NCBI RefSeq assembly: GCF_008974145.1
Contig: NZ_BJKP01000010.1
Span: 1-46,399, forward strand
Length of the DNA: 46,399 nucleotides
Origin: Microcystis aeruginosa NIES-4325
Lineage (GTDB): Bacteria > Cyanobacteriota > Cyanobacteriia > Cyanobacteriales > Microcystaceae
Direction of reading: 5' to 3'
Within the stretch, counting starts at the first letter, position 1, and each line of letters opens with the position of its first letter. The translations under genes and the position numbers were made by a program. Shown here piece after piece: positions 1-46,399 of the stretch. The notes under the pieces are model-generated. The model made no database searches. It saw nothing but the letters and a program-made list of their open reading frames with translations, and had not been told where the DNA came from.

Positions 1-975
1 CCACTCCCCAAAAATGACTATCCCGCATTAAGTACATTTACTTTTGTGTCCTGTTGGATAGGTTTTGCGCTGGATAAAAGTATCGTCAGCATGAGAGACT
101 TAAGCGCACGCCTGAAAATGCAAGGAATTAATGTCAATACGTCAACGTTTTCTAAGGCCAGTAAAATCCGAGAGACAGAACCATTTGAGAAAATCATCAA
201 TAAATTAAATAAAAGTTTAGTAAACAAAAAAGGAAAAGAAGCGGCTCAAGCTTTATTTCCAATTGACTCGACAATAATCTCACTGACAAGTAAACTGTTG
301 TGGGCAAAAGGATGGCATCAAGTAAAATTATTTTGTGGAATAAATAGTATCACCACAGAAGTGGGGGGGATTGTGATCAATTTTGGTCAAGGACATGACT
401 CTAAAGAAGGGAAAAAAACTAGAGAAGAAATTCCTGTAAATGGAGTTGGGGTAATGGACAGAGGCTTTTCTTCTAATGAAAGAATCAGAAAATTATTAGA
501 GAAAAAAGACAAGCACTTTGTTTTAAGGGTAAAAAATGATATGAAGCTAGAAATGCTGGAAAATGGTCAGAGCAAGCTAGGAGCAGAAAAAAGAGAAGTA
601 GAGGTAAGAATCGTTGAGTTTTGTGATCTAGAAAGTAAAAGTGAATTTCCGATAGCGACGGACTTACCCTTAGAAGGAGAAGGGGTGGTAAGTAATGAGG
701 AAATTGCCGAAATGTATCGACAAAGATGGCAAATAGAACTTGTTTGGAAGTTCTTAAAAATGCAGCTAAAGCTTGACCGTCTAATCACAAAAAACGAGAG
801 AGGAATTTGCCTACAAATTTATAGCTGTATCATCGCTTATTTAATTTTGCAGCTAATAGATATTGAAGAAGTATTTGGCAAAAGCTTATTAGATAAATTG
901 CGCTATTTACAGAGTTTTATGTGTCAACATATCAGCTATGTACACTGGTTTAGAAAAATTGTCTATTCAATCTGA
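1..975 (+). CDS. IS4-family transposase, 5' end outside window
   Basis: A DDE transposase that would cut and join the ends of its insertion sequence. The frame is open from base 1, so the GTG at 46 is probably internal and the true start lies outside the window. Visible motifs are the first catalytic Asp in FPIDST, the second in VMDRGF, and a complete Y-(2)-R-(3)-E-(6)-K signature, in which YRQRWQIE is followed by a Lys seven residues after the Glu; this is diagnostic of the IS4 family. The reading frame is intact to a TGA at 973-975, so the copy may still be functional if its N-terminus is whole. Immediately downstream lies an older IS982-type remnant on the opposite strand, which suggests that this element landed in or next to it. 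The left inverted repeat cannot be seen. Confidence 0.9.
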   Translation, partial: PLPKNDYPALSTFTFVSCWIGFALDKSIVSMRDLSARLKMQGINVNTSTFSKASKIRETEPFEKIINKLNKSLVNKKGKEAAQALFPIDSTIISLTSKLLWAKGWHQVKLFCGINSITTEVGGIVINFGQGHDSKEGKKTREEIPVNGVGVMDRGFSSNERIRKLLEKKDKHFVLRVKNDMKLEMLENGQSKLGAEKREVEVRIVEFCDLESKSEFPIATDLPLEGEGVVSNEEIAEMYRQRWQIELVWKFLKMQLKLDRLITKNERGICLQIYSCIIAYLILQLIDIEEVFGKSLLDKLRYLQSFMCQHISYVHWFRKIVYSI

Positions 976-1040
976 AAAATGGCGTTCTGGGGTTGTCATG
1001 TTCTTAAATGTAAAGTTTTGTTACGAGATTCAACATTTCT

Positions 1041-1244
1041 GCGACTAATCATATTCGGAATCTACTGTGGTTGTGACATCGCTTTTCTCCCTTTCTCAAA
1101 ATTGCCACTGCAATACAGGGGGGCAACTATAGCTGTGGTCATCACTTCCCCATCGCTGATCTGTTGCTGTGAATCCTCTTGATGATTCATGGCTTTGAGA
1201 ATGTCCTCACAAAGGCAATAAATCGCTATAATCTCGTCATTCAT
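1041..1244 (-). pseudogene. IS982-family transposase remnant (N-terminus only)
   Basis: The first 60 codons, starting MNDEIIAIYCLCEDILKA and containing SDGEVMTTAIVA, match my memory of the N-terminus of IS982-type transposases, which run to about 280-300 residues. A TAG interrupts the frame where a Tyr codon would be expected. The frame then resumes with IPNMISR before similarity is lost near the end of the IS4-type gene. The catalytic part is gone, so this is a dead fragment, probably truncated by the neighbouring insertion. The family assignment comes from recognition of the sequence, not from a search. Confidence 0.65.
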
Positions 1245-1251
1245 TTTTTTG

Positions 1252-1291
1252 GCTGCTACTCGTCTTTTATCTTTTGTAGCAGCTTTTTTTG
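1252..1291 (+). terminator. hairpin with T-run
   Basis: GCTGCTAC (1252-1259) pairs perfectly with GTAGCAGC (1276-1283), and seven T residues follow. The form is that of a rho-independent terminator for transcription on the plus strand. It would stop read-through from the IS4-type gene. It also lies just upstream of the IS982 remnant's start and could be part of that element's end. Confidence 0.55.
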
Positions 1292-1353
1292 CTTAATCCC
1301 ATAGGTAGCAACTTAGGTTAGCTAACTTTGTTAGATAAGAACTTTTTTGAGAA

Positions 1354-1617
1354 TAGACCTCTTGCAAAAATCAAAAATCTTCCGTTAGGTGAGGAGTAAG
1401 CACCCAGTAGTCGGTCGTCAGGAGAATTAAGAATGAGTATTAATCAATTAAATGCTCTATTTGGGTATTTTATGCAATTTCATGTCTATTTTTCTCATTT
1501 TTGAACTCTCAAAAATTAATTGTGCAAGAACTCTATTCTTTTTTCAACTTCAATCTAAAAATCGAGAAAAAAGACAATCGCTCCATCATACCATAAAAAA
1601 GTTATGCAAGAGGTCTA
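1354..1617. repeat. MITE-like element with 13-bp terminal inverted repeats and TA flanks
   Basis: TAGACCTCTTGCA (1354-1366) is repeated in perfect inverted form as TGCAAGAGGTCTA (1605-1617). If the outer TA is a target duplication, the terminal repeat is GACCTCTTGCA, the pattern expected of IS630/Tc1-mariner-type transposition. The 264-bp body has no convincing gene: an 89-codon frame across it has no recognisable features. A related, decayed copy of the left end starts near 2760. From 1618 to the next gene at 1841 I see only a heptamer repeat (ctgataa, near 1780) and the upstream region of that gene. Confidence 0.7.
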
Positions 1618-1840
1618 ATCAAGAATCTCTCGAACAATTGGGTTTCAACTGGTTGAGGCTTCCTCTAAAAGCTTTGATGTACTCAGCTTCTAATCTTCTT
1701 TTTAGGTGGGAGAATTGCTAGATTCTTTCTTGGAGTCCTTTGCCTCTTGCCCCTTCAGTAGCTGACGGCTAAAAAGCTGATAACTGATAACCCGGGAGAA
1801 AATATAATTGTAGCTACCTACCCATTCCTGATTAATTCCT

Positions 1841-2302
1841 ATGGCAGAAGAAACCACCACCCCCGCAACTCCAGCTGCAGAAGCAGCAAAACCGGCTCAA
1901 CCCGCAGCCGCTAAAAAGCCCAAAGAGCCTACCGTCGAGGAAAAACCCTTGGCTGAATTTATCGAGCAGCATTTTCAACCCGCCCTGGCGGCAGCCTTGC
2001 AAAAGCTGGGTATAACTGATATGAAGCTATCCTTTAAACAGGATAAAATTCCCGTGCAGGGCTTTTCTGGCTCTCCCTGTTGGCAGTTAACCGGCAATTG
2101 GCTCGGGGGAATGCGTCAATTTAGCATTTATTTTTTGGAAGAAGACATCAACGGTAAAAAAGCTTTTTCCCAAGCTGAGGGCGGTGCTCTACCTAGTACT
2201 CTTGAATCATTTATGATCGATGAAAGGAAAGTTAGTCTCGATTTACTGTTGTTTTACACCTTGCAACGGCTTAACGGTCAAAAGTGGTTGACGAGAAACT
2301 AA
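1841..2302 (+). CDS. DUF2996-family protein
   Basis: This 153-residue protein has a low-complexity Ala/Pro/Thr/Lys head (residues 1-40) and a compact conserved domain (about 45-153) with the motif GSPCWQLTGNWLGG and a C-terminal LLFYTLQRLNGQKWL. I recognise the domain as the DUF2996 family of cyanobacteria and plastids, whose biochemical role I do not know. No signal peptide or membrane segment is seen, so it is probably cytosolic or stromal-side. The first ATG is used because the Pro/Ala-rich head is typical of the family. It is transcribed in the same direction as the DUF3110 and yraN genes, but a long inverted repeat separates it from them. Confidence 0.8.
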   Translation: MAEETTTPATPAAEAAKPAQPAAAKKPKEPTVEEKPLAEFIEQHFQPALAAALQKLGITDMKLSFKQDKIPVQGFSGSPCWQLTGNWLGGMRQFSIYFLEEDINGKKAFSQAEGGALPSTLESFMIDERKVSLDLLLFYTLQRLNGQKWLTRN

Positions 2303-2313
2303 AATTACTGAGG

Positions 2314-2374
2314 ATTAGCGATCGAGAAGGGGGGTAAAATGAGCATAGACGACCACTGCTTATCGATCGCTAAT
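2314..2374. promoter_or_regulatory. 12-bp perfect inverted repeat in the leader of the next gene
   Basis: ATTAGCGATCGA (2314-2325) is complementary to TCGATCGCTAAT (2363-2374), eight bases before the next start codon. It could form a long-looped stem in the messenger RNA leader or be two halves of a protein-binding site. The core resembles the HIP1 octamer that is abundant in this genome, so part of the symmetry may be incidental. Confidence 0.35.
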
Positions 2375-2381
2375 AGTAATT

Positions 2382-2759
2382 ATGCGTGTATTTGTACTAC
2401 TTTTTAACGCAGGCACAGAAAACGAAGGTATCCACACCATTCAAATGGGAGCTATCAATAAGGTGTTGATGTTTGAATCGGAAGATGATGCCACCCGTTA
2501 TGCTCTGCTGTTAGAGGCACAGGATTTTCCGACTCCCACGGTAGAGAAAATTGATTCGGAGGAAGTGGAAGAATTTTGTCACAGCGCTGGCTATCAAGCG
2601 GAAATGATTGAAGCGGGTATGTTGGTAATTCCCCCCGAAAGCAATGCCTCAGAGTTGGATTGGCAAAAAGAGGAAGTCCCCCCCGCCGAGGAAGAGTTTT
2701 CCGAGATTCCCGATGCGGAGTTAGACAGCATCCGTCGTCGTCTAGAAGGACTTTTGTAA
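2382..2759 (+). CDS. DUF3110 domain protein
   Basis: This 125-residue protein opens with MRVFVLLFNAGTENEGIHTI and continues with VLMFESEDDATRYALLLEAQDF, the pattern of the DUF3110 family found in cyanobacteria and plant plastids. The fold is predicted to be a small alpha/beta domain over residues 1-90. The last 35 residues are strongly acidic (PPAEEEFSEIPDAELD) and probably flexible. There is no signal peptide or membrane helix. Its function is unknown to me. The gene is followed directly by the decayed MITE fragment starting within its last codons. Confidence 0.8.
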   Translation: MRVFVLLFNAGTENEGIHTIQMGAINKVLMFESEDDATRYALLLEAQDFPTPTVEKIDSEEVEEFCHSAGYQAEMIEAGMLVIPPESNASELDWQKEEVPPAEEEFSEIPDAELDSIRRRLEGLL

Positions 2760-2904
2760 TAAACCTCTTGTAAAAATCGAAAATTGTCCTGCTTGGTTCG
2801 GAGACAGGAGCCAGTAGTCAGGAGTTCGAAGTCAGAAGACAGGATAATCAATCAACGTTGTTCCCTGTTCACTGATAACTGTTCACTGATAACTGATAAC
2901 TGAA
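2758..2904. repeat. decayed MITE end followed by heptamer repeats
   Basis: The sequence from 2758 (aataaacctcttgtaaaaat) onward to about 2825 resembles the left end and interior of the MITE at 1354, including a shared 'ccagtagtc' stretch, with scattered substitutions. No matching right end is found. From about 2868 to 2904 there are cgataac/ctgataa-type seven-base repeats (for example actgataactgataactg), which recur elsewhere in the window. The whole stretch fills the gap before yraN. Confidence 0.5.
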
Positions 2905-2905
2905 T

Positions 2906-3325
2906 ATGACAACTGTGGGGGAATTGGGCGAAAATTTGGTGGCGGATTGGTTGCAATTACAGCAATGGCATCTCCTCCAGCGTCGTTGGCGTAGTCGTGG
3001 CGGTGAAATCGATTTAATCGTTTTGTCTAAATCTCAGGCGACTCTCGCTTTTGTCGAGGTGAAAACCCGCAGTGCTGGCAATTGGGATTTAGGGGGCAAA
3101 TTAGCGATCGATGACCGTAAACAGGGGAAAATTTACGAAGCTGCCCAGATATTTCTCTCCTTTTATCCCCAATGGTCCGATTTAACCTGTCGTTTCGATG
3201 TGGCTTTGGTTAGTTGTCAAAAAAGTTCTCTATTAGCTTTACCTGAGTTTTCCCTTGATTATCCCTGTCAGCTACGGGCAGGTTATCAATTGCAATTACA
3301 GGAATATCTCGTGGCGGTTTTCTAA
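2906..3325 (+). CDS. yraN: YraN family protein (UPF0102)
   Basis: This 139-residue protein matches the YraN/UPF0102 family, which has a restriction-endonuclease-like fold. GELGENLVADWL (residues 5-16) is the family's start motif. RSRGGEIDLI gives the acidic Glu-Ile-Asp, and LAFVEVKTR gives the VEVK, so the (D/E)xK-type active-site pattern is intact. The cellular role is unsettled; a link to DNA repair or processing is only suggested by the fold. The length is close to the family's usual 120-140 residues. The ATG lies right after a block of heptamer repeats, and I see no clear ribosome-binding site. Confidence 0.88.
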   Translation: MTTVGELGENLVADWLQLQQWHLLQRRWRSRGGEIDLIVLSKSQATLAFVEVKTRSAGNWDLGGKLAIDDRKQGKIYEAAQIFLSFYPQWSDLTCRFDVALVSCQKSSLLALPEFSLDYPCQLRAGYQLQLQEYLVAVF

Positions 3326-3336
3326 AAACACAATAT

Positions 3337-3360
3337 GCCCGCCTAGGGAGGCGGGCTTCA
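3337..3360 (+). terminator. hairpin after yraN
   Basis: GCCCGCCT (3337-3344) pairs perfectly with AGGCGGGC (3349-3356) around a four-base loop, 12 bases after the yraN stop. The following ttcatctt is only partly T-rich, so it is a fair but not strong terminator candidate. Confidence 0.55.
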
Positions 3361-3411
3361 TCTTGTACAAACGATATGGACTCCTAAAAAATTAACGGAC
3401 TTAATACAATA

Positions 3412-3590
3412 GAGGTTTACAGAACCCACAACAGTCTATCTGTCAACTATCAAGATTTCTCAGTTTACCGACTCAGGTGCTGATTACGGCTCACTCTATC
3501 TGTCCTATATCGAGCGACAGAGGCGAAACCATACTTTACTTTACCAACTTCGAGAATCTGCGTCCGATTTAGCTGTTGCGTTGATCTAGA
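3412..3590 (+). pseudogene. possible decayed or frameshifted small gene
   Basis: Between yraN and the TPR gene, one frame reads YGSLYLSYIERQRRNHTLLY and continues to SDLAVALI before a TAG at 3588-3590. It has protein-like composition but no ATG, GTG or TTG start. An adjacent frame just upstream reads VNYQDFSVYRL before a stop, so joining the two needs a one-base shift near 3470. The TAG lies inside the 5' arm of a strong terminator, as expected for the end of a transcribed unit, and a TACAAT at about 3407 could be a -10 box. I do not recognise the protein. Alternatively the stretch is a structured RNA. Beyond 3618 the gap holds one more hairpin (AAGGAAG 3625-3631 with CTTCCTT 3640-3646) and heptamer-like repeats up to 3835. 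Confidence 0.35.
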
Positions 3591-3618
3591 GCAGGTGGCA
3601 CAGGCTCTAGGTCTTTTT
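3583..3618 (+). terminator. strong rho-independent terminator
   Basis: GATCTAGAGC (3583-3592) pairs with GCTCTAGGTC (3604-3613) over ten positions, with one T-G wobble, around an 11-base loop. Five T residues follow directly. It points to a plus-strand transcript ending here, distinct from yraN, which has its own hairpin. GGCACA in the loop (3597-3602) could instead pair with TGTGCC (3647-3652). Confidence 0.75.
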
Positions 3619-3824
3619 GCCTGGAAGGAAGTTGAGTCGCTTCCTTTGTGCCTTATGTTTTTAAGATAACACCTTTTTCAGGACTCGATCGACCTTGTGA
3701 TTAAAGTTTACACTTATTGATTTTTAGCAAAATTTGCCGTTACAAAACTATAGGAAGTGGGGAGTGGGGTGTGGGGAGAATAAATAAAATAATCTCCTAT
3801 CTCCTGACTCCTGACTACTGATCA

Positions 3825-4622
3825 CTAATCACTGATTAGGGACTGAATCTCCTGTCTGTAGGCAAAAGGAGCGCGACTGAGAGCCTCTTGAAAGAGGGGT
3901 TGAGCCTCTTGATTTTTGCCCTGTTCTTTCAGTATGATCGCCGTCGCTAAAATCGGTCGGAAATCGTTCACATCCATCTGTTGAGCTTGTTTATAGGCTT
4001 TTAAAGCTTCTGGATAATTTTGCTGCTCGAAATAGATTTTGCCTAAAAGTAACTGAACGGAAACGATATCGATTAAACTAGCGGGGTTATTGGAATCGGC
4101 AGCGGCTTTTAAAGCGCGATCAAGCGTGTCTTTGACCAGACTAATCGCCTCGATCGGGCGGTTTTGGCTGAGAAATAAATTAGTTAATCCAGTTAAGGCC
4201 TGTAGATCTTGGGGATGGGAGGCTAAAAGGGCGCGATAACTGCCTGTGGCTCCTGCATAATCCTCTATTTGCTGTTTCGCTTCTGCCAAAAGTAGTAGAT
4301 AATCAGATTGTTGGGGGTTAAGTTGCGCTAATTTTTCTAAAGGTTCGATCGCTTGCTTTAAATCGCCCTGCTGTAAGCGAGTATCTAATAATCCCCGCAA
4401 AGCCGTCTGATTATCGGGTTCGCGCTCTAAAACCATCTGATAACCCAAGGCTTGACTGGCTAATTCCTCTTGTTTCACTGCGGACAGATGACTCTGGCCT
4501 GAGGATCGCTCACTCTTGAGAATAGAAGTCAATAGCGGCATGGTCGAGAAAGACAGCAAAGCAAATAACATCAGGATGAGACCGATGGACAGCCAACGAC
4601 GTTGAGAGAGAGAGGCTTTCAT
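3825..4622 (-). CDS. membrane-anchored TPR protein
   Basis: This 265-residue protein has one N-terminal hydrophobic segment (about residues 10-32, LSIGLILMLFALLSFSTMPL) that serves as a membrane anchor or uncleaved signal. At least four tetratricopeptide repeats follow: motifs such as ALGYQMVLEREPDN, EPLEKLAQLNPQ, GKIYFEQQNYPEALKAYKQA and ATAIILKEQGKNQEA show the usual Trp/Leu-Gly-Tyr-Ala-Pro spacing. TPR arrays hold other proteins together, so it is probably a scaffold on the cytoplasmic or thylakoid membrane face; the partner is unknown. It is divergent from the next gene, with about 270 bases between them. Confidence 0.85.
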   Translation of the reverse strand: MKASLSQRRWLSIGLILMLFALLSFSTMPLLTSILKSERSSGQSHLSAVKQEELASQALGYQMVLEREPDNQTALRGLLDTRLQQGDLKQAIEPLEKLAQLNPQQSDYLLLLAEAKQQIEDYAGATGSYRALLASHPQDLQALTGLTNLFLSQNRPIEAISLVKDTLDRALKAAADSNNPASLIDIVSVQLLLGKIYFEQQNYPEALKAYKQAQQMDVNDFRPILATAIILKEQGKNQEAQPLFQEALSRAPFAYRQEIQSLISD

Positions 4623-4756
4623 AGACTGGGGTGCGAGGGGACAGACAGGAAAATGTTATGGAAATCTGGAGATTTGATTAAGGGATCGATCGAATTGGCC
4701 GCTCTTTATTGAGTACAATGGGCAAACGGTCAAGACTCAAAAGGGTTTTGACCAGG

Positions 4757-4787
4757 TTGACAGTCAAAAGATCATGGTTCTTAATAT
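4757..4787 (+). promoter_or_regulatory. candidate sigma-70-type promoter
   Basis: TTGACA (4757-4762), a perfect -35 hexamer, is followed after 19 bases by TAATAT (4782-4787). It faces the gene starting at 4897. The spacing is longer than the ideal 17, so the -10 assignment is uncertain. Confidence 0.35.
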
Positions 4788-4896
4788 ATTAGATGCCAGT
4801 AGAGTCGCCCTAGAGGGTTATTGTAACCTCCCAGATCGCGCTTTTGACTTGCTTGATTACTAATTTACTATGTGTCTCCGCCGCTAGGAGTGTGAT

Positions 4897-5769
4897 ATGA
4901 ATCGTCCTGGGAATCGGTCTACCGAATCACCGAAAACCCCCCCGACTACTGAAGTGGCAATTCAGGAAGTCCCCGTTAAATCCCCCCATACTGAAGCTGA
5001 TTTAGCCGTAGAGTCAGCCCCCCCCGAAGAAGTCAAACGTCAACAACCGATCCCCCCTCCCAGTCATCTGCGGCAGTATCGGGCGATCGGTCTCGTCTAT
5101 GGCCATTATCAGCGATCGGAGGAACAATTAACTAAAGGCAATATTTTAACTGCCGATGGTACTCTGATCGATTCTGTGATTCTCGGTCGGGTGATCAGTT
5201 TGGTTAAAAATCATCTCGATCTGGAAAAACCCCATCTTTGGGTGGTTTATCCGCGCACCCGTCAGGAAAATGATGCCCTTCATGTTCAGATTGTCGGTGT
5301 TTGGGAACCAGAAACCCTGAAAAAGGAGGATGATCAGGAGATAGAACCTCTCCCTGGTTCTACCCCTGGTTATTTCTCGATTCGAGGCGAAGTCATCTTT
5401 ACCGAACGGGAAAATCAAGCGGTAGTGGTCAAAATCCGACAAATGCCCAAAACTGAAGCGGAAAAACCCAAGTTTTTTAAACTAAAATTGCGCGGCACTT
5501 TACCTGGTAAACCGGTCAGTCGTTTTTGGGATTTTCAGGTACAACTGAAAGGGGATGCCTTAACTATTTTGGAGGGTTTAGACCTAGGTTTTGCCAGCAA
5601 GAAAAAACCGATGGGTAAGGGAGGTTTTAAAAAGCCTTTTGATAAAAATCGTCGTCCCTCAGTCGATAGATATTCTCGACCGGAAGGGGAGGAAGAAAAA
5701 CGACCTTTTACCCCCGGACAATCCCCTATCCCTCGGCCTTCCCGACCCAAACCCGTATCAGAAACCTAA
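4897..5769 (+). CDS. conserved cyanobacterial protein of unknown function
   Basis: This 290-residue protein has a Pro/Glu-rich disordered head (1-60), a central folded region (about 62-235) with HLRQYRAIGLVYGHYQRSEE, LHLWVVYPRT-like and FFKLKLRGTLPGK segments, and a basic, Pro/Arg/Lys-rich tail (about 240-290). The beta-rich central part and basic tail suggest RNA or nucleic-acid contact, but that is inference. AGGAG nine bases before the ATG supports this start. There is no signal peptide or membrane helix. I do not recognise a named family. A hairpin directly downstream separates it from the convergent small gene. Confidence 0.75.
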   Translation: MNRPGNRSTESPKTPPTTEVAIQEVPVKSPHTEADLAVESAPPEEVKRQQPIPPPSHLRQYRAIGLVYGHYQRSEEQLTKGNILTADGTLIDSVILGRVISLVKNHLDLEKPHLWVVYPRTRQENDALHVQIVGVWEPETLKKEDDQEIEPLPGSTPGYFSIRGEVIFTERENQAVVVKIRQMPKTEAEKPKFFKLKLRGTLPGKPVSRFWDFQVQLKGDALTILEGLDLGFASKKKPMGKGGFKKPFDKNRRPSVDRYSRPEGEEEKRPFTPGQSPIPRPSRPKPVSET

Positions 5770-5775
5770 TTTTTT

Positions 5776-5804
5776 CTAGGGATAGGTTTCTCACCCATCC
5801 CTAG
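5776..5804. terminator. hairpin between convergent genes
   Basis: CTAGGGAT (5776-5783) pairs perfectly with ATCCCTAG (5797-5804). T-rich runs flank it on both sides (TTTTTT before it and an eight-T run at 5813-5820). It sits between the stop codons of two convergent genes, so a two-way termination role is likely, although the T-run is not directly against the stem. Confidence 0.45.
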
Positions 5805-5806
5805 GC

Positions 5807-6328
5807 TTACAGTTTTTTTTCAGGAGTTACTTGATACTTAGTATTGGGAATATAAGCGCGAATTCTATAACTATAATCTGTTCCTAAAATATCCGTGATA
5901 AAAACCGCTAACTGAGTGCCTAAAATCGCTTCATCGGCAGAACTAAAAGATTTATAATCTTCTATTAACCATTCTTGACCACCATTAACTAAGGTACATC
6001 TAAAGGTGCCAAGAGATTCAGCAATTTCTAGATTTTTTGTATAGTTTCTCGTTTTTACTTCCCCCCTACTATCGGCCCTCAAACATAATTGATTAAGTTC
6101 TGCATAAAATTTGGCAGGAATTTTGTCTAAATCACCCCTTTTAGTCACCCAACGCACGAAAAGATGGAAAGACCAAGGAAGATTGAGATAAACTGGATAA
6201 GATAAATAAGATAAACCCAGAATAATTGTTAAATATAAGGAATAAATTAGGAATTTATTATATTTCTTTTTTTGGTATTGATTTAAATGTTTAGCTAAAT
6301 CTAGCTTGGATTTTTGCATAAATTTCAA
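5807..6328 (-). CDS. single-pass membrane protein of unknown function (copy 1)
   Basis: This 173-residue protein begins MKFMQKSKLDLAKHLN, followed by a basic stretch and one membrane helix (about 28-52, LIYSLYLTIILGLSYLSYPVYL). A soluble domain follows with LNQLCLRADSRGEVKT, FRCTLVNGGQEWLIEDYKSF and a C-terminal LGTDYSYRIRAY. I do not recognise the family. A second, truncated copy lies at 6583-6972 as part of a tandem duplication, so this copy is the complete one. The positive-inside rule would put the C-terminal domain on the outer or lumenal side. Confidence 0.7.
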   Translation of the reverse strand: MKFMQKSKLDLAKHLNQYQKKKYNKFLIYSLYLTIILGLSYLSYPVYLNLPWSFHLFVRWVTKRGDLDKIPAKFYAELNQLCLRADSRGEVKTRNYTKNLEIAESLGTFRCTLVNGGQEWLIEDYKSFSSADEAILGTQLAVFITDILGTDYSYRIRAYIPNTKYQVTPEKKL

Positions 6329-6357
6329 TTACTCAAAAGTAATTAGTAAAGAATAAA

Positions 6358-6615
6358 ATGTATCAAAAAATCCTGCGTTTTGCTCCAATTATCCTATCCT
6401 TGAGTTTGTTTATTTGACCGGACTGGGCAATTAGTCAAGAATTTAAACACTACACTTTTGCCCAACTGTGGGCTAGTTTAAGTGATATTACCACAACGTG
6501 GTAAGCTAGAAGCTATTTTTTAGATGGCTTTGGGTTATTTATCGATGACGGGTTACGATCGCCTAGGTTTTTATCCTATTAATCATCTCTTAGCGTTAGG
6601 CACTATTATCTGCAA
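6358..6615 (+). pseudogene. dead 5' copy of the MprF-like gene
   Basis: Bases 6358-6615 repeat the first 85 codons of the gene at 7002. The copy starts MYQKILRFAPIILSLSLFI and then hits TGA where the intact gene has a Leu codon. A one-base insertion near 6498 shifts the frame after ITTT. It ends at the duplication junction, so most of the protein was never copied. It can make at most a 19-residue peptide. Confidence 0.85.
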
Positions 6616-6972
6616 TTCTATTAGCCAGTCTTGACCACCATTGATCAAAGTACATTTAAAGGGACCAAGAGATTCAGCAATTTTTGTATGGATTCCCGTT
6701 TTTACTTCCCCCGCACTATCAGCACCCAAACATAATTGATTAAGTTCTGAAGAAAATGTAGCAGGAATTTTGTCTATGTCCACATCACCCCCTTTAGTCA
6801 GCCAAGGGATAAAAAGACGGAAAGTCCAAGGAAGATTGGTGTAAACTAGATAAGATAAACCCAGAATAATTGTTAAAGATAAGGAGGAAATCAGCAATTT
6901 ATTATATTTTCTTTTTGGCGGTCGGTTTAAATGTTTAGCTAAATCTAGCTTTGATTTTTGCATAAATTTCAA
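6583..6972 (-). CDS. small membrane protein, 3'-truncated copy 2
   Basis: The first 120 or so residues align with the gene at 5807-6328 (same MKFMQKSKLDLAKHLN start, same membrane helix, LNQLCLGADSAGEVKT, CTLINGGQDWLIE). The last residues (LQIIVPNAKR) are read from the antisense of the MprF-like fragment across the duplication junction. The protein has lost the roughly 50-residue C-terminus of copy 1. The frame is otherwise open, so it may be expressed, but it is best seen as a truncated paralogue. It is divergent from the intact MprF-like gene, with 29 bases between their starts. Confidence 0.6.
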   Translation of the reverse strand: MKFMQKSKLDLAKHLNRPPKRKYNKLLISSLSLTIILGLSYLVYTNLPWTFRLFIPWLTKGGDVDIDKIPATFSSELNQLCLGADSAGEVKTGIHTKIAESLGPFKCTLINGGQDWLIELQIIVPNAKR

Positions 6973-7001
6973 TTACTCAAAAGCAATTAGTAAAGAATAA
7001 A

Positions 7002-7925
7002 ATGTATCAAAAAATCCTGCGTTTTGCTCCAGTTATCCTATGCTTGAGTTTGTTTATTTTAGCGGTCTGGGCAATTAGTCAAGAATTTAAACACTACACT
7101 TTTGCCCAACTGTGGGCTAGTTTAAATCATATTACCACAAGTCGTAAGCTAGAAGCTATTTTTTGCATGGCTTTGGGTTATTTGTCGATGACGGGTTATG
7201 ATCGCCTAGGTTTTTATTATATCAATCATCCCTTAGCTTTAGCCACTATTATCCGCACTGCTTTTATCAGTTATGCTTTTGGTAATACCATTGGTTTAAC
7301 CTTATTTTCTGGGACAGCGATTCGTTATCGTTTCTATACTCCTGCGGGGGTGGGGGTGGCGGACATTGCCAAAGTTATCACTTTTACCCATTTGAGCTTT
7401 TGGTTAGGAATGTTAGGCATTGGTGGTGTAAGTTTCCTCGTCGATCCCCAACGTATTCCTCAACTTTTAAAATTACCTTTTTTAACTACCAAACCATTAG
7501 GAATATTTTTTTTATTGCTGGTTGCTGGCTATTTTTTGTTGACTCTCACCTATAAAAAAACCATAAAAATCGGTCAAGAAAATATCTATTTGCCCTCTTG
7601 GAATCTTTCTCTAGCTTTGATATTGGTGACTTTTATCGATTGGATATTAGCGGCCAGAGTTCTATATCTTCTTCTCCCGGGCAACTATAATACTTCTTTT
7701 TTAGGATTTTTCGGTCTCTATGTATTTGCCATGACGGCAGGGGTATTAAGCAACGTGCCGGGGGGGATAGGTGTTTTTGAGTTTATCATGCTGAGATTAC
7801 GTCCAGAATATGTATCTAATGGCGAGCTTTTAGGTTCTTTAATCGCCTATCGAGCTATTTATTATTTCCTGCCTTTAATTGTCGCTTTTGTCTGGTTATT
7901 GGGTTACGAGGCGCGCAGAAAATAA
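7002..7925 (+). CDS. MprF-like flippase-domain membrane protein (LPG synthase TM / UPF0104)
   Basis: This 307-residue integral membrane protein has about seven or eight hydrophobic helices. It matches the membrane part of lysyl-phosphatidylglycerol synthase (MprF): SMTGYDRLGFYYI, GNTIGLTLFSGTAIRYRFY and, near the C-terminus, GVLSNVPGGIGVFEFIMLRL are typical family blocks. The cytosolic aminoacyl-transfer domain of full MprF is absent, as in many stand-alone relatives, so it probably moves a lipid or other amphiphile between membrane leaflets; the substrate is unknown. Its first 85 codons are duplicated as a dead copy just upstream. Confidence 0.8.
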   Translation: MYQKILRFAPVILCLSLFILAVWAISQEFKHYTFAQLWASLNHITTSRKLEAIFCMALGYLSMTGYDRLGFYYINHPLALATIIRTAFISYAFGNTIGLTLFSGTAIRYRFYTPAGVGVADIAKVITFTHLSFWLGMLGIGGVSFLVDPQRIPQLLKLPFLTTKPLGIFFLLLVAGYFLLTLTYKKTIKIGQENIYLPSWNLSLALILVTFIDWILAARVLYLLLPGNYNTSFLGFFGLYVFAMTAGVLSNVPGGIGVFEFIMLRLRPEYVSNGELLGSLIAYRAIYYFLPLIVAFVWLLGYEARRK

Positions 7926-7950
7926 AGCCCGCAAATTAGCTTAAACGGAC

Positions 7951-7982
7951 AAAAAAAGTCCCCATGCCGTCATAGCTGGGGA
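7951..7982 (-). terminator. rho-independent terminator for the minus-strand gene
   Basis: Read on the minus strand, TCCCCA (7982-7977) and TGGGGA (7964-7959) form a six-pair stem around a 12-base loop, then C and seven T residues follow (7957-7951 are A on the plus strand). It lies eight bases after the stop of the small gene at 7991. Confidence 0.65.
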
Positions 7983-7990
7983 GCATCAAT

Positions 7991-8191
7991 CTAGTAGGCT
8001 AAAGTTTCTAAAGTTTCCCGTAGATAGGAACAAATGCGAGCATCAGCATCGTCTCTATTTTTACCCGATTCTAGTTGTTCTTGCTGCCAACGCCGAAAAC
8101 CGGAACTGGCGGCGATGGCTTGTTTTAAATGCTCCCAAGTATGATGATCTTTGTGAAGTGGGGTGTCGGAAAATGCGGTAGAGTTGCCCAT
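7991..8191 (-). CDS. small conserved protein of unknown function
   Basis: The reading frame opens at 8227, but the ATG at 8191 is preferred. AGAGGT lies five bases before it, and the protein then starts MGNSTAFSDTPLHKDHHTWE. The 66-residue product is soluble and rich in His, Glu and Arg, with helical segments WEHLKQAIAASSGFRRWQQEQ and DARICSYLRETLETLAY. I recall similar small proteins in cyanobacteria but know no function. It has its own terminator and no partner gene on the strand except the upstream secreted protein gene. Confidence 0.65.
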   Translation of the reverse strand: MGNSTAFSDTPLHKDHHTWEHLKQAIAASSGFRRWQQEQLESGKNRDDADARICSYLRETLETLAY

Positions 8192-8275
8192 CTTTACCTC
8201 TGGTGGTAGGGTTGCACCTTTTAACATAACTTAAAAATCGCTGAAAATTCTGATAACTGGGACACAATTAGACAG

Positions 8276-8325
8276 AAAAAGGTGTTACCTAGCGGGAAAT
8301 CTGCGGGGATGCCAACACCTTTTTT
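8276..8325. terminator. bidirectional-looking terminator
   Basis: GGTGTT (8281-8286), preceded by five A residues, pairs with AACACC (8314-8319), followed by six T residues. The stem therefore extends through the A/T runs in either direction. On the minus strand it sits 19 bases past the stop of the gene at 8345, and it probably ends that transcript. Confidence 0.65.
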
Positions 8326-8344
8326 GAGGAAATCTAGCAGATTT

Positions 8345-8701
8345 TTAGGAGATTTTGCTGGTTTCTGCCGCTTCTTCAGCCTCCACTGCCGCGTTTAAAG
8401 CTGCGGGGGGAATGGGGATAGGAAATACCGACGGCAGGTTAGCGGTGGCATCTTCGGGGGGCTGCCCGGAGTGAAAACGACGGTAGGTTAAAACACCGGC
8501 TACAGTGATTGCTCCTGTAGCGGCGCCAACCCCTAAAATAAGTTTGTTAGCATCGACAGGGAGGGTGTTATTGCTGCCAAAAATGCTTTTACCTTGAGCG
8601 AAAGGACAAGCGGAGGCACTGCCAGCATCAAGAGTACCCAAAACAATGCCACTGACGAGGGTAGCACTAACGGCGATGGAGGTGAAAAAAGTTTTCTTCA
8701 T
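8345..8701 (-). CDS. secreted or membrane-anchored small protein, unknown function
   Basis: This 118-residue protein has an N-terminal signal peptide (MKKTFFTSIAVSATLVSGIV, ending near the Ala-Ser-Ala around residue 30), then a short region with a single Cys, and a hydrophobic segment (about 54-73, LILGVGAATGAITVAGVLTY) followed by RR. The tail is Pro- and Ala/Glu-rich (IPIPPAALNAAVEAEEAAE). The export signal is clear, but I do not recognise a family. If the second segment spans the membrane, the tail is cytoplasmic. Confidence 0.65.
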   Translation of the reverse strand: MKKTFFTSIAVSATLVSGIVLGTLDAGSASACPFAQGKSIFGSNNTLPVDANKLILGVGAATGAITVAGVLTYRRFHSGQPPEDATANLPSVFPIPIPPAALNAAVEAEEAAETSKIS

Positions 8702-8815
8702 AATTGCCTTGGGGATAGGTTGTCAATAGCGATTATCCTTGCATTATAGATATCTCAATCAGAATTGTCTATTTTATTTCCGTTGGTGACATTGAAATAA
8801 TTTTGTTTAAGGATA

Positions 8816-11800
8816 ATGAATTATCAATATCGTGTCGGGGGTAGTCTTGCCTATAACCATCCTACCTATATCGAGAGAAATGCCGATCGAGAACTGTTAA
8901 TGGCGTTAAAAAATGGTCAATTTTGCTACGTTTTTAACTGTCGTCAGATGGGCAAATCCAGTTTAAGGGTACGAGTGACCCATATTTTACAGCAATCGGG
9001 CATGGATTGCGCGTCCGTAGATATAACCAGTCTTGGTAGTAATGATAATTTATCCCAATGGTATAACGGCGTAATCACCCGTTTGTTTTTAGGATTTAAT
9101 CTGACGGGAAAAATTAATCTTAAATCCTGGTTGCGCGAGCGAGAGGATTTACCCCCCGTGCAGCGTTTGGGACAATTTATCGAGGAAGTTTTATTAGTTT
9201 ATTGTCGGGGAGAGAAAATATATATTTTTATTGACGAGATCGATAAAATTCTCAGTTTACAGTTTTCTCTAGATGACTTTTTTTCCCTGATTCGTTATTG
9301 TTATAACCAAAGAGCGGAAAATGCTCAGTATGAAAGAATTACTTTTGCTTTATTCGGTGTTGCTACCCCAGCAGATTTAATTCGCGAAAAGACCCAAACA
9401 TCTTTTAATATCGGCCAGGCGATCGAATTAACGGGATTTAATCTGGCGGAAATTGCTCCTTTAACGGCGGGATTATCCAGTCAAAGTAATTATCAACCTG
9501 ATTGGTTAGAAAAAATTATCTTTTGGACGGGAGGACAGCCATTTTTAACCCAGAAAATTTGTCAGCTATTGCTGGAAACTAATTTAGATATTGAGACGCT
9601 GATCAAAGAGAGAATTATTAATAATTGGGAATCTCATGATGAACCGGTTCATCTGCGAACCATTGCTGATCGCTTGTTAAGAAATCAAGAGAAAGCGGGT
9701 CGTTTGTTGGGCATCTATCAACAAATTTTAGAAAAGGGATCAATCCTGTGCGATGACAGTCCAGAACAAGGGGAATTAAGGTTATCGGGGTTGGTGGTAA
9801 AAAAGGATAATCAGTTAGTAGTTTATAATCCTATTTATCGAGAAATATTTAATCTCAATTGGCTGGAAAAACAATTAGAGCAATTGCGTCCCTACTCAGA
9901 AGCGATCGCCGCTTGGCAACAGTCTAATTATACCGATGAATCGCGGCTTTTACGCGGAAAAGCTTTAAATAATGCCCTCGATTGGTCTCAGGGAAAAAGC
10001 TTAAGTAATCTTGATTATCAGTTTTTAACTGCTAGTCAAAATCTCGATAAAAGAGAGGCAGAAATTAGCCTAGAAACTCAGAAGCAAGCTAATAAAATTC
10101 TAGCAATCGCTCACAAAAAAGCTACGAAAAGAATTCAAATTGGCTCGGTAATTTTAATTGCTTCTCTACTGGGTTCTTTCTTCGCTTTTATTCAGGTAAA
10201 ACAAGCATGGCATCAAGTGGAAAACGCTCAACTAGGTATTAAATTACAGCGCAAGGGTGATAGTGATTGGCAACAATTTCAATTTGAACAATTAGAATCT
10301 TTAATTGCGGCTATGCAAGCAGTAAATGGTTTAAAAAATATCGTTACTGATGACCAAACTCTAGGTAAATATCCTGCTACCAGTCCAATTATTACCCTGC
10401 AACAAATTTTAGATCGTATTCAAGAAAAAAACCAACTGCAAGGACACCGGGGAACTATTTATAGTGTTAGTATTAGTCCTGATCGTCAAAAAATAGCCAC
10501 TGCTTCTCAAGATGGAACGGTAAAAATTTGGAATCAAAAAGGTGAGAATATTCAAACTTTGACCGGTCATCAGGGAGCAGTTTATAGTGTTAGTTTTAGT
10601 CCCGATGGTCAAAAAATCGCCACCGCTTCTGAAGATAAAACCGCCAAAATTTGGAACTTGCAAGGACAAAATTTAGTCACATATCCTGATCACCAAGAAT
10701 CAGTTTATAGTGTTAGTTTTAGTCCCGATGGTCAAAAAATTGTGACTACTTCCAGGGATAAAACCGCTAGATTGTGGAATTTATCAGGTCAAACTTTACA
10801 GGTATTTAAGGGACATAAAAGATCGATAGATGCAGCTAGTTTTAGTCCCGATGGTCAAAAAATTGCCACTGCTTCCCGGGATGGTACGATTAAAATCTGG
10901 GATTTATCAGGTAAAATTATCCTGAGTGTAGGTCAAGAAAATATTGGGGCTTTTTATAGTGTTAATTTTAGTCCCGACGGTCAAAAAATTGCCGGAGCAT
11001 CGGCCGATAAAACTGCTAAAATCTGGGATTTACAGGGAAATTTAATAGCTACTTTCCGGGGACATCAAGATTTTGTCAACAGTGTTAATTTTAGTCCTGA
11101 TGGCCAGTTTATAATTACCGCATCTAGTGACGGTAGTGCTAAAATTTGGGGAATGCAAGGGGAAGAAATAACTACTCTCAGAGGACATCAAGAATCAGTT
11201 TTTACTGCTGTATTTAGTCAAGATGGAAAACAGGTGGTAACTGGATCGAGTGATGAAACGGCTAAAATTTGGCAACTGAACAATTTAAATCAAGCTAAGG
11301 CCGATAATACCAGCGTTACCATTAATTACCAGGGCAATATTATCGCTATTGCTAATAAAGATGGTCAGATTACTTTACTGGATTCACAAGGTAAAAAAAT
11401 TAGAGAATTTACCACAAAAATGCGTTCAATATATAGTATAGCTTTTCATCCCGATAGTAATCAGATAGCGATTACAGGAAGAAATGGAAAAGTCCAAATC
11501 TGGAGCAAAAAAGGAACAATGCTCCAAGAATTTACCGCTAGTCAAGTACCGATTTATAGTCTTGCTTTTAATGGAGAGGGAACAGCAATAATCACGGGAA
11601 CAAGCGATGGAAAAGTTCAATACTGGCACTTAAGTAATCATCCACCTCAATTAATTAATTCTTGGACAGCCGATGATAGTATTATCTATGATTTGGTGTT
11701 TTCTCCCGATCTTCAAAAAATTGCTACTGCTACTCGGGGAAAGATTAAAATTTGGGATTTGCAGGGTAATCTTTTAAAGGAGATTAAAACCGATTCTTTT

Positions 11801-12139
11801 CCCGTTTATGGAGTTAGTTTTAGTCCCGATGGTGAAAAAATCGCCGCTATTTCAAGGGATGGTACAGCTAGACGCTGGGACATTGACGGAAATTTGCGCT
11901 CCGAGTTTAAAATAGAAGAAGATATCGTCTATGGGATCGCTTTTAGTCCTGATGGTCAAGAAATTGTGATTATTGCTAGGGATGGTCAAAAGCATCGATG
12001 GCCCTTAGAAACGGAATATAATTATTTACAAAAATTGCTCGATCGAGGTTGTCTTTGGTTAGAAGATTATCTCAGGACTCGTCCCGACAAACGAGAAGCA
12101 CTATCCCTGTGTACTGGGAAAATAAAACCATCGAATTAA
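8816..12139 (+). CDS. AAA-like ATPase with C-terminal WD40 repeats
   Basis: This 1107-residue protein has three parts. Residues 1-350 form an AAA-like (AAA_35-type) NTPase domain with a P-loop (CRQMGKSSLR, Gly46-Lys47-Ser48) and a Walker B strand (IYIFIDEID, about 137-145). A membrane helix follows at about 441-460 (GSVILIASLLGSFFAFIQV). From about 535 to 1060 there are around 13 WD40 blades with repeated FSPDGQKIATASxDxTxKIW signatures; those from the eighth onward are weaker. In cyanobacteria this architecture is common and is treated as STAND-like signal switching, with the propeller as sensor; the ligand and output are unknown. The near-identical early blades suggest recent repeat amplification. 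A TAATG context with aagga upstream supports the start. Confidence 0.88.
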   Translation: MNYQYRVGGSLAYNHPTYIERNADRELLMALKNGQFCYVFNCRQMGKSSLRVRVTHILQQSGMDCASVDITSLGSNDNLSQWYNGVITRLFLGFNLTGKINLKSWLREREDLPPVQRLGQFIEEVLLVYCRGEKIYIFIDEIDKILSLQFSLDDFFSLIRYCYNQRAENAQYERITFALFGVATPADLIREKTQTSFNIGQAIELTGFNLAEIAPLTAGLSSQSNYQPDWLEKIIFWTGGQPFLTQKICQLLLETNLDIETLIKERIINNWESHDEPVHLRTIADRLLRNQEKAGRLLGIYQQILEKGSILCDDSPEQGELRLSGLVVKKDNQLVVYNPIYREIFNLNWLEKQLEQLRPYSEAIAAWQQSNYTDESRLLRGKALNNALDWSQGKSLSNLDYQFLTASQNLDKREAEISLETQKQANKILAIAHKKATKRIQIGSVILIASLLGSFFAFIQVKQAWHQVENAQLGIKLQRKGDSDWQQFQFEQLESLIAAMQAVNGLKNIVTDDQTLGKYPATSPIITLQQILDRIQEKNQLQGHRGTIYSVSISPDRQKIATASQDGTVKIWNQKGENIQTLTGHQGAVYSVSFSPDGQKIATASEDKTAKIWNLQGQNLVTYPDHQESVYSVSFSPDGQKIVTTSRDKTARLWNLSGQTLQVFKGHKRSIDAASFSPDGQKIATASRDGTIKIWDLSGKIILSVGQENIGAFYSVNFSPDGQKIAGASADKTAKIWDLQGNLIATFRGHQDFVNSVNFSPDGQFIITASSDGSAKIWGMQGEEITTLRGHQESVFTAVFSQDGKQVVTGSSDETAKIWQLNNLNQAKADNTSVTINYQGNIIAIANKDGQITLLDSQGKKIREFTTKMRSIYSIAFHPDSNQIAITGRNGKVQIWSKKGTMLQEFTASQVPIYSLAFNGEGTAIITGTSDGKVQYWHLSNHPPQLINSWTADDSIIYDLVFSPDLQKIATATRGKIKIWDLQGNLLKEIKTDSFPVYGVSFSPDGEKIAAISRDGTARRWDIDGNLRSEFKIEEDIVYGIAFSPDGQEIVIIARDGQKHRWPLETEYNYLQKLLDRGCLWLEDYLRTRPDKREALSLCTGKIKPSN

Positions 12140-12172
12140 ATTAATTCTTCAAGTCATATTGTCAACTTGTTT

Positions 12173-12265
12173 TTATACCAAATCGGTTTTTAATAGTGTG
12201 ATTAACTCCCAAGTTATGAATAGTTTCTCCCCGCTCCACTATACCTTTTAAACAGGATTTATTTT
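12173..12265. repeat. decayed MITE-like repeat, related to 30160-30310
   Basis: The stretch begins tataccaaatcggtttttaat and ends ccttttaaacaggattt. Both ends resemble those of the element at 30160-30310 (actaaatccagttattaaaaaccg at one end, ctttttaaacagaattt at the other), with inverted-repeat character. Substitutions and missing interior make it a decayed copy. Confidence 0.4.
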
Positions 12266-12320
12266 TACTGGGTGGGGGGCATAATTATTGCCTAACCCAC
12301 CCGCTAAATAATCTTAATTT

Positions 12321-13232
12321 TTAATTCGATGGAGGGGGATTTTCTGCGCTTGGCGATCGAGTTTCTGGGAGATTATCTTCTCCGATAGTTTTTTCTGGGG
12401 GCAACTTTTCCTCTGGAGGGGGATTTTCTGCGCTTGGCGATCGAGTTTCTGGGAGATTATCTTCTCCGATAATTTCTCCTTGGGGCAAATCTTCCTCGGT
12501 AACTTCAATAATCACCGTTTCGCTAACGGCAATAGTTTCGACTTCAACAGTTGCGACAGGTTCAGTCGGGGGAATTTCTGGGACATTTTCGGAGGGTTTG
12601 ATCTCTTCCGTTGCCAAATCAAAATCATCGAAATCATCGAAATCATCGAAATCATCGAAGCTTTCCCCATCATCAATAATTTCTGCGGCTTTTTCCCCAA
12701 TTTCTGTCACTGATTCTGGAATAGTTTCCCCGATAGCTGCCGCTTTTTCGACAACGGGGGCAATCGTTTCTTGATCTTTTTCCCCAATTTCTGTCACTGA
12801 TTCTGGAATAGTTTCCCCGATAGCTGCCGCTTTTTCGACAACGGGGGCAATCGTTTCTTTGACTTTTGCTGCTACTTTCTCAGGTTTAGCTTTAGTTTTA
12901 GGGGATTGGGAGGGAGTAACTTTCCCCAGACGATTGCCTAACCAACCGACAATAGTAAATAATTTAACTGGTTTGTCGGGATAAAAAAGTGCTTGTCTGA
13001 GTTTGAGAGTTTGCCAAGCGAAAGTAATAAATAATATGGCCGCGGCAGCTTGTCCGAGGAGGATAGCGCCTGTAATCCTTCCCGCGCACAACCAGAGGAC
13101 AAGGGCATAGAATAATCCTACCGCACTCCAGAGAAAATCATCTTGACGGTGGCGATCGGGGGCGATAAAAGCGGTGGTGAGGAGGTAGAGACTACTTAAT
13201 CCCACCACGATCGCTAGGATATAGGGCAACAT
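12321..13232 (-). CDS. Ycf66 family protein with expanded repetitive tail
   Basis: This 303-residue protein starts with the Ycf66 domain (about 1-105): three hydrophobic helices (LPYILAIVVGLSSLYLLTTAF, AVGLFYALVLWLC, ILLGQAAAAILFITFAW) and DRHRQDDFLWSAVGL. Ycf66 proteins are found in cyanobacteria and some plastids; their role is unknown, and the helices point to a thylakoid or plasma membrane location. The remaining 200 residues are low-complexity, acidic and Pro-rich. They include two copies of a 29-residue block (ETIAPVVEKAAAIGETIPES...), a run of DDF units, and two copies of a C-terminal block (DNLPETRSPSAENPPP). The tail is much longer than in typical family members. Confidence 0.85.
   Translation of the reverse strand: MLPYILAIVVGLSSLYLLTTAFIAPDRHRQDDFLWSAVGLFYALVLWLCAGRITGAILLGQAAAAILFITFAWQTLKLRQALFYPDKPVKLFTIVGWLGNRLGKVTPSQSPKTKAKPEKVAAKVKETIAPVVEKAAAIGETIPESVTEIGEKDQETIAPVVEKAAAIGETIPESVTEIGEKAAEIIDDGESFDDFDDFDDFDDFDLATEEIKPSENVPEIPPTEPVATVEVETIAVSETVIIEVTEEDLPQGEIIGEDNLPETRSPSAENPPPEEKLPPEKTIGEDNLPETRSPSAENPPPSN
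12331..12471. repeat. 84-bp-period duplication in the Ycf66 tail
   Basis: A block of about 57 bases starting ggagggggattttctgcgct at 12331 recurs at 12415 almost exactly. The period is 84 bp, so the reading frame is kept. It encodes the repeated DNLPETRSPSAENPPP block. Confidence 0.8.
12625..12860. repeat. nine-base microsatellite and 87-bp tandem repeat in Ycf66
   Basis: At about 12625-12661 the unit atcatcgaa occurs about four times and encodes the DDF run. At 12689-12770 and 12776-12857 an essentially identical stretch of about 82 bases recurs with an 87-bp period, which encodes the repeated 29-residue block. All periods are multiples of three, so length changes here keep the frame. Confidence 0.8.
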
Positions 13233-13397
13233 TTGCGATTCTCCTTTGACATTTCCTTTTTTATTGTGCGTTATTTCGGGTCGATCGAGTCTATTTTTTG
13301 ATTAATTTGGGAAATTATCGAGTCAGATGGTCTTTACCTGTGTTTATGAATAGCCATAGTTAATATTAGGAAATTCTTGGTTTATCCTCTGCTGCTT

Positions 13398-13595
13398 GTG
13401 CTGATCAGATTAAACAAGCTTTCGGATCAAATGATTAAGTTTTGGTCTTTAACAAGTAAAGTAGAATCAGCAACCCTTGATCAACCCACAGACAAACTGT
13501 TATCTTTAGCAATTAGTGCCGATGGCAAATATTTAATTAGCGGAAGTGCTGACAAAACTGTAAAAATTTGGCAGAATACAGCGTTTCTCCCCTAG
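13398..13595 (+). pseudogene. WD40-repeat remnant
   Basis: The frame from about 13398 reads one blade end (SDQMIKFWSL) and one full blade (LLSLAISADGKYLISGSADKTVKIW) before a TAG at 13593-13595. No start codon with a ribosome site is visible, and nothing of the rest of a WD40 protein is present. It is probably the tail of a larger gene now lost. It is not a direct copy of the blades at 10.4-12 kb (ISGSADKTVKIWQ versus TASxDxTxKIW). From there to the next gene's stop at 13740 I see nothing else. Confidence 0.55.
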
Positions 13596-13739
13596 ATGAG
13601 GTGCGTTTTTGCGACTGAAATCCTTACTTCGGCAAAGTTTTATTTATACTTCACCTTGACGAGAAACGCTGGCAGTAGGATAAAATAGTAAAATTAAGAC
13701 AATTATTTCGATGATTTTGCCTAATTTATTTAATCCTAA

Positions 13740-14690
13740 CTAACGTTTTTTAATTAAACTCAATCCCGCAGCAATTAAGCCTAAACCCAATAATCCCCAA
13801 GTGCTACTAGGTTCGGGAATTCCTAAGGCTTTAAGTGCCAATTGACCGATTAATTGATGACTGCGGGTGGTGGGATGAATACTATCCCAAAAAAGGTATT
13901 CATTCGGATGAGGACAAACTTCGATAGGTTGCACAGGAATTCCGTCTTGAATGGTGCTTAAACAAGCTTGATCAATATTAGTAAACCCGTACTCAATGGG
14001 GCGATTGCGAGCATCGGCAAACAGGGAAAAAATGTCAAGGGAAGTAATTTCAAGACTGGGGAGATTTTGCGATAAACTACTCAAAGTGAAGGCCAGTAAG
14101 CCATTATGAGATTGGGTGATTAGACTAAGATTGCTAGAGTTAGGAGTGGATAAGGTGGCGGGTAATTGCCCTAAATCTGGTAAATTGGGAATGAGAAAAT
14201 TTCTAGCACCAGCATTGTAAAGATCAATAATATAATCGCCGATATTGTCAACGGAATCACTCACATTGATTGGCTGACTACCAAGATAATCATTCGCACC
14301 ACCAAAGACAATATATAAAGCATCAGAGTCCACGGCTGGATTTGTCAACAAGAAACCGCCTACTTGTTGTTCAATCCCTGGCAAGAGGGGAGCAATCGTA
14401 TTAGCATTGCCAGTAGTGGCACCGGCGATAGCAAAATTTGTCTGTAGAGTGGGGGTCAGTCCTAGGGCTGTTTGCAGATATTCTACCCAAACTATACCAT
14501 TAGAAAATCTTTGGTCGTAGGGGGGCTGGGGGGCAATTCCTCCAGAGGCAATAAAAAATCGCCCAGCATCGGAGAGACTATCCCCAAAAACAAATGCCTG
14601 GCTAAAGGCATTGGCTGCGGTGGGGACGCAAAAGGAAAGAATGACAAAACTGGTGACAGACAGAGATTTTTTCAGGTAGTTATTGAACAT
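13740..14690 (-). CDS. SGNH/GDSL hydrolase with PEP-CTERM anchor
   Basis: This 316-residue secreted esterase/lipase-type enzyme has a signal peptide at 1-28 (ending AANA). The GDSL block I is VFGDSLSDAG with nucleophile Ser38, the GGAND block is near 128-133, and the catalytic DxxH is in DSIHPTTRSH near 270. The C-terminus (PEPSSTWGLLGLGLIAAGLS, then KKR) is a textbook PEP-CTERM sorting signal of Pro-Glu-Pro, hydrophobic helix and basic end. The protein is therefore exported and processed by an exosortase-type system. Its substrate, a lipid, polysaccharide ester or other ester, cannot be told from sequence. It is divergently oriented to holA. Confidence 0.9.
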   Translation of the reverse strand: MFNNYLKKSLSVTSFVILSFCVPTAANAFSQAFVFGDSLSDAGRFFIASGGIAPQPPYDQRFSNGIVWVEYLQTALGLTPTLQTNFAIAGATTGNANTIAPLLPGIEQQVGGFLLTNPAVDSDALYIVFGGANDYLGSQPINVSDSVDNIGDYIIDLYNAGARNFLIPNLPDLGQLPATLSTPNSSNLSLITQSHNGLLAFTLSSLSQNLPSLEITSLDIFSLFADARNRPIEYGFTNIDQACLSTIQDGIPVQPIEVCPHPNEYLFWDSIHPTTRSHQLIGQLALKALGIPEPSSTWGLLGLGLIAAGLSLIKKR

Positions 14691-15011
14691 AAATATAGAT
14701 GGGATTCTACCCTAGATCAATTAGCGTGTTCTGCCTAAGTTAACAGATTTTAGCTCAAAAAGCTTTTTTTGTAAGATATTTTAATAAATCCGCTCAAGGG
14801 TTTTTAAAGTTAAGAATTTAACTTTTGCTATGATTGACTTAACCCCGACAGCTAGTTGATAGCAGTTATCTTAATTATGAGGTGCGAAGTCTCCGGTTTT
14901 AGGGAACGCTGGAACCCAGGAACAGTAGCTGGTAGTCTAGAGATGATGCCAAATCCCGTCGCACTTCCTCTTGATGAGCAACGTTGTCTTAAATTATCAA
15001 AATCGAAACTT

Positions 15012-15995
15012 ATGCCGACAATATTTTATTGGGGAGAAGATGAATTTGCTATTAACCAAGCAGTGAAAAATCTGCAAGCAAAACTTCTCGATCCCAATTG
15101 GATACAGTTTAATTATGATAAAATTAATGGCGATCGCAATGAGGCAATTATCGAGGCCCTCAATCAAGCGATGACTCCAGTTTTCGGCATGGGAAATCGT
15201 TTAGTTTGGTTAGCCGATACGGTTATTTGTCAACAATGTTCCGAGGATATTTTCAAGGAATTACAGCGCACTTTGCCCAATTTACCCGAAAATTCCTATC
15301 TGTTATTAACCAGTGCCAAAAAACCCGACTCCCGCTTAAAATCGAGCAAGTTTATCCAAAATCAGGCGGAGGTTAAAGAATTTGAACTAATTCCTCCTTG
15401 GAAAGTCGAGGAAATTGCCCAAAGAGTTAGGGAAATTGCCAAAGAAGTGGGAGTAAAATTAACTGCCGATGCGATCGAACTATTAGCGGAAGCGGTGGGA
15501 AATAACAGCCGCTTGCTGTGGATGGAGTTAGAAAAACTGCGTTTATTTAAAAATAATTCGGCGGGAACTATTGACAAAAAGGACATTTTAAGCTTAGTCA
15601 ACGCCAGCAATCAAAGCAGCCTACAGTTAGCCAGCGCTATTTTAAAACGGGAGACAGGCAAAGCCCTCGAATTAGTTAATGAATTATTAAATCGCAACGA
15701 GAACCCCTTGGCTATCACCGCCACCCTAGTGGGTCAATTTCGCACTTGGGCAATAGTGAAATTAAAAATTGAAGAAGGAGAAAAAGACGACAAAAATATC
15801 GCCGCCGCCGCCGAAATTGCCAATCCCAAGCGACTGTATTTCATTCGCAAAGAGATACAATCCTTTTCTTCTAAACAACTTCTCGCCACCTTGTCCATAC
15901 TTCTCGAATTAGAATATCGTCTCAAACGGGGTGCAGAACCTTTGGCAACTTTGCAAACCAAAATTATCGAACTTTGTTGTTTATTGGTGACTTAA
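15012..15995 (+). CDS. holA: DNA polymerase III delta subunit
   Basis: The delta subunit opens the beta sliding clamp as part of the clamp loader in replication. The 327-residue product from the ATG at 15012 starts MPTIFYWGEDEFAINQAVKN, the usual start of cyanobacterial HolA. The frame stays open 52 codons upstream to 14856, but that leader has no family resemblance. Conserved blocks include VFGMGNRLVWLADT, ENSYLLLTSAKKPDSRLK, LAEAVGNNSRLLWMELEKL and the C-terminal GQFRTWAIVKLK. The domain order is AAA+ fold without a functional P-loop, then helical collar, as is normal for delta. A 9-pair imperfect stem (14879-14887 with 14959-14970) lies in the leader. Confidence 0.9.
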   Translation: MPTIFYWGEDEFAINQAVKNLQAKLLDPNWIQFNYDKINGDRNEAIIEALNQAMTPVFGMGNRLVWLADTVICQQCSEDIFKELQRTLPNLPENSYLLLTSAKKPDSRLKSSKFIQNQAEVKEFELIPPWKVEEIAQRVREIAKEVGVKLTADAIELLAEAVGNNSRLLWMELEKLRLFKNNSAGTIDKKDILSLVNASNQSSLQLASAILKRETGKALELVNELLNRNENPLAITATLVGQFRTWAIVKLKIEEGEKDDKNIAAAAEIANPKRLYFIRKEIQSFSSKQLLATLSILLELEYRLKRGAEPLATLQTKIIELCCLLVT

Positions 15996-16065
15996 TACCC
16001 TTCCTTGCTGTTCAGAAATCCTCTAGAATAAGATTCTATAGATTTCAGACTTCTAAATAGCCACA

Positions 16066-17700
16066 ATGACCGATGATGCCATCCCTAGTCTAAATTTAGC
16101 GATCGCTAGTTTAGCCACGAGTAATAATTTCGCCCGTTGGGTGACGAAAGCGCCCCTACCCGGGGGATATGTGCATCATGACTGCGAATGGACCGAGAGT
16201 CTAACCACGGAATGGATGGCATGGCAGGAAATGTTCTGTCTGCAAAAAATGCCGACCTTGCCGATGTTAGAGCAATTAGAAGCAAATTATCGACCTAAAC
16301 TGACTCTTTCGGGAGAAGGCGGCAGTTATGGCGGTCAATTGATGCAAAAACTAGGTATTAGTCTCTGGCAATGGTTATTTCAAGCATCAATTAGTCAAAG
16401 TTTCGCCCAAAGTCAGGGAATCGCCCTCGGCAAAAATCAGCCCCTGCGAATTCGCTTGGAATGTCGCAATCCCTATTTAATTCTGCTGCCCTGGGAAATT
16501 ATGCAGCAAGCGGGTAAACAGGCCATATCTCTGCATCCGAATATACTCTTTAGCCGCACCACCAGCGATGTGGAACCACTGCCAGCGATAAAACCGAGTA
16601 ATAGTCTCAATATTCTCTTAGTTATTGGTGAAAAACAGATTAAAACCGCCGCTAGTTCCCTCAACCTCAGCGCCATTAATACGGGTCTTGAATCCGAGGC
16701 CGCCAATCTCATCCGGGCCATCTCCCCTGAAGATAGTAGTTCCCCCTCTCAGAATTTGGGAGTGAAAGTCACAGTCGATACCTTAATTCGACCGGGATCC
16801 GAAGAACTGACCAAGGCCTTGGATACGGGTAAATATCAAGCTTTTTTTTACGCCGGTCACGGAATGGCTGCCCCCAATGGCGGTTCCCTATTTCTACGGC
16901 CGGAGGAACAGCTAAACGGTACGGAGTTAGCCCAAGCTTTGGTGAGAAATCAAGTTATTTTAACGGTTTTTAATGCCTGTTGGGGTGCTTATCCCGCTAC
17001 ATTCGGTCAGGAGATGATTCCCCGCAGCAGTCTGGCGGAAGTGTTGATTCACCACGGCGTTCCCGCAGTTTTGGCCATGCGAGATGCGATCGCAGATCGC
17101 GAGGCCTTGAGTTTTATCGAAGTTTTTACCCGCACCCTCTTCGGGTTCAAAGACAAAGAAGCGCAGATGTCCAAGTTGCCCCACGGTCTGAGAGTCCCTA
17201 TTGATCAGGCCGTTCGCATCGCCAGGCAGCAGCTATTAACCCTCTACAAGTACAATCAGCCCGCTTGGACTTTGCCGATTCTCTATATGCACCCAGAATT
17301 CGACGGGCAATTGCTGCAAACCTTTGATGAGACTCAATTACCGACGGTTATGCCCAATATCTCCAGAACCATGCCGGCCGCTTTCTTATACTATCTCGAT
17401 CGTCCCGAAAGAAAATGGTCAATCCGTGGTGGTGGCATGAATATAGGACGGGACAGGGAAAATGATCTACAGATTGCTGAAAAATGGGTTAGTAAAAACC
17501 ATTGTCGGATCATTTGCCGTAAAAATCCCGATTATCCAGACTATCAATACTTTCTCGAAGATTTCTCCCGTTTTGGTACTTTTATCTACCAAGATGGCCA
17601 CTGGAAACAGGTTCATAACCAAGAAGTTCCCCTAGAGTCGGGTTTACAGATTCGCTTCGGCAGTTACGAAGGCCAAATCCTCGCATTTGTGATGGAATAA
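16066..17700 (+). CDS. CHAT-domain protease-like protein with C-terminal FHA domain
   Basis: This 544-residue protein has a CHAT (caspase-like) domain at about 150-420 with the catalytic His in FYAGHG (His265) and Cys in NACWGAYP (Cys305). Both are present, so it may be an active cysteine protease. An FHA domain occupies about 451-540: GR at 461-462 and SxxH at 476-479, the phosphothreonine-binding pattern, with FGT further on. The first 140 residues have no recognised domain. FHA would recruit it to a phosphorylated partner, or respond to Ser/Thr kinase activity. CHAT proteins often act in stress or death pathways, but the target is unknown. It lies 70 bases after holA on the same strand; a functional link is not implied. 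Confidence 0.88.
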   Translation: MTDDAIPSLNLAIASLATSNNFARWVTKAPLPGGYVHHDCEWTESLTTEWMAWQEMFCLQKMPTLPMLEQLEANYRPKLTLSGEGGSYGGQLMQKLGISLWQWLFQASISQSFAQSQGIALGKNQPLRIRLECRNPYLILLPWEIMQQAGKQAISLHPNILFSRTTSDVEPLPAIKPSNSLNILLVIGEKQIKTAASSLNLSAINTGLESEAANLIRAISPEDSSSPSQNLGVKVTVDTLIRPGSEELTKALDTGKYQAFFYAGHGMAAPNGGSLFLRPEEQLNGTELAQALVRNQVILTVFNACWGAYPATFGQEMIPRSSLAEVLIHHGVPAVLAMRDAIADREALSFIEVFTRTLFGFKDKEAQMSKLPHGLRVPIDQAVRIARQQLLTLYKYNQPAWTLPILYMHPEFDGQLLQTFDETQLPTVMPNISRTMPAAFLYYLDRPERKWSIRGGGMNIGRDRENDLQIAEKWVSKNHCRIICRKNPDYPDYQYFLEDFSRFGTFIYQDGHWKQVHNQEVPLESGLQIRFGSYEGQILAFVME

Positions 17701-17701
17701 T

Positions 17702-17904
17702 TAGGGTTGGCTGAAAAAGTTTGTCCTGGGAAGTGGGAATTATGAATTATGAATTATGAATGATGAATTATGAATTATGAATGATGAAGTGGGGGGGTGG
17801 GGAAGTGGGGAAATTGAACTAAAACCCTAAAACCCCAAAACCTGCCCCTGACGACCGGCTACTGACTCCTAACCCCACCAACAAACTTTTTGCCGCAAAC
17901 CCTA
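17702..17904. repeat. MITE, 203 bp, with 23-bp imperfect terminal inverted repeats
   Basis: The left end, TAGGGTTGGCTGAAAAAGTT and then TGT (17702-17724), matches the inverted right end, TAGGGTTTGCGGCAAAAAGT and then TTGT (17881-17904), with two substitutions and one gap. Both ends start with TA, consistent with a TA target. The interior holds heptamer repeats and G-rich and C-rich stretches, and no gene. It starts one base after the CHAT-FHA stop codon and ends one base before the corA stop codon, so it fills the whole space between the convergent genes. Confidence 0.8.
17737..17785. repeat. seven tandem heptamers (gaattat/gaatgat)
   Basis: Seven head-to-tail 7-base units (gaattat x3, gaatgat, gaattat x2, gaatgat) lie inside the MITE. 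Such short tandem heptamers are common between genes in cyanobacteria. Confidence 0.9.
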
Positions 17905-17905
17905 T

Positions 17906-19063
17906 CTAACCTTTTGCTTCCTCTTTCAGGGAATAAATTGGTTTAAACCAACCTTTGCGCCAGAAGTAGAAAATCAAGCCCCCCGCTACGGCTAACATGA
18001 CTAACCAGACAAGGAAATAACTCCATTCTCCTTTTAATTCTGGCATATTCTCGAAGTTCATGCCATAGACACCAACGATAAAAGTTAATGGAATAAAAAT
18101 CGTCGAAATTACGGTTAAAAACTTCATAATTTCGTTTAATTTATTGCCCATAGTGGACATATAAACATCCATCAAACTCGCCGCTAATTCTCGATAAGCT
18201 TCGATAATTTCCAGAATTTGAATGACGTGATCGTAGGAATCCCGAAAATAAATTTGTACCTCATCGCTGACTATACCATGATGGTCACGCATCAGTAAAT
18301 GTAGAACATTTCGCATCGGCCAAATTAAGCGACGCAGTGCCAATAATTCCCGACGGACATCATAGATTTCCTGCATGGTATCTCGATCGGGATTACTAAT
18401 AATCGCATCTTCCAACGCTTCAATCCGATCTTCGTAGTGTTCTACCACGGGAAAATAACCATCGATAATCGTGTCTAATAATAAATAGGTTAAATAATCC
18501 GCCCCCGATTTCCGTACTCGTCCCTGGGAAGTTCGAATTCGATCTCTAACTATCTCAAAACAGTCCTGTAATTCCTCCTCTTGAAAACTCAAAAGATAGC
18601 GTTTTCCCAAGACAAAACTCACCTGTTCTGTATCAAAACCGCTTTCATCTTCTTTCAGTCGCACCATCTGAGAAATCACTAACAATTGATTGTTATAATC
18701 TTCTAACTTGGGTCGCTGCGGCACATTAACCACATCTTCTAATAATAAAGGATGCAGATTAAAAATTTCCCCTACTTGTTTTAAAACCGTCTCACTACCT
18801 AACCCTTGAATATCCATCCAAGACACGGTATTTGTGCCAATATAGGGGGCGCAAGCATTGGGGGTAATATCCACCTTGCGAACGGCGTTATCTTCATCGT
18901 AGTCAATTAAAATAATCCGCGAGGGTTTGGCATCCGGCTCGATAATTAATGTCCCTGGTTCACTACCCGGTTCATCATAAAAATAATCGAAGTAGTCTTC
19001 TTCCTCGTCTCCATCGGTATCGGGACGATTGTTGACGAATATATCGGGTTGTAGTTGGGTCAT
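17906..19063 (-). CDS. corA: CorA magnesium/cobalt transporter
   Basis: This 385-residue inner-membrane channel passes Mg2+ (and Co2+). The large acidic cytosolic domain (1-315) contains the typical DVVNVPQRPKLEDYNNQLLV and LLDTIIDGYFPVVEHYEDRI segments. Two C-terminal helices follow: about 318-345, ending in the selectivity signature YGMNFENMPE, and about 355-378 (YFLVWLVMLAVAGGLIFYFW). The length and the GMN motif are normal. The N-terminal 30 residues are rich in Asp/Glu/Tyr. The start at 19063 fits the alignment, but no strong ribosome-binding site is seen. The gene stands alone, with the MITE directly at its 3' end. Confidence 0.93.
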   Translation of the reverse strand: MTQLQPDIFVNNRPDTDGDEEEDYFDYFYDEPGSEPGTLIIEPDAKPSRIILIDYDEDNAVRKVDITPNACAPYIGTNTVSWMDIQGLGSETVLKQVGEIFNLHPLLLEDVVNVPQRPKLEDYNNQLLVISQMVRLKEDESGFDTEQVSFVLGKRYLLSFQEEELQDCFEIVRDRIRTSQGRVRKSGADYLTYLLLDTIIDGYFPVVEHYEDRIEALEDAIISNPDRDTMQEIYDVRRELLALRRLIWPMRNVLHLLMRDHHGIVSDEVQIYFRDSYDHVIQILEIIEAYRELAASLMDVYMSTMGNKLNEIMKFLTVISTIFIPLTFIVGVYGMNFENMPELKGEWSYFLVWLVMLAVAGGLIFYFWRKGWFKPIYSLKEEAKG

Positions 19064-19160
19064 AAGCTTACAACAATCTGGCTAGTTTGGGCAATAAGAA
19101 AACAGAAAAGTTAAAAAATTTAATTTGCCTAAAGTTACTATCTATCGCCATGAGATTACA

Positions 19161-19320
19161 TTGACATACTCCCACCGTCAAGCTACGCTGTGACGGGGGA
19201 TTCTTTCCACATCGCTGTTAGAAATTCCTTGTTCAACGAGACAACTTAGATTCTCAATGTCTCCACTGAAAACCCAGAGGTCGGACTCTCCCAAGGCGTT
19301 TGGGTCGGTTTCTGTTTGCC
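19161..19320 (-). ncRNA. predicted omega-RNA scaffold of the TnpB element
   Basis: By analogy with known TnpB systems, the guide RNA is made from the 3' end of tnpB through the right end. A hairpin with loop CAGCGTAGCT on the minus strand (loop 19181-19190) sits just before the element end. The guide would start directly after GTATGTCAA and read TGTAATCTCATGGCGA. The upstream RNA limit is a guess. Confidence 0.4.
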
Positions 19321-20464
19321 CAACAGTACCGTTGAGATGATTTCCCAAATATTGCAACCCTTTTTTAAGAATATTTATTGCTGCATTATGATCCCTATCT
19401 AAGACTGTTTTACAATTGGGACATTGATGAGTTCTAGTGCTTAATGTTTTTTGAACTCTCGTCCCACAAACTGAACAATCTTGGCTAGTAAAATGGGGAG
19501 GAACAGCAACACAAACAATCCGATAAATCTTGGCAAAATAATTCAACCATTCAGTGAATTGATACCAAGAAGCATCAGAAATCGACTTGGCAAGCTTACG
19601 GTTTTTGACTAAGTTTCTTACCTTTAAAGCTTCATAAACTACCAGATCATTAGACTGGACCAACGCCAAAGCATCTTTAATTGCTTTGTCTTTACGTTGT
19701 CTTGACACTTTAAGATGAAGCCTAGCCACTTTTATCCGTTGCTTGTGATAGTTGTTAGACTGTTTCTTTCCTTTACGAAATCGTTTTGATAATCGTCGTT
19801 GTGCTTTTTTAAGTCGTTTTTCTGACTTTCTTAAATAACGTGGATTCTCTACTGTATTGCCTTGAGCGTCGGTATAAAATTCCTTTAACCCTAGGTCAAT
19901 TCCTGTTATTTGTCCCGTTGGTTTATGGTATTCTTGCCGTTCTACGTCAATCAAAAACTGGCAATAATAACCATCGGCACGTCTAACAACTCTTACCCGT
20001 TTAATCTGTTGCTCTGAATAATAAACTAAGGTTTTTTGATTACACCATAAATCAAATTCTCCTGCTTTAAAGCCATCGGTAAATTTAATTTTACGTCTAT
20101 CATCAGATAGTTTGTAGCCTGTTAGTTTATACTCAACCGAACGGCTATGCTTTTTAAACCGAGGAAAACCCTTTTTCCCCGGTATCTTAGCATGACAATT
20201 CTGGTAAAACCTATTAATTGATTGCCAGGCTCTATCAGCAGCCGATTGACGAGCTTGAGAGTTTAATTTATTAACCCATGGTGTCTCTTTATTGTTAGCT
20301 AGTACCGCACAAAGCTTTTGAAGATCATTACGGGTTGTCCCCTTATTGTCCATCCAATAACGAACACAAGAGTTACGCACAAACTGAGATGTCCTAATTG
20401 CTTCATCAAGCCGGTGATATTGTTCTGGTGTCCCGTTTTTTAGCTTGGCTTCTACGACTAGCAT
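19178..20464 (-). CDS. tnpB: TnpB RNA-guided endonuclease (IS605 OrfB)
   Basis: This 428-residue TnpB, a relative of Cas12, uses an omega-RNA to direct DNA cleavage. The RuvC-like catalytic residues are all present: Asp in ITGIDLGLKEF, Glu in LVVYEALKVRNL and Asp in DRDHNAAINIL. The zinc-finger Cys pairs are CSVCG and CPNC. The N-terminal helical and wedge part (about 1-180) includes NSCVRYWMD and KKGFPRFK. The roughly 45-residue tail after the last catalytic Asp overlaps the predicted guide-RNA region. A TATAAT at about 20495-20500 on the minus strand may be its -10 box. The gene is intact, so nuclease activity is plausible. Confidence 0.92.
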   Translation of the reverse strand: MLVVEAKLKNGTPEQYHRLDEAIRTSQFVRNSCVRYWMDNKGTTRNDLQKLCAVLANNKETPWVNKLNSQARQSAADRAWQSINRFYQNCHAKIPGKKGFPRFKKHSRSVEYKLTGYKLSDDRRKIKFTDGFKAGEFDLWCNQKTLVYYSEQQIKRVRVVRRADGYYCQFLIDVERQEYHKPTGQITGIDLGLKEFYTDAQGNTVENPRYLRKSEKRLKKAQRRLSKRFRKGKKQSNNYHKQRIKVARLHLKVSRQRKDKAIKDALALVQSNDLVVYEALKVRNLVKNRKLAKSISDASWYQFTEWLNYFAKIYRIVCVAVPPHFTSQDCSVCGTRVQKTLSTRTHQCPNCKTVLDRDHNAAINILKKGLQYLGNHLNGTVGQTETDPNALGESDLWVFSGDIENLSCLVEQGISNSDVERIPRHSVA

Positions 20465-20502
20465 TGATTAATCCTCGACCCTTGGATCGTTTAATTATAA
20501 CA

Positions 20503-20636
20503 CAGTTTACCTACAAATAGTAGAATTAAAATCGTGCTTCGCAGTCAATATCCTGGTCGGATTTCATCCCCCGCAAAGGTTGATGTCTTGTCGAAAAATT
20601 TAGCGGGGGCATTCATCCGACATTTTAGGTAAACTG
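20503..20636. repeat. nested inverted repeats upstream of tnpB
   Basis: CAGTTTACCT (20503-20512) and AGGTAAACTG (20627-20636) are perfect inverted copies. Inside them, GTCGGAT (20556-20562) pairs with ATCCGAC (20615-20621), and CCCCCGC (20568-20574) pairs with GCGGGGG (20603-20609), with a 5x5 internal loop between the two stems. This is plausibly the left-end structure recognised by a Y1 transposase. It also serves as the leader of tnpB. Confidence 0.6.
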
Positions 20637-20722
20637 AAGATTGTTTACTGATTTATTCCCTCCTGATAATTGTCAACGATGAGATTAATCGGGAGAATTA
20701 GCAATATTGACGGCCAAAATTT

Positions 20723-21751
20723 ATGGAATCCGCCTATTTTATTCCCCGTCTAGTTATCCCCGTCGGTGATCCCGCCGGGATCGGTCCTGAAGTGGTGTTA
20801 AAAGCGATCGCCGATTCCCCAATCTCGTCTATTTGTCAGATTACTCTAATCGGCACCAGAACGCTTCTCGAAAAAGCCTATCACGATCCCCATCTTCTCG
20901 ATCGCTTTTCTCTGATCGATTTGCCCTACAATCAAGAAAAAATCGTTTGTGGGCGTGGGGATGCCCACAGTGGTGAAATCAGCTTTCTTTACCTGCAAGA
21001 AGCGATAAAACGCACCCTCAAGGGCGAATTTGATGGTATTGTCACCGGTCCGATCGCTAAATCCTGTTGGCAGTTGGCCGGTTATGATTTCCCCGGTCAA
21101 ACGGAGGTTTTAGCTACCATGGCGGGAATTAACCGTTATGGGATGCTATTCGTCGCTAAATCCTCTCACACTGGCTATAACTTACGCACTCTCCTCGCCA
21201 CTACCCACATCCCCCTGCGAGAAGTTCCCGATACTCTTAACCCCGATCTGATGACCCGAAAACTAGACCTATTGATCGAGTCTTTAAAGCTAGATTTTGG
21301 CATCGATCGCCCCAAAATCGCCATATCTGGCCTTAATCCCCACAGTGGCGAAGCGGGAAAACTGGGAAGGGAAGAAAAGGACTGGTTACAGCCTTGGCTA
21401 GAATCAATGGGACAAAAATACCCGCAAACCCAATTAATCGGCCTTGTCCCCCCGGATACGCTTTGGGTGGAACCGGGACGCGCTTGGTTTAGCGGTGCAG
21501 GGCAACCCGCCGACGCATATCTGGCATTATACCACGATCAGGGCCTAATTCCCGTCAAATTAATGGCTTTTGACTGTGCTGTTAATACTACCATCGGTTT
21601 ACCTTTTGTTCGCACCTCTCCAGACCACGGGACGGCTTTTGATATCGCTGGCCTTGGCATCGCTAGACCCCAGAGTATGCAAGCGGCGATCCAATTAGCG
21701 ATCGAATTATGTCAGCAGCGGTGCAACCAGAGAACTAAACTAGAGATATAG
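20723..21751 (+). CDS. pdxA: 4-hydroxythreonine-4-phosphate dehydrogenase
   Basis: PdxA oxidises 4-phosphooxy-L-threonine in the DXP-dependent route to pyridoxal 5'-phosphate. The 342-residue product shows the family's [15 protein letters not shown] start, [23 protein letters not shown], the metal-binding His residues in LLATTHIPL and in [11 protein letters not shown], and the C-terminal [13 protein letters not shown]. The length is normal (about 330-345). It is followed after 24 bases by the succinate-semialdehyde dehydrogenase gene, probably in one transcript. The ATG at 20723 gives the full N-terminus, but no clear Shine-Dalgarno is seen. Confidence 0.94.
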
Positions 21752-21775
21752 CGCTCGATAGGAGACAATTGGGAT

Positions 21776-23140
21776 ATGGGTATCGCTTCAGTTAACCCTG
21801 CCACTGGAGAAATTCTCAAGACTTTTACCCCTCTAACCTCGGAGGAATTGGCGGCGAAATTAGCCCTAGCTGAGGCAACTTTTCAGCAGTATCGCCACAC
21901 CGCCATCAGTCAACGGGGACAGTGGTTACGGCAAGCGGCGGACATTTTGGAACGGGATCAGGTGGCATTGGCTAAAACCATGACTTTAGAAATGGGGAAA
22001 CCGATCAAGTCAGCGATCGCAGAAGTCCTCAAATGTGCCTTGGTTTGTCGTTTCTATGCCGATAATGCCGCCGGTTATCTGGAAGATGTGCCGATTGCCA
22101 CCGATGCTAGTCGCAGTTTTGTCCGTTATCAACCCTTAGGGGTGATTTTAGCGGTTATGCCCTGGAATTTCCCTTTATGGCAAGTATTTCGCTTTGCTGC
22201 CCCCGCTTTGATGGCGGGAAATGTCGGCCTACTCAAACACGCTTCTAATGTCCCCCAATCAGCTTTAGCGGTGGAAAGAATTTTATTAGAAGCTGGGTTT
22301 CCCGAAGGCACTTTTCAAACTCTTTTGATCGGGGCCGATCGCGTTAGTGATTTAATTAACGATGAACGGGTAAAAGCCGCCACTTTAACCGGTAGTGAAC
22401 CGGCGGGGATCAGTTTAGCAGCTGCCGCAGGAAAACAGATCAAAAAGGTGGTTTTGGAGTTGGGAGGTAGTGATCCTTTTATCGTTTTAGATACTGCCGA
22501 TATCGAGGCGGCAGCGACTACGGCAGTGACGGCAAGATTGTTAAATAATGGTCAGACTTGTATCGCCGCTAAACGGTTTATTGTTATGGAAACTGTCGCC
22601 GATCAATTTGAACAGTTATTAGTGGCCAAATTCCAAGCTTTAAAAGTTGGTGATCCCCTCGATGAAACTGTTGATATCGGTCCTTTGGCCACGGTATCGA
22701 TCGTCTCCGAAATTGCCGCCCAAGTGGAAAAAACCGTCGCTATGGGTGGTAGAGTCCTTGTGGGGGGTCAACGTTTAGAGGGAAAAGGTAACTTCTATCT
22801 ACCAACGATTTTAACCGATATTCCCGCCGGTTCTCCGGGGGAAAAAGAGGAATTTTTCGGACCGGTGGCTTTACTATTTCGAGTCAAAAATATCGAGGAA
22901 GCGATCGCTTTAGCTAATGATAGTCCCTTTGGTTTGGGTTCTAGTGCTTGGACGAATAACCCCGCAGAAATTGAGCGTTTAATTACCGAAATTGAGGCCG
23001 GTTGTGTGTTTATTAACGGTATGGTTAAATCCGATCCTCGTTTACCCTTTGGGGGGATTAAACGTTCCGGTTTTGGTCGCGAATTAAGTGTGGAAGGTAT
23101 TCGCGAATTTGTCAACGTTAAAACTATTTGGATTAAGTAA
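21776..23140 (+). CDS. gabD: succinate-semialdehyde dehydrogenase (NAD(P)+)
   Basis: This 454-residue aldehyde dehydrogenase most resembles the SSADH group. Visible are SVNPATGEI at the start, MPWNFPLWQVFR, the glycine motif TLTGSEPAG, the general base Glu in LELGGSDPF and the nucleophile Cys in NNGQTCIAAKRF. In cyanobacteria SSADH completes the 2-oxoglutarate decarboxylase bypass or the GABA shunt of the TCA cycle. Substrate preference cannot be proved from sequence, and other semialdehydes are possible. It is probably co-transcribed with pdxA; AGGAG lies about 12 bases before the ATG. Cagttat heptamers follow the stop codon. Confidence 0.85.
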   Translation: MGIASVNPATGEILKTFTPLTSEELAAKLALAEATFQQYRHTAISQRGQWLRQAADILERDQVALAKTMTLEMGKPIKSAIAEVLKCALVCRFYADNAAGYLEDVPIATDASRSFVRYQPLGVILAVMPWNFPLWQVFRFAAPALMAGNVGLLKHASNVPQSALAVERILLEAGFPEGTFQTLLIGADRVSDLINDERVKAATLTGSEPAGISLAAAAGKQIKKVVLELGGSDPFIVLDTADIEAAATTAVTARLLNNGQTCIAAKRFIVMETVADQFEQLLVAKFQALKVGDPLDETVDIGPLATVSIVSEIAAQVEKTVAMGGRVLVGGQRLEGKGNFYLPTILTDIPAGSPGEKEEFFGPVALLFRVKNIEEAIALANDSPFGLGSSAWTNNPAEIERLITEIEAGCVFINGMVKSDPRLPFGGIKRSGFGRELSVEGIREFVNVKTIWIK

Positions 23141-23142
23141 TT

Positions 23143-23170
23143 CAGTTATCAGTTATCAGTTATCAGTTAG
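23143..23170. repeat. tandem cagttat heptamers
   Basis: Four seven-base units (cagttat x3, cagttag) lie just after gabD. They separate it from the helicase gene. Confidence 0.9.
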
Positions 23171-23206
23171 AAAAGCCTTATATTAACTTAATCTTTTTAT
23201 AAAAAT

Positions 23207-26200
23207 ATGCCGCGTATTATTGATAATATTGAGTCCCATTTATTGCCAATTTTACGCGAAAGTTTATTAGTGGCCCAACGCGCTGATTTTTGTGTGGGTT
23301 ATTTTAATTTGCGCGGTTGGCAGTCCATTGATACCTATATTGATCACTTTCTCGGTGGTGATTTGTCCTGTTGTCGTCTGCTGATTGGTATGCAGCAAGC
23401 ACCCCAGGAATTACTACAGCAATCCCTGTCTTTATTGAAGCGATCAAATAATATAGATAAGGCTACTTCTGCTCGTTTAAAAAAACAAATTGTTCAGGAT
23501 TTTTGCCAACAATTAACTTGGGGAAATCCTAGCAATCGAGATCAGGCAGCTTTGCAACGTTTGACCAAACAAATTCAATCGGGTAAGCTAGTAATTCGCT
23601 TATTTTTGGGCTATAATCTCCATGCTAAATTATACCTTATTCATCGACAGGATGTCAATAACCCAACGGTGGGATTTTTGGGTAGTAGTAATCTAACTTT
23701 TGCGGGATTACAACAGCAGGGAGAATTAAATATTGATGTCCTTGACCACGATGCTTGTGCCAAATTACAAAAGTGGTTTAATGATCGTTGGTTTGATGCT
23801 TGGTGTTGGGATATATCCTCGGATATTGTCAATGTGATTAACGAAAGTTGGGCCCGGGAAAGTCTTATTCCTCCCTATCATATCTATTTAAAAATAGCTT
23901 ACCATCTTTCCTTTGAAGCGAGAGCCGGTTTAGCGGAATACAAAATTCCCCGACAGTTTGATCAAGACTTACTAGATTTTCAGAAATCGGCCATTAAAAT
24001 TGCCGCTCGTTATGTGCAAAGACGCGGTGGGGTACTAATTGGCGACGTGGTGGGGTTAGGAAAAACGCGCATCGCTTCCATTCTAGCATATATTTTGCAG
24101 GAAGACTACGATTTAGAAATCTTAATTATTTGTCCGAAAAATCTCCTAACTATGTGGGAGGATTACAGCTATAAATACAAATTAAGAGCGAAAATTATCC
24201 CCTTAAGTCAGGTTATGCAGGAATTACCCAATCTGCGGCGCTATCGGGTAGTAATTATCGATGAAAGTCATAACCTACGCAATCGGGAGGGTAAACGTTA
24301 TCGGGTGATACAGGAGTACATTAACACCAATGAAAGTCGCTGTATTCTCTTGACTGCGACTCCCTACAATAAAAACTATCTTGACCTGTCCAATCAACTG
24401 CGTTTATTCATTCAAGAGGATACTAATCTCGGAATTCGTCCCGAAAGACTACTAGAATCTCTGGGAGGAGAAATCGAATTTAATCGCAGATACCAATCTC
24501 CGGTTAGGTCCCTAGCAGCCTTTGAAAAAAGTGACTCTCCCGACGACTGGAGAGACTTAATGCGTCTCTATATGATTAGACGGACTCGCGGTTTTATCGA
24601 AAATAATTATGCTACAGAAGACGAACAGGGTCGTCGGTATCTAAAATTTGCTGATGGGTCGAGGGTTTATCTTCCCCAACGACAACTAAAGACAATCAAG
24701 TTTGACCTGCAAGACTCGGTTTATGCGCGTTTATATTCGGAAGCAGTGGTGATAACCCTCAACGGATTGAAGTTACCCCGTTACGGATTGGGAAATTATC
24801 TAATTAAAGGATGCAAAGGGACAGGAGAGGAAGAAACCATCTTAAAAAGTCTATCCCGTGCGGGTAAAAGATTAATGGGTTTTTGTCGGACGAATTTATT
24901 TAAACGTTTGGAGAGTGGAGGGTATGCTTTCCTGCAATCCCTTGACCGTCATATTCTCCGTAACTATATTTTCCTTCATGCCATGGCCAAGAATTTACCC
25001 CTTCCCATCGGGAGTCAGGATCCAGCTTTGTTAGACACTCGTTATCTGGATGAGGATTTAGTCACTCAGGGAGAGGATGAAAGTATAGAAACCGAGGAGA
25101 CTGGGGGGATAACCGGGTTAGAAAAAGAGTATCAAAAAAGAGCCGAACAAGTGTATCAAAAGTATAGCGGTGATTATCGCAAGCGCTTTCAGTGGATTAA
25201 CACCGAGGTGTTTAAACCCGCATTGAAAAAAGACCTAAAATCCGATGCCTTGGCTTTAATAGCATTGTTGCAAACCTGTGGGACCTGGCAGCCGGAGACC
25301 GACGAAAAGCTAGAGAAGTTATGGCAGCTGTTAGAGGAGAATCATCCCAGAGAAAAGGTGTTAATTTTTAGCCAATTTGCCGATACAGTCAGTTATTTAG
25401 TCACTCAGTTGCAAAATCGGGGAGTGGATAAGATTGCGGGAGTGACGGGAAACTCTGCTAATCCTGCGGAAATGGTCCATCATTTTAGTCCCCGCAGTAA
25501 TTCTCAGCAAGTGGGGGAAGAAATACGAGTCTTGGTTGCGACGGATATCCTTAGTGAAGGGTTAAATTTACAGGATTGTGCCATTATCGTTAATTATGAC
25601 CTACCCTGGGCAATTATTCGCCTGATTCAACGGGCCGGAAGGGTAGATAGAATCGGTCAAAAAGCAAGTCAGATTCTCTGTTATTCCTTTTTACCTGCGG
25701 AGGGAGTGGAGAGAATTATTAAACTGCGGACGAGACTATCTCAAAGACTGCGAGAGAATGCTGAGGTGGTGGGGACTGATGAGATATTTTTTGAGGAGGA
25801 GATGGATAACCAGACTTTATTGGATCTGTATCATGAAAAATCTGAGGTTATCGATGAAGAGGAGGATCAAGAAGTGGATTTAACCTCGGAAGCGTATCAA
25901 ATTTGGAAAAATGCGATCGAAGTTGACCCTAGTTTAAAACATACCATAGAGACTCTGCCGCCGGTGGTTTATTCTACCCGTTGCCATAGTGGGACAGCAA
26001 CCCATCCGGAGGGAGTCATGGTTTATCTAAAAACTGCCGGGGGGAATGATGCTTTAGCATGGATTGATAAGCAGGGAAATAGTGTGACTCAATCCCAATT
26101 AACTATTTTACGGTCCGCTGCCTGTCATCCCCAAACCCCGGCCATTCCCCCCCATCCCCAACACCATCAATTAGTACAAAAAGGTACAGAATTAATTGCG

Positions 26201-26536
26201 GAGGAGGAAAACAACTCCGGATCTAAATTGGGACGATTGACGGGAGCAAAATTTAAGACCTATGAGCGCTTAAAAAGGTATTCTCAAGATAGTAAGGATG
26301 ATCTGTTTGCTCATGAGGATTTATGCAAGGCTCTCGACCAATTGTATCATTATCCCCTTAGACAGTCGGCTCTCGATCGCTTAAATCGTTGTTTAAGAAC
26401 CGGCATCAGTGACCAACAATTGGCAGATTTACTGGTATCTTTATATCAAGATGACCGTCTCTGTATTGTTCACCCACAAGAATCCACCCAAGAACCTCAG
26501 ATTATTTGTTCCTTGGGTCTATTTCAACCTTCTTAA
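23207..26536 (+). CDS. HKD (PLD-like) nuclease fused to SNF2 helicase
   Basis: This 1109-residue protein opens with a phospholipase D-like domain (about 1-200) with HxK in NLHAKLYLIH (His139, Lys141) and GSSNLT at 159-164; the usual HKD Asp is His146. A SNF2-type helicase follows: Walker A GDVVGLGKT (279-287), the DESH box in VVIIDESHNL (352-355), LLTATPYNK, and the second RecA domain with EKVLIFSQF, ATDILSEGLNLQ (from 778) and QRAGRVDRIGQ. The last 200 residues are of unknown fold. The family is known as Snf2-like proteins with an N-terminal HKD nuclease. With the adjacent adenine methyltransferase gene it looks like the restriction and translocation half of a defence module. Cleavage activity is inferred. 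Confidence 0.9.
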   Translation: MPRIIDNIESHLLPILRESLLVAQRADFCVGYFNLRGWQSIDTYIDHFLGGDLSCCRLLIGMQQAPQELLQQSLSLLKRSNNIDKATSARLKKQIVQDFCQQLTWGNPSNRDQAALQRLTKQIQSGKLVIRLFLGYNLHAKLYLIHRQDVNNPTVGFLGSSNLTFAGLQQQGELNIDVLDHDACAKLQKWFNDRWFDAWCWDISSDIVNVINESWARESLIPPYHIYLKIAYHLSFEARAGLAEYKIPRQFDQDLLDFQKSAIKIAARYVQRRGGVLIGDVVGLGKTRIASILAYILQEDYDLEILIICPKNLLTMWEDYSYKYKLRAKIIPLSQVMQELPNLRRYRVVIIDESHNLRNREGKRYRVIQEYINTNESRCILLTATPYNKNYLDLSNQLRLFIQEDTNLGIRPERLLESLGGEIEFNRRYQSPVRSLAAFEKSDSPDDWRDLMRLYMIRRTRGFIENNYATEDEQGRRYLKFADGSRVYLPQRQLKTIKFDLQDSVYARLYSEAVVITLNGLKLPRYGLGNYLIKGCKGTGEEETILKSLSRAGKRLMGFCRTNLFKRLESGGYAFLQSLDRHILRNYIFLHAMAKNLPLPIGSQDPALLDTRYLDEDLVTQGEDESIETEETGGITGLEKEYQKRAEQVYQKYSGDYRKRFQWINTEVFKPALKKDLKSDALALIALLQTCGTWQPETDEKLEKLWQLLEENHPREKVLIFSQFADTVSYLVTQLQNRGVDKIAGVTGNSANPAEMVHHFSPRSNSQQVGEEIRVLVATDILSEGLNLQDCAIIVNYDLPWAIIRLIQRAGRVDRIGQKASQILCYSFLPAEGVERIIKLRTRLSQRLRENAEVVGTDEIFFEEEMDNQTLLDLYHEKSEVIDEEEDQEVDLTSEAYQIWKNAIEVDPSLKHTIETLPPVVYSTRCHSGTATHPEGVMVYLKTAGGNDALAWIDKQGNSVTQSQLTILRSAACHPQTPAIPPHPQHHQLVQKGTELIAEEENNSGSKLGRLTGAKFKTYERLKRYSQDSKDDLFAHEDLCKALDQLYHYPLRQSALDRLNRCLRTGISDQQLADLLVSLYQDDRLCIVHPQESTQEPQIICSLGLFQPS

Positions 26537-26617
26537 GTCCCCCTTATCAAGGGGGATTTAGGGGGATCAAACCAATTCAAGTCCCCCTTATCAAGGGGGA
26601 TTTAGGGGGATCAAACC
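26535..26617. repeat. two 39-bp palindromic repeats between helicase and methyltransferase
   Basis: An identical 39-base block starting aagtcccccttatcaagggg occurs at 26535-26573 and 26579-26617, a period of 44. Each block contains TCCCCCTTATCAAGGGGGA, a near-perfect hairpin, followed by a second G-run. Similar sequences are widespread between genes in cyanobacteria. The first copy overlaps the helicase stop codon, and transcripts crossing here would form two strong stems. Confidence 0.9.
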
Positions 26618-26694
26618 TTTTGCTATATTAAATGTATCTCCAATCTCAGCGAAGCGAATTGGATTGGTTCATAATTTATCGATATTTATCCATT

Positions 26695-29600
26695 ATGCCC
26701 CTCAACTTCTCCCGGACTCGTGACTTATTATCTAACTTCCAATTTGGGGAACTGTTTATCGAGGAATTGGGATGGTCTCATCCTCGCACAAAAAAAACTG
26801 TTAGTATCACCGTTGACAATCAAGAATATCCCTGTCAACGAATTGCGGAGGTGTCCGGAGTAGCAGTATTAGAGGTGACAACTACCGATATACCCGATGC
26901 GAAACTTCGTCGGGACATTCACCAGCAAGTTATCGAAAGAATTGCCGAAAATCTGCTAATTTTCGTCGATGGGGGACGGACACGCAGTTTATGGTACTGG
27001 GTAAAAAGAGAGGGAAGTAAAAGTTATATCCGTGACCATCTTTATATAAAAGGACAACCGGGAGATTTATTTCTCGGTAAACTAGCGGAATTAGTCCTCG
27101 ATATCACCGATTTTGAAGATGGGGAACCCTCCGTGGTGGAGGTGGCCCATCGCTTACAAAAAGGTTTCGATATCGAAAAGATTACCAAGAAATTTTATCA
27201 GGAATTTCAGCGAGAGCATCTACAGTTCCTCCCCTTTATCCAAGGAATCGATCGAGAAAGCGATCGAAAATGGTACACTTCGGTTATTCTCAATCGTTTA
27301 ATGTTCGTCTATTTCCTGCAGCGCAAGGGATTTATCGATAACGACTTCAACTATCTGCAAAACCAATTACAAGCAAGTCAACGACGCGGGAAAAATTTAT
27401 TTTATCGTCAGTTTCTGCAAACCCTCTTTTTCCAAGCATTCGCTAAACCAGAATCCCAACGAGATGAGACAGTAACTGCATTGGTGGGAAAAGTCAAATA
27501 TCTTAACGGAGGATTATTTCTCCAACATCCCCTCGAAAATATTTATCAAAACATTTGTATTGATGACCAAGCATTTGAGAATATCCTCGATTTATTCTCC
27601 CGTTACTCCTGGAATCTTGACGACACTCCGGGGGGAAGCGATGACGAAATTAACCCCGATGTCTTGGGATATATCTTTGAAAAGTATATCAACCAAAAAG
27701 CTTTCGGTGCTTACTATACCCGTCCGGAGATTACCGAATATCTCTGTGATAGGACGATTAATAAATGGATTGTCGAGAGAAGTAATCAACATTATCCCCG
27801 CAAACAATTTGCCAGTATTTCTGAACTACTAATTAATCTCGATTCTCCCCTCTGTCAGCTTCTGATTGAAGATATTCTTCCCCAGCTTTCTATTTTAGAC
27901 CCTGCCTGTGGTTCCGGTGCTTTTTTAGTGGCTGCGATGAAGACATTAATCGGAATTTATAGCGCGGTGATTGGGACAATTGAACTACGGGGAGACAGTA
28001 AATTAAAACAGTGGTTAACAGAGGTAAGAAAATCCCATCCCTCCCTCGGATATTACATCAAAAAAAGAATTATTTCCGATAACCTCTACGGTGTCGATAT
28101 CATGGAGGAAGCAACGGAAATCGCAAAACTGCGTTTATTTCTCGCTTTAGTTGCTGCCGCACAATCGGTGACAGAATTGGAACCCTTACCGAATATTGAT
28201 TTTAATATCATGTCGGGAAATTCCCTCATCGGGTTAATTCGCGTGGACGAAAAAAGTTTTAATCTCATGGGAGAGGAAAACATTCTGCAAACCCTCACCG
28301 CGCAAAATTATCAGGCAATTCTCGCGGAAAAAAATCGCAGTATTGAATTATACAAAGAACACGCTTTTCGGTTGGGAGAAGTAGAGGGAACCCCCCAAGA
28401 AAACCGTCTCCAGATGTTACGCAATCACATCGAGGATGTCAACCGCGAATCGGTGCAGAAATTAAACCAAATTCTCTTAGATGAGTTTAGCGGTAAGTTG
28501 TCAATTAAGTACGAATCCGCACAATTAACGGGAAAAGCAAAGAAACGTTTATTAACTCTTTCTGATATGCAATCCCTGAAACCCTTCCACTGGGGTTATC
28601 ACTTCGATAAACTGATTACAGAAAAAGGTGGTTTTGATGTGATTATCACCAATCCCCCTTGGGAAGTCTTTAAACCCCAAGCGAAAGAATTTTTTTCTCA
28701 GCATAGCGACTTGGTGACTAAAAATAAAATGGACATCAAGACGTTTGAAAAGGAACAGAAAAAACTATTAACTAATCCCGAAATCGCTCAAGCATGGTTA
28801 GAATATCAAAGTCAATACCCCCACGTTAGTCTCTATTTTCGTTCCTCGGAACAATATAAAAATCAAATCTCTATTGTCAATGGTAAAAAGCAAGGGACGG
28901 ATATTAATCTCTATAAGCTTTTTGTTGAACAATGTTTTAATCTCCTCCATCCCCGGGGAGAATGTGGAATAGTTATTCCCAGTGGAATTTATACCGATTT
29001 AGGAACCAAGCAACTGCGGGAAATGTTATTTTCTCAGACAAACCTGACAGGATTATTTTGTTTTGAAAATCGTAAAACAATTTTTGAAGGTGTAGATAGT
29101 CGCTTTAAGTTTGTCATTCTAACTTTTGAGAAAAATAAACAAACTCTTTCCTTTCCTGTGGAATTTATGCGTCACGATGTTGAGGAATTACAACGTTTTC
29201 CCCATAAAGATAGTTTAGTAATTAGCGTCGATTTAATCCGCAAACTATCCCCCGATTCCCTCTCGGTAATGGAATTTAAACAAGATATAGATATTCATAT
29301 CGCTGAAAAAATGTCTCGTTTTCCCCTGCTAGGAGAAACCCTTCCCGATACATGGAATCTCAAGTTAACATCAGAATTTCACATGACTAATGATAGTTAT
29401 TTATTTAAAACTGAACCCGCAGAAGGAAGACTACCCCTCTACGAAGGAAAAATGATTCATCAATTCACCCATCGGTATGCTTTACCGAAATACTGGTTAG
29501 ATGAAAAGGAAGCAAGACAAGCTTTATTAAAACGCGGTGAAGTCGATAAAGGTCAAATCTTGGACTATCAAACCTATCGTTTAGGATTTCGGTCAGTTTC

Positions 29601-30120
29601 ATCAAGTACAAACGAACGCTCTTTAATTTCTAGTCTGATACCTAAATCAGTTTTTTGCGGAAATTCGTTATCTATTAGTGAGTACGAACAAAATAATTTT
29701 CAAGAAAATGAGGCATTCAAATTTTTCATTGTTACCATTTTAAACAGCTTTTTAATTGATTGGATGCTTAGACAAAAAGTTAGTCAAAACCTAAATTTTT
29801 TCTACATATATCAACTACCTATCCCCCGATTAAAAGAGGGAGATAAATACTTTCAGGAGATAGTAGAAAATGCGGCAAAATTGATTTGTACCACAGAAGA
29901 ATTTGAGCAATTAGCGAAAGAAGTGGGGATAGGTTCCCATAAAAATGGAGTAACAGAAGAAGCAGAAAGAATGGCAATTAGAGCGAAATTAGATGCAATA
30001 GTCGCCCACTTGTATGAATTAACCCTAACAGAATTTCAACATATATTAAGTACCTTTCCCCTCGTCCCCGAAAGCGTCAAAATTGCCACCCTCAAAGCTT
30101 ACCAAAACCTGTTACAGTAA
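26695..30120 (+). CDS. Eco57I-type N6-adenine DNA methyltransferase
   Basis: This protein has 1141 residues from the ATG at 26695; an ATG at 26632 is also in frame, but the family start (short head, then LFIEELGW) favours the later one. The SAM-binding motif I is LDPACGSGAF (402-408) and the catalytic motif IV is NPPW (653-656), both intact. The C-terminal third has the target-recognition-like blocks PLYEGKMIHQFTHR and NLNFFYIYQLPIPR seen in type IIG, type ISP and DISARM/BREX-type methyltransferases. I see no nuclease motif in the N-terminus. Cutting, if any, would come from the HKD-helicase encoded just upstream. Its likely task is methylating a specific adenine to mark self DNA. Confidence 0.9.
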   Translation: MPLNFSRTRDLLSNFQFGELFIEELGWSHPRTKKTVSITVDNQEYPCQRIAEVSGVAVLEVTTTDIPDAKLRRDIHQQVIERIAENLLIFVDGGRTRSLWYWVKREGSKSYIRDHLYIKGQPGDLFLGKLAELVLDITDFEDGEPSVVEVAHRLQKGFDIEKITKKFYQEFQREHLQFLPFIQGIDRESDRKWYTSVILNRLMFVYFLQRKGFIDNDFNYLQNQLQASQRRGKNLFYRQFLQTLFFQAFAKPESQRDETVTALVGKVKYLNGGLFLQHPLENIYQNICIDDQAFENILDLFSRYSWNLDDTPGGSDDEINPDVLGYIFEKYINQKAFGAYYTRPEITEYLCDRTINKWIVERSNQHYPRKQFASISELLINLDSPLCQLLIEDILPQLSILDPACGSGAFLVAAMKTLIGIYSAVIGTIELRGDSKLKQWLTEVRKSHPSLGYYIKKRIISDNLYGVDIMEEATEIAKLRLFLALVAAAQSVTELEPLPNIDFNIMSGNSLIGLIRVDEKSFNLMGEENILQTLTAQNYQAILAEKNRSIELYKEHAFRLGEVEGTPQENRLQMLRNHIEDVNRESVQKLNQILLDEFSGKLSIKYESAQLTGKAKKRLLTLSDMQSLKPFHWGYHFDKLITEKGGFDVIITNPPWEVFKPQAKEFFSQHSDLVTKNKMDIKTFEKEQKKLLTNPEIAQAWLEYQSQYPHVSLYFRSSEQYKNQISIVNGKKQGTDINLYKLFVEQCFNLLHPRGECGIVIPSGIYTDLGTKQLREMLFSQTNLTGLFCFENRKTIFEGVDSRFKFVILTFEKNKQTLSFPVEFMRHDVEELQRFPHKDSLVISVDLIRKLSPDSLSVMEFKQDIDIHIAEKMSRFPLLGETLPDTWNLKLTSEFHMTNDSYLFKTEPAEGRLPLYEGKMIHQFTHRYALPKYWLDEKEARQALLKRGEVDKGQILDYQTYRLGFRSVSSSTNERSLISSLIPKSVFCGNSLSISEYEQNNFQENEAFKFFIVTILNSFLIDWMLRQKVSQNLNFFYIYQLPIPRLKEGDKYFQEIVENAAKLICTTEEFEQLAKEVGIGSHKNGVTEEAERMAIRAKLDAIVAHLYELTLTEFQHILSTFPLVPESVKIATLKAYQNLLQ

Positions 30121-30159
30121 TTAGTAATAAGATGTCTGCCACGAATAGAGAAAAAGGTA

Positions 30160-30310
30160 TTATACTAAATCCAGTTATTAAAAACCGATTATTTATTCTC
30201 CGTTTTGCATGAGTGCATGAGTAGAAAACGGGTTTCTCGGAGAAACCCGTTTTCTGTGCGTTACTCAAAAAACCCACTCCCCTATACTTTTTAAACAGAA
30301 TTTGGTATAA
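30160..30310. repeat. MITE-like element, 151 bp
   Basis: TTATACTAAATCCAGTT (30160-30176) and AACAGAATTTGGTATAA (30294-30310) form imperfect 17-base terminal inverted repeats (14 matches). Inside is a perfect 15-pair hairpin. A decayed relative lies at 12173-12265. No gene is present. Confidence 0.5.
30223..30255. terminator. perfect 15-bp hairpin
   Basis: AGAAAACGGGTTTCT (30223-30237) and AGAAACCCGTTTTCT (30241-30255) are exact inverted copies around a three-base loop. The stem is strong enough to end or protect the methyltransferase transcript. No clean T-run follows, so it may equally be the core of the MITE-like repeat. Confidence 0.55.
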
Positions 30311-30369
30311 TTGGTTTATAATTTTTAGAGATGTTTAATAAACTGAAAAATACCATCGAATAACTAATT

Positions 30370-30966
30370 ATGTTAATTGGTAAATATTTAACCCTAGAGG
30401 AATTATCTACCTGTTCCCAAACCTATCAAAAGTATGCAGCCCAAATCGATCCCTATCCAAAAAATCCTGAAACCATAACCGCTTGGCAGAATCTTACTCA
30501 CTTTATTATCGATCCAATTATTGACAATTTTGGTCGAGAAAAATTCCAATTAACCTACGGATTTTGTTCCAATGATCTCAGAAAACTTCTCCAAAAAAAA
30601 GACCCAATCACCGGCTTAAAAAACGGGAGAATCGATCCCAGTCGTGATCAACATTGCGCCCACGAAATTAATCAAAAAGGTCAATATTATTGTCAGCGAT
30701 TGGGGGCAGCCTGTGATTTTCGGATTATCGACTTAACTAGCGATCGCCTGATAGATTGGATTTTAAACCAAAAATTACCCTTTGACTCTCTCTATTTTTA
30801 CGGAATTAATCGCCCGATTCATATCAGCTACGGACCGCAACATAAACGAGATTTATGGACTTTTACCCCTAAAGGAACACCGACCAAAAAAGGTTTAGAA
30901 TCATGGTTAGAAGCGGCAAAATCGATCGATTCTGAAACAAAAAAATCCCCCGAAATAGGGGGATAA
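30370..30966 (+). CDS. M15 peptidase-like protein
   Basis: This 198-residue protein begins MLIGKYLTLEELSTCSQTY, then has FQLTYGFCSNDLRKLL, SRDQHCAHE, LGAACDFRI and PIHISYGPQHKRDLW. The order of a His, an Asp (in CDF) and a His (in HIS) resembles the zinc ligands of M15 (DD-carboxypeptidase/Hedgehog-type) peptidases. Here about 13 extra residues separate the first His from the GxAxDF block. No signal peptide is seen, so a cell-wall role is doubtful. It lies 249 bases after the methyltransferase on the same strand, with a hairpin repeat between, so membership in that module is possible but unproven. Its last codons contain the recA terminator on the other strand. Confidence 0.6.
   Translation: MLIGKYLTLEELSTCSQTYQKYAAQIDPYPKNPETITAWQNLTHFIIDPIIDNFGREKFQLTYGFCSNDLRKLLQKKDPITGLKNGRIDPSRDQHCAHEINQKGQYYCQRLGAACDFRIIDLTSDRLIDWILNQKLPFDSLYFYGINRPIHISYGPQHKRDLWTFTPKGTPTKKGLESWLEAAKSIDSETKKSPEIGG
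30939..30964 (-). terminator. recA terminator inside the neighbouring gene's end
   Basis: On the minus strand ATCCCCC (30964-30958) pairs with GGGGGAT (30951-30945) around a six-base loop, followed by T residues down to 30939. It lies 26 bases past the recA stop codon. It overlaps the last nine codons of the convergent gene. Confidence 0.75.
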
Positions 30967-30989
30967 CCAAGACCTAAAACCGTCCTCTT

Positions 30990-32057
30990 TTAGATTTCTG
31001 GTTCCTGTTCGTCCTCATCGTCCCCATCAGCTGGTTCCGTGGGGAAAGGAACCGAACCCATATCTAATTTATCCCGCAATAACTTCTCAATTTCCGCCGC
31101 TACTTCTGGCTTTTCTTCGAGATATTTAACGGCATTATCGCGACCCTGGGCAATATTTTCGCCATTATAGCTATACCATGCCCCTTTACGAGTAACCACG
31201 TTAGTTTGTTCGGCCATATCCAGCATACAACCCACTTGGGAAATGCCCTTACCGAAGATAATATCAAATTCAGCAATCCGGAAAGGAGGCGCGACTTTAT
31301 TTTTAGCCACCTTAACCTTAGCCCGAATTCCGTATTCTCCTTCCGTGCCTTTTTTCAAAGTTTGAATGCGACGGATATCTAAACGTACCGAGGCATAAAA
31401 TTTTAAGGCCGTTCCTCCGGTAGTCACTTCAGGATTACCGTAGGTGACACCGATTTTTTGCCGCAGTTGGTTGAGGAAAATCACCACACAACCGGATTTA
31501 CCAATATTACCGGCAATTTTTCGCAGGGCTTTACTCATCAAACGGGCCTGTAAACCCACCTGATTATCCCCCATTTCCCCTTCAATTTCCGCCCGCGGCA
31601 CTAAAGCGGCCACCGAGTCGATGACGACGATATCCACGGCCGAAGAACGCACTAACTGGTCAACTATTTCTAAGGCTGCCTCCCCCGTGTCCGGTTGTGC
31701 CACCAGTAAATTATTGATATCTACCCCTAAAACATCCGAATAGGTGGGATCTAAAGCGTGTTCCGCATCGACAAAGGCCGCCACTCCCCCGGCTTTCTGC
31801 ACTTCTGCGATCGCATGGAGGGCTAAAGTGGTTTTTCCAGAACTTTCCGGCCCGTAAATTTCGACGATGCGGCCCTTCGGTAAACCGCCACCCAAAGCCA
31901 TATCTAGGGTTAAAGCACCACTAGGTACGGTTTCCACCCGCATGCGGGTGGCGTCTCCCAAACGCATAATCGAACCCTTGCCAAAGTTGCGTTCGATTTG
32001 ATTTAAGACTAAACCTAAGGCCTTATCTCGATCGGAATTACTTGTCATTGTCGCCAT
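30990..32057 (-). CDS. recA: RecA recombinase
   Basis: RecA forms the ATP-dependent filament on single-stranded DNA for recombinational repair. This copy has 355 residues from the ATG at 32057, chosen because GGGGAG lies seven bases upstream and the protein then starts [20 protein letters not shown] as in cyanobacterial RecA; the frame itself extends to 32165. Walker A is GPESSGKT, with [27 protein letters not shown] (loop L1 region), [17 protein letters not shown] (L2 region) and the acidic tail ([12 protein letters not shown]). Nothing is missing. It is convergent with the M15-like gene. The gene upstream on the same strand is an aldo/keto reductase. Confidence 0.98.
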
Positions 32058-32184
32058 TAATTTTCTCCCCAGTTTTCTTAAGTAGTACAGGAGTATGCAA
32101 AGATTGTAGCCTGTTTTGATCTTGATCCCCAAAAAGTTAGAGACTTTTTCCAGAATGGTGATCAAAAATCAAAAGTTTTGATTT

Positions 32185-33138
32185 TTACAGCCAAGGCCGG
32201 CTCATCTGTTCTAATTGCGTCACCTCTTGCGCTTCTAAACTCCATCCTAGGGCCCCGGCATTTTCGATCGCTTGGTTGGCAGTTTTTGCCCCCGGAATGG
32301 GAATCACATCTCCTTGGGCGATTAACCAATTGAGGGCGACTTGTGCGGGGGTTTTTTGGTATTTGGCGCCCAATTCTTGCAGTACCCTTAAAATTGGGGC
32401 TATTTTCTCCAAACCTTCTTTTTTGAACCGCGAGTCATTTTTCCTGGCTCCATCGGGCAAATTCTGGCTTTCTGGGCTATATTTACCCGTCAGTAATCCT
32501 TGAGCGAGGGGGCTGTAGGCGAGGATGGTGACACCTAATTCCTTGGCCGTGGCTAAAATTCCCTTAGTTTCTATTTTGCGATACAAAAGCGAATACTGCA
32601 CCTGATTGACCGCTAAGGGAACCTCTTTTTTCGCCAAAATCTGGCTTGCTTGACGCATTTGCTCGGCGGAATAATTACTTACGCCCACGGAACCAATGCG
32701 GCCGCGTTTTACTTCTTCCCCTAGGGCATTGATCAGGGTTTCTTGGCTAATTAGGAAGGTGAAGGGCCAATGTACTTGATAAAGAGCCATTTTATCGGTT
32801 TTTAGACGGTTTAAGCTGTCGGTAATGGCATTATGCACCGCATTCGCCCCAAGACGCCACGGTACGGGGGCAAACTTGCTGGCAATATCGATGGGAATAT
32901 CGGTCTCTTGGGTAAATTTTCCTAAGAGTCGTTCCGATTCCCCCAGTCCATAGACTTCGGCCGTGTCAAAAAAGGTGATTCCTGCCTCTACTGCCGCTTT
33001 AAAGGCCGCTTCTACCTGATTAGCTCCGTATTCCTTGCCATAGTTCCAGAATATTTTATCTCCCCATGCCCATGTCCCGATGCCCAAGGCACTGACGGCA
33101 ATTCCTGTTTGTCCGAGATTAGCGGTTTGTCTAGTCAT
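32185..33138 (-). CDS. aldo/keto reductase
   Basis: This 317-residue NADPH-dependent oxidoreductase has the TIM-barrel aldo/keto reductase fold. Visible are GIGTWAWGDK, the catalytic Asp and Tyr in FFDTAEVYGLGESE, the Lys in DIASKFAPVPW, the His in YQVHWPF, GSVGVSNYSAEQM and the cofactor-binding IPIPGAKTANQA. The physiological substrate is unknown; relatives act on aldehydes and ketones arising from oxidative stress. It lies upstream of recA on the same strand (128 bases from the recA ATG), so co-transcription is possible. Confidence 0.9.
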   Translation of the reverse strand: MTRQTANLGQTGIAVSALGIGTWAWGDKIFWNYGKEYGANQVEAAFKAAVEAGITFFDTAEVYGLGESERLLGKFTQETDIPIDIASKFAPVPWRLGANAVHNAITDSLNRLKTDKMALYQVHWPFTFLISQETLINALGEEVKRGRIGSVGVSNYSAEQMRQASQILAKKEVPLAVNQVQYSLLYRKIETKGILATAKELGVTILAYSPLAQGLLTGKYSPESQNLPDGARKNDSRFKKEGLEKIAPILRVLQELGAKYQKTPAQVALNWLIAQGDVIPIPGAKTANQAIENAGALGWSLEAQEVTQLEQMSRPWL

Positions 33139-33368
33139 ATTCCCTACAAAGGTGGCAATTTTCCACTTTTTCGATGATCTTATCCCATTTTTTTTTTATT
33201 CGTAGCCCTCACCCCCCCTTGTCTCATCTCCACCAGCAATTTAAATACGCGGGCAGCTCATTTAAAATAGCTTAATTAAGAAAATATAAAAAAATATAAT
33301 TAATAATTGTGTATGGATTATGAGTTACATTAATCACTCAACCCCAAAAACACATCTCCGTAATTTCT

Positions 33369-34574
33369 ATGAGAGCAAGTGAGATACTAGATTTATATGC
33401 CAAGGGCAAACGCAATTTTACAGGAGTCAACTTAAAAGGACAGTGTTTTCGCAGAAAGGATTTATCGGGGGCTAATTTTAGTGAAGCGGATATCCATGGC
33501 ACTAATTTTCAAGGGGCCATTTTAGAGGGAACTAAATTTACACAGGCCAAAGCAGGATTACAAAAACGCGGCCATCTACAATTAATCTTAATTTCTTGGT
33601 TAATAGCGGCTATCTGCGGTTTTTTCTGGGGATTAGCTGGTTATTATCTAGCTTTAATGCTGGTGACAGATGTAATGGAATTTAAAATCATTGCTGCCTT
33701 GATCATCACGATTTTATCACTAATTTACGGAATATTTTATCGTCAGCGAGTTGGGGGATTGCCCTTAGTCTTATCCTTAATTTCTGGTCAAACAATCAGT
33801 TTTATTCTAGCAATTTTAATCAGCTTAACTTTAAGTTTATTAACAGTAATTATCTTAGTTGATCAAGCATCAGTAGCTGTAGTTAACTTAACTTTGCCTA
33901 TAGCTTTAATTGTTGGTATTTTTGGAACTTGTTTCACCGCTTATATGGCCTGGTTATCCCTAGAAGAATCGAGAGAAACGATCACAAAATCCCTGGCCAT
34001 TGCTTTTTTAGTCAGTAAAGGCACAAATTTTGGGGGGGCAAATCTCAAAGAAGCTGATTTCACGGCAGCGCAGTTAAAAGCCACTGATTTAAGGGCAAAA
34101 GATTTCACTAGAACTCGATTTTATCTGGTATCGGGTATCGAGCGAGCGCGCTGGGAAAAGACAATTCTGGCCGATACTGCTACCCGAAATCTTCTCGTTA
34201 CCGGTCAAGGGGAAAATAAAACTTATATTGGCTATAATTTTCGTGGACTAAATCTTTGCAGAGTTAACCTCAAAAATGCCAACCTCACCAGAGCAAATTT
34301 CAGCGAGGCAAATTTAGCCCAGGCTAATCTAGAAGGGGCGAATTTAGCCCATACTAACGTGATGAGAGCCAATTTACAGGGAGCCACCCTGACGGGTGCT
34401 TGTATCGAAGCTTGGAAAATTGCCGAAAATACCAATTTAGAAGGGGTTGATTGTGATTATATCTATTTGGTTGAGTCCGAGCGAGAGCGCCGTCCTTGCC
34501 AGGGCAAATTTGCGGCAGGGGAATTCCAGCAATTGGCACTAGAGCAGCGAAAATTGTATATTAACGGAACCTAG
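33369..34574 (+). CDS. pentapeptide-repeat membrane protein
   Basis: This 401-residue protein has a first set of A(D/N)LXX pentapeptides at about 19-62 (GVNLKGQCFRRKDLSGANFS), then four or five membrane helices between about 72 and 205 (LILISWLIAAICGFFWGLAG, FKIIAALIITILSLIYGIFY and others). A second, longer pentapeptide set runs from 220 to 350 (NLTRANFSEANLAQANLEGA) and forms the right-handed quadrilateral beta-helix. It probably sits in the plasma or thylakoid membrane with beta-helices on one side. No function is known for this architecture. It stops just before the PAP2 gene (five bases), suggesting an operon. Confidence 0.85.
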   Translation: MRASEILDLYAKGKRNFTGVNLKGQCFRRKDLSGANFSEADIHGTNFQGAILEGTKFTQAKAGLQKRGHLQLILISWLIAAICGFFWGLAGYYLALMLVTDVMEFKIIAALIITILSLIYGIFYRQRVGGLPLVLSLISGQTISFILAILISLTLSLLTVIILVDQASVAVVNLTLPIALIVGIFGTCFTAYMAWLSLEESRETITKSLAIAFLVSKGTNFGGANLKEADFTAAQLKATDLRAKDFTRTRFYLVSGIERARWEKTILADTATRNLLVTGQGENKTYIGYNFRGLNLCRVNLKNANLTRANFSEANLAQANLEGANLAHTNVMRANLQGATLTGACIEAWKIAENTNLEGVDCDYIYLVESERERRPCQGKFAAGEFQQLALEQRKLYINGT

Positions 34575-34579
34575 GAATT

Positions 34580-35335
34580 TTGACCAGAGATTTCCCTAAT
34601 CTTACTGATTCTTTACCTAAAATGTCGGATGAATGCCCCCGTTATCCTTGTCGCCACTTTTTCCCCGTGATTCCCAAAACCTACTTAAACAATAGCTTAT
34701 TTTTCTTAGCCATCTTGTTAACATCCCTAACTTTTACGGATTTAGCGATCGCTATTGACTGGCATCCCCAAGGATTTGCTTGGGAAAAATCCCTAATGCT
34801 ATCTATTCATCAAACTACTAATTTAAACCTAAACTTTTTGGCCATAAAACTAACGGGATTAGGCACTTATTGGGGAGTGGCTCCGATACTAACAATTTCA
34901 CTGCTGATTTTTGCCCTCAAAAAATACTGGTATGGGTTCGCTTATCTGCTTGTAACTATGGCGGGAGGTTGGGCCATTAGTTATAACCTAAAAATTCTTT
35001 TTCATCGGAATCGCCCGCAATTTTGGCAGTTATTTTATCCCTTACCCGATGATTTTGCCTTCCCTAGCGGTCATGCTTTATTTAGTTCCCTGTTAGTCAT
35101 TTCTTTACTGATCCTATCTTGGAGAACGCGCTGGTTTTTCGGGGTAGTTTTACTGGGGATTCCCTTCCTCTTAGTTATTGCTTGGACTCGTCTTTATTTA
35201 GGGGTTCACTTTCCTAGTGATATCCTTGCCGCTTGGCTTTTAGCGATCGCTTGGTCTATCCTAGTTCATCTCTGGTGGCAACAGTTATTAGAGACACCCA
35301 AGGCGATCGACACCCAAGAGGAAATTAATAATTAG
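34580..35335 (+). CDS. PAP2-family phosphatase
   Basis: This 251-residue membrane phosphatase acts on lipid or other phosphate monoesters at the membrane. The three PAP2 signatures are present: KILFHRNRPQF (KX6RP), FAFPSGHALFSS (PSGH) and ARTRLYLGVHFPSD (SRX5HXXXD-like, with Arg and His). There are about five or six membrane helices. The start is uncertain. A TTG at 34580 has AGGAA just upstream but very close, and an ATG at 34622 has no ribosome site and lies inside a 30-base repeat shared with the tnpB leader. The substrate (phosphatidate, undecaprenyl diphosphate or other) is unknown. Confidence 0.9.
   Translation: MTRDFPNLTDSLPKMSDECPRYPCRHFFPVIPKTYLNNSLFFLAILLTSLTFTDLAIAIDWHPQGFAWEKSLMLSIHQTTNLNLNFLAIKLTGLGTYWGVAPILTISLLIFALKKYWYGFAYLLVTMAGGWAISYNLKILFHRNRPQFWQLFYPLPDDFAFPSGHALFSSLLVISLLILSWRTRWFFGVVLLGIPFLLVIAWTRLYLGVHFPSDILAAWLLAIAWSILVHLWWQQLLETPKAIDTQEEINN
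34612..34641. repeat. 30-bp perfect copy of the tnpB-element left end
   Basis: Bases 34612-34641, beginning TTTACCTAAAATGTCGGATG, are identical over 30 bases to the reverse complement of 20604-20633. The match starts at TTTAC on both sides and ends abruptly. It lies in the 5' coding part of the PAP2 gene. I read it as the remnant of an element left end; chance identity of this length is not credible. Confidence 0.75.
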
Positions 35336-35650
35336 TTGACGACTTGCTGCAAAAAAAATATCACGTTATACCTAAATTTACAGTACCACGGATCTGCCCG
35401 TCGCCACCGGGCCAGAAAAAGCGGTCTGAAGTCAAGTTTCTCGGTTTATACTCGTTGTGTTTAACCATCTTGCCCAAGATGGTTTTTTTGCGTAGCGCAA
35501 AAAAATCGACAGGGATAATCCCCGCCGACGTTGTGATCAGAGGTGCCAACACCAGCATTTCGCAGTGTACTCCGACCCAAAAAGTATTGTAAAACAATTT
35601 AAATACATATATAATTAAAAATAGCCAACAAGTATAAAGCAAGTGGGATT
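35336..35650. other. intergenic region with structured leader or trailer
   Basis: These 315 bases between the PAP2 gene and cysK hold no gene I can support. They contain an imperfect hairpin (TCTGcCCG...CGGGcCAGA, about 35394-35417), a strong terminator (35463-35490), and an AT-rich stretch before cysK with TATAAT-like sequence near 35612. A short unannotated RNA ending at the terminator is possible. Confidence 0.5.
35463..35506 (+). terminator. rho-independent terminator with adjoining palindrome
   Basis: AACCATCTT (35463-35471) pairs perfectly with AAGATGGTT (35476-35484), followed by more T residues. The T-run is itself the left half of TTTTTTTGCG-TAG-CGCAAAAAAA, a perfect palindrome that could work on the minus strand too. 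Confidence 0.8.
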
Positions 35651-36598
35651 ATGCCGATCGCAAGAGACATCACCCAATTGGTAGGACGGACTCCCCTAGT
35701 CCAACTGAATCGAATCCCAGTAGCAGAGGGAGTAAAAGCCCGCATCGTCGTCAAACTAGAAAGTATGAACCCCGCCGCCTCGGTTAAGGATCGCATCGGG
35801 GTCAGTATGGTGGAGGACGCGGAAGCCGCCGGACTAATTCACCCCGATAAAACAATTCTGGTGGAACCCACTTCCGGCAATACCGGCATCGCCCTGGCCA
35901 TGGTAGCCGCTGCCAAAGGCTATCGCCTAGTGCTGACTATGCCCGAAACCATGAGTTTAGAACGACGGGCAATGTTAAAAGCCTACGGAGCGCAATTAGA
36001 ATTAACCCCGGGTAGCCAGGGCATGAAAGGAGCGATCGCCAGAGCCGAGGAAATAGTCGAAAACATCCCCAACGCCTATAGTTTGCAACAGTTCCGCAAC
36101 CCGGCCAACCCGAAAATTCACCGAGAAACCACCGGCGAGGAAATCTGGGCCGATACCGATGGTCTGGTAGATATCGTTATCGGTGGCGTGGGAACCGGGG
36201 GAACCATTACCGGTATTGCCGAAACCATTAAACCCCGTCGTCCCCAATTTCAAGCGATCGCAGTTGAACCCTCTAATAGTCCCGTGTTATCGGGGGGACC
36301 CCCCGGTCCGCACAAAATCCAAGGCATCGGCGCCGGTTTTATCCCAGCCATTTTCCGACCGGAATTAATCGATGAGGTGATTATCGTCGATGATACAGAG
36401 GCTTTCGCCTACGCGCGACGGTTAGCTCGTCAGGAGGGACTACTATCGGGCATTTCGGCCGGGGCTGCTTTATGGGCGGCGATTCAGGTGGGCAAAAGAC
36501 CCGAAAACGAAGATAAATTAATCGTCATGATTCAGCCCAGTTTTGGGGAACGTTACCTCAGCACGGCCCTGTTTAAAGACCTCGAAGATATCGACTAA
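35651..36598 (+). CDS. cysK: cysteine synthase A (O-acetylserine sulfhydrylase)
   Basis: This PLP-dependent enzyme makes cysteine from O-acetylserine and sulfide in the cytosol. The 315 residues show the cofactor Lys in [12 protein letters not shown], the substrate loop TSGNTGIAL, the PLP phosphate loop [19 protein letters not shown], and the Ser in [10 protein letters not shown]. The length is typical. The ATG at 35651 gives [19 protein letters not shown], as in CysK. Directly downstream is the remnant of a transsulfuration enzyme gene. Confidence 0.95.
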
Positions 36599-36613
36599 TA
36601 GGACAATAAATTG

Positions 36614-36745
36614 ATGGAATTTGCAACGAGGGCAATTCATGGGGGGCAAGAACCAGACTCTAGCCATGGGGCGGTAACGGTTCCCATTTATCTCGGAAGC
36701 TATAACACCGGCTTTACTACGATTATCGATTGGGATCGAGAATAG
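36614..36745 (+). pseudogene. remnant of a cystathionine gamma-synthase-like gene
   Basis: Sixteen bases after cysK, an ATG opens MEFATRAIHGGQEPDSSHGA, then VTVPIYLGS, the N-terminus of PLP-dependent trans-sulfuration enzymes (cystathionine gamma-synthase/lyase). After 43 codons a TAG ends the frame, and no later part of the roughly 380-residue protein is present before the MgtC-type gene at 36822. A gene deleted except for its 5' end is the simplest explanation. In other cyanobacteria such genes are neighbours of cysK, which supports the reading. Confidence 0.75.
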
Positions 36746-36821
36746 GAACGATTTAAAGCGGGATCTGGAAAAGGCTTTGATTGGTTAGGCGAAGTTTTCA
36801 TCTCATTTGTTAGGTTAAGCA

Positions 36822-37358
36822 ATGTTTTTTGACTCGGAAGATTGGCAAACGATTATTTTTCGGCTGAGTATGGCTATGGCCGTCGGCTGTCTGATTGGTT
36901 ATAACCGACAGCGAGGCGGTCGTCCTGCTGGATTGAGAACTTTTATCATCGTTAGTCTCGGGGCTGCCATGTTTGTCATGATTCCCCTACAAGCGGAGGG
37001 AGATGTGGGTTATGCGTCTTCTAATGCTCTCAGTCGTACTATTCAAGGGGTCGCTTCTGGTGTCGGTTTTTTAGGGGCGGGAATCATCCTACAACAATCC
37101 CATCGGGAACTAAATAAGGTACAAGTGAAAGGTTTGACTTCGGCGGCGACTATCTGGTTAGCGGCAGGATTAGGCGCGGCTTCTGGCTGCGGTTTATGGC
37201 AGATGGTTCTCGTGGGAACTTTTTTCACTCTCTGCACTTTAAGTGGCATTAAACGACTGAAGAAAAAACAACCTTTAGCCAAATATATTAAGGGTCGTAA
37301 GAAAATATCTCGGATCAATCAAGAAATAGACTCATCGGATAATTCAGCACCTCATTAA
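36822..37358 (+). CDS. MgtC/SapB family membrane protein
   Basis: This 178-residue protein has four or five helices in the first 150 residues and the conserved MAVGCLIGYNRQRGGRPAGLRT block. Further signatures are GVASGVGFLGAGIIL and GLTSAATIWLAAGLGAASG. MgtC-type proteins affect growth at low Mg2+ and, in pathogens, inhibit the F-type ATPase; a role in this organism is not established. The C-terminal extension of MgtC is replaced by a short basic tail (KKKQPLAKYIKGRKK). The intergenic stretch to 37575 is AT-rich, without features I can support. Confidence 0.88.
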   Translation: MFFDSEDWQTIIFRLSMAMAVGCLIGYNRQRGGRPAGLRTFIIVSLGAAMFVMIPLQAEGDVGYASSNALSRTIQGVASGVGFLGAGIILQQSHRELNKVQVKGLTSAATIWLAAGLGAASGCGLWQMVLVGTFFTLCTLSGIKRLKKKQPLAKYIKGRKKISRINQEIDSSDNSAPH

Positions 37359-37574
37359 TGAAAGAAGTAATAAAAATTAATTGTTATTAAGAGAGCAAAA
37401 GCTTTTAAATAATGACTTTTGGCTCAAAAGACTTATCTTTTTATTCGCAATTTATTAAACAAAAATATAATGAATTTTTTATGAAATTTTCTGTATATAA
37501 ACAAAATAAAAATATTTTATGTGATAGCATTTAGAGAGAGTAACTAATTTTTCTAAACAGGAGAAAATCCAAGT

Positions 37575-38249
37575 ATGATCAACCGAAATAAGAGCTTTCA
37601 GAGCCTCAAAAATCAAGTTTTCCCGCTGCTGATTTTCCTCTTAACTGTCACTTTGCTCCTCGGGGGAAGGGGAAATGCGATCGCCTTGCCCCTACTCCCC
37701 GAACCGTTGGCCGTCATCGACCGTGCAACAGCAACGGGTGGCACTGTGGTGGAACCAGTCAAGAAAAAAAATGAGGTTTCTAGCCCAAAAATTCTGGAAG
37801 ATGCCCAAATTGCCTATGAAAAAGCCATCCAAGCTGCAAAATCGGCTATCGATGACCTAAATGCTCAACTGGCCGCTCCTTCTCTCGACAAGAAGATTAT
37901 CGAAGCTCAACAGGACAACCTAGAGGACTTAGCGGATAATATTGACGATCTAGGGGAAAAAGTGAGTAAATTGACGAAAAAATTGACCAAATCCGGGGCT
38001 AAACTCAGTGAAACCCTGCAAAACAACCTTATTACCCTAGAAAATAGCCTTGTTAATACCTCCGAGACGATCGATATCTTAGCCGACGACACCGAACAAC
38101 TCAAAGACAATGCTTCCCCTTTCCTGAAAACTCGCGTAGAAAAAACCATCGATGCGGTTAAACAGACTCTACAGGAAAGCGATCGAGCTTGGCAAGAACT
38201 GATCTCCTCGGCCACCACGGAACTGGAGAAGACTAACACCCCGAAATAA
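37575..38249 (+). CDS. secreted coiled-coil protein of unknown function
   Basis: This 224-residue protein has an N-terminal export signal (about 12-40, VFPLLIFLLTVTLLLGGRGNAIA) followed by a long helical region (about 75-215). Heptad-like Leu/Ile/Ala spacing (LNAQLAAPSLDKKIIEAQQD, NIDDLGEKVSKLTKKLTKSG) predicts a coiled coil. It is probably periplasmic or lumenal. I recognise no family. GGAGA lies 12 bases before the ATG. A hairpin follows the gene. Confidence 0.7.
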   Translation: MINRNKSFQSLKNQVFPLLIFLLTVTLLLGGRGNAIALPLLPEPLAVIDRATATGGTVVEPVKKKNEVSSPKILEDAQIAYEKAIQAAKSAIDDLNAQLAAPSLDKKIIEAQQDNLEDLADNIDDLGEKVSKLTKKLTKSGAKLSETLQNNLITLENSLVNTSETIDILADDTEQLKDNASPFLKTRVEKTIDAVKQTLQESDRAWQELISSATTELEKTNTPK

Positions 38250-38280
38250 ATAGGGCTTGTAAGGGCATAAAATCAGTCTT

Positions 38281-38311
38281 TTTTGGGGTAATTATCGTTT
38301 TTACCCCAAAA
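38281..38311 (+). terminator. hairpin after the coiled-coil gene
   Basis: TTTTGGGGTAA (38281-38291) pairs perfectly with TTACCCCAAAA (38301-38311) around a nine-base loop. No T-run follows on the plus strand, so termination is likely but not certain. Confidence 0.5.
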
Positions 38312-38406
38312 TTATCAAAAAAACCTTAACTCGTCTAAAAAGCCTCTTTTTCGAGGACATTGTGCTTTTGACTAGCTAAGTACCTCATCACAATTAATTA
38401 CCAATC

Positions 38407-38982
38407 ATGACGCTTACCTATCAACCACCAACCCCCCATCGCTGGCACTTTGATAATCGGGCAATTTTGCCCCTTAGAAACCCTAATTTCTGGAAAATCG
38501 AGAGTGGAGTAGTGAAAACCTCCACCTGGTTAGAAGATGGAACCCTAATCGTCTTGGGATTGTGGGGACCTGGCAATTTTGTTGGCAAAACCCTAGAGAG
38601 AGTCAATCCCTATCAAGTTGAGTGCATCACTCCAGTGCAAGCAGTTTCCTTTTCCACAGTTGAGAGTTATCAAATGGCAGAAATTCTGCTGTCTCATCTT
38701 CAGCAAGCACAAGAACTAAGTATTATTCGTAGCTACAAACGTACTGATGTTATGGTTGTGAAATTACTGTCATGGTTAGGCAATCAATTTGGTAAACAAA
38801 CCGGTACCGGACAATTAATTGATGTGCGTCTAACTCATCAGGATATCGCTGACTTATTAGGGACCACTAGAGTCACAATTACCCGCGCACTTAATCATCT
38901 TGAACAACAAGGGGCCGTGGAACGTCTCCCCGTCCATCGTCTTCTTTTACGAGAGGAGGACATCTGGCACTACGAGATTTAG
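38407..38982 (+). CDS. Crp/Fnr-family transcriptional regulator
   Basis: This 191-residue regulator has an N-terminal cyclic-nucleotide-binding-type beta-roll (about 10-105; LEDGTLIVLGLWGPGNFVGK) and a C-terminal winged helix (about 125-185) with LTHQDIADLLGTTRVTITRA as the recognition helix-turn-helix. The sensory domain is shorter than in CRP and lacks the RxSxA-type cAMP-binding residues, so its ligand is unlikely to be cAMP. It lies 30 bases upstream of the CadD-like transporter gene and is the likely regulator of the transporter-prohibitin-DUF202 run that follows. Confidence 0.88.
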   Translation: MTLTYQPPTPHRWHFDNRAILPLRNPNFWKIESGVVKTSTWLEDGTLIVLGLWGPGNFVGKTLERVNPYQVECITPVQAVSFSTVESYQMAEILLSHLQQAQELSIIRSYKRTDVMVVKLLSWLGNQFGKQTGTGQLIDVRLTHQDIADLLGTTRVTITRALNHLEQQGAVERLPVHRLLLREEDIWHYEI

Positions 38983-39012
38983 AATGGGAAGGATTATCTC
39001 TTTTTTCAATCT

Positions 39013-39651
39013 ATGAATTGGTTAGTAGCCCTTTTAATTACTAGCGTGACGAGTTTTGTAGCCACAAATCTTGATGATCTGATGGTGCTAATGTTGTTTT
39101 TCTCGCGACTTAATGCTAATTTTCGACCTCGACACCTGATTGTTGGTCAATACCTCGGTTTTACCCTGATTCTCCTAGCTAGTTCCCTCGGTTTACTATT
39201 TGGGTTACTGGTTTCTAAAGAATGGATTGGTCTATTAGGATTTATTCCTCTAATTATCGGCGTTAAACAACTTTTATCAAGGGAAAATGAGGATTATATT
39301 CAAGAAGTAAGAGCAGATGTTAATTGTTCTAAAAATCGCTCCTTTATTCCTCGTTTTCCCTCCCAAACCTATTACGTTGCTGCCGTGACCGTGGCTAATG
39401 GTGGTGATAATATTGGTATCTATACCTCTCTTTTTGCCAATAATTCCCCGATGCACGTCTTAATTATCATGATAGTTTTTTATCTCATGATGGGTATTTG
39501 GTGCATCCTAGCCTATTTTTTGATTACCCATCCCAGGATAGCTAAAGTGGTTACAAACTACGGACATAAAATTAGTCCTTTTATCTATATTATTCTAGGG
39601 ATTTATATCTTAATTGACAGCAAATCCTATCGTTTATTTTTAATGTATTAA
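39013..39651 (+). CDS. CadD-like cadmium resistance transporter
   Basis: This 212-residue membrane protein matches the cadmium-resistance transporter (Cad) family. It has five or six helices, TSVTSFVATNLDDLMVLMLFF at the start (the family's paired-Asp region), and AVTVANGGDNIGIYTSLFA in the second half, with the internal-repeat pattern NLDD/GGDN that resembles LysE-type exporters. The substrate could be Cd2+ or another cation. The prohibitin gene starts six bases after its stop codon, so they are probably translated from one transcript. Confidence 0.85.
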   Translation: MNWLVALLITSVTSFVATNLDDLMVLMLFFSRLNANFRPRHLIVGQYLGFTLILLASSLGLLFGLLVSKEWIGLLGFIPLIIGVKQLLSRENEDYIQEVRADVNCSKNRSFIPRFPSQTYYVAAVTVANGGDNIGIYTSLFANNSPMHVLIIMIVFYLMMGIWCILAYFLITHPRIAKVVTNYGHKISPFIYIILGIYILIDSKSYRLFLMY

Positions 39652-39657
39652 CCAAGA

Positions 39658-40464
39658 ATGCCTAAAAATCGCCTTTTAGCTAGACCAAGTAATATCTTTT
39701 TTTTGTTATTAATTGTGGCGATTATTTTTAATCCTTTCGTGATTGTCAATGCGGGAGAAAGAGGGGTTTTAATGGTTTTTGGACAGGTGCAAGATCACAT
39801 ACTTAATGAGGGTATTCACGGGATTATTCCGGTTGTTAACACGGTAAAAAAACTAAGTGTGAGAATCCAAAAACAACAGATAGCGGCCGAAGCTTCCTCC
39901 AAAGATCTACAGGAAGTATTTACGGATGTGGCCCTGAACTGGCATATTTTAGCATCAGAAGTTAATAATATTTTTCAACAAATTGGCGATGAAGCGGCTG
40001 TCATCGAACGAGTCATCGATCCAGCAGTGGAGGAAATTCTTAAGGCAGTTATGGCTAAATATACCGCCGAAGAATTAATTACTAAACGGGAGGAGGTGAA
40101 AGGAGAAGTGGATATTCGTTTAACCGAAAGACTGAAAAATTATCATATCGGTGTCGATGATATTTCTTTGGTTCATGTCAACTTTTCCGATCGCTTTACC
40201 GATGCGGTGGAAGCCAAACAAATTGCCGAACAGGAGGCCAAAAAAGCCGGTTTTATGGTGCTGAAAGCCTTGAAAGAATCGGAAGTAAAAATCAATCTGG
40301 CTAAGGGAGAGGCGGCAGCTCATCGCATTCTCCAAGATTCCTTAAGTCCAGAAGTTTTACAGAACAAAGCGATCGAAAGATGGGACGGTAAACTTCCCCT
40401 ATTTATGGATGATAATCTGCTTAAGTCCCTTGAATTGGTTAAAGATAAGCGAAAAACTAGATGA
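39658..40464 (+). CDS. prohibitin-family (SPFH/Band 7) protein
   Basis: This 268-residue protein has one N-terminal membrane helix (about 11-33, NIFFLLLIVAIIFNPFVIV) followed by the SPFH domain (about 34-200; GERGVLMVFGQVQDHILNEG, FTDVALNWHILASEVNNIFQ, ERVIDPAVEEILKAVMAKYTAEEL) and a helical C-terminus that oligomerises (KQIAEQEAKKAGF). Prohibitins form ring-like membrane scaffolds that organise or protect membrane proteins. In cyanobacteria they occur in plasma and thylakoid membranes. It is the middle gene of a cadmium transporter-prohibitin-DUF202 run. Confidence 0.93.
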   Translation: MPKNRLLARPSNIFFLLLIVAIIFNPFVIVNAGERGVLMVFGQVQDHILNEGIHGIIPVVNTVKKLSVRIQKQQIAAEASSKDLQEVFTDVALNWHILASEVNNIFQQIGDEAAVIERVIDPAVEEILKAVMAKYTAEELITKREEVKGEVDIRLTERLKNYHIGVDDISLVHVNFSDRFTDAVEAKQIAEQEAKKAGFMVLKALKESEVKINLAKGEAAAHRILQDSLSPEVLQNKAIERWDGKLPLFMDDNLLKSLELVKDKRKTR

Positions 40465-40535
40465 TAAAAACAATTTATTAAAACCAGAAGAAAGAATACT
40501 TGATTTTATTGAAGTTCACTGCGAGGAACTCCTCT

Positions 40536-40934
40536 ATGCTGTGTAAATCCCGAAAGACAAAGCAGAAATTTAACCCCGATTACTGGCGAGATCATTCGGC
40601 CAACGAACGCACCTATCTGTCTTGGATGCGCGCTTCCATCGCTTTGATGGGTTTTGGTCTGGTCATTTTGCGTTTACGAACAGCATCTTCTGCATCCCTA
40701 GGATTAGGTTGGTTGTTGGGTTTTGTCTTCGCTATGGTGGGATTATTAACCGTTGTCATCGCCACGCGCCGATATTTTCTCATCCGGCGAGCGATCGATA
40801 ATAATAGCTACAAACCCGCTCAAGTCTGGATTATTTGTTTTAGTATAGCGATCGCTTGTCTAGGGTCAGGAATTCTCTATTTTGTCGCCACCAGTCCCGA
40901 TAGCGGTAGAGTGGAAAGCATCGGTTTCGATTAA
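40536..40934 (+). CDS. YidH/DUF202 family membrane protein (copy 1)
   Basis: This 132-residue protein runs from the ATG at 40536, preferred over a TTG at 40500 because GAGGAA lies just upstream. The family motif RDHSANERTYLSWMRASIAL is followed by helices GFGLVILRLR, LGWLLGFVFAMVGLLTVVIA and IICFSIAIACLGSGILYFVA. DUF202/YidH proteins are small inner-membrane proteins of unknown function. It closely resembles the protein at 45899-46333, including RTYLSWMR and IALMGFGLVILRLR, so they are paralogues in inverted orientation about 5 kb apart. Confidence 0.88.
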   Translation: MLCKSRKTKQKFNPDYWRDHSANERTYLSWMRASIALMGFGLVILRLRTASSASLGLGWLLGFVFAMVGLLTVVIATRRYFLIRRAIDNNSYKPAQVWIICFSIAIACLGSGILYFVATSPDSGRVESIGFD

Positions 40935-41004
40935 AACCCCACCCTCGCAGGGAGCGGGATGGGGAAAAATTGCTCGATACAGGTGGTAAAATCCAGATAA
41001 CTAC

Positions 41005-41262
41005 TTAAAATTGCCCATTTTCCGACCTTTCCCAGGAAGGGGCGAAAGGTGGACAAATCAAAGGACAGGCGCGCCAATGACTGTGGACAGGGACTCCCAA
41101 GCGTTGACAATAGCCATTTCCTCTCCCCTGAAACCTATAAAACCGACAGTAACGACAGGTGGAGGAACAAGTGGCAACTTTCGGGAGAGGATTTCCCGTG
41201 GTTTCGATCGCTGTTAGTTTTGGGGATAGGGTGGAAATGGTGTCTAGCAAGGAAGTCTCCAA
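41005..41262 (-). CDS. small Cys-rich cyanobacterial protein
   Basis: This 85-residue protein contains six Cys: C32, C36 and C39 in TCSSTCRYC, C52 in GYCQRLGVPV, and C66 and C70 in WRACPLIC, followed by PPFAPSW. I recall similar small proteins throughout cyanobacteria and no known role. The Cys pattern suggests metal or iron-sulfur binding, or a redox role, but that is inference. No signal peptide is apparent. Plus-strand frames overlap the same DNA, but they lack this conservation pattern and I do not call them. Confidence 0.65.
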   Translation of the reverse strand: METSLLDTISTLSPKLTAIETTGNPLPKVATCSSTCRYCRFYRFQGRGNGYCQRLGVPVHSHWRACPLICPPFAPSWERSENGQF

Positions 41263-41388
41263 GGCTAACGGGGTTCACTAGCGACTCTTACCGTACCTAG
41301 TCCCAAATTATGTCACAGTCGCCCATCCTCCCGGAGTATAACGGTTGACACGCCCCTAAAAAATTGAGGAAATCCCTTGCTGCCAGAC

Positions 41389-42084
41389 CTATTCCACCAC
41401 AACACGCTTAGAAAAGCCCCAACTTAAGGAGGCCGCCACCATCATTAATACCATCCACTCTGGCGGTAAATAGGTTGGTTGACAAGCTTTTAACAACAAT
41501 CTTCCCCCTACCGCTAAAACCGTCAGATAGGCCGCATCTTGTAGGTAAACAAACTCAGCTAACCACCTGACAAATAAACCGGTCAAAAATCGTAGGGCTA
41601 ACATTCCCAAAATACCACCAGTCAGGAGAATCCAGAATCGATCGGCTAGGGCGATCGCTGTTGTCACACTATCGAGGGAAAAAGCCAGATCCGTAAAAGC
41701 AATCAGAACAATAACACGGCCAAAAGATTCTATGGCGAGATTAGGGGCAAAATTTTGGTCTTCTATGTCTATATCTAAAAATTTCTGGCAAAAATGCTTA
41801 CCCGCTAACCAGAGCAGATAAATAGCACCCAGTACCTCCACCTGCCAAAATTTAACTGTCCAACTGGCACTGACTAACAGGGCAACTCTTAACACAAATG
41901 CCCCGACTAATCCCCAGTTTAAGGCCTGGCGTTGTTGTCTGGGGTCGGGAAGTTCTCGCACCAAAGCGGCCAGGGCGACGGCATTATCGGCCGATAGAAT
42001 AGTTTCTAAGACTGCCAGGGTGAGAATAGTGCCGCAAGTGGTTAGAGAGAGATTTTCAGCTATATCGAGAATTTGAACGGACAT
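41389..42084 (-). CDS. TerC-family membrane protein
   Basis: This 231-residue TerC-type protein has seven or so helices, the ETILSADNAVALAALV block (first acidic pair) and the FSLDSVTTAIALADRFWILL block, which hold the conserved Asp residues of the family. TerC proteins export Mn2+ or help thylakoid membrane protein insertion in plants and cyanobacteria, and were first named for tellurite resistance. Which of these applies here cannot be told. It points away from the pentapeptide gene. A 374-base gap lies between them, with inverted repeats. Confidence 0.88.
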   Translation of the reverse strand: MSVQILDIAENLSLTTCGTILTLAVLETILSADNAVALAALVRELPDPRQQRQALNWGLVGAFVLRVALLVSASWTVKFWQVEVLGAIYLLWLAGKHFCQKFLDIDIEDQNFAPNLAIESFGRVIVLIAFTDLAFSLDSVTTAIALADRFWILLTGGILGMLALRFLTGLFVRWLAEFVYLQDAAYLTVLAVGGRLLLKACQPTYLPPEWMVLMMVAASLSWGFSKRVVVE

Positions 42085-42282
42085 ATAATTATATTTTTAC
42101 TCCTATCACGTTGTAGATGCGTCTTGGTATTTCCTGCTAGGATTCTTGACTATTTTTTTGTCAGTATCAATCCAAGGTCAAGTTCTTGAGCTTGCGATCG
42201 AGGGTGAGATTGCTGACAACACTCTCCTTGACTAGGATTTTGACCAGACAGTATCATCTTAGGTACGGGACAAGCATAAAAG

Positions 42283-42389
42283 CAAATATTCTTAATTGTC
42301 GTTTTAATAAATAAAAGTGATGAAAGGGCGAGGAAGTTTCCCAGCTTTCCATAAAGCAAATTTATGGATTTGAAAACAAAGAATATTTG
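42283..42389. promoter_or_regulatory. inverted repeats in the gap before the pentapeptide gene
   Basis: CAAATATTCTT (42283-42293) and AAGAATATTTG (42379-42389) are perfect inverted 11-mers, with an inner hairpin CCATAAA-gcaaa-TTTATGG (42349-42367). Between 42085 and 42458 I see no gene. The arrangement could be an operator pair or a messenger RNA leader structure for the gene at 42459. Confidence 0.4.
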
Positions 42390-42458
42390 TTTTTATTAAA
42401 GCCATTGCCTAGAGTGAAAACAGAGACTGAAAAAGATCACTCAAGGAGATCAAAAACG

Positions 42459-43001
42459 ATGAAACCGACGCTACTGACAGCCTTCTGTCTATTGCTACTG
42501 ACAGTTTTTTCTTGCTTCCACCCTGCCATCGCTAGGGCCGTTACCACCACTGACGGCGCACCGGCAAAAATTACTCTAGTCGAGCCAGCGGCCGCCGGGG
42601 ATAATCGGCAAAAACTACAGGCAACCAACGCCTGTGTCGGTTGTGACTTTAACGGAATTAGCCTCAAAGATTTAAACTTGTCCTCGGCCAATCTAGAAGG
42701 AGCAAACCTCAGCCAAACGGATCTAGAAAGAACCAACCTACAGGGTGCTAACCTGAAAGGGACTGACCTACGGGGAGCCGACCTCGGCAAAACTCTCCTA
42801 GCGGGGGCCGATTTAAGCGGGGCCAATCTCTTAGGTGCAGATTTAGAAAAAGCCAACCTGCAAGGGGCAAACTTAACCAACGCCAATCTGCAAAAAGCTG
42901 ACTTAGAGAAAGCCAATCTCACTAATGCTCGGTTAGACGGTGCTAACCTACAAGATGCCGACGGTGAAGGCGCGATCGGTGTCGATCCCAATCTATTCTA
43001 A
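42459..43001 (+). CDS. exported pentapeptide-repeat protein
   Basis: This protein has 180 residues from the ATG at 42459; the open frame starts 24 codons earlier, but AAGGAG ten bases upstream and the signal peptide decide the start. The signal peptide is MKPTLLTAFCLLLLTVFSCF, ending near IARA. After a linker with CVGCDF (two Cys), about 20 pentapeptides of the A(D/N)LXX type run from 70 to 170 (SANLEGANLSQTDLERTNLQ). The protein should fold as a beta-helix in the periplasm or thylakoid lumen. The CxxC pair could bind a metal or form a disulfide. The function is unknown. Confidence 0.85.
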   Translation: MKPTLLTAFCLLLLTVFSCFHPAIARAVTTTDGAPAKITLVEPAAAGDNRQKLQATNACVGCDFNGISLKDLNLSSANLEGANLSQTDLERTNLQGANLKGTDLRGADLGKTLLAGADLSGANLLGADLEKANLQGANLTNANLQKADLEKANLTNARLDGANLQDADGEGAIGVDPNLF

Positions 43002-43056
43002 AAAAAGTTTTTATGGCAGAATCAAGTTTTAGCGGTTTTCAAGGAGAGCAATATCT

Positions 43057-43386
43057 ATGGAAATTACTCCTTTTTCTCAGCGATCGCTAGATGGGGAGGG
43101 ATCGGAAATGCTGCTAGACTTTAAAAAAGCCCATCAGCAAGATTTAAAGGCAATTGCGGAGATTTTGGCAATAATTAGTCACCAATCACCAGAAAAGGTA
43201 GAAATTCTCTTGGATACAATGCTAAAACAACTGATAGAGCCAAAAACACCTTTTTACGAGACGGCAACACCGACGGAACGAGCGCAAGCTTTTCGGGATT
43301 GGGCAAGTAGTCACGATCGAGGCAGCGCACTTTTATCCGACTATGCCGTAAGTCGCGATAGTATCTTTGACGATGAGTGCCTGTGA
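43057..43386 (+). CDS. VapB-like antitoxin
   Basis: This 109-residue acidic protein resembles cyanobacterial antitoxins paired with PIN toxins. It has a helical middle (KAHQQDLKAIAEILAIISHQ) and a toxin-binding-like C-terminus (SDYAVSRDSIFDDE). The assignment rests on the adjacent PIN-domain remnant and the tail. Its stop codon (TGA at 43384-43386) lies 24 bases before the toxin's first in-frame ATG. GGAGA lies about ten bases before its own start. Confidence 0.6.
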   Translation: MEITPFSQRSLDGEGSEMLLDFKKAHQQDLKAIAEILAIISHQSPEKVEILLDTMLKQLIEPKTPFYETATPTERAQAFRDWASSHDRGSALLSDYAVSRDSIFDDECL

Positions 43387-43797
43387 CTTTGTGCGGAACC
43401 TGATCACACCATGTATGGCGATGCTGTGGGTGCGACAAGTCTATTATTGGGACAAGGAGAAAAACTCTATATCGCACCACAGAATTTAATCGAGTTTTGG
43501 AACGTTTACACCCGTCCAATTAATAGAAATGGTTTAGGACGCACAGTGGCCGCAGCCAAGGCTGAAATCGATCGCCTAAAGTCACTTTTTCCCATTATTG
43601 ACGATCTGCCCGCTATTTATCCCGAATGGGAACGCTTAGTCTTCACCTATTCAGTCAAGGGTGTGCAGGTACATGATGCGAAGCTAGTAGCAGCCATGTG
43701 CGTTCATGACCTTACACATATTCTGACCTTTAATGTTGACGATTTTAGCCGTTACCCGGAAATAATCGCCGTTCATCCTGCGACCGTCAGGTGCTAA
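43387..43797 (+). pseudogene. VapC-like PIN toxin lacking its N-terminus
   Basis: The frame directly after the antitoxin's TGA reads LCAEPDHTMYGDAVGATSLL and then the PIN body (LYIAPQNLIEFWNVYTRP, VQVHDAKLVAAMCVHDLTHI, FNVDDFSRYP). PIN toxins normally start with a Met-x-Leu-Leu-Asp-Thr-Asn type strand that supplies the first catalytic Asp; these residues are missing, though later acidic residues are present. A small deletion at the antitoxin-toxin junction explains it. Translation from the ATG at 43411 would give a 128-residue product without the first Asp, probably an inactive nuclease. Confidence 0.75.
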
Positions 43798-43812
43798 CAA
43801 TAAGGGTGACTT

Positions 43813-44816
43813 TTAAGCAAAAACGCGAGCATCCCGAGGACGAACATAAACTTGCTCCCCGACTTTGAGATGCAATTGAGCCAGTTGTTCTCGATTAAGA
43901 TGGGCAATCAGGAGAGAGCGATCCGGTAGAATTAATTCCACATCGATCGCCCAACCCAGATGGATAATGCGCTCGACTTTTGCCTCAATGCTAGACCCAT
44001 TGGGAGAAGAGAGAATTTCTAGATCGTGGGGACGAATAAAAATCTTGACTCCGTTACTACCCCCCCAAGCTGCCCGAATAGTGCAGCCGAGGTCGGTGGC
44101 AAAACATTCACCCGGCCGATAAAACTCATCACAAAAGGGGAGGCAGGATGATCGTACACCTGATCGGGAGTTCCCACCTGTTCGATTTTACCCTCATTGA
44201 AAATTACGATCTCGTCGGCCACTTCCATGGCTTCCTCTTGGTCGTGGGTGACAAAAACACTGGTGACATGGACTTCCTCGTGTAACTGTCGCAACCAAAC
44301 TCGTAGCTCTTTTCTAACTTTGGCATCCAGGGCCCCAAAAGGCTCATCTAATAATAATACTTCCGGTTCCACCGCTAAGGCCCGGGCTAGGGCAACCCGT
44401 TGACGTTGACCCCCGGATAGTTGGGCTGGATAGCGATCGCCCAATCCCTGCAATTGAATTAAACTCAAGAGACTGTCCACTCGTTTTTGAATGTAGTCGG
44501 GGGCAGCTTTGCGAATCTTTAAACCGAAAGCGATATTCTGACGCACCGTCAGGTGTTTAAAAAGCGCATAATGCTGAAAAACAAAGCCAATCTTCCTTTT
44601 TCTGACATTTAAATGGGTTGTGTCTTTGCCGTTGATGATAATTTTGCCTGTGTCGGGGGGTTCTAATCCTGCGATCGCTCTCAGGAGAGTGGTTTTTCCC
44701 GAACCGGACGGCCCCAGCAGTGCCACCAGACGATTCGATTTGATCTCTAGGTTGATGTTGTCTAAAGCAGTAAAGGCGCCGAATTGTTTCGATACTTGCT
44801 CGATGATGATACTCAC
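43813..44816 (-). pseudogene. cysA: sulfate ABC transporter ATP-binding protein with frameshift
   Basis: CysA is the ATPase of the sulfate/thiosulfate importer. The first 237 residues are intact: Walker [10 protein letters not shown], the signature [15 protein letters not shown] and Walker [12 protein letters not shown]. After GRVNV the frame goes wrong. Adding one base in the A-run at 44101-44104 restores [28 protein letters not shown] and a normal C-terminus ending in VYVRPRDARVFA, for about 334 residues in all. As read, the frame ends at 44019 with a truncated regulatory domain. The one-base loss could be a true mutation or a sequencing error in a homopolymer. No cysT/cysW permease gene is nearby. 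Confidence 0.85.
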
Positions 44817-45090
44817 GGTGGCTAATCCTCTGGCAAAAAATGTATAGGGTTTGACCGTATTTTAACTATGATTTAATCTTAATCGTATTAAAATACAATT
44901 ACATTTTACAGGATAGCAAAAAAATTAAGTTTTGATTCGGGAGATTACTGGTTATAAACAGAGACTAAAAAGATTAAACAGCGATAAAAGCTTACTGTTA
45001 CTGTTTTTTACGCTTTTAAATGCTTAATTCACTAATTTTGTCCCCTAACCACCAGAAACGCAGCGGAGAAGAGAGACAACTGAGGCAAAA

Positions 45091-45888
45091 ATGGACTATT
45101 CTTTATTGACAATATTTAGCTTTTTTATCGGAATTATCGTGGGATTAACGGGAATTGGCGGTTCATCCTTGATTACACCCCTATTGATCTTTGTATTTCA
45201 GGTTCCCGCTACCACCGCAGTGGGTTCCGATGTGGTAGCGGCCGGGTTGATGAAAGTGGTCGGCACCGTTCGTCACTGGCAACAGCAAACGATCGAGTTA
45301 GAGGTGGTAAAATGGCTAGTAATTGGCAGTGTACCCAGTTCTCTGTTAGGATTAGTCGGTTTTCGCTATTTTCAGCAGAATAGCTCCCTCAATCTCGATC
45401 AATGGTTGCCTCATATCATCGGTCTTGTCTTGATGATCGTGACTGTCCTAGCGGCCCTGGAACTACTAATCTCCTTATTTTTTCCCGATTTGTCCCCTTG
45501 GTCCTGGCCAAAATTAGATTTAACCACTCGCTCTGGTCAGATAAAAACAACGGTATTAGGGGCAGTTTTAGGCTATTTGGTCGGTTTAACCAGTATTTCC
45601 AGTGGTTCCTTATTTGCATTGGTCTTGATGACCTTTTTTCACCTTGATTCTCGCAAATTAGTTGGTACAGATCTATCGCAAGCGTCCATCCTCTTAACCT
45701 GTACTTCCATCGGTCATCTGGGATTAGGAACAGTCGATTGGAATCTGGTACTTCCCATCTGGTTGGGTGGAATACCGGGGGTAGTAGTGGGAGCAAGATT
45801 ATCGGAATATTTCCCCAAAAATGCCCTAAAAATACTGCTTTATACGGTTCTAGTCACGGTCAGTTGGCGCTTACTTCAACCCACCTAA
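45091..45888 (+). CDS. TauE/SafE-family sulfite exporter-like protein
   Basis: This 265-residue membrane protein has eight or so helices. It matches the TauE/SafE family: GIIVGLTGIGGSSLITPLLI at the start, TTAVGSDVVAAGLMKVVGTV, and the second-half repeat AVLGYLVGLTSISSGSLFAL with RKLVGTDLSQASILL. These proteins export sulfite, sulfoacetate or other organosulfur anions. The substrate is unknown, but the frameshifted sulfate importer ATPase next door is on the same theme. GAGG lies nine bases before the ATG. It is transcribed away from cysA, with a 274-base gap in which I see nothing distinctive. Confidence 0.85.
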   Translation: MDYSLLTIFSFFIGIIVGLTGIGGSSLITPLLIFVFQVPATTAVGSDVVAAGLMKVVGTVRHWQQQTIELEVVKWLVIGSVPSSLLGLVGFRYFQQNSSLNLDQWLPHIIGLVLMIVTVLAALELLISLFFPDLSPWSWPKLDLTTRSGQIKTTVLGAVLGYLVGLTSISSGSLFALVLMTFFHLDSRKLVGTDLSQASILLTCTSIGHLGLGTVDWNLVLPIWLGGIPGVVVGARLSEYFPKNALKILLYTVLVTVSWRLLQPT

Positions 45889-45898
45889 TCTCCAAAGT

Positions 45899-46333
45899 TC
45901 ACTCGAAGGTCATCATACTACCCATCAACAGATCGGGACTGGTGGCGACAAAATAGATAATTCCCGCACCGAGAATAACGATCGCTAAACTAAATAGTAG
46001 CACCCATCGATCGGCTGGTTCGTAGGTATCTTCATCTATATCTCGTCTGACTGTAAAATAATGGGCTGTGGTCAAAAATACGGTCAATAAACCCACCAAA
46101 GCAAACATTAAGCCTAATTTCCAACCGTAACCGGGACGAGGAACCAGGGGAGGATGAAAGGCCCGTAAGCGCAGAATAACCATACCAAAACCCATTAATG
46201 CGATCGCTGTTCGCATCCAAGACAGATAGGTGCGTTCATTGGCCAGATGATCTCGGACTCGATTTGGGTTGACTTTTTTCGGTTGACTGCTAGTCTTGGT
46301 TTCGGTCACTTGCGATTTGAGAAAAAATAACAT
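45899..46333 (-). CDS. YidH/DUF202 family membrane protein (copy 2)
   Basis: This 144-residue paralogue of the protein at 40536 has RDHLANERTYLSWMRTAIAL, GFGMVILRLR, LGLMFALVGLLTVFLTTAHY and LFSLAIVILGAGIIYFVATSP. Its N-terminal 25 residues are Lys/Gln/Thr-rich (MLFFLKSQVTETKTSSQPKK). It is convergent with the TauE-like gene (ten bases between stop codons). The function is unknown. Retention of both copies suggests distinct roles or regulation. Confidence 0.85.
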   Translation of the reverse strand: MLFFLKSQVTETKTSSQPKKVNPNRVRDHLANERTYLSWMRTAIALMGFGMVILRLRAFHPPLVPRPGYGWKLGLMFALVGLLTVFLTTAHYFTVRRDIDEDTYEPADRWVLLFSLAIVILGAGIIYFVATSPDLLMGSMMTFE

Positions 46334-46399
46334 GATCGGGATGACTAAGGTTCAGTTTTAAATCGATCGCTTGAGAAGATAATGTTATTGTATGGCAGT

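Follow-up and report, generated by a model that had tools for sequence, protein, structure and literature searches.

A probable two-part DNA defence system in cyanobacteria: a methyltransferase that would mark host DNA and a motor-nuclease that probably destroys unmarked DNA

The window analysed here is a stretch of 46,399 nucleotides from Microcystis aeruginosa NIES-4325 (contig NZ_BJKP01000010.1), in which two long open reading frames (ORFs) follow one another on the + strand, the strand of all features described below. The first (23207..26536; 1109 aa) encodes an R-like protein that joins a PLD/HKD nuclease domain (23207..23851; approximately aa 1–215, boundary estimated) to a SNF2 motor (23924..25876; approximately aa 240–890) and a C-terminal domain. 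Pfam matches above the curated cut-offs include PLDc_2 (aa 107–195, E 4e-9), the PLD domain RE_NgoFVII (aa 117–193, E 2e-5), SNF2-rel_dom (E 3.6e-12), and Helicase_C (E 2.6e-19). The HxK motif of the nuclease, H139-A-K141 (23621..23629), is present in 80 of 80 relatives, and the pattern of its GSSN motif (residues 159–162; 23681..23692) in 79. Helicase motifs found in the protein are GDVVGLGKT, DESH, and QRAGRVDRIGQ, and its Walker A lysine is Lys286; among the same 80 relatives, one of which (L060) is truncated by a contig end, the Walker A pattern occurs in 78, the DESH pattern in 73, and the motif VI pattern in 79. By profile comparison, the motor part resembles the DrmD, BrxHI/HII, and HmaA models, and the best 60 of its 144 matches to PDB sequences, all outside the PLD part, are SNF2/DEAD relatives headed by RapA. 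The AlphaFold model of the protein has a mean pLDDT of 77.3, and its matches in the VIA fold list are to the SNF2 core.

The second ORF (26632..30120) spans 1162 aa, although translation probably begins at 26695 (Met22), because homologues begin there, leaving a protein of 1141 aa. Its product, which matches the Pfam models Eco57I (E 1.2e-22), MmeI_Mtase, and N6_Mtase, is a predicted N6-adenine methyltransferase whose C-terminal recognition region is variable. Motifs were scored in the 57 relatives whose ORFs exceed 1000 aa: the pattern of the SAM-binding motif DPACGSG (aa 423–429; 27898..27918) is found in 54, and NPP[YW], which covers the catalytic motif NPPW (aa 674–677; 28651..28662), in all 57. 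The N-terminal alpha/beta domain and helical spacer (aa 22–360; 26695..27711), a proposed coupling domain, carry no conserved nuclease triad, and no D-(D/E)xK motif is conserved in this region among 64 aligned sequences (alignment A3; 63 of 65 eligible sequences and that of the window). Alignment A4 comprised 65 of 79 eligible sequences and that of the window. No fold could be assigned to the N-terminal domain. Its profile had no match among PDB sequences up to E 10, and that of the whole methyltransferase had a single weak one (E 0.034). An earlier note, made from the sequence alone, had placed both ORFs here and described an HKD-type domain with HxK at 139–141 and GSxN near 159–162 fused to a SNF2 motor, followed by an Eco57I-type methyltransferase with DPACGSG and NPPW and no nuclease motif of its own; all of this agrees with what we found.

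The two genes are near-constant companions, whereas that note would have taken their rarely occurring together as a refutation. The motor-nuclease has at least 566 relatives; among the best 80 of these, which come from many phyla, a methyltransferase of the family lies 3' of the motor-nuclease on the same strand at 76 loci, and the gap between the genes is at most 37 bp, counting overlaps, in 36 of the 76. The four remaining loci include two at a contig edge, one with 1.5 kb of contig left, and one with 3.3 kb. From the methyltransferase side, 98 genomes (the window's own included) gave 33 places, selected by hand among the matches listed as covering the N-terminal region at family-level similarity, with the C17 type and C-terminal pieces left out; a motor-nuclease lies upstream on the same strand at 24 of them, counting remnants such as G006:C214 and G088. 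Motor-nuclease places with no methyltransferase on the contig number nine, five at contig edges and four fragments, and L123 is the one possible intact case among the 80 loci. A sister genome lacks the pair at the corresponding site, and the pair is also found on plasmids; a phage collection gave no match at E 1e-30. Our literature search returned no description of the two-gene system, although subscription journals were poorly covered and a description may exist in print.

Within this stable pairing, the recognition region behaves differently from the rest. Compared with 10 Microcystis-group sequences (two of which, L012 and L058, have identical variability profiles and may be one strain), the window's methyltransferase is near-constant outside a few cassettes: V1 (~aa 670–755; 28639..28896), V2 (~aa 790–860; 28999..29211), V3 (~aa 925–985; 29404..29586; variable mainly in one relative, L014), and the hypervariable V4 in the recognition region (~aa 985–1045; 29584..29766). 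The 60-aa segment starting at aa 987, in V4, differs at 50.7% against a mean of 8.5%, and the largest value in 2000 site shuffles was 21.4%; these shuffles ignore autocorrelation and are descriptive. In L041, the DNA alignment has a gap at 29591–29818. A second, divergent module in the same genome (four sequences) has a methyltransferase peak of 63%, reached in 0 of 2000 shuffles, and a motor-nuclease with a flat profile (568 of 2000). Judged from these sequences, the recognition region is evidently swapped as cassettes among Microcystis-group genomes. Across loci, p-distances of the motor-nuclease correlate with those of the methyltransferase N-terminus (0.80) and core (0.77), but not with those of the recognition region (-0.015), in 35 of the 57 loci at which both genes are long; the other 22 are 15 loci belonging to the window's class and 7 that were unclassified. 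Thus, the motor-nuclease and the methyltransferase body co-vary, and the recognition region does not.

The same pair (motor-nuclease SGL_RS01585, methyltransferase SGL_RS01600) is present on plasmid pSYSX of Synechocystis PCC 6803, where its likely modification target can be read from published methylation data. M.Ssp6803IV and V are located on pSYSX (PMC6604393), and the motif of M.Ssp6803IV is given as GA(m6A)GGC, methylated at 1446 of 1451 sites in the wild type (PMC7296061). In our search for adenine-methyltransferase motifs, two ORFs on pSYSX were found, the methyltransferase of the pair and a Type I M gene; because the latter is the only other candidate, the former is, by elimination, M.Ssp6803IV, which gives one family member an N6-methyladenine motif of the kind that the earlier note proposed to look for in the window's strain. 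The name slr6050 reportedly comes from Hagemann 2018 (DNA Res 25:343), where M.Ssp6803IV is reported to be essential. A natural swap separates strains 6803 and 7338: their motor-nucleases are 96.9% identical, and their methyltransferases are 85–90% identical over aa 1–80 before diverging into different classes, so the start of the methyltransferase N-terminal domain has been kept with the motor-nuclease.

Several known systems share parts of this design. In Type I systems (HsdR, HsdM, HsdS), the nuclease-motor is likewise a separate subunit, and the recognition part is exchanged while R stays constant; M and S are, however, separate subunits there and HsdR is a PD-(D/E)xK nuclease, whereas here M and S form one chain, the nuclease is PLD-like, and the motif attributed to the Synechocystis family member is continuous, not bipartite. 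Type ISP enzymes (LlaGI, LlaBIII) are described as combining a motor, a gamma-methyltransferase, and a C-terminal recognition domain and as reading continuous asymmetric sites, a further likeness, but in a single chain with an Mrr-like PD-(D/E/Q)xK nuclease (PMC3874165); the window and 76 of 80 relatives have two genes, and the nuclease domain here is PLD/HKD. CglI and NgoAVII are ATP-dependent restriction-modification systems with a PLD nuclease and an SF2 ATPase, in which the accounts join PLD to a B3 recognition domain and keep ATPase and methyltransferase separate (PMC4267653, PMC5737866), whereas here PLD is fused to the motor. A parallel to that fusion is SauUSI, described as a single-chain Type IV enzyme in which a PLD nuclease (HxK) at the N-terminus precedes an SF2 helicase-like motor; it acts as an ATP-driven translocating nuclease, dimerizes through its PLD domains, and recognizes methylated targets with its own SRA domain (PMC7913695). 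The earlier note knew of no worked-out mechanism for such a fusion; SauUSI supplies one. An assignment to SauUSI-like Type IV enzymes does not suit the pair: no SRA domain was matched in the motor-nuclease (Pfam, E 0.1), and a separate methyltransferase chain adjoins it in 76 of 80 loci.

We favour, with a probability of about 0.8, a split ATP-dependent restriction-modification system of translocating, Type ISP/Type I-like character, made of a SauUSI-like PLD motor-nuclease (R) and a methyltransferase-specificity chain. The earlier note had arrived at a split translocating system with a PLD-like cutter; that reading is supported by the anatomy, the conserved catalytic residues, the pairing, the co-variation of the two bodies, the separate exchange of the recognition region, and the motif assigned by elimination, and its docking, translocation, cleavage, and phage defence we infer. 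The recognition region of the methyltransferase-specificity chain would read a short, probably asymmetric site, at which adenine would be methylated on one strand, and the PLD-SNF2 chain would be docked by the N-terminal domain, where a nuclease motif was not seen. On unmodified DNA, the complex would fire the SNF2 motor, and when two complexes met on one DNA molecule, or one stalled against another, their PLD domains would be positioned to cut. In SauUSI, two chains are described as each contributing an HxK motif to the PLD active site (PMC7913695). Sites might be needed head to head, the arrangement between which Type ISP enzymes translocate and cut.

The methyltransferase might instead be a self-sufficient Type IIG cutter, with the PLD-SNF2 gene an accessory or an independent defence gene. 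The PADLOC profiles matching the pair or its relatives, PDLC01075 C3a139 ‘HKD+Snf2’ and PDLC03628 ‘REase_MTase_IIG’, are separate entries, the latter labelled a complete IIG enzyme. Relatives of the methyltransferase chain do not appear to be complete cutting enzymes: the lack of a conserved D-(D/E)xK in the 64 sequences, the near-constant pairing, and the co-variation with the motor-nuclease make such self-sufficiency improbable. The resemblance of the motor to DrmD, BrxHI/HII, and HmaA instead raises the idea of a BREX- or DISARM-like phage block that works without site-triggered cutting, of which the two genes would be a remnant or the core. BREX-related type 2 systems are indeed reported to carry an HKD domain before a Swi2/Snf2 helicase, together with an N6-methyltransferase, but their core has a DUF499 ATPase and DUF3780 (PMC12839542). 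The ten neighbouring ORFs in the window contain no BREX or DISARM component, and no Drm model matched them, in line with the absence of drmABC stated in the earlier note; DISARM class 1 has drmA, drmB, and drmC beside drmD and drmMI. A genome-wide profile search for DUF499 matched contig C31 only, not C10, and DUF3780 had no match in the genome, a search that was equally silent in control genomes. With a recognition region exchanged as in site-specific systems, such a block seems less probable still.

Least probable of all, in our estimate, is that an orphan or regulatory methyltransferase sits beside a repair or recombination helicase-nuclease and nothing is restricted. An intact methyltransferase standing alone does exist (L054), and Synechocystis 6803 has been described as without an active restriction-modification system (PMC6560206). 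A motor-nuclease without a methyltransferase is nonetheless rarer than the reverse, as would be expected if the motor-nuclease were harmful without its methyltransferase, and the absence of the pair from the same site in the sister genome and its presence on plasmids do not suit a repair or regulatory role.

If the split restriction-modification reading is correct, some large methyltransferases that surveys take for self-contained Type IIG enzymes would need a second protein to form their complete, ATP-driven system. A cyanobacterium-centred survey called large methyltransferases without a nuclease motif Type IIG from alignment to known enzymes and held that size alone can discriminate (PMC8262939). 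A mapped methylation mark of Synechocystis 6803 would then gain a cutting partner, making the mechanism directly testable there, and the pair would add another design of translocating restriction enzyme, in which a SauUSI-type motor-nuclease is combined with modification and recognition of the Type ISP kind.

At even odds, we would extend this to a widespread plug-in system, in which a conserved PLD motor-nuclease takes methyltransferases of different classes through a dedicated N-terminal docking domain. This domain, approximately 100 residues at the start of the methyltransferase, would be passed on together with the nuclease, and the catalytic and recognition parts would be exchanged; in Synechocystis 6803, the GA(m6A)GGC methyltransferase would then be the antidote to the adjacent nuclease, and a DprA-like protein a regular third component in many non-cyanobacterial members. 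All-against-all BLAST served to look for neighbours that recur across the 80 loci. The ORF at 30370–30966 was rejected as a component: searches of Pfam, PADLOC, NCBIfam, and PDB gave no match to it, and, among the listed same-genus loci, it follows the pair only in L042, not in L041, L043, L044, or L045. The DprA-like gene is absent from the window; of the 80 loci, 34 have it linked to the pair, and in most of these the methyltransferase is of the other class.

The motor-nuclease gene (23207-26536, + strand) encodes 1109 residues comprising a PLD nuclease domain, a SNF2 motor and a C-terminal domain, and it is followed by an adenine methyltransferase gene (26632-30120, + strand) whose start is probably 26695, because homologues begin at Met22. 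The earlier note had read the first protein as an HKD-type domain joined to a SNF2 motor and the second as an adenine methyltransferase, and both readings are borne out, by H139-A-K141 and GSSN (159-162) and by DPACGSG and NPPW, respectively. Among motor-nuclease relatives at the 80 loci kept for comparison, HxK is present in all 80 and GSSN in 79; all 57 long methyltransferases have NPP[YW], and 54 of them show the motif I pattern. The methyltransferase was also said to lack a nuclease motif of its own, and D-(D/E)xK is indeed conserved nowhere in 64 aligned N-terminal regions. The model of this N-domain (mean pLDDT 82.8) has an alpha/beta part, then helices. PADLOC labels relatives of the MT2 class, that of the methyltransferase on contig C12 of the same genome, as complete Type IIG enzymes. 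The number of promoter-like sites in 23000-30500 (19) does not stand out from the chance expectation (17.3).

The two genes form a genuine pair that occurs widely. Scanning a single genome for each species gave at least 566 motor-nuclease relatives, of which the best 80 (55%–98% identity) were compared; these span Cyanobacteria, Nitrospira-type bacteria, Acidobacteria, Desulfobacterales, Chloroflexi, Verrucomicrobia, Proteobacteria, Bacillota, and others. Adjacency is conserved, with a same-strand family methyltransferase after the motor-nuclease in 76 of the 80 loci; in 36 of these the two genes overlap or lie at most 37 bp apart. At two of the four other loci (L060, L086) the sequence ends at the contig end, and the 1.5 kb (L061) and 3.3 kb (L123) remaining after the motor-nuclease hold no methyltransferase. 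The reverse check, across 98 genomes including the window's own, took 33 methyltransferase places covering the N-terminal region, selected among the matches listed, and 24 have a same-strand motor-nuclease or its remnant 81-1963 bp upstream. Of the nine without one, two lie at a contig edge (G051:C40, G031:C67), one copy is broken (G084, L047), one has lost the N-domain's start (G071:C181, L148), and one is an intact lone gene (G096:C442, L054); the remaining four are partial methyltransferases (G056:C31, G056:C101, G040:C115, G055:C3) with no motor-nuclease on their contigs among the matches listed. Nine motor-nuclease places in these genomes have no methyltransferase on their contig; five of them lie at contig ends (G007, G051, G056, G094, G031) and four are fragments. 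The window's genome holds three modules, on C10 (the window), C12, and C17, with the methyltransferase adjoining the motor-nuclease in each; the C12 and C17 motor-nucleases are 55% and 31% identical to the window's, and in the C17 type the methyltransferase precedes the motor-nuclease.

Between the window's methyltransferase and 10 same-genus orthologous sequences, near-identity is interrupted by variable blocks near residues 670-755, 790-860, 925-985, and 985-1045, in combinations that differ between sequences; in L013-L015, three of the more distant sequences, identity is also lower (63%–77%) near residues 37-110. Variability is highest in the 60-residue segment starting at residue 987, where 50.7% of sites differ; the mean is 8.5%, and the largest value in 2000 shuffles was 21.4%. 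The motor-nuclease, compared with 8 sequences, is flat except for a mild C-terminal rise (peak 12.4%, reached by 6/2000 shuffles). Four sequences of the C17 module repeat the pattern (methyltransferase peak 63%, 0/2000 shuffles; motor-nuclease 568/2000); there, L141 falls to 20%–77% identity from about residue 390 onward, and L139 aligns only over its C-terminal part. The C12 methyltransferase, compared with its one ortholog, has no hotspot (518/2000 shuffles). Across 35 MT2-class loci, distances in the methyltransferase N-terminus and core correlate with those of the motor-nuclease (0.80 and 0.77), and those in the recognition region do not (-0.015; null maximum 0.216). Saturation or misalignment could lower this last value, but close pairs behave alike: in the pair L077/L071 the motor-nuclease differs by 9% and the recognition region by 69%, and L133/L130, the least extreme among the eight closest pairs, differ by 15% and 42%. 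On these comparisons, specificity is exchanged and the motor-nuclease is not.

A family member on plasmid pSYSX of Synechocystis sp. PCC 6803 has the order motor-nuclease (SGL_RS01585), two small genes, methyltransferase (SGL_RS01600), with HxK, GSSN, NPPY, and DPTCG all intact. The methyltransferase gene is presumably the one named slr6050, which reportedly could not be deleted. Among pSYSX ORFs of at least 150 residues, only SGL_RS01600 and the M gene of a Type I system carry [DNS]PP[YFW]. M.Ssp6803IV and M.Ssp6803V are both placed on pSYSX (PMC6604393), and M.Ssp6803V is described as the Type I gene slr6095 (PMC7296061); thus, by elimination, SGL_RS01600 is M.Ssp6803IV. Its mark is given as GA(m6A)GGC, with 1446/1451 sites methylated in the wild type (PMC7296061), and falls on one strand, since GCCTTC, the complement, has no adenine. 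Type ISP enzymes are likewise described as having continuous asymmetric sites (PMC3874165). In the related strain PCC 7338 (plasmid record, compared through L052 of G029), the motor-nuclease is 96.9% and VapC 91% identical to those of 6803, and the methyltransferase is of the other class: 85%–90% identical over residues 1-80, 68% over 81-120, 40%–62% to residue 360, and mostly unlike beyond. The start of the N-domain thus travels with the motor-nuclease, and we propose that it may be the docking site.

The simplest model to combine the parts has the methyltransferase chain find the site; where this is unmethylated, a PLD-SNF2 protein presumed to be docked would move along DNA and cleave on meeting another complex. 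The PLD-SF2 chain of SauUSI is described as dimerizing through its PLD domains, translocating, and cutting (PMC7913695), and separate ATPases as driving the PLD nucleases of CglI and NgoAVII (PMC4267653).

At 34/80 loci (e.g., L064, L067, L071, L077, L121, L135) the pair has a DprA/Smf-like (PF02481) gene linked to it, mostly downstream of the methyltransferase and upstream in L073; no window ORF matches it. Where 2 kb or more remains downstream, it accompanies 30/37 MT2-class pairs versus 3/16 of the window's class (MT). Four of six proteins scanned exceed the PF02481 cut-off, and in L069 DUF3293 shares the ORF. Small variable genes lie between motor-nuclease and methyltransferase in cyanobacterial L039, L046, L049, L050, L052, L055-L057, and L107, as though insertions tended to land in this gap; by Pfam, that of L107 is a YhcG-type nuclease. 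A pSYSX intervening gene is VapC, and others look, by eye, Uma2-like or nucleotidyltransferase-like.

Sister genome G009 lacks the pair; its DNA matches the window as far as 23139, where the upstream dehydrogenase gene ends. Relatives occur in 24/72,556 plasmid records at E 1e-50, pSYSX copies being counted several times, and pSYSX also bears another RM system together with a ubiquitin-like operon. This setting is compatible with, and no proof of, mobile defence. On pSYSX (L157), genes annotated multiubiquitin, E2/UBC, ThiF, and DUF6527 lie near the pair at 11620-14241, possibly a second defence operon. The reported absence of drmABC near the pair stands: PADLOC on ten neighbouring window ORFs matched solely a TnpB-like transposase, named Cas12f, and, weakly, recA. 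The stretch holding the transposase gene (19161-20628; OrfB_IS605, Cas12f1-like TNB) is missing in L154, L041, L043, and L044 and present in L042. Searching Pfam, PADLOC, NCBIfam, and PDB sequences gave no match for a 198-residue ORF (30370-30966); its stretch, with recA, is kept in two other same-genus genomes (L042, L155). Searches of the window turned up neither a tRNA nor an Rfam family reaching its gathering score. Elsewhere in the window, one protein (16066-17700) combines a CHAT and an FHA domain, and another (8816-12139) has an AAA-like domain, then many WD40 repeats.
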